DNA from: a virus
Virus record (IMG/VR): IMGVR_UViG_3300046517_000815
Span: 1-20,414 of that record
DNA: 20,414 bases
Direction: 5' to 3' (one strand)
Shown: in pieces, positions 1 through 20,414 of the stretch
How positions within the stretch are numbered: the stretch's first letter is position 1
Layout: each line of letters begins with the position of its first letter
The notes under the pieces: model-generated
The model's input: the letters and a program-made list of their open reading frames with translations, nothing else
What the model was told of the DNA's origin: nothing
Databases searched by the model: none
Made by a program: the position numbers and the translations under genes

Positions 1-1614
1 CGTACCGCGAATGTCAATGGAAGTCGTGGCAGTCGAGTCATCCCTGATAGACGCATCAGCAACGCCGCCAGTCTTGCCGCCGATCACTTGGCCGTTGAAC
101 GCGATTCCGACCTTGAACTGGAAGCCGAACGGATTGCCGATAACCATCCCTACGCCTGAATCAGCATCACCGTTTGCGACTAGCCAAGTGCCAATGGTGT
201 TCGAGTAGCCAGTGCTGTTGTAGCTCCCGGCCACCCCGCTGTAGTTCTGCGTCGCAAGCTCAATCGCTGTAGCGCGTCCGGTGGAAACATCTCGGCGACC
301 AGCGCCGACGATGCCGATGCCTGTGCCAGCCCCGCTCCCGCTGAATCTGCCGATGCCATACACACCAACGGCATCGCCCTTGCCAGTGCCGGAACTGTTG
401 TAGTTGCTAGTTGCCGCGCCGTAGACACCGACTGGTTGCGCTTCGCAAGTAGCCGTGCCCTTGCCGATGCCTTGGATAGCGGCCATCTGCTCGCCGCCAT
501 CACCGCCACCGAACGAGGAGAAGGCAACCTGAATCGTTCGCGCGATCTTGACGCCTGGGTTCAGCGTCGTGTCAGGAGATGCCGAGGTTCCGATGCGCGC
601 GTAGATGACCTGTCCGGTGGTCGGGGTTCCCGTCCCACTGAACATGTTGAGGTTGTCGCCATTCCTGAGATCAAGGGCGTATGCCCCGATCCTTGCGGTG
701 AGCGCAGCCCTCGCGGTGTCGTAATTCCCCGAGGTCGTGTAATCGGCATCGCTGACCGAATCGCGCAGCTTCGCCTGCACCGTCCTGCTCTGCGCACCAC
801 TACCGAGCGGATTGAACGAAACAAGCGAAGCGTCCAGGCCGACAATCTCGCTTGCAGACACCGCAGGCTCGGCCGCCGCAGCGAAGCCGAACGCCTGCAC
901 TGTGACGTTGTTTGTTCCGGTCGCCGGAGCCGTCGTGAACGTGAGAGTCGACCCGGTCACGTTGTAGTCGACGCCGGGCTTCTGCTTCACCCCGTCGATG
1001 TCGACGATGACTGCGTGCGTCGTCACCGCTTGCACAAGGACAAAGTCGACGGTTGCGCCGTCGCCGCTGAAGAACTGAGTCGTGGGGATGAACGAGACTG
1101 TCTGGTCTGAGACGTCGCCAACGATGATCGCGCCATCGGCGTCGAACATGAGAACGCCGTTCGCGCGATCCGCCCCGGAAGGAAGCTCGCCGAGGCCCAC
1201 GATGTCGTCATCGGACAGGTGTATCGAGCGAGCGATGGCCGCGGCATTCTGCTGCGCGATCATCGTGACGCGATCGAGCGCGGCCTCGGCTACCTCGGCG
1301 TCACTCGGGTCGTTCTGTACGAAGTCTGACTCCTGAGTGATGTCGACGTTGCGAACGATAACCAGCGTGTAGCCAGTCGCCACCGGGCCGTACAGCCCGG
1401 CGGTGCTGATCGTGCCTGTTGCGGCGCTCGAGCCGCCACCGCTCACCGTGTAGTCTGAGCCTTCGACGAGCGTCAACGACTCGCCGGTTGTGTCGTTGAC
1501 GACGTAGACGTCCAGGTTGTCGGATTCGAAGAACGCGACAGGCGACGTGCCGAAGCTCTCCGTGGCGTCATCGCCAGCGAAGGTCTTACGGTTGAGGGAG
1601 GAAGCGACGGTCAT
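1..1614 (-). CDS. Tail fibre / tailspike, N-terminal 538 residues, cut by the left edge
   Basis: The frame from ATG 1614 is open to the window edge, 538 codons without a stop, with a GAGAG ribosome binding site. Residues 1-130 (MTVASSLNRKTFAGDDATESF, then GYTLVIVRNVDITQ and a SDAEVAEAALDRVTMIAQQ helix) match the T7 gp17-type N-terminal domain that anchors fibres to the podovirus tail. A similar module, FFSGDGATVDFVL with VDIDGVKQKPGVDYNVTGSTLTF, stands near 180-243. Beyond about 385 the sequence is Gly/Asn/Ser-rich with GVYG-type repeats and beta character, as in the shaft or spike region of a receptor-binding fibre. The receptor-binding end and any catalytic domain lie beyond the edge. Confidence 0.82.
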   Translation of the reverse strand, partial: MTVASSLNRKTFAGDDATESFGTSPVAFFESDNLDVYVVNDTTGESLTLVEGSDYTVSGGGSSAATGTISTAGLYGPVATGYTLVIVRNVDITQESDFVQNDPSDAEVAEAALDRVTMIAQQNAAAIARSIHLSDDDIVGLGELPSGADRANGVLMFDADGAIIVGDVSDQTVSFIPTTQFFSGDGATVDFVLVQAVTTHAVIVDIDGVKQKPGVDYNVTGSTLTFTTAPATGTNNVTVQAFGFAAAAEPAVSASEIVGLDASLVSFNPLGSGAQSRTVQAKLRDSVSDADYTTSGNYDTARAALTARIGAYALDLRNGDNLNMFSGTGTPTTGQVIYARIGTSASPDTTLNPGVKIARTIQVAFSSFGGGDGGEQMAAIQGIGKGTATCEAQPVGVYGAATSNYNSSGTGKGDAVGVYGIGRFSGSGAGTGIGIVGAGRRDVSTGRATAIELATQNYSGVAGSYNSTGYSNTIGTWLVANGDADSGVGMVIGNPFGFQFKVGIAFNGQVIGGKTGGVADASIRDDSTATTSIDIRGT

Positions 1615-1629
1615 GTATTACTCTCTTTC

Positions 1630-1639
1630 CAGTCTATCA
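1630..1639 (-). promoter_or_regulatory. Candidate phage promoter motif TGATAGACTG (copy 3 of 3) before the fibre gene
   Basis: The minus strand reads TGATAGACTGGAAAGAGAG and then TAATACATG. It shares the 12 bases TGATAGACTGGA with the capsid leader copy. Here the TGA is not a stop codon, so the match is not explained by stop usage. The following AAGAGAG serves as ribosome binding site. Confidence 0.4.
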
Positions 1640-1644
1640 TTCGG

Positions 1645-1663
1645 AGGCAATAGCCTTTCGGCT
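1645..1663 (-). other. Two overlapping small hairpins between gp16-like and fibre genes
   Basis: On the minus strand AGCC-GAAA-GGCT (1663-1652) is a four-pair stem with a GNRA loop, and AGGC-TATT-GCCT (1656-1645) is an alternative stem sharing four bases with it. The two cannot form together. Neither is followed by a U tract, so a terminator is unlikely. Confidence 0.3.
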
Positions 1664-4600
1664 CAACCCCTTGGCGTGTTGGTTGCTTCGAAGGTGCCGG
1701 GCGGTCGGTTGGACTTCTGCTCGACCTTCTGCGTGTCCTTGATGATGTGCTCGAGCAACTTCTCACGCAGCTTCTCGCGCTCAACCGCGTCCGCCGGCAG
1801 CGCGGCATACATGCCCTGCTTGCGGGTGCCCTCGAGCACGCGCTTGTAAACCTCTGCCTTGGCGAAGTCGGGAATCTGGTCCCAATCGGGTGAGTTCACG
1901 ATCGGTCCCATGATCTCCATCGCGTTCTTGCCGGAGACTTCACGGAAGATGTCGCGCTGCTCCTCTTGGAGAGCGACGCGCTTGTCTTTCGCGTTGAACG
2001 GCCCTTTCTCTTGGGCGAAGCGCGGCGCGTCCGCAATGGCAATCGCGAGGCGCGAAGCCTCAGTGCGTACCTTGTCCTTGCTCACTTCGCTCACCGCCAC
2101 CGGCATGACGGCGAACCAGCGGCCGTTCTCCTGCGGCTCGCCCCACACGTCGCGCTTGGGCAAGAGCTTCTCGCGCAGGAACGGGATCTGGCTCTGGATG
2201 GCGTCGAAGATCCCGTTCACCTCGCGCTTGTGCGGGTCGATCGCCGCGGCCGTCTGCCCGATCGCCTTCGGCACGAGCGAGGTTGCGTACTGCTCCATGA
2301 AGTTCTCGCCGTAGCGACCCGGGTCCGTGATCGCCTGGATGGCATTCGACAAGCCTGAGAGATACGTCGTGGAGACGGTCGCGTTGCCGAACATGAGCAC
2401 CAGCATGGTCGCGATCTTCGCCTTGTCGTCGCCGTCCTTGGTGTTTCTCTCAAGCTCGATCAGGTCCGCGGCAATGCCGAGCACCTTCGCCACCGGCTCG
2501 ATCCTCTGGTAGCTGTAATACTTGTCGCCGATCTTGACGGAGTAGGGCTGCCACCCGGCCGCGGACTTCGTGCGGCGCTCCTCTTTGTCGAACATCCCGC
2601 CGCCGGTGAGGCGATCGTCTGAGGCGAACGTGTACGCGGTGGCGGCAAGGCCGGTGCCAATCAGCACGCGCGCAACGGCCTTCGCCTGCGCTTCGCCGCC
2701 GGCCTTCAGGTCCGTACGCCACTTGGCCGAGAGGAGGTTCAGGAGCGGCGTGTGCTGCACGGCCCAGGAGAGGAGGTTCGCCGGGGTGCGTACGAAGGGG
2801 ATGACGAAACTGAGCGGGCTGCCCTGGAGAGCGCGCTGCGCGATCTCCATGCGCGGCCCGAGACGCTGCGCGAACACGGACTCCGCGCCGACGTCTTGAA
2901 TCTTTTTCATAATCGCGGCTGCGTCCTTTGCCTCGAGGCCGAAGTCGGGGCGCGCAGTGTAGAGCGTCACGCGCTCGCGGCCTTCCGCCGTCTCGGGGTG
3001 CAGCCCTTCCTTCACGACGCGGTCGATCGCCTCGATGTAGGCTTGCCCGCGCTCGGCGAGCGTGCGGAACATGACGTCCTCGACCTGGAGCGCTTTGAAC
3101 GGCAGCCGGATGACTTCGCCAGCCTTGCCGGGGATCGCTTCGCGGAACTGGTCGGCCTTCTCGACGTGCGAGCCTTTCATCTTCCAGACTTCGGAAGCGG
3201 CGAGAAGCGCTTCCTTGGCGCCGAGCTTGATGCCGTAGTACGGGGCGAAGGCACGAGCCTTCCACTGCGAGAGCGTGAGAGGATCGCCGTGCGCAGCCTT
3301 GTCGAGCGCGAGGAGCGACGCCGAGACGACGCTCTCGGGGATCTCGACGAACAGCTTCGTCAGGTTGCCCAGGATGTTTGCCATGTGCGTCTGCGGCCCG
3401 GAGAGGATGGCGGCGCGCCATCCTTCGATCACTTGCTCGAGCGTAGACGCCTTCTCGTACTGGCGAGCGAACTCGGTCATCTGTGCCGGGTCTTTGAAGT
3501 CGGCGACCATGCGCGCGAGATCCTGCAACTTGCCTTTGCGCTCGGCGAGCTTGAGCAGCCCCTCGGCTTCCCCAAGGAACGACGGGTCGCGCTTGATGGC
3601 GCGGAAGATCTGGAGCGCGCGACCGGCCTCGGCGCCGACGCCTTCCACCTCGGCCTTCAACATTGACACGCGCTCGATCGCCGCGAGCGCCTTGAGTTTC
3701 ATCGCAGGCGAGAGGTCTTCCGGGGCAACCTCGGCGACGGCTTTGAGTTGAGCCACCGCGTCGGCCGCCGCGCCGCGCAGCATGTGCGCGCGGGCATAGA
3801 TCTCCGCCGCATTGGCCGCGTCGCCGACGACGTGCTCGCCGACCGCACCGTCGGTGGACATGCGCAAGCCCTCGGCCGCGGTCGTCTTGTTCGGCACAAC
3901 ACCGCGCGTCTGCGCGTTGATCTCGGCCTGGTAGAGTTCGGTGACGTTGCGAAGGACACCCTTGGCGGTGTCGCCGTCGACGATGTACTCGTACTTGACC
4001 GGGTCGGCAGGGTCCGTCTCAAGCAGGCGCGGCTTGTCCGCGTCCATGAACTTGCGCACTTGCTCGGGGCGCGTGTCCTTGGCGAGCGCTGCTTCGATCC
4101 GCTGCTCGAGCGCGATCTCGCCGTAGGGAGGGGGAAGCTCGCCGGGCTTGGGCATCTCGGCCAGTTTGGCGGCGAGCGCCGGGTCAGCCTTCGCGTCCGC
4201 CAGCACTTGCTCGGGCTTGACACCTGTCTCGGCGAAGATATGCTGCATGCCCTTCGCGACATGCACGGACGCCTTCACGCCTCCGAGCAGAATCGCGTTG
4301 TCCATGAACTCCTGCGCGGTCGGAAGGTGCCCCTCGAGGGCCGCGGACGTGGTCGTGAGGGTGCCTAGCTCGGCCCCGAAGGCGCCGGCGCGGCCCACGA
4401 ACGGCTGCGCGAACTTGCCTGCTCCTGCCGTGGCAGCGCCGATCACCGCGCCCTTGGCGCCGCCCTTGAGGGCCGCGAAGCCCACCTCCTGCACTCCCTG
4501 CCAGGACGTCGCGTAGTTGTGGGTGTACGCCTCGATCAGCGCCTCGCGAAGCGCCATCGGGGCTGCGAAGGCGCCTGCCGCGGCGCCGATGGCGTTGCCT

Positions 4601-4923
4601 ACCACTGGGACGGCGGAGCCGGCTACACCCCCGGCAAAGCCCCCGGCGATCATCGCCGGCACGTCGCCGACCATTTGGCCGGCGGCGGACGAGAGGCGGT
4701 GATACCAGGGCGCGTCCTCGCCGAGTTCCATGTCGGGCATCTTGCCGCGCTTGGCAAGGCCGCCGCTCGACGCCTGAAGGCCGGCGAGGAAGGCGTCGCC
4801 GAAGTCCTGCGCCTGCTTGCCCGGCGCGGGGCGCGAGGCGCCGAGCACCGGCGCTTGGGCTTCCCATCCGGTTCCTGATGCGACCGGCGTCGCCGGGGCG
4901 GCCAGATCCTCCCAGGAAGCCAT
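1663..4923 (-). CDS. Large internal virion / ejection protein (T7 gp16-like by position)
   Basis: The 1086-residue product is the largest here. Residues 83-124 form a Gly/Ala-rich hydrophobic stretch (VPAMIAGGFAGGVAGSAVPVV and on), likely membrane-active, with a second Gly/Ala-rich region near 152-195. The middle is helical. Near 500-520 stands WRAAILSGPQTHMANILGN, a segment I recall from large podovirus and siphovirus virion proteins ('ails-p-T---N--gN'). A C-terminal region follows with FVIPFVRTPANLLSWAVQ. T7 gp16 spans the inner membrane during DNA ejection and has an N-terminal transglycosylase; no such catalytic motif is recognised here. The stop is followed by a 48-base gap, then the fibre gene. 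Confidence 0.75.
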   Translation of the reverse strand: MASWEDLAAPATPVASGTGWEAQAPVLGASRPAPGKQAQDFGDAFLAGLQASSGGLAKRGKMPDMELGEDAPWYHRLSSAAGQMVGDVPAMIAGGFAGGVAGSAVPVVGNAIGAAAGAFAAPMALREALIEAYTHNYATSWQGVQEVGFAALKGGAKGAVIGAATAGAGKFAQPFVGRAGAFGAELGTLTTTSAALEGHLPTAQEFMDNAILLGGVKASVHVAKGMQHIFAETGVKPEQVLADAKADPALAAKLAEMPKPGELPPPYGEIALEQRIEAALAKDTRPEQVRKFMDADKPRLLETDPADPVKYEYIVDGDTAKGVLRNVTELYQAEINAQTRGVVPNKTTAAEGLRMSTDGAVGEHVVGDAANAAEIYARAHMLRGAAADAVAQLKAVAEVAPEDLSPAMKLKALAAIERVSMLKAEVEGVGAEAGRALQIFRAIKRDPSFLGEAEGLLKLAERKGKLQDLARMVADFKDPAQMTEFARQYEKASTLEQVIEGWRAAILSGPQTHMANILGNLTKLFVEIPESVVSASLLALDKAAHGDPLTLSQWKARAFAPYYGIKLGAKEALLAASEVWKMKGSHVEKADQFREAIPGKAGEVIRLPFKALQVEDVMFRTLAERGQAYIEAIDRVVKEGLHPETAEGRERVTLYTARPDFGLEAKDAAAIMKKIQDVGAESVFAQRLGPRMEIAQRALQGSPLSFVIPFVRTPANLLSWAVQHTPLLNLLSAKWRTDLKAGGEAQAKAVARVLIGTGLAATAYTFASDDRLTGGGMFDKEERRTKSAAGWQPYSVKIGDKYYSYQRIEPVAKVLGIAADLIELERNTKDGDDKAKIATMLVLMFGNATVSTTYLSGLSNAIQAITDPGRYGENFMEQYATSLVPKAIGQTAAAIDPHKREVNGIFDAIQSQIPFLREKLLPKRDVWGEPQENGRWFAVMPVAVSEVSKDKVRTEASRLAIAIADAPRFAQEKGPFNAKDKRVALQEEQRDIFREVSGKNAMEIMGPIVNSPDWDQIPDFAKAEVYKRVLEGTRKQGMYAALPADAVEREKLREKLLEHIIKDTQKVEQKSNRPPGTFEATNTPRG

Positions 4924-6644
4924 TACCTACCCTTCGGCTGGACACCGCCGGAAAGAGGATTGAACGGCAACGGCTTAAAGCCCGGAGGCGGCGGTGCCTC
5001 GGCCGGCGCAGCCCACGGCTCGCCGGTGTACGGGTTAAGCGCATCGGCCGCGACACCCAGTTGAGCGGCGCGATAGTGCAACGCCGAATCGGACAAACGC
5101 TTCTGCTCGGTAGGCTCGGCGGCCTTCGGCGCTTTGCTGCGCGCGGCAAAAGCCTCTGGCGTCATCACAACCTGCTGACCCTTCGAGTTGATGAATGGCT
5201 GATTGACTTGTATTTCGGCGTTCGGCGCGGCACGCAGATCCACAACCGCAGGCATCGCGGCCCGCTGGCGCTCTCTCGCGGAGGTAACGGACCCGGCAAT
5301 GAACTCGGCGGAGCCAACCCAATCCTTGCTCTGCGGGTTGAACAACTCGTTCGGATCTTTCTGCGCCTTGCGATACTCGGCCACCTTGTCGAGCACGCGC
5401 GCCTGGTAATCGAGTTGGATCGTTGCCACCAGTGCCGGCTGACCAGCGAACTTCGGGTCGTTCTGGAAGGCATGCGAGATCACCGACATTTCGCCGGACA
5501 GTTTGGCGCCGATCCTGACGTTGTTCTCGTCACGCTGGTTAGCGAACCAGCCGCGAGCCGTTTCTGCGTCCCGCGTGTTCAACTGCCCGCGTTCAACCGC
5601 TGTGTTTACGTCAGCGGCATCATACCGTTTCTTGGCATCACCCGGCTGCGCGTACGCGCTCAACCACAAACCACGCATGACTTGCGGGTCGGACGTCTTC
5701 TCGCCGTGCGCAAGCTCTTTCGCGTAAAGATCCATCGTCGTGATGAGATGCTGACGCAACGGACGCTCGAGCTTCGAGTCATCGAGGATGCTGCGCATCA
5801 GACCGGCTTTATTGGAGTTCGGATCGCGGATCTGCTTGTAGTAATCGTCGCCCTGCTTTTCGCTGCCCTCGTGGAACTCGCGTCTCGCCTCCTCGCGCAA
5901 GTACGTCTCGTTCGTGCGGCGCCCTGTCTCCTCCGTCTTCGCCGCGTGCTGCGCGAGTTCGCGCTGCTCGGGCGAGAGATCGTACTTGCCGGCAGTGAGA
6001 TCTTTCGCCACCGAGGCAGGGTCGCCGGTGCGGATCGTCGCCAACACGGCGCTCATGTTCATCTGCTTCGCGTGGAAGTCCTTCAACTCCTGCTTCTTCT
6101 CCGGGCTGACGTTCGGGAAGGTATCGATATACGCATTGACGTTGGCGATCGCGGTCGGCAGGTACGTCGGCTGGCCGGCGAGGATCGACGCCTCGTTGCT
6201 CACGATCTTGTTCGCACCGGACTTCGCCTCCGCGAACGCGCGCTGGACGTTGATCGCATTCGCCTGCTGGTCGAACATCAAAGCGGCGTTGGCCTGCCCG
6301 ATCCTGACCGTTGAGACGCCAGCTTTCGTGCCGTAGCCTTGGCCGATATTGTCGATGTCGGCCATCATCCGTTCTTTTATTTTGGCTGTATCAGCACCGG
6401 AGAGTGCGGCGTCGTCCAGTTCCTTCGCGTACTTGGCACGCACTTCCGACAGCCCGACTTGCGCCTTGCGCGATTCGTCCTGCGCCATCTGGTCTAGAAC
6501 GGCATTGCCTGTGTGCTGAATAGTGTGGGATAGGCCGCCAAGAGCAGCAGCAGTCGGATCGTCTTCCGCGCTTGCGCGCCGACCGCCGTTGATCGGAAGC
6601 TGGCCGACTTGCGCGCTGTACCCGCCGGTAGGAAGAAGGGGCAT
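4923..6644 (-). CDS. Internal virion / ejection protein (T7 gp15-like by position)
   Basis: The 573-residue product is charged, mostly helical and lacks membrane segments. Residues about 55-100 (DESRKAQVGLSEVRAKYAKELDD) and the long middle (KEELKDF-like helices, TEETGRRTNETYLREEARREF) suggest extended helical bundles. The C-terminus is Pro-rich (APAEAPPPPGFKPLPFNP). T7 gp15 forms the periplasmic tube of the ejectosome; assignment here rests on length, helical make-up and place between gp14-like and gp16-like genes. No peptidoglycan hydrolase motif is seen. It overlaps both neighbours by one base (TGATG and TAATG). Confidence 0.7.
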   Translation of the reverse strand: MPLLPTGGYSAQVGQLPINGGRRASAEDDPTAAALGGLSHTIQHTGNAVLDQMAQDESRKAQVGLSEVRAKYAKELDDAALSGADTAKIKERMMADIDNIGQGYGTKAGVSTVRIGQANAALMFDQQANAINVQRAFAEAKSGANKIVSNEASILAGQPTYLPTAIANVNAYIDTFPNVSPEKKQELKDFHAKQMNMSAVLATIRTGDPASVAKDLTAGKYDLSPEQRELAQHAAKTEETGRRTNETYLREEARREFHEGSEKQGDDYYKQIRDPNSNKAGLMRSILDDSKLERPLRQHLITTMDLYAKELAHGEKTSDPQVMRGLWLSAYAQPGDAKKRYDAADVNTAVERGQLNTRDAETARGWFANQRDENNVRIGAKLSGEMSVISHAFQNDPKFAGQPALVATIQLDYQARVLDKVAEYRKAQKDPNELFNPQSKDWVGSAEFIAGSVTSARERQRAAMPAVVDLRAAPNAEIQVNQPFINSKGQQVVMTPEAFAARSKAPKAAEPTEQKRLSDSALHYRAAQLGVAADALNPYTGEPWAAPAEAPPPPGFKPLPFNPLSGGVQPKGR

Positions 6645-7114
6645 CAGCCGCCTCGATTCAGCGTAGATTCCGCTTTGTAGGTATTGTTGGCGCCGGACAG
6701 GAGTTCGCTCCCGGCCTTCAGATACCCGGCCGTCTGAGCGTTACCGCCGGCGAACGCATCGAGGCCAGCGGTGTTGTTGAACTGCCGCTCGCCGAGCTTG
6801 CCGCGGTAGGTGATGTACTGGCGCTCAAGCTCGCTCTGCGCCGCAGCGTCGCCGAGAACATCGAGCACGCTACCCTCGCTGCCGCTGCCGCCTGACTTGC
6901 CCTGCGCAGCCCGGATGCTTCCGAGGCGCATGAACGTCTCGCGATCGTGTTGCGCCGCCAGATCCTCCGCTTCCTGCTTCGCGATCTGCGCGTTCTGCTG
7001 GTTGACCTTGACGTTATAGTTCGCCGCAGCCTTGGCGGTTTCGCCCTGCTGGATGGCGGCGCCGGCGCCCACGACTGCGGCGGCGGCGACGATGAAAGGA
7101 ATTGCGACAGCCAT
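6644..7114 (-). CDS. Internal virion / ejection protein (T7 gp14-like)
   Basis: The 156-residue product begins with a hydrophobic segment (residues 2-22, AVAIPFIVAAAAVVGAGAAI) and continues as a long charged helix rich in Ala, Gln and Glu (NYNVKVNQQNAQIAKQEAED), then an RETFMRLGSIRAAQGKSG turn and a second helix. This order (membrane segment, coiled coil, 'R-G--rAa-G-sG') is typical of gp14-like proteins, which are ejected and form an outer-membrane pore for DNA entry. It overlaps both neighbours by one base (TAATG, TGATG), making an operon with the gp13- and gp15-like genes. Confidence 0.82.
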   Translation of the reverse strand: MAVAIPFIVAAAAVVGAGAAIQQGETAKAAANYNVKVNQQNAQIAKQEAEDLAAQHDRETFMRLGSIRAAQGKSGGSGSEGSVLDVLGDAAAQSELERQYITYRGKLGERQFNNTAGLDAFAGGNAQTAGYLKAGSELLSGANNTYKAESTLNRGG

Positions 7115-7542
7115 TAGTTGTACCTCGCGTACCCGACCGAGTCCGTCCCGTCGGGGTTGTAGCCGCGCATGAGCGGCGCCTCAATCTCAAAACCGAGCAT
7201 CTTCGCCCACCGATGACCGGCGGCGAAATGCTTGAGTACAGTAAGCTCCACGCGGCCCTTGACGGCCGCAAGGTTCTTCAGCGTCTCCTGCGTGATCCAG
7301 AGCATGTGCGGCCCGGTGCCGAGACTCATGTGTGCCCACGCCATGTGCCGGCCGGGCCAGAGCAACATTGTGCCGGCTATCGCGATAGGATCGCCGTCGA
7401 CGACTCCGGTCCAAGTGTTCTGTCTCTCGAGGAGCGCGAGCGTCGATGGATCTCGCCGCATGTCGCCGATCTGGTCGACAGCCGGCCCGCGCTCCATGAG
7501 CCAGTCGTAGTGCCAACTGCGAAAGGGAACTATCTGCCTCAT
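7114..7542 (-). CDS. GNAT-like protein related to T7 internal protein gp13
   Basis: The start is ATG 7542, overlapping the tail B stop (ATGA); the longer frame from 7707 begins with an Arg-rich shadow of tail B. The 142-residue product shows DPIAIAGTMLLWPGRHMAWAHM at 51-72 and RVELTVLKHFAAGHRWAKMLGFE at 97-119. This matches the T7 gp13-type family, which has a GNAT-like fold ending in 'F--G-RWA--LGFe-eg-m--y-PdG-d---Yar'. In T7, gp13 is needed for normal virions. Whether it still acetylates anything is unknown. The position just before a gp14-like gene supports the assignment. The stop overlaps the next ATG (TAATG). Confidence 0.82.
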   Translation of the reverse strand: MRQIVPFRSWHYDWLMERGPAVDQIGDMRRDPSTLALLERQNTWTGVVDGDPIAIAGTMLLWPGRHMAWAHMSLGTGPHMLWITQETLKNLAAVKGRVELTVLKHFAAGHRWAKMLGFEIEAPLMRGYNPDGTDSVGYARYN

Positions 7543-9839
7543 GATTCGTCTGCAACGTCGAACTGAGGCATTACGGCGAGCACCGTCGCCGGGAACGGGC
7601 CGTCGGCTCGCCAGTACACCTGGCCGAGCTTGTCGAAGTCGCCCTCGAAGCGCTCGCGCACAACGCCGGTGAACAAAGGTGTCGCTTCGCCGAACGCATC
7701 GCCCCACTGACGAACGATGAGTTCGGTCAGAGTGTCGGCATCCGGCCCGTACTTGAAGCCAAGCGTATCGACCAACCAGAATCCAATCTGATTGATCTTT
7801 TTGATTTTGGCTTGCGCGGAGCCGTCCTGCGAGCCGCCTTCGATCGGAAGCGTCTGTCCGTCGCTGTTGTAGTAGTACCCCAAGGTGACGATCGTTCCCA
7901 CAGAGTTAAGCGTGATCTTGCCGTTCGTCACTACCGCCTCGGGGTGCTTTGTGCCGTCGACGTAGATCCCGACCGTCTCGCCCTCGAGATGGAACAGTCC
8001 CGTCACGCTCGCGGAGGCCGGGGAGTTGACGACCGTCCAGCCACAGTCGACGTGGAAGGCGTCTTCCTGATCGTCTTCCACCTCCCACAATTTGCTCATG
8101 TACTCGACGTAGCGACGCGACTGCCCGTTGATGTAGCGTTGCACGATCACGTAGAGTTCGTCGCGCGTCGCGCTCGGGTCCGTCACAACCGCGACGCTCT
8201 CGACCGCCGGGATGAGTGTCTGCGCGCTGTCGCTGAAACCGCCGAGTTCGTGACGGTGCCAGCCGACGACTTCCTGATCGCGCTCGTAGGTGAGGCCGAG
8301 CAGCACGCCGTCGCCGCGGACGCCCCACATGATTGCCTGGGGCTGCTCCTGGTAGACGATCTCCTCGACGCTCGGGCGGGTGATGTGTTCTGACAACACG
8401 CTCATGTCCGGCGCCTTGAAGCCGTCCACCTCGAAGACATACGCAAGCTCGCGCACCTTGCGGCCGGCGCGCTGCACGAACAGCGTCGCCTTGCCGGCGT
8501 TGATGGGCGCTACCTCCGCGCTGCCGTGGCGCGAGGCGGGCTTGCCGTTAATGTTCGTCGGCGTCACGGCTTCGGCAAGCGAGGATGCGCGCACCAGCCA
8601 TTCGCCGCGGGAAGTGCCAACCAGCAGCGCCTTCTCGTTCGGTGCCATCCAGCGGATAGCGTTGACATCATCCGAGTTCAAAGTGAACGCGACCGCGTTG
8701 TCCGCGGCGATCGTGCCATCGTTCGCCGAGGGCGAGAAGTTTGTGTAGCTGCTGGACTTCGAGCCGTCGAGCCGCTGGAGAGCGTCGGCACTTCCGGCCA
8801 GGAACAGACGGTCTTCATAGAACGCGCCGCAGGCCGGATAGCCGGTCGACCCCGACCAGAGGCCCAAACGCCACGTTGCTTTCGCGTTCGTGTTGGTGAG
8901 CGTCGAAAGGATGTTGATGTTGACTTGGACGTTGGACGTCCAAGCCGTGACTTCGGCGTAGCCCCAAGTCGAACCTTCTCGGAGACGGATCAACCGGCCG
9001 ACATCGGTCGTCAGGAAGCCTTGGTCATCATTGATGCCCGTCACCGCGCTCGCGATAAGCGTCGTCGCGCCGGTCGCAGCGCCAGGCGTCATGGTCGTCG
9101 CGGTCGTGTTCGTCGCGCCATACGGCCCGTCGGTGAAGGCGATCGAGGATAGTGCCCACGAGAGCGCAGAAGTACGCACAAGCTGCTTCGGCGGGAAATC
9201 CGGGTGCAGGATGTAGAGCACGTCCGCGGACTGGACGAAGCGGATCTCGGAAAGATCGCTCTCGGTATATGTCGTCACCACTTCGAAGATCTCGGCCACC
9301 GTGCCGACCGAGGAATACGTGTCATAGCCGGTGCTGTTGACATTCGTTCCGCCGGAGTCCTGAAGCTCGAACGTATTCGCGCCGGCATTGACGTTCGCGA
9401 CTTTGAACTCGCGATTGTTCACTTGCGTCATGCCGACGACGCCGGAGATATAGACGCGATCGCCGTTGGCGTACGTGTCGGCGCCGACATAAGTCACGAC
9501 CGCAGGGTTCGCCTTCGTGATACCGGAGATGGCCTGCGACGCTTGGGTGAGCGTGCCGTGCAGCGTGAAGAAGCGGATGTAGTTGTGTCCGAACTCGAGC
9601 ACGTAGGTCTGCGTCACCGAGAACTGAAACGGAATGAGGCGCGAAACCTTGTCGTGAAACTTCGTCTGCTGAAGATACGCCATGCCGGGCCGGCGCGTCC
9701 ACGCGCCCTGCACGAGCGGCATTCCGTTCACGCAGACGAACAGACCGGAGTTGTACTTCGCGATGTCCTGGCGACCGAGCATGAGACTGCTCATTTCGCC
9801 AGCGTTGAATGAGTGCTGGATTACCGAGGCGCGGCCCAC
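7539..9839 (-). CDS. Tail tubular protein B / nozzle (T7 gp12-like)
   Basis: This 766-residue product builds the tail nozzle. The N-terminus reads SVIQHSFNAGEMSSLMLGRQD, then NGMPLVQGAWTRRPGMAYL near 38-56, the 'f--GElsp-l-gR-D---y--g---c-N--p---G-l-rRpG' pattern of this family. VLEFGHNYIRFF at 80-91 is also typical, as are ADVLYILHPDFPPKQL around 207-222 and AVAFTLNSDDVNAIRWM. The C-terminal part is beta-rich with EYMSKLWEVEDDQEDAFHVD and a late RQWGDAF segment. It starts at GTG one base after the tail A stop and ends in an ATGA overlap with the GNAT-like gene. Length agrees with T7 gp12 (794). Confidence 0.9.
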   Translation of the reverse strand: MGRASVIQHSFNAGEMSSLMLGRQDIAKYNSGLFVCVNGMPLVQGAWTRRPGMAYLQQTKFHDKVSRLIPFQFSVTQTYVLEFGHNYIRFFTLHGTLTQASQAISGITKANPAVVTYVGADTYANGDRVYISGVVGMTQVNNREFKVANVNAGANTFELQDSGGTNVNSTGYDTYSSVGTVAEIFEVVTTYTESDLSEIRFVQSADVLYILHPDFPPKQLVRTSALSWALSSIAFTDGPYGATNTTATTMTPGAATGATTLIASAVTGINDDQGFLTTDVGRLIRLREGSTWGYAEVTAWTSNVQVNINILSTLTNTNAKATWRLGLWSGSTGYPACGAFYEDRLFLAGSADALQRLDGSKSSSYTNFSPSANDGTIAADNAVAFTLNSDDVNAIRWMAPNEKALLVGTSRGEWLVRASSLAEAVTPTNINGKPASRHGSAEVAPINAGKATLFVQRAGRKVRELAYVFEVDGFKAPDMSVLSEHITRPSVEEIVYQEQPQAIMWGVRGDGVLLGLTYERDQEVVGWHRHELGGFSDSAQTLIPAVESVAVVTDPSATRDELYVIVQRYINGQSRRYVEYMSKLWEVEDDQEDAFHVDCGWTVVNSPASASVTGLFHLEGETVGIYVDGTKHPEAVVTNGKITLNSVGTIVTLGYYYNSDGQTLPIEGGSQDGSAQAKIKKINQIGFWLVDTLGFKYGPDADTLTELIVRQWGDAFGEATPLFTGVVRERFEGDFDKLGQVYWRADGPFPATVLAVMPQFDVADES

Positions 9840-9840
9840 G

Positions 9841-10425
9841 TTAATTCCTAGCCCGAATCCAGTCGTCCTCCGGGGAATCCTGTGCGTCCTTTTCGATGGC
9901 GCCGCTGTGCTTCGCGCTCGCGATAGCGACGTCGAAGTCGTCCTTGATGCTCTCTTTCGCTGCGGTGCTGCCAGTGATTTCCTTGCAGGTCTTCATCGCG
10001 AGCGCGCACTCGAGCGCTTCGACAAACGTCGAGTCGTAAAAGTTCGGATCGATGACGTCCGCCAGGTAGCGAATCTCGAGCGGCGAGGCGTCGTCGGTGA
10101 CGACGTAGACGCCGACGCCTTCAGCCGACTCTATCTTCCAGTCGACACGCTGGCCGCTCTCGTCGTCACGGATGAGGCGAATATAGTCGTTCGGCAACAC
10201 GAAGCGGTTGTGCTCGCCCCACAGTGTTTGATCGCCATCCGCGGCGATGCTGTCGCGACGGATCGCGAAGCCCCAATCATACTTGCGAAGAAGCGCCTTG
10301 CGTGTCGGCTCGAACGCAAGGTTCATCGTGCGCGCGTTCGGGTGGTTCTGCGTCAGCGACTCGAGCTTCTGCGAGACGCCGAGACGCTGGAGAGCCGAGT
10401 TCGCGATTTGGACTTTAGATGTCAT
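9841..10425 (-). CDS. Tail tubular protein A (T7 gp11-like)
   Basis: The protein forms the ring between portal and nozzle in podovirus tails. At 194 residues it is close to T7 gp11 (196). Visible features are the N-terminal IANSALQRLG helix, KALLRKYDWGFAIRR around 43-57 ('R---L--Y-W-FA--R' is typical), FVLPNDYIRLI near 75-85 ('LP-D---l'), and LEIRYLADVIDPNFYDSTFVEAL around 115-137, a strong family feature ('l-YiadV-D---fd--F--ala'). Order directly before tail tubular B is as expected. Translation is coupled by ATGA to the upstream gene; the stop TAA is one base from the GTG of tail tubular B. Confidence 0.88.
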   Translation of the reverse strand: MTSKVQIANSALQRLGVSQKLESLTQNHPNARTMNLAFEPTRKALLRKYDWGFAIRRDSIAADGDQTLWGEHNRFVLPNDYIRLIRDDESGQRVDWKIESAEGVGVYVVTDDASPLEIRYLADVIDPNFYDSTFVEALECALAMKTCKEITGSTAAKESIKDDFDVAIASAKHSGAIEKDAQDSPEDDWIRARN

Positions 10426-11597
10426 GTCGCTAGTTGTTGGAGGACAGCGTTCGGCAATCGCGTCGAATACAACCTGACGCTCTTAATTCCAGCAAAAGGT
10501 TGCGTTGCTGACGCCGTGGTGCCAATCCTGATGGTAGTGAGTCCTACAGGAATGGTTCCTGCAACATCCGTTGACAAAGTACCGTTCAGAACCCCGGCCA
10601 TGTCGTTCGCAGCCCACGCAAAAACAGCCTTGTAAGCGGTGTTCACAACAACACCAGCAACGGCGACGGACGATTGCGCGACCGTAGCATCAAGAACCTC
10701 TCCGATCCATGAAGTCGGCGTGCCTGATCCTTGTCGACTGTCTATTTTGTTATTCGCTGTCCCGTCGTCGATGCAAGCAAAGGTCGCCGATGCAAGAACC
10801 GAACTGCTGACGATTGTGTGTTCTTCGTAAAGTGTACCAACCCCGGCAAGCACCACGCCGGCTGACGGATACGTCAACGTGTCCGCATTTCTTGTCACCG
10901 AAATCGTCGTCGTCGGAATCGGCGTACCGGCCGCTGCGCCGTTTTCAAACTGGAACATATCCACAGCGATCTTGTCGCCGCTCGTCCCGAGTACAATCCC
11001 GATCGCCGGATTCAGCACTGACGCGTCTAGTTCGACGCGCGTGTACGTCGAACTATTCAACTGCGCGGAAATCTCGGAAGTGCTTGCGCCCTGCTGAATC
11101 GTCACGGTGCCAGTACCGGTGATGCGCTTGATGAACACCGAAAACGCGGAGAGCGTCGCCGCCTCGGTGATAGTCTGAAGGCACGAGCCATTGATCGCCG
11201 TTGCCGTCAATGACGACGCCGAGTTGGCGGACCCGTCGATCCCGACCTGATCTTTCGCGGCCGTCATGTTGACTTTTGTCCACGACGCGTTCGACGTATC
11301 GCGCGCTTGCAAGCAGAGGTTCGTTCGCGCGCCCTCGGCCAGATAACCGAGGTACGATCCAACCGCAGTCGTGAAGCCTGCGTAGAACGAACGCGCCGTG
11401 CCGCTCGCCACCGAGGCCCATAGTCCGCTCGAGAGCTTCGTCCAGGCGGTCGTGGCGCGCGTGAAGGTCGCAGCGATGCCGCGCTTCGACTCCGTGGTGC
11501 TGACGGCGCCAGCGCCGAGATCGGCGAACAGAAGTTGAAACGTCGGCTCGAAAGTTCCGCCGACGTTGTTCGCCATCATCCTACGACGGCGGTCCAT
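10422..11597 (-). CDS. Head-fibre or lectin-like virion protein, 391 residues
   Basis: Residues 83-109 (LGYLAEGARTNLCLQ, then a WTK stretch) match the 'E-ARTNLL--S----W-K' pattern of phage head spike/fibre-type proteins that carry beta-sandwich modules. The C-terminal part, about 230-391, alternates strands and ends IKSVRLYSTRLPNAVLQQLAT, the usual end of concanavalin/LamG-like domains ('i--vriY---Ls-aelq-l'). It is therefore probably a trimeric fibre or carbohydrate-binding virion protein. The start could be ATG 11597 or the ATGs at codons 7 and 8 (MMANNVGG), which look more natural as a mature N-terminus. The stop overlaps the next ATG (ATGA). Ser/Thr/Ala-rich composition fits an exposed protein. 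Confidence 0.65.
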   Translation of the reverse strand: MDRRRRMMANNVGGTFEPTFQLLFADLGAGAVSTTESKRGIAATFTRATTAWTKLSSGLWASVASGTARSFYAGFTTAVGSYLGYLAEGARTNLCLQARDTSNASWTKVNMTAAKDQVGIDGSANSASSLTATAINGSCLQTITEAATLSAFSVFIKRITGTGTVTIQQGASTSEISAQLNSSTYTRVELDASVLNPAIGIVLGTSGDKIAVDMFQFENGAAAGTPIPTTTISVTRNADTLTYPSAGVVLAGVGTLYEEHTIVSSSVLASATFACIDDGTANNKIDSRQGSGTPTSWIGEVLDATVAQSSVAVAGVVVNTAYKAVFAWAANDMAGVLNGTLSTDVAGTIPVGLTTIRIGTTASATQPFAGIKSVRLYSTRLPNAVLQQLAT

Positions 11598-11600
11598 GAC

Positions 11601-12023
11601 CTACTGAGGCGACTTTTTCAGTCGCAGGGTGATGTCGTACGTGGCGCCGGAGACGGCGCCAGCCGTGGTGAGGAGGAGATCGCCTGTGTCGCCGGCCGAG
11701 CGCGGGTCCGCGAGTCCCTTCTTCGCCCTGGAATAGCTCTCGGCGCCGCGGAAGTCATCGTAGCCGCTGCCGTTGAGCACCAACGCGGTGTCGTCGGTCG
11801 TGTGGTCCCACAAGATGCGGACACTGACGAAGCCCTGGATGTTCCAGCGTGCCTCGAGGATGTCGAGCGAGTCCGGCTCGAGGCCATCGGTCGCGACAGC
11901 GATTGCCGACTTGTCGACCTTGATGACCGCGGATTCGCCGGTGCCATCCGAGATGTTCGTCAGATGGACGCAATACTCGTCCGGCGACTCCGAGACGACG
12001 TTGACTGTGACTGCGTCAGCCAT
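11601..12023 (-). CDS. Conserved-looking phage structural protein, 140 residues
   Basis: The product begins MADAVTVNVVSESPDEYCVHLTNISDGTGES and includes VSVRILWDHTTDDTALVLNG, then DPRSAGDTGDLLLTTAGAVSG and a YDITLRLKK end. Proteins with the same order ('HLTNISDGTGES', 'WDHTTDD', 'GDI--TTAG', 'YDITL---K') occur in the head-to-tail interval of many podoviruses and some siphoviruses, as recalled; they are named only as virion or hypothetical proteins. The pattern is mostly beta with no membrane part. The start ATG is three bases after the previous stop with no good ribosome binding site, so coupling is likely. Confidence 0.7.
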   Translation of the reverse strand: MADAVTVNVVSESPDEYCVHLTNISDGTGESAVIKVDKSAIAVATDGLEPDSLDILEARWNIQGFVSVRILWDHTTDDTALVLNGSGYDDFRGAESYSRAKKGLADPRSAGDTGDLLLTTAGAVSGATYDITLRLKKSPQ

Positions 12024-12026
12024 CGG

Positions 12027-12260
12027 TTAGGAAGCCGACGTTACAGGGAACAGTTTCGCTGTTTCGATTCGACTGACCATGATCTCGAGCGCGGCGAGAA
12101 GGCGCTGCTTGCCTTCCTGGCCGGCAAAGACAACCGTGTCAAAATTGATCTGGACGAGATTGCTGGAATCCAGCGTACCCGACCCGGTGAAGAAAACGAC
12201 ATCGCTGCCGACGAACTGCGGACCATCGGTGACTGCCATACCGCAACCGGCTACTGCCAT
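12027..12260 (-). CDS. Small structural-region protein, 77 residues, unknown function
   Basis: A clear AGGAG site lies a few bases before the ATG, in the 13-base gap after the previous stop. The N-terminal half is rich in Gly, Val, Phe and Ser and probably beta (FVGSDVVFFTGSGTLDSSNL); the C-terminal half has one likely helix (GKQRLLAALEIMVSRIETAKLF). Two residues, Cys6 and nearby glycines, are not a motif I recognise. It could be a short capsid- or neck-associated protein. The next gene begins three bases after the stop. Confidence 0.6.
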   Translation of the reverse strand: MAVAGCGMAVTDGPQFVGSDVVFFTGSGTLDSSNLVQINFDTVVFAGQEGKQRLLAALEIMVSRIETAKLFPVTSAS

Positions 12261-12273
12261 TTCGATCTCCTCG

Positions 12274-12585
12274 TTACGTGCAGGTCGTCGCTACAACGGC
12301 GAACTGCTTGGTCGTTTCGGCGGGCTTGCCGCCCGCGCTGCCAGCGATCGTCGCGCCCATGCGCGCGAGCCAGTCTTGCACCAGAGCAATGACCTGTGCA
12401 TCGGTGTACGCTTGATTCGTGACGATCGCGATGTTCAGGCCGAGCGGGATCATGTTGCTGGCCGCGGACAGCGTACCGTCGATGTCCAGAACCCAAGAGC
12501 CGACCGTGGTGCTGCCGAACAGCTTCCACGACTTCGTGGTGTTCGCCGACGGTGTCGGACCCTTGAAGTCGGTCGGAATTGCCAT
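12274..12585 (-). CDS. Small structural-region protein, 103 residues, unknown function
   Basis: The ATG is preceded by a good GGGGAGA site. The product starts MAIPTDFKGPTPSANTTKSW, contains GSWVLDIDGTLSAASNMIPLG and then a likely amphipathic helix (DAQVIALVQDWLARMGATIAG). It is acidic to neutral and soluble, with no signal peptide. The 'DIDGTLS' string superficially resembles the DxDGTL motif of HAD phosphatases, but the protein lacks the size and other HAD motifs, so this is taken as chance. No family is recognised. Its place in the capsid-to-tail interval suggests a minor virion protein. Confidence 0.65.
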   Translation of the reverse strand: MAIPTDFKGPTPSANTTKSWKLFGSTTVGSWVLDIDGTLSAASNMIPLGLNIAIVTNQAYTDAQVIALVQDWLARMGATIAGSAGGKPAETTKQFAVVATTCT

Positions 12586-12601
12586 GCTTCTCCCCGATAC
12601 G

Positions 12602-12626
12602 CCCCGACGCGCGCGGCGCGCCGGGG
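12602..12626 (-). terminator. GC-rich hairpin after the cement gene (attenuator or RNA-stability stem)
   Basis: On the minus strand CCCCGGCGCG pairs with CGCGTCGGGG around a five-base loop: ten pairs, one of them G-U. No U tract follows, so it is not a classical intrinsic terminator. It sits between the abundant capsid/cement genes and the lower-level downstream genes, where a partial terminator or a 3'-end stabiliser would be useful. Confidence 0.4.
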
Positions 12627-12637
12627 TAGTTCAGCCC

Positions 12638-13141
12638 TTACTCGGGCAGGACGTAGTCGACTTCGAGAACCGCGTCTTGCGGCGTGCCGATCACGGTGAC
12701 GATCGCCAGGGCGATGTCGACTTCCAGGTCGCCGGTCGCTCCCGCGGTGCTGATCGCGGTGGCAAACGCGACGGCGAGGCTGTCGCGCCGTTGCGCCGGC
12801 GTGCGAACCGTCTCGATGCTGGCGCGGTTGTTCGCCGCGCCGAGCACCGTCACGGTGCTGAACACTGCGTCGCTGATCGCGATGCCGTTCGGCCGGTAGA
12901 TGCCGGCCTTGACGGCGCCGGTGGTCGTGGTCGGGTTGGTGAGGTAGACGCCGAGAACTCGCGCGCGAACCGGCACACGAACGAACGTGTACCACTGCGC
13001 GGTGGTGCCGCCGGTGAAGCTGGCGGCTGCGAGGTAGCCGATCGCGGTGCGGACGTTCCCGTTCTTCTTGAGAACGTTGACCTTCGCGATCGGGGTGGCG
13101 TCTTGGTCGGAGACTTGTGCAGCGGTGGATACGAGAGCCAT
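12638..13141 (-). CDS. Probable capsid decoration/cement protein, 167 residues
   Basis: The gene lies 12 bases after the capsid stop, with AAGGGA as ribosome binding site. The product is rich in Val, Thr, Ala and Gly with strand-turn patterning (WYTFVRVPVRARVLGVYL, TGAVKAGIYRPNG), fitting an all-beta fold. In BPP-1 the gene at this position encodes the jellyroll cement protein Bbp16. Similar small proteins with 'FVRVPV-ARV' follow capsid genes in many podoviruses. Identity as a cement protein is inferred from position, length and composition. It ends in EVDYVLPE, before a GC-rich hairpin. Confidence 0.6.
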   Translation of the reverse strand: MALVSTAAQVSDQDATPIAKVNVLKKNGNVRTAIGYLAAASFTGGTTAQWYTFVRVPVRARVLGVYLTNPTTTTGAVKAGIYRPNGIAISDAVFSTVTVLGAANNRASIETVRTPAQRRDSLAVAFATAISTAGATGDLEVDIALAIVTVIGTPQDAVLEVDYVLPE

Positions 13142-13153
13142 GTCAGTTTCCCT

Positions 13154-14047
13154 TTAGATCTGGTCGTCGCACTGGATGCGGATCTGCTTGCCCAGTTGGG
13201 TGCGGGTCGCGCCCAAGGTCATGCAGAGATACACCTGGTTCGCGTAGGACTTGTCCGCGCGCGGCCCGATCTGCGTCATCAGGTCTTTCCAGAGGCCCAT
13301 GTACATGCCCGACTTGAGCCACACCGGGATCAGGCGGTTGCCCGACGTGATCGTGAGCCGCTCGGTCAGGATGAAGTCGACGCCCATGAAGCGCTTGACC
13401 TTGCCGTTTTCGAGGACTGCGCTGTTGCTGTAGTCCTTGTTGACGACCTGGATTTCCTTCAGGAGCGAGTCGTGCTCGTAGCTCGAGATGGCGCCGTACA
13501 CCGGCTCCATCAATTCGCCCTTGTTCGCCGTCATCAGGAGGCGGATCGCGTTCTGGAGCTTCGCGACGTTGAGCGCCGAGGCCGTGCCGCCGGTGTTGAC
13601 ACCGACGTCATAGGCGCCCGAGCCGAGCGTGCCGAAGGACTCGCTGGTCGTGCCGTTCTCGCCGGTGAAGTTGGTGCCGAAGATCGCCGTCAGAATGACG
13701 TCGTCCTTGGCACGGTTCATCGCCGCGGAGCCGGCCCGCGCATACGGGCTGGTGAGTTCGATGATGGCGCGAAGCTGGTCTTCGTTGTCGATGAGCGAAG
13801 CCCACTCGTAGTCGAGCGGGAAAACCCACCGCTTGTCCTGCGAGAGATCGAGCAACGGGGTGTCGGCGTGCCGGCTCACCTTCAACTGCGCGGTGGCGGA
13901 ACCGAACTGTTCGACGACCGACGCGGCCTTGCCGACGTGCGAGCCGACGGTGACTGCGCTGGCGAGGCGCGAACCTTCCTGCTGGAGCAGGAGTTCGACG
14001 TTCGCTTTGTACTGCTGTACTGATGCTACGGTGATGGTATCCGGCAT
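13154..14047 (-). CDS. Major capsid protein (BPP-1 Bbp17-like)
   Basis: The 297-residue product has the pattern of podovirus HK97-fold capsid proteins of the BPP-1 type. Notable segments are VQQYKANVELLLQQEGSRL (residues 10-28, N-arm), then VGSHVGKAASVVEQFG, the 'RWVFPLDYEWASLIDNEDQL' region around 73-92, and NRAKDDVILTAIFGTNFTGENG near 110-131, which would include the E-loop/A-domain parts. The C-terminal part has GVDFILTERL and AVYL-like strands typical of these capsids. It follows scaffold and is followed by a small cement-like gene, the standard order. A GGGAGA site lies seven bases before the ATG. There is no sign of an N-terminal prohead protease site. Confidence 0.88.
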   Translation of the reverse strand: MPDTITVASVQQYKANVELLLQQEGSRLASAVTVGSHVGKAASVVEQFGSATAQLKVSRHADTPLLDLSQDKRWVFPLDYEWASLIDNEDQLRAIIELTSPYARAGSAAMNRAKDDVILTAIFGTNFTGENGTTSESFGTLGSGAYDVGVNTGGTASALNVAKLQNAIRLLMTANKGELMEPVYGAISSYEHDSLLKEIQVVNKDYSNSAVLENGKVKRFMGVDFILTERLTITSGNRLIPVWLKSGMYMGLWKDLMTQIGPRADKSYANQVYLCMTLGATRTQLGKQIRIQCDDQI

Positions 14048-14196
14048 TGCCGTCTCCCGAAAAATTTGATACGTCAGTTTGCACCGATCAGGGCTGGTGC
14101 CGCCTGGCGTATCCCTTTCGGGGGCCGGATGTGGGCTGCGTTACTTGCGGGGGCGAACTACAACCGTGTCCGCACGCCTACCACGACTCCAGTCTA
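14048..14196 (-). other. Capsid 5' leader, 148-149 bases without a gene
   Basis: This is the longest non-coding gap in the window. It starts with the shared motif and ends in a GGGAGA ribosome binding site before the capsid ATG. Possible weak stems are GCACC/GGTGC (around 14082-14101) and CCC/GGG around a CGAAA loop (near 14115-14125). No tRNA, known riboswitch or U-tract terminator is recognised. Elsewhere in the window genes overlap or nearly touch, so the retained leader may have a role in capsid mRNA expression or stability. Confidence 0.5.
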
Positions 14197-14199
14197 TCA
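14190..14199 (-). promoter_or_regulatory. Candidate phage promoter motif TGATAGACTG (copy 2 of 3) before the capsid gene
   Basis: The minus strand reads TGATAGACTGGA, with its TGA serving as stop of the 59-residue gene. The same 12 bases recur at 1628-1639 before the fibre gene, and a close variant stands after the terminase. It begins the capsid leader, where a dedicated promoter for abundant capsid would make sense. No convincing -35 box was found. Confidence 0.4.
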
Positions 14200-14376
14200 C
14201 AACAGTGCATTGACCCCTTCCGTCGGCTTTTTCTCACCAAGCACCCACTCGGCAAACTTCTGAGCCGATTGAAGAACTGCCGCCGCATGGCCGTCGTTGT
14301 GGACGCCATGCGCGCCGGGCTGCGCCGCCGCCTCGAGGCAGCGCATCCGAATCTCAGTTTTCGAATCGACCGTCAC
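14197..14376 (-). CDS. Small phage protein, 59 residues, GTG start coupled to scaffold
   Basis: The frame starts at GTG 14376, which overlaps the scaffold TGA (GTGA); the longer upstream reading frame would overlap the scaffold by over 100 bases and has a shadow-like Arg/Gly-rich start. From the GTG the product reads (M)TVDSKTEIRMRCLEAAAQP, then a His/Asn-rich turn, then VLQSAQKFAEWVLGEKK. The pattern 'K-EIR-RCLE-A' plus 'A--F--WVL' resembles a short helical protein commonly found between scaffold and capsid genes in podoviruses, recalled without a name. It is probably two helices. Its stop TGA opens the motif at 14190-14199. Confidence 0.65.
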   Translation of the reverse strand: MTVDSKTEIRMRCLEAAAQPGAHGVHNDGHAAAVLQSAQKFAEWVLGEKKPTEGVNALL

Positions 14377-15251
14377 GACGGGTACATGATCTTGAACAGG
14401 TCGGCCTGCTTCTTCGTCGCAGCGGCGTGCCCGGGGTGCTGCGTATCCTTCAGTGCCGCGACCGCCACCGGGTCGATCTTCATCGCCTCCCACTGCGCCT
14501 TCGCTTCCTCCGGCGTCACACCCCCGAAGCTGCGCGTCTTGTCACCGCCGGTGACGAAGTTGTCTTCGCCCATCTTGCTGCCGAGATCCGCGAAGAACTT
14601 CCAGGTGCCGGCGTAGCCGACGGTGCGCTCGATCGCGTCGATCATCTCCGGCTTGAAGCCGAGTCCTTTCGCCGCCGCCTGCGCCGCGCTCATCTTGCGC
14701 TCATGGCCGTCGCGCCATTCGCCGAGCAGCGCCTTCTTGTCTACCTCGACCGAGAGGTTGTAGTCCGCGGTCTGCTTGTCGAGTACGGTCTTGATGTACT
14801 CGTTGTGCTTCGCGGTCAGCCCCTTGACGGTCTGCGCCGGCAGCCCGAGTTCATGAAACGCGCCGCGCGCCCAGGTCACATAGCCCTCGTCGAGTGTCAT
14901 GCCCTCGGCAGGCTTCGAAAACTCGTACTTGTCCGGCGACGCCGGACGCCCGAGCTTGTCCATCACCTGAAGGAAGCCGGCCGGGTCGTCGGCGCGCGGC
15001 ATGACGAGGAGCGTCGACGGGTCGCGGCCGATCAGCTTCTCGGCGCCGCGAGCAGCCTGCACCGCGTCCTGCGGGCCTTGCCATCCTTTGTTCTTGACGT
15101 ACTCAATGTCCGCCGGCTCGGTGTAGCCGTGCCAGGGGGTTGCCGCGGCCGTCGTGGTGGTGCCGGTCGCAGTGGTCGTCGCCGCGGCGGTTGTGGTGGC
15201 CGCTGCGGTTGTCGTCGTTGCGGCCGCAGTTGTGGCAGTTGCTTCGGGCAT
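14373..15251 (-). CDS. Capsid scaffolding protein
   Basis: Scaffold proteins guide procapsid assembly and leave before or during packaging. This 292-residue product begins with a Thr/Ala-only tract (residues 4-38, one Gly) and then YTEPADIEYVKNKGWQGP, a common opening of phage scaffolds of this type ('Y---KGW--P'). There follow AEKLIGRDPSTLLVMPRADD and the 'KLGRPASPDKYEF' segment, which is typical of the family ('LGRP---D-YE'). The rest is charged and helical. It stands directly before the capsid gene, with only the small coupled gene and a leader between, as expected. An AGGAGG site precedes the ATG. The stop TGA overlaps GTG of the next gene. No protease motif is seen. Confidence 0.85.
   Translation of the reverse strand: MPEATATTAAATTTTAAATTTAAATTTATGTTTTAAATPWHGYTEPADIEYVKNKGWQGPQDAVQAARGAEKLIGRDPSTLLVMPRADDPAGFLQVMDKLGRPASPDKYEFSKPAEGMTLDEGYVTWARGAFHELGLPAQTVKGLTAKHNEYIKTVLDKQTADYNLSVEVDKKALLGEWRDGHERKMSAAQAAAKGLGFKPEMIDAIERTVGYAGTWKFFADLGSKMGEDNFVTGGDKTRSFGGVTPEEAKAQWEAMKIDPVAVAALKDTQHPGHAAATKKQADLFKIMYPS
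15138..15242 (-). repeat. Thr/Ala low-complexity tract at the scaffold N-terminus
   Basis: About 105 bases encode residues 4-38 as only Thr and Ala in alternating short runs (AAATTT-like blocks at the protein level), with one Gly. At DNA level the tract is an imperfect repeat of GCN and ACN codons with varied third bases, so it is degenerate rather than a perfect microsatellite. It may act as a flexible linker and may vary in length between related phages. Confidence 0.75.
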
Positions 15252-15254
15252 TGC

Positions 15255-15260
15255 TGTCCT
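15255..15260 (-). promoter_or_regulatory. Strong ribosome binding site (AGGAGG) of the scaffold gene
   Basis: AGGAGG stands in the 14-base gap between the GT9 stop and the scaffold ATG at 15251, close to the start codon. It is one of the best matches in the window, fitting the high yield needed for scaffold protein. Confidence 0.6.
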
Positions 15261-15265
15261 CCTGG

Positions 15266-16261
15266 TTAAAGATCGAGTTCCTTCAGCCCGGTGATGAAGT
15301 CATCCGGGCTGAGAAGTTCCATGCACAACGAGTCGCCGTAGACGCACTCGTTGAAGTTGTGGGTGATGAGCGGCCAGTTCGATTGGCAGCCGGCGCACTC
15401 GAGATCGCGCGGGATCACGTAGCGAACGCGGTACTCAGAGTTGCCGTGGCGCACGACGAGACGGTGCCGCGGGTGCGCGGCGCCCAGGCCATAGACGATC
15501 GGCACCTCCGTCGTGCCAGCGAGGTGCAGCGTACCGCCATCCGTGCCGATCACCGCCTGCGCGTGCCCGAGCAGATCGCGAAGCTCGAGGAGCGTCGTCT
15601 TCTCCCGAAGGTCGATGCACTTCTGGAAAAGCTCGAGCGGCAGGAGATCGGTCTGCTCGCGGATCACGAGAGGCCGCAGTTCCCCGTTCACCTCGAGTTG
15701 CGTGTGGCTGGTCTTGGTGCCGACGAGCACCGTCGCGTAGCCCTGCTCCTGGCACCAGCGCATGACCGGCCCCATGACGCTCGCGCGAAAGAGCTTGTTC
15801 TCGGACGTCGACCCGACCGGGAAGACGACGTACTTTGTGCCCGGGAACCGGCGCTCGCCGAGCGGCGCCTTCGTGAGATAGCTGCGCTGCTCCATGTTCT
15901 CGGGCATCGCGTTGATGAGGAAGTTGTACGCGTAGTCGACCATGTTCACCCGGCAACGGGTATGCGTCGCGTTGACCGCCGTGTTGAGTGACCAGGGTGC
16001 GTCGCTGATCGCCTGGCGTTCCTTGCGCGACTTCGGCACCTTCGTCAGATCCGCGAACTCGAACTCGCCGTACGGCGCGAGGAGATGCTTCAGGAGATCC
16101 ATCTGCCAGGGGGGCACCCACAGCTTGAACTTCATCGTGGGGTACATCTTGCGCGCGAACGCGATCGGCGGCAACGACGTGATGACGTCGCCGAGCGCGC
16201 CGTGGTTCAGGACGAAGTTGTGCTCGTCGCTCGAGACTACCTGCTTTCCACCGCGGTACAT
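15266..16261 (-). CDS. Glycosyltransferase family 9 (heptosyltransferase-like) protein
   Basis: The 331-residue product has the two-lobed GT-B pattern of family GT9 (ADP-heptose:LPS heptosyltransferases and relatives). Residues 19-31 read NHGALGDVITSLP, the N-terminal 'GD-I---P' signature. VVFPVGSTSENKLF at 145-158 opens the C-terminal Rossmann lobe. VIGTDGGTLHLAGTTEVP at 237-254 is the nucleotide-sugar site ('G-D-G--H-A----P'). Cysteines at 289, 292, 306 and 313 near the C-terminus recall the Cys cluster of many GT9 enzymes, some of which bind iron. The enzyme would transfer a sugar from a nucleotide-sugar to a glycan or protein in the host cytoplasm. Target is unknown: host LPS core (altering phage receptors) or a virion protein. 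The length is close to normal. Such a gene within a head module is unusual. Confidence 0.8.
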   Translation of the reverse strand: MYRGGKQVVSSDEHNFVLNHGALGDVITSLPPIAFARKMYPTMKFKLWVPPWQMDLLKHLLAPYGEFEFADLTKVPKSRKERQAISDAPWSLNTAVNATHTRCRVNMVDYAYNFLINAMPENMEQRSYLTKAPLGERRFPGTKYVVFPVGSTSENKLFRASVMGPVMRWCQEQGYATVLVGTKTSHTQLEVNGELRPLVIREQTDLLPLELFQKCIDLREKTTLLELRDLLGHAQAVIGTDGGTLHLAGTTEVPIVYGLGAAHPRHRLVVRHGNSEYRVRYVIPRDLECAGCQSNWPLITHNFNECVYGDSLCMELLSPDDFITGLKELDL

Positions 16262-16518
16262 CAGGCTCCCCTTCCGTCGAGTAGTTTCCAGAGTTCCTCG
16301 GGGGAGAGGTGAAGGTGCTGCGAGATGCGAAGGAACACTTCGCGCCGACCGTCGAGTTTGGACTGCACGCGCTCGTTGTCGTCGAACGTCGACTCGTTCG
16401 CGCGGCAGAACTTCGCCAGGTCGCGCAGGACGACCTCTGCAAGCGGGCCTTTGAAGGTCGCCCGATAAGCGTAGCGACGCTCGTCAAGGAACCGACGTGC
16501 TTCTTCGAATAGATTCAT
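16261..16518 (-). CDS. Bbp19-like phage protein, 85 residues
   Basis: The start is taken as ATG 16518, which overlaps the methyltransferase stop (ATGA); an earlier in-frame ATG at 16581 would add 21 residues of overlap and is less likely. The product contains RRYAYRATFKGPLAEVVLRDLAKFCRA and then a stretch ending RREVFLRISQHLHLSPEELW. This matches from memory a short family named after Bbp19 of Bordetella phage BPP-1, found between portal and scaffold in many podoviruses and siphoviruses: aromatic/basic helix, 'VL-DL--FC-A', 'GRREVFLRI' and 'L-PEELW'. It is likely all-helical and soluble. Function is unproven. The stop overlaps the next ATG by one base (TGATG). Confidence 0.8.
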   Translation of the reverse strand: MNLFEEARRFLDERRYAYRATFKGPLAEVVLRDLAKFCRANESTFDDNERVQSKLDGRREVFLRISQHLHLSPEELWKLLDGRGA

Positions 16519-17045
16519 TTCACCACCGTCAGCGTCGTACCCCACATCGAGACGATGTTGAAGCAGTGTTTCATCTTCCACTCCAGTTCAGGATCGTTCT
16601 TGTCGATGCTCGGGTCAAGATGATACTGCGTGGCTCCGAGATCGAAGTCGACGCCCAGGCGCCCGGTGAAATCAGTCAGAACAATGCCCTGTGTTCGCAG
16701 CGCAGCGAGATGCTTTTTCGAGAAGCCGAACAGCGTCGCCGGCATCACAGCTTGTACGTGCGTCGGGTCGTTAAGAAAAATGTCGTGGCGCGGGTGTGGC
16801 AACAGCACCTTCAGCGACGCGCCCGGCTTGCCAACGCGCCACGCTTCGCGCATGAAGTGCAGGAAGGCGACACTTGGCAAGTGTTCGAGAATGTGCTCGG
16901 CAACGAGATGATCGGCGCTCGAATCCTCGAACGGCCAGCGTTCGCAGCCAATGTCGCACGCGACATCCGGCGACTCGAGCGGTTCGCGATCGACGTTTAC
17001 GTAGCCGGCCAGCTTCCGGTTGCCGCAGCCAAGGTTTAGTCTCAG
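16515..17045 (-). CDS. Class I SAM-dependent methyltransferase, CTG start
   Basis: Read from the CTG that overlaps the portal stop (CTGA), the product has 176 residues and begins (M)RLNLGCGNRKLAGYVNVD. This is motif I of class I methyltransferases (GCG at 6-8) followed by the acidic ribose-binding Asp19. WPFEDSSAD at 38-45 and AEHILEHL at 49-56 match the motif II/III region, where many relatives have an 'HVLEHL' type sequence. Then come a 'REAWRVGKPGA' helix-strand and HPRHDIFLNDPTHV. A start at TTG 16880 would remove the whole SAM site and cannot be right for an active enzyme. Related phage proteins usually start with a MKLNLGCG type sequence, agreeing with CTG. Substrate is unknown: protein, glycan or nucleic acid are all possible. 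It ends in an ATGA overlap with the next gene. Confidence 0.8.
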   Translation of the reverse strand: MRLNLGCGNRKLAGYVNVDREPLESPDVACDIGCERWPFEDSSADHLVAEHILEHLPSVAFLHFMREAWRVGKPGASLKVLLPHPRHDIFLNDPTHVQAVMPATLFGFSKKHLAALRTQGIVLTDFTGRLGVDFDLGATQYHLDPSIDKNDPELEWKMKHCFNIVSMWGTTLTVVK

Positions 17046-18676
17046 GCGGTCTTGCCTCCGATTGATTTGGCTACGGACGCCATTGCCGGCGCCGCATCGA
17101 CCATTTGCTGCGTTTGTGCGGTTTGGGAGCGGGAGTCGCGACGTGACTGAACATCCTCGGAGGAACGCACCCAGGAGGCCGGGGCGCCGTGAATGTCCAG
17201 AATCTCAGGCATGGCTTCGTCGAAGTCGAACCAGTCAAGAGGTTCGACGTCGCCCGTCATTTTCGAATACTCGGCAGCCGTTGCCAGTGCGCGCATGAAG
17301 CCGGAAGCCTTCTCGGAGCGCGCCATCCGAGAGAGCGGGTTGTCGTACACGACGCGGTACTCGACCGCGGCGTCGATCAAAATCTGCGGCATCCTCGGCA
17401 TCAGCCCTTGAACCGCGAGGAGGCCGACCTCGCGCTCGATCATCGGGCCAAGGAACTCCGAGGACATGCGCCCGGAGGTGGGCGCGAGCAGCATGCCCTT
17501 CTCTTTGGCGCGCTCGAGCACCTCCGTCGCCGTCATCGTGGGCGTCTCGATGAGGATCTGGAACAGCGACACGAGGAAGGCATCGTGGATGATGACCTTC
17601 TCCATGTCCATCATCTTCTCGTTGACGGACAGGTTGCCGGTCGGCAACACGTCGATCAACCGCTTGCCGTCCTTGCTGATCCCGCCGGCGTTCAACGCCC
17701 CGGCCTTGAGACTGAAGCTGCCGAGGTTGCCGTCGTCGTGCGCGAGCAGAACAGGGTCCACGACCCTGTGGCCTTGCTTGAGGTGCGTCTTCTTCTGCTC
17801 GTTCAGAACCTTGATCGAGGGCAGCGCGTACTGCGCAGGGCCGCGGCCGTACGTCTCGCCAGACGCTTGGGTGTAGCGCGTCACCGCATAAGGGAAGTCG
17901 TCGTAGCCCGACTCGCGCAGGAGTTCCATCGACTCGACGAAAATGTGAATCGAGGCAAACCTTTTCCCCTTGGGGTCGAGGCGCCGCGGGTCGTAGTCGG
18001 CGCGCGGACAGACGACGTGCAGGACGTCGTGCTTCTTGTCCATCATCTGCGGGTTCTTCGCCATCTCGGCGATCGTCGCGGGCACCGCGTCGCCGCTCTC
18101 GCTGTACTTGTCGACGATCTGGCGCGCGGTCAGCGGGAATACCCGGTACAGGGTATCGACGATCCCGGCGTGGTTCTCGACGAAGTACGCCTCGCCAAGA
18201 TGGATGTTGCGATAGCGAAGCCCGCGCGTCTTCTCGGGCTTGTCGATGAACAGGATGCCGTTGCCGTACACGCCGAGCGAGAGGTAGGTCTGCTGGCTGT
18301 TGCCGACGAAGTTCGCCACCGGGCGGTAGCGATAGTTGTGCAGCGTCTCGGCAAGTTGATCGAAGAAGACCCGCACCGAGCGATTGCGCCGCAGCACTTC
18401 GTCGAGAGGCTTCAGGCGCGCCCACACGGAACCCTGCGGGGTGGCGATCGACTCGATCACGCTCATAAACTTCTGCGCCGCGAGGCCTGCGGTCGCGTCG
18501 AACATCAACTCGGTTTTCTTCTGCCCCTCGGTCTGCTGCGACAGAGGCCCGGTGAAGGAATAGCGATGCGCCGGCACAACCCGGTCGGCCGCTTCCTCCC
18601 ACTGAGAGTTCCAGTTCCCGCGGTCGGTGCGAAGCGTCCCGAGCCGCTGGATGTGGAACTGCGTAAGCTCGGACAC
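17042..18676 (-). CDS. Portal protein (head-to-tail connector, T7 gp8 type)
   Basis: The portal forms the dodecameric ring at the capsid vertex through which DNA passes and to which the tail attaches. The 544-residue product fits the podovirus head-tail connecting protein family (T7 gp8-like, usually about 500-560 residues). Recognisable parts are the N-terminal helical region with RDRGNW-like spacing and 'WEEAADRVVP' (residues 26-35), 'FDATAGLAAQKFMSVIESIATPQG' spanning about 59-82, and 'YLSLGVYGNGILFIDK' at 131-146, the typical hydrophobic segment of these portals. The C-terminus is Gln/Ala/Ser-rich. The start is GTG at 18676, directly after the previous stop; the ribosome binding site is weak, so coupling is likely. 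The stop overlaps a CTG start of the methyltransferase. Confidence 0.92.
   Translation of the reverse strand: MSELTQFHIQRLGTLRTDRGNWNSQWEEAADRVVPAHRYSFTGPLSQQTEGQKKTELMFDATAGLAAQKFMSVIESIATPQGSVWARLKPLDEVLRRNRSVRVFFDQLAETLHNYRYRPVANFVGNSQQTYLSLGVYGNGILFIDKPEKTRGLRYRNIHLGEAYFVENHAGIVDTLYRVFPLTARQIVDKYSESGDAVPATIAEMAKNPQMMDKKHDVLHVVCPRADYDPRRLDPKGKRFASIHIFVESMELLRESGYDDFPYAVTRYTQASGETYGRGPAQYALPSIKVLNEQKKTHLKQGHRVVDPVLLAHDDGNLGSFSLKAGALNAGGISKDGKRLIDVLPTGNLSVNEKMMDMEKVIIHDAFLVSLFQILIETPTMTATEVLERAKEKGMLLAPTSGRMSSEFLGPMIEREVGLLAVQGLMPRMPQILIDAAVEYRVVYDNPLSRMARSEKASGFMRALATAAEYSKMTGDVEPLDWFDFDEAMPEILDIHGAPASWVRSSEDVQSRRDSRSQTAQTQQMVDAAPAMASVAKSIGGKTA
17055..17059 (-). promoter_or_regulatory. GGAGG ribosome binding site that decides the CTG start of the methyltransferase
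   Basis: GGAGG lies within the last portal codons, nine bases before CTG 17045-17043. No ATG, GTG or TTG in the methyltransferase frame lies nearby before the SAM-binding motif, so this site supports initiation at CTG. Confidence 0.55.
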
Positions 18677-19021
18677 CTAAGACCCGAGGATTCGCCGTGC
18701 GGCGCCGGCGCGCTTTCGCGAACCCATAAAGCCAAGAAGGTCAGAGTCGCTTCCTGTGCGCGAGACGCTGGCGGCGCCAGCGAGATCGTCGTAGCTTTGT
18801 CGACGCGTCGAGAACTGCTCGCCGCTCGGCGAGAGGCCCGCAGCAGCGCGCTGCGCGGCCGTCATTGATGCAGCCTTGGCTGCGTTTTCCCGATCTTGCG
18901 CTGCCTTGGCGGCTTGTTCGTCAGACGTCTCGAGCTTGTCGTCTTGGCCCAAGCCGTGTACGACAAGCCTCGCGGCTGGATCGGTGTAGTTCTTGATGTT
19001 GTCCCTGTCGCCTGAACTCAT
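18677..19021 (-). CDS. Small phage protein, 114 residues, before portal
   Basis: The start ATG overlaps the upstream stop (ATGA), and the TAG stop is followed at once by the portal GTG. The middle (residues about 30-60) is Ala/Lys/Glu/Gln-rich and likely helical or coiled coil (EQAAKAAQDRENAAKAASMTAAQ pattern). The end, DLLGFMGSRKRAGAARRILG, resembles the C-terminus of short proteins commonly encoded just before podovirus portals, where Leu-Leu-Gly is followed by a basic Arg/Ala tail. There is no signal peptide or membrane segment. Function is unknown; packaging or portal-associated roles are only a guess from position. Confidence 0.6.
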   Translation of the reverse strand: MSSGDRDNIKNYTDPAARLVVHGLGQDDKLETSDEQAAKAAQDRENAAKAASMTAAQRAAAGLSPSGEQFSTRRQSYDDLAGAASVSRTGSDSDLLGFMGSRKRAGAARRILGS

Positions 19022-19236
19022 GCTGCCCTCACTTTCGTTGCCTTCTCAGCGCGCATGCGCTCGAGTGTTGAGAACCCCGGATTCAACGGCTGCACGCTTC
19101 GCGGTACGCGCATCTCATCGCGCGCCATGAAGTCTCTCACCTTTGCCGCGATTGCCGCCGGCAGACGTTGCCGCGGCTTGAGCGCCCCTGGTTCGGTCGG
19201 CTTGACATCGCGCCGGCCTGTCTCCCCGAGTCTCAC
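19018..19236 (-). CDS. Small phage protein, 72 residues, GTG start, unknown function
   Basis: The gene begins with GTG overlapping the previous stop (GTGA at 19236-19233) and ends in an ATGA overlap with the next gene (19021-19018). This tight packing on both sides is the main evidence that it is expressed. The product is basic and contains a Pro/Lys/Arg-rich stretch (TEPGALKPRQRLP), a predicted short helix (AAIAAKVRDFMARDEM) and a 'PLNPGFSTLERM' segment. No known domain is recognised. Its place between terminase and portal suggests a minor head or packaging accessory protein, but this is only positional. Confidence 0.55.
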   Translation of the reverse strand: MRLGETGRRDVKPTEPGALKPRQRLPAAIAAKVRDFMARDEMRVPRSVQPLNPGFSTLERMRAEKATKVRAA

Positions 19237-19454
19237 AGCCCGAGATCCGCTGCCGCCGCGCTTCGTGCCCTGGATCGCGCGTACTGTGCGCTTCGTGCCA
19301 TCACGCCCCCTGCCACGATCGTTGAGCCGCGCCCGGTCGCCTTCGCTTCCGAGATGGCGCTGTCGGATGCAATCTGCCGCTGCCTGATCGCTTCCGGATC
19401 ATCCATTGGCGAGGCAGGCACGGTTGACGGGGTTGGCATGTTGACGCTGGACAT
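19233..19454 (-). CDS. Small phage protein, 73 residues, unknown function
   Basis: The gene starts at ATG 19454 with GGGAG six bases upstream, 21 bases after the terminase stop. The product has a Pro/Thr/Ser-rich start, a DDPEAIRQRQ segment, then KATGRGSTIVAGG. Short proteins with a Pro-rich start, a 'DDP' segment and a 'GR-S/A-T-I' core are common next to terminase or portal genes in podoviruses; that likeness is from memory and no function is known. The C-terminal half is Ala/Arg-rich and low in complexity. Its stop overlaps the GTG of the next gene (GTGA), which suggests coupled translation. It is probably real given spacing and overlap, but small. Confidence 0.6.
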   Translation of the reverse strand: MSSVNMPTPSTVPASPMDDPEAIRQRQIASDSAISEAKATGRGSTIVAGGVMARSAQYARSRARSAAAADLGL

Positions 19455-19460
19455 GGATCG

Positions 19461-19465
19461 CTCCC
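19461..19465 (-). promoter_or_regulatory. Ribosome binding site GGGAG for the 73-residue gene
   Basis: GGGAG lies six bases before the ATG at 19454 and supports that start over the in-frame ATG five codons later. Confidence 0.55.
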
Positions 19466-19468
19466 TGA

Positions 19469-19478
19469 CAGTGTATCA
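19469..19478 (-). promoter_or_regulatory. Candidate phage promoter motif TGATACACTG (copy 1 of 3)
   Basis: On the minus strand the terminase stop TGA opens the motif TGATACACTG, followed by TCAGGGAG and then the ATG at 19454. Variants with TGATAGACTG lie at 14190-14199 and 1630-1639, also in intergenic gaps. The part CACTGTCAGGGAG loosely resembles single-subunit phage polymerase promoters (T7 has CACTATAGGGAG). Read as an extended -10 box it would place the transcript start within or next to the ribosome binding site, which argues against an ordinary sigma-70 promoter. Function is inferred only. Confidence 0.35.
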
Positions 19479-20414
19479 GTCGCGATCGAAGAAGGCGCTT
19501 TCCCCCACGCCATGAGCCACTTGCACGCGCGCTTTCCTCCCGCGCGGCACGAAGTCCGCCCGCGGCCAGTCGGACTCGAACGTGCAGGCGAGAGCGTCGG
19601 CGTCGTCGGGGGAACGCATCCCCCTGCGTTGAAGGTCATCTTTGGTTTCGAGAATCTTCTTCCCGTCTTCCCGGCCAGAGTAACGCCACCCGCGATCAGT
19701 AAGCTCGCGGGACAGCGTCTCTTTCTCGCCGCCGTCCTTCTCGATCATCCCGCCGGGGAGCCAACTGCGCACGCGCGCCCAAAGCTCGATCGCGTGACTA
19801 CCCCACTCGCTGTCCTTTCCGTCGTGGGCGGTATCCCCGAACTTCACCTCATGCAGCCGGCCATGCGTGCGCTTTCGCTTGAGGATGTCGATGACTCCGG
19901 TCCCGAGGCCGAAGTCGACGCAGATGTGGTCGGGACGGAACTTGGCGTCCAGATCAAGAACCTTCTGCGCGATCTCGACGTTGTCCAAGCTCTCCCACCG
20001 GCCATACGTGGCGGCGCCACAGCAGTCGCGGGCGTTGCGCCCTTGACGAAACCTCCACGCCGTCCTGCCTCGCGGAGCAGGGTCGATACCGAGCACCAGC
20101 GCCTCGCCATAATCCGGCACGAGAACGTTCTGTTGCGCCGCGCGGACCGCATCCCAAGGGATGAACTGGTCCTCGCTCGTGCGAGGAGGAAGGCCGTCGA
20201 TCTCGACTCGCACGAAGTCCGAGTCCGCGCCATACCGACGTATCTGGTCGTCGACTTCCGCCTGATCGACTCCTGGCATTCCGCGCGTCGAGAGCGTACG
20301 AACGCGCCAGCCGGCCCCTGCCTTCTCGTCGTTGAATAGCTCAAAGAACCTGCCGGTTCGATTGCGCATCTGCGACGAGCAAAGCCACAGGCGATAGGGG
20401 TTTACCTCGGTGAA
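19476..20414 (-). CDS. Terminase large subunit, C-terminal (nuclease) part, cut by the window edge
   Basis: The frame is open to the right edge, so the N-terminal ATPase domain with its Walker motifs lies outside; 312 residues are visible. Large terminases package DNA at the portal and cut the concatemer with an RNase H-fold nuclease. Visible signs: a G-R-F-F-E-L-F stretch near visible residue 22, like the linker after the ATPase; GIDPA with its Asp at visible residue 111; ICVDFGLGTG with Asp at 167; and SPDDADALA with Asp near 273. These match the three acidic nuclease positions of the family. The first in-window ATG (20369) is internal, because sequence upstream of it continues the family pattern. 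The stop TGA is part of a conserved motif at 19469-19478. Position directly before the head genes fits a terminase. Confidence 0.9.
   Translation of the reverse strand, partial: FTEVNPYRLWLCSSQMRNRTGRFFELFNDEKAGAGWRVRTLSTRGMPGVDQAEVDDQIRRYGADSDFVRVEIDGLPPRTSEDQFIPWDAVRAAQQNVLVPDYGEALVLGIDPAPRGRTAWRFRQGRNARDCCGAATYGRWESLDNVEIAQKVLDLDAKFRPDHICVDFGLGTGVIDILKRKRTHGRLHEVKFGDTAHDGKDSEWGSHAIELWARVRSWLPGGMIEKDGGEKETLSRELTDRGWRYSGREDGKKILETKDDLQRRGMRSPDDADALACTFESDWPRADFVPRGRKARVQVAHGVGESAFFDRD

Follow-up and report, generated by a model that had tools for sequence, protein, structure and literature searches.

Probable extended −10 promoters and a conserved folded leader RNA ahead of the capsid gene in a compact phage genome

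A short motif at three gene junctions of the virus record analysed here (20,414 bases, hereafter the window, an incomplete genome of its phage) is best read, on comparison with related phages, as an extended −10 element, TRTGnTAnACT, for the host RNA polymerase. The copy ahead of the major capsid gene is followed by a leader RNA of ~137 nt, whose conserved structure is established by sequence comparison and whose second hairpin can alternatively pair with the Shine-Dalgarno region. Taken as a whole, the account that we consider likely is one of host-read extended −10 promoters combined with a leader switch for translational control of the capsid gene.

Probable promoters at the gene junctions

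The pattern TGATASACTG matched the window exactly three times (1630–1639, 14190–14199, and 19469–19478), each time on the minus strand, which is the coding strand and carries all genes. No match was found in 100 dinucleotide shuffles of the window, and a reversed control pattern had none in the window itself. By the gene list used, DNA outside genes amounts to 318 nt (1.6%), and 10-mer positions in which 7 or more bases are uncovered account for 1.4% of the window; all three copies occupy such gene-junction positions (P ~3e-6), in agreement with the first-pass annotation, which had placed the motif in three gaps. Its remarks that two copies share 12 identical bases and that TGA serves as a stop codon in two of them were also borne out: the copies at 14190 and 1630 both hold TGATAGACTGGA, and the stop codons belong to the terminase gene (19478) and to a small open reading frame (14199). 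This 59-aa frame (14197–14376, minus strand; GTG start, weak phrog_993 match) sits between a scaffold-type gene and the capsid gene. Because it ends in the motif, the pre-capsid gap is smaller than first thought, with a true length of 149 nt within a stretch of 325 nt. The strict 10-mer proved too narrow as a functional unit, since TGnTAnnnT is what relatives keep.

A weight-matrix scan of the window returned four sites, three of which were the known copies. The fourth high-scoring match, TGGTACACT (10831–10839, minus strand), lies inside the gene at 10422–11597, ~0.4 kb ahead of the next gene start, and may be due to chance. The same type of scan in four long relatives, with genes called by a crude ORF caller, did not separate junctions from gene bodies. 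A 52-nt gap at 12586–12637 (minus strand) contains a GC-rich inverted repeat, CCCCGGCGCGCCGCGCGCGTCGGGG, for which the analyses offered no explanation.

Relatives were obtained from IMG/VR by portal and capsid searches, giving 132 loci; the long ones reach about 40–46 kb, and no near-identical isolate was found in the phage collection searched. Within the 132 loci, 31 copies of TGATANACTG lie on the coding strand and 3 on the opposite one, most of them directly 5′ of the capsid gene. Ahead of the capsid gene, the best-scoring box contained TG in 51 of 54 non-redundant relatives, with the consensus TG[AG]TA[TCG]ACT, mostly 27–33 nt ahead of the first GGACAAG. A T at −17 (34/50) and a purine at −16 (46/50) make these boxes match the published extended −10 motif, T-17 R-16 T-15 G-14 (PMC7403470). 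In the window, TG stands at −15/−14, one base 5′ of a TA---T hexamer, at all three sites, and the additional T and purine are complete at the capsid site and partial or missing at the other two. The capsid promoter (14190–14201, minus strand) is composed of TGTG (14201–14198), an A, and the hexamer TAGACT (14196–14191), with a predicted transcription start at ~14184; promoters of this class begin transcription some 7 nt 3′ of the hexamer. Sequence comparison shows the form and position of the promoters, and the motif in itself falls into a well-known, ordinary class of promoter.

The promoter of the small-gene/portal block, TGATACACT (19469–19478, minus strand), has its TG within the terminase stop codon and would start transcription at ~19463, leaving a leader of ~9 nt. 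At the same junction, 30 of 34 unique relatives carry TGnTAnnnT within ~20 nt of the stop codon, compared with 0.96% of random windows, and 17 relatives use the TGA stop itself as the promoter TG; the closest long relative (the contig of L004/L172) has no box there. In three loci (L057, L063, and L164), the start codon follows very closely behind the −10 box, and their transcripts may be leaderless. A probable third promoter, TGATAGACT (1630–1639, minus strand), precedes the fibre gene, with a predicted start at ~1624 and a leader of ~10 nt. This site was not conserved in relatives, most of which have another gene directly 3′ of the internal virion protein, and a TGATATAAT box was found at the fibre junction of the distant L116 only. 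The division of the late genes into three blocks proposed in the first-pass annotation therefore stands for the portal and capsid blocks, whose sites are kept in place among relatives in the extended −10 form; the fibre site has no such conservation.

Regarding the −35 region, matches to TTGACA ahead of the capsid boxes were no better than those in shuffled sequence. This is consistent with the extended −10 class, but an activator could also be needed; TTGACA does occur 5′ of the box in L026 and L027. A terminator-like hairpin with a T-run lies just 5′ of the box in L022, L023, and L123.

A T7-like phage RNA polymerase promoter was rejected: the PF00940 gene was found in none of eight relatives, with a positive T7 control, the window's own genome being incomplete. 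The related pelagiphage Skadi also lacks a single-subunit RNA polymerase (PMC10504331), and on these grounds the sites are taken to be host promoters. That the motif is instead bound by a regulator or a single-subunit RNA polymerase encoded by the phage is very improbable; such a factor would fit the strictness of the motif within the window and the missing −35 element, but the hexamer varies among relatives as −10 hexamers do (TATACT, TATAAT, TACAAT, and TATCAT), and the eight relatives lack the polymerase gene. The extended −10 reading also has a precedent in the middle and late promoters of Thermus phage P23-45, which are likewise of the extended −10 sigma-70/sigma-A type and serve late phage genes (PMC7403470), whereas the window differs in its hexamer consensus, TAnACT, and in a TG that is often borrowed from a stop codon.

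A structured leader on the capsid message

Behind the capsid promoter, a structured leader RNA (14048–14184, minus strand) extends from the predicted +1 to the last base ahead of the start codon of the major capsid protein gene (13154–14047, minus strand; phrog_3437, E 8e-60). The first-pass annotation did not include it. A covariance model (R1) built from 24 sequences gave 67 matches in a search of 100 sources, among them distant ones outside the training set; the window, itself a training sequence, matched at 14195–14062 with 91.9 bits (E 1.5e-30). Each long relative with a strong match had one full-length strong match per genome, located ahead of the capsid gene.

The leader contains two copies of a hairpin with the internal loop GG-AYAA-G / C. 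All of its elements lie on the minus strand. Domain I (14131–14184) consists of an outer helix, GTGG/CCAC plus GCGT/ACGC, around module I (14147–14173), a hairpin of the form GCGG-ACAC-GG...CC-C-CCGC with the internal loop on its 5′ side. The general form of module I, GCGG-ACAA-GG...CC-C-CCGC, is likewise enclosed by the outer helix, and the flanks of module I gave z −7.8 among non-redundant sequences. Module II (14106–14126; GGC-C-CCC-GAAA-GGG-ATAC-GCC) carries module I's internal loop in permuted form, and its general form, GGC-C-CCC...GGG-AYAA-GCC, has the same loop with the other end open. The third hairpin, P3 (14081–14100), is closed by GCACC/GGTGC and displays a conserved AGCC in its loop.

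Across 60 distinct rows of the leader alignment, 98.7% of cells were paired, 11 of 17 pairs changed on both sides, and two-sided changes numbered 124 cells against 24 in shuffles (a tree-unaware count); the fit of this alignment to the structure inflates the pairing and covariation counts. The covariation score was 0.363 and fell to 0.03 when the partner was slid by one base (slid maximum, 0.056). All five pairs of the P3 helix changed on both sides, and this helix already covaries in a plain MAFFT alignment (A2). A conserved structure with compensatory changes directly ahead of a coding gene is what characterises a cis-regulatory leader, a general kind that is known.

The family itself is absent from Rfam. 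Neither the gathering cut-off nor a permissive one (E up to 5) gave a match for the leader, the leaders of relatives were equally without a match, and a known RNA family was rejected on this basis; a search of open-licence literature found no description. The leader is absent from HTVC010P-type pelagiphage isolates, from BcepC6B, and from other phages that have related proteins, and MW202898 has a degenerate module hairpin.

Hairpins at transcript starts can protect mRNA. A leader that merely stabilises the 5′ end of the mRNA or provides spacing for the start codon, with no regulation, would be in keeping with a predicted +1 that coincides with the opening pair of the outer helix; nevertheless, near-invariant loop letters (GGAYAAG and AGCC) and covarying alternative pairings exceed the needs of a simple protective stem, and we regard this explanation as rather improbable.

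Pairing of module II with the ribosome site

The strand of module II also acts as a potential anti-Shine-Dalgarno strand, being complementary to the Shine-Dalgarno region TTTTTCGGGAG (14054–14064, minus strand). The complementarity is retained in relatives with differing letters, for example CCGUAAG/CUUACGG in L130, CCGAAGUUUGGG/CCUAAACUUCGG in L082, and CCUUUUUCAAAAAG/CUUUUUGAAAAGG in L118. A leader's own module II and Shine-Dalgarno region paired better than swapped partners (z −12 and −8.1 for all and for 30 non-redundant sequences, respectively), as expected of a sequestration leader, and the corresponding values for module I as a control were −2.4 and −2.1; since this control is slightly negative, part of the pairing signal may reflect shared ancestry. 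The alternative pairing is thus well supported by the comparison, and it suggests translational control of capsid synthesis.

Single-sequence folding favoured the form with a hidden Shine-Dalgarno region by a median of 9.7 kcal/mol. When module II was enforced, the predicted median unpaired fraction of the Shine-Dalgarno bases was 0.31 versus 0.21, not clearly freer, which weakens a simple on/off picture.

The likely scheme is the following. A host sigma-70-type RNA polymerase would read TRTGnTAnACT in the near or complete absence of a −35 element; transcription of the portal block and that of the capsid/tail block would each start from one copy, and the fibre copy probably starts a third block. 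Placing the TG within a preceding TGA stop would let promoters fit a nearly gap-free genome. The capsid transcript would open with the folded leader, which during its synthesis may fold into modules I and II, its internal-loop hairpins; when the leader is complete, module II and the strand following it could re-pair with the Shine-Dalgarno region into a long hiding rod. Translational control is the role that we consider most likely: a factor bound to the modules would hold module II in place and leave the ribosome site accessible. That this site is occluded in the cell, which way the control runs, and that such a factor exists are inferred.

Riboswitch-type leaders likewise employ mutually exclusive folds, with a local hairpin competing with sequestration of the ribosome site, whereas the capsid leader is matched by no Rfam family. 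The pseudoknot leader of T4 gene 32, a structured phage mRNA leader under translational control, is also folded and placed 5′ of the site where ribosomes bind (PMC3014915); the capsid leader differs from it in its fold, its own Shine-Dalgarno pairing, and its repeated internal-loop module.

The module beyond this capsid family

A pattern search of IMG/VR for module II matched 113 stretches, and 65 loci were newly fetched. Among these loci, 50 had the module directly 5′ of a capsid gene of the phrog_3437 type; some of the other loci are chance matches. Modules were also found ahead of a second major-head-protein family, phrog_9953 (L247, L292, and L315, assigned by scanning these loci), and ahead of a fibre-like gene (L260). 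Seven loci (L234, L247, L280, L292, L304, L315, and L327) have modules, often in arrays, ahead of a different head-protein type, and some of them lie just behind a TGnTAnnnT box. In Burkholderiales prophages with 38–41% capsid identity, there are hairpins that bear some resemblance to the module but have a variant loop.

In addition, the module occurs within the opening codons of genes of the scaffold type (phrog_3927 and phrog_3742), where its letters encode AP[DE]xGQA repeats; the loci concerned are L220, L227, L239, L267, L273, L308, L314, L317, and L318. Of 18 such modules, 16 were in one frame, so that RNA-level and peptide-level selection are not separable; the two with GGACAAGC in another frame hint at selection on the RNA.

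The gene contexts of the module bear on two further explanations of the leader. It could be a protein operator through which the capsid protein or a scaffold, when in excess, represses its own translation: the module lies 5′ of capsid genes in nearly every case, and T4 gp32 is an example of how a phage protein can bind a folded leader (PMC3014915). Yet genes of the head-protein families phrog_3437 and phrog_9953 and a gene for a fibre all follow the module; as it is shared by different capsid families, the capsid protein is unlikely as a common ligand, and we consider an operator of this kind unlikely. The second explanation is a cis-acting antitermination RNA similar to HK022 put, loading RNA polymerase for read-through of the tail operon. 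HK022 putL also has two stem-loops at the transcript start (~70 nt), so that two hairpins near the beginning of a long phage transcript are common to both systems (PMC9378689), and the modules here lie directly behind a promoter, ahead of ~12 kb of late genes. Their occurrence with different capsid families would suit a universal host target, for example RNA polymerase. Against this, put acts on early genes and the present leader stands on late ones, the scanned 6-kb HK022 stretch (which may lack put) gave no module match, and neither module II's pairing to the Shine-Dalgarno region nor the modules inside scaffold coding starts would be explained. We accordingly hold an antitermination role to be doubtful, and retain translational control through module II as the preferred reading.

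A broader proposal, which we advance tentatively and with less than even confidence, sees in the GG-AYAA-G / C hairpin a new and mobile regulatory RNA module placed on the 5′ ends of capsid, scaffold, and fibre messages, singly or in arrays and in either strand order, in different tailed phages. Its one common reader would be a host protein, RNA polymerase, or a small ligand that sets the output of virion genes.

Compact phages without an RNA polymerase of their own must time and balance their virion proteins within scant non-coding DNA. The present analysis gives a concrete picture of how this may be arranged, with stop codons that double as promoter parts and a capsid message headed by a conserved, folded leader. 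This leader represents a structured RNA family, absent from Rfam, that is present in many environmental phages and has a clear alternative pairing. If the module is truly common to different capsid families, it would point to a common factor controlling head assembly genes.

Follow-up and report, generated by a model that had tools for sequence, protein, structure and literature searches.

The stretch of DNA analysed here, called the window, is the 20,414-base IMG/VR virus record IMGVR_UViG_3300046517_000815. Its minus strand holds a podovirus late region, in the order terminase, small genes, portal, methyltransferase, Bbp19-like gene, GT9, scaffold, capsid and tail genes, and gene identities were established directly. 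The portal (head-tail connecting) protein of 544 aa is encoded at 17042..18676 (PF12236, 6.6e-94; PHROG 332, 5e-121) and its stop codon overlaps the start of a gene for a SAM-dependent class I methyltransferase of 176 aa (16515..17045; Methyltransf_11, 2e-5; PHROG 6636 'methyltransferase', 6e-13). Next come an 85-aa Bbp19-like head-module protein (16261..16518; PF25181, 1.1e-13) and GT9, a heptosyltransferase-like GT-B glycosyltransferase of 331 aa (15266..16261; PF01075, 4.4e-10; TIGR02193, 1.8e-10, below the equivalog cut-off). A probable scaffold/assembly protein of 292 aa, its role assigned by position, follows at 14373..15251 (PHROG 3742 of unknown function, 1.2e-31; PHROG 458 protease, 2e-8), and the major capsid protein of 297 aa lies at 13154..14047 (PF19821, 7e-68; PHROG 3437, 8e-60). 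All six genes are on the minus strand. The portal and methyltransferase genes overlap by 4 nt (cTGA) and the methyltransferase and Bbp19 genes also by 4 nt (ATGA), both as read from the DNA; Bbp19 and GT9 share 1 nt, and a gap of 14 nt separates GT9 from the scaffold gene. The original prediction of a three-gene chain inside the head module, made late together with the structural proteins, agrees with this layout: the chain is present, and the gene order and overlaps make it probable that GT9 and the methyltransferase are co-expressed late with the head genes. No sigma-70-like promoter was found in 12600-20414, and terminator-like sites occurred there in chance numbers only. The Bbp19-like protein reached 51.3 bits to PF25181 (cut-off 25) and is encoded near the portal gene, as expected for this family. 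It is a standard head gene, found in relatives with or without GT9 and the methyltransferase, and was therefore wrongly counted as part of a cassette. The window had no DNA match among named phages.

To place GT9 among relatives, viral contigs were scanned with the portal, blind to GT9, which gave 61 loci. Among visible intervals, all 24 with a portal identity of at least 59% had GT9 between Bbp19 and scaffold, and none of the 25 below 50% did. A scan with a GT9 profile gave 72 viral loci and one MAG locus, and in each of the 58 non-redundant loci that showed portal, Bbp19, GT9 and scaffold together, GT9 again lay between Bbp19 and scaffold; several of these loci are near-copies of each other, which inflates the counts, and they come from metagenomic contigs, many of them incomplete. 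In one clade of Head-tail_con podoviruses GT9 is a constant part of the head module, and this clade-wide synteny was observed directly. The nearest named relative, MW202898 (52% portal identity, complete genome), has portal, small gene, scaffold-like gene and capsid in this order, and its annotation shows no GT9 between the small gene and the scaffold-like gene. The same order is found in head modules of BPP-1 / BcepC6B-type podoviruses, and in BcepC6B, Stenotrophomonas phage BUCT708 and MW202898 the stretch from portal to capsid holds neither a glycosyltransferase nor a methyltransferase. Since MW202898 does without GT9, the modification is not required by this architecture. No GT9 match was found anywhere in the collection of named phages.

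Pairwise identities of GT9 correlated weakly with those of the portal (0.34), and those of Bbp19 likewise (0.44). Clear cases of divergence were isolated ones, such as the pair L072/L109, with portals 96% and GT9 66% identical. Allele swapping of GT9 as a general sign of diversifying selection is not claimed, as the correlation is weak for Bbp19 too and the clear cases are single. In another pair, L078 and L079, Bbp19 is 57% identical as against 94-100% for portal, GT9, scaffold and capsid, which is, going by these identities, a replacement of one tiny head gene.

GT9 matched PF01075 at 39.7 bits (gathering cut-off 22), making it a member of the family. Its best weak NCBIfam matches were LPS heptosyltransferases I and II, at scores below the level of these equivalogs (TIGR02193, 40.6 of 185 bits; TIGR02195, 28.1 of 134.6), and TIGR04414 (BAHT) stayed below its equivalog cut-off as well (16.4 of 200 bits). 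We aligned 17 GT9 sequences, with relatives 42-70% identical to the window protein. Invariant were G24-D25, the residues D241, G243 and H246 of the donor motif D241-G-G-T-x-H246, and four C-terminal cysteines at 289, 292, 306 and 313 (C-x2-C-x13-C-x6-C). T152 is invariant and K156 kept in most, the two corresponding in the alignment to the T-x3-K of WaaC. Some deep members (L023, L025, L026) lack K156, so that their donor may differ. The AlphaFold (AF2) model had a mean pLDDT of 89.3, and a Foldseek search of the PDB ranked TibC first (2e-13) and WaaF second (3e-12), followed by a Veillonella GT9 and WaaC. The protein thus combines a predicted GT-B fold with an N-terminal Asp and the C-lobe D-x-G-x-x-H donor site. 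A sequence search of the PDB with GT9 gave no match.

TibC O-heptosylates the protein encoded next to its own gene and needs four iron-binding cysteines for its dodecamer and its activity (PMC4358343). Together with AAH it belongs to the bacterial autotransporter heptosyltransferases (BAHT), which have a GT9-like GT-B catalytic fold, and in BAHT loci the substrate gene often directly follows the transferase gene. The donor residues of TibC, Thr226 and Lys230, have the same spacing as the T-x3-K of phage GT9, and its iron finger (C-x2-C-x15-C-x11-C) resembles the four-cysteine set of the phage protein in layout, as compared by sequence only. However, phage GT9 is just 15-18% identical to TibC/AAH and has no autotransporter nearby. 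Its presumed catalytic Asp is residue 25, as against 110 in TibC, which leaves no room for the N-terminal beta-barrel of TibC. The LPS heptosyltransferases WaaC and WaaF share with phage GT9 the family, the N-terminal G-D motif, the D-x-G-x-x-H motif and the fold. In contrast, WaaC and WaaF of E. coli K-12 are without the C-terminal cysteine set, and the phage protein is encoded in a head module and scores far below all NCBIfam equivalog cut-offs. As far as the models go, the fold ranking of TibC and WaaF leaves protein and LPS acceptors unseparated.

Two functions had been proposed for the enzyme pair at the outset, modification of host LPS or of a virion protein, and we infer from the genes that a virion or assembly protein fits better as the target. 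Under the LPS explanation, GT9 would late in infection put heptose or a related sugar on the host LPS core and its partner would methylate it, so that the receptor is masked and progeny avoid debris and infected cells. We rank this second, because GT9 belongs to the LPS heptosyltransferase family, with LPS heptosyltransferases I and II as its best weak NCBIfam matches, and WaaF is a close, nearly equal structural match. It is a real rival, though less likely in our view than a protein target, given that in every relative GT9 is held in place by virion assembly genes on both sides and that a late operon would be silent in a lysogen. Phage genes that alter receptors are usually early or lysogeny genes.

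The methyltransferase has no ATG, GTG or TTG at its true N-terminus. Homology places its start at a near-cognate CTG codon (17043-17045) that overlaps the portal stop and lies behind a GGAGG. In relatives the start codon, at roughly this position, is CTG, TTG, GTG or ATG (CTG in L004, L101 and L114). As the CTG overlaps the portal stop and relatives start at about the same spot, translation of the methyltransferase is probably coupled to the portal gene. It reached 25.6 bits to PF08241 (cut-off 21.2), and an L-N-x-G-x-G motif was invariant in the alignment (A4), from which rows L011 and L038 were excluded as they are not methyltransferases. The AF2 model had a pLDDT of 92.9 and matched class I methyltransferases in Foldseek at 5e-8. 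With motif I and a predicted Rossmann-like fold, the protein is classed as a generic class I SAM-dependent enzyme. The sole hint of sugar methylation was a weak match, far below cut-off, to a mycofactocin oligosaccharide methyltransferase model (4e-4).

Among the 58 complete intervals the methyltransferase was present in 24 (about 40%), in 23 of them between portal and Bbp19 and once, in L025, after GT9. Mapped on the portal tree, its presence requires about 9 changes, and on the GT9 tree 11. The survey was made by GT9 and by METHYLTRANSFERASE, and its methyltransferase-profile scan gave 49 loci. All 30 loci with at least 40% identity were inside the head module of the GT9 clade, and GT9 accompanied every one of them whose contig or stored flank reaches the GT9 position, three ending before it. 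The 19 weaker loci belong to other phages, where the sampled neighbours include RCC1-repeat proteins, sulfotransferases and GT25. Obligate pairing of the two enzymes was rejected, as GT9 is present in 58/58 and the methyltransferase in 24/58; the dependence looks one-sided, with the methyltransferase relying on GT9 and not the reverse. The neighbourhoods of related portal genes thus held GT9 constantly but not the same pair throughout, and in place of a fixed pair we find an optional partner, with about nine gains or losses along the portal tree. Rare and independent occurrence of both enzymes in relatives, the outcome named beforehand as speaking against the idea, was seen for neither, since GT9 is constant and the methyltransferase common. 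In L104, which has no methyltransferase of the clade type, an unrelated FkbM-type methyltransferase lies between Bbp19 and GT9; it also counts towards modification of a virion protein.

Close pairs gave dN/dS values of 0.05-0.13 for GT9 and 0.03-0.07 for the methyltransferase, well below 1, so both genes are maintained by purifying selection. More distant pairs gave 0.2-0.4, a figure that saturation makes less reliable. These values bear on the explanation that the two are passenger genes (morons) in an expressed slot, with functions not tied to the virion. The interval does accept passengers, as endonuclease VII/HNH genes occupy its junctions in L011, L088, L092, L101, L103 and L108 (assigned by eye from the sequence in L092, L101 and L108), and the methyltransferase comes and goes. 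However, no member of the clade lacks GT9, and its close-pair dN/dS is about 0.1, which passengers do not show, and we regard this explanation as very improbable. Both enzymes are real, maintained and situated in the head module, and glycosylation of a protein or a surface was the right kind of activity to propose.

Sequence tests for the acceptor gave negative results. The Ser/Thr content of capsid, scaffold, Bbp19 and portal showed nothing standing out, and alignment columns with Ser/Thr kept in GT9-bearing relatives alone were, in these four proteins, not above other residue classes. In the window the N-terminus of the scaffold is of low complexity and rich in A and T residues; this Thr-rich part was considered as an O-glycosylation stretch and rejected, as it is not conserved, and it is probably only a linker because many relatives have Pro-Ala or Gly-Ala there. 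At 10422-11597 of the window (minus strand) a protein with a GTA-type head spike fiber domain is encoded (NF048003, 6e-19, over the cut-off), a possible further virion surface protein and glycan acceptor. A protein of 167 aa encoded after the capsid (12638-13141) is another candidate. That no acceptor was identified by the tests would also suit a late-made target of another kind, which could be phage DNA, a host protein or an assembly factor outside the virion; the virion would then just be close by. DNA is a documented target of phage glycosyltransferases, according to work cited in PMC12619734. Nevertheless, the gene families listed for two complete genomes of the clade included none for base hypermodification, and GT9 sits with head genes and not with replication genes, so that we consider such a target improbable.

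As for the sugar, none of six clade contigs of 38-44 kb carried a GmhA-type gene. Two of them have terminal repeats of 123-127 bp and are therefore probably complete, and these two had no HldE-C or gmhA match. No GT41 was found in the GT9 clade. A self-supplied ADP-heptose was rejected for this clade, as no heptose-synthesis genes were detected in the contigs examined, and a donor sugar of the host would be needed. The only host evidence came from an Acidobacteria MAG, in which contig C390 (1-39014; L118 / G012) has phage head genes adjoining bacterial genes that include a type III secretion-like set; this is possibly a prophage fragment, though MAG contigs can be chimeric. The same MAG has a GT9 of its own beside an HldE-like gene, which is in line with LPS modification, and gave no gmhA match. 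No further prophages were found in the other 395 genomes of its phylum.

More distant relatives carry sugar genes of a different kind in the same region. In L048/L188 (one contig), L050 and L051, with portals 40-41% identical to that of the window, the order is portal, Bbp19, PfkB kinase (rfaE-like), GmhA-like isomerase, two TPP-enzyme subunits and radical SAM/SPASM, followed by scaffold, a 123-aa protein and an HldE-C-like nucleotidyltransferase. Only in L048/L188 does a TPR+GT41 gene come next, and then the capsid. This heptose-like sugar-nucleotide head module spans 5266-13839 in L188 (IMGVR_UViG_3300012683_000005), 8694-15626 in L048 and 1843-7725 in L051, and is also present in L050. GT41 is the O-GlcNAc-transferase family, the known members of which act on proteins. 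Judged by their predicted genes, these loci speak more strongly than the window for virion glycosylation with a self-supplied sugar. The same gene set was found in other phage contigs with the head genes not in view, and the cassette therefore looks like a mobile module. In the Manatee Spring podovirus MW202801 (L179), genes for a radical SAM protein, a glycosyltransferase, a PhyH dioxygenase, a methyltransferase, a NodB-like protein and a further glycosyltransferase lie at 5959-10622, between capsid and tail genes. As in the window, such enzymes are inside the structural region; unlike there, the cassette comes right after the capsid, the enzymes differ and no GT9 of the clade family is present. 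Together with the distant cassettes this indicates that phages of this portal family repeatedly carry sugar enzymes in the head region, and that the enzymes differ from case to case. In L131 (record G010, a probably complete genome), a 904-aa protein at 8745-11459, combining MptE/Maf-like, class I methyltransferase, FkbM methyltransferase and 2OG oxygenase parts, stands just before a pectate-lyase-like tail spike.

Taking the evidence together, we give an about even chance to the reading that GT9 glycosylates a virion or assembly protein with a sugar nucleotide of the host, and that the methyltransferase caps the sugar in some members. It is favoured because of the tie of GT9 to head genes, its absence in sister phages, the resemblance to TibC and the parallel cassettes. 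Against it count the negative Ser/Thr tests, the near equality of WaaF with TibC in the fold search, the lack of GT9 in MW202898, the K156 losses and the failure to detect heptose-synthesis genes in the clade. GT9 would be a dedicated, late-expressed cytosolic glycosyltransferase of one clade of Head-tail_con podoviruses that draws on the activated sugars of the host, with ADP-heptose or a related nucleotide sugar as the most likely donor. It would transfer the sugar to a protein being made and assembled at that time, for which capsid, cement and scaffold are candidates, as are other virion proteins. Where the class I methyltransferase is present, in about 40% of members, it would O-methylate the added sugar, so that the glycan is capped or varied. 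More tentatively, and with less confidence than in this general reading, GT9 may be a clade-wide TibC-like protein heptosyltransferase in the head operon, acting on a capsid or assembly protein with an interchangeable methyltransferase varying the glycan, and distant relatives may have separately evolved the same habit with a self-supplied heptose-like sugar and GT41.

Glycosylation of capsid and tail tube by phage enzymes is established in mycobacteriophages (PMC12363180). The phages Che8, Corndog and Myrna are proposed as an analogue, with phage-encoded glycosyltransferases decorating capsid and tail tube; they are, however, other phages of other hosts, and the activity was demonstrated in them while here we infer it from genes. 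Virion glycosylation by phage enzymes is thus already known, and it is the GT9 fixed in a podovirus head module that appears undescribed: neither named phages nor the open-licence papers searched yielded one, though the wider literature may differ.

The usual assumption is that glycosyltransferases of phages have DNA or host surface sugars as their targets. The constant GT9 and frequent methyltransferase among the head genes suggest, short of proof, that this group of uncultured tailed phages decorates its own particles with sugar. As GT9 is never lost from the portal-scaffold interval and is replaced in distant relatives by a sugar-nucleotide cassette, one with GT41, the idea that uncultured podoviruses regularly decorate their heads becomes concrete and testable. 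Such phages could be found by a marker, a GT9 gene located between Bbp19 and scaffold, and a small set of candidate acceptors is at hand.
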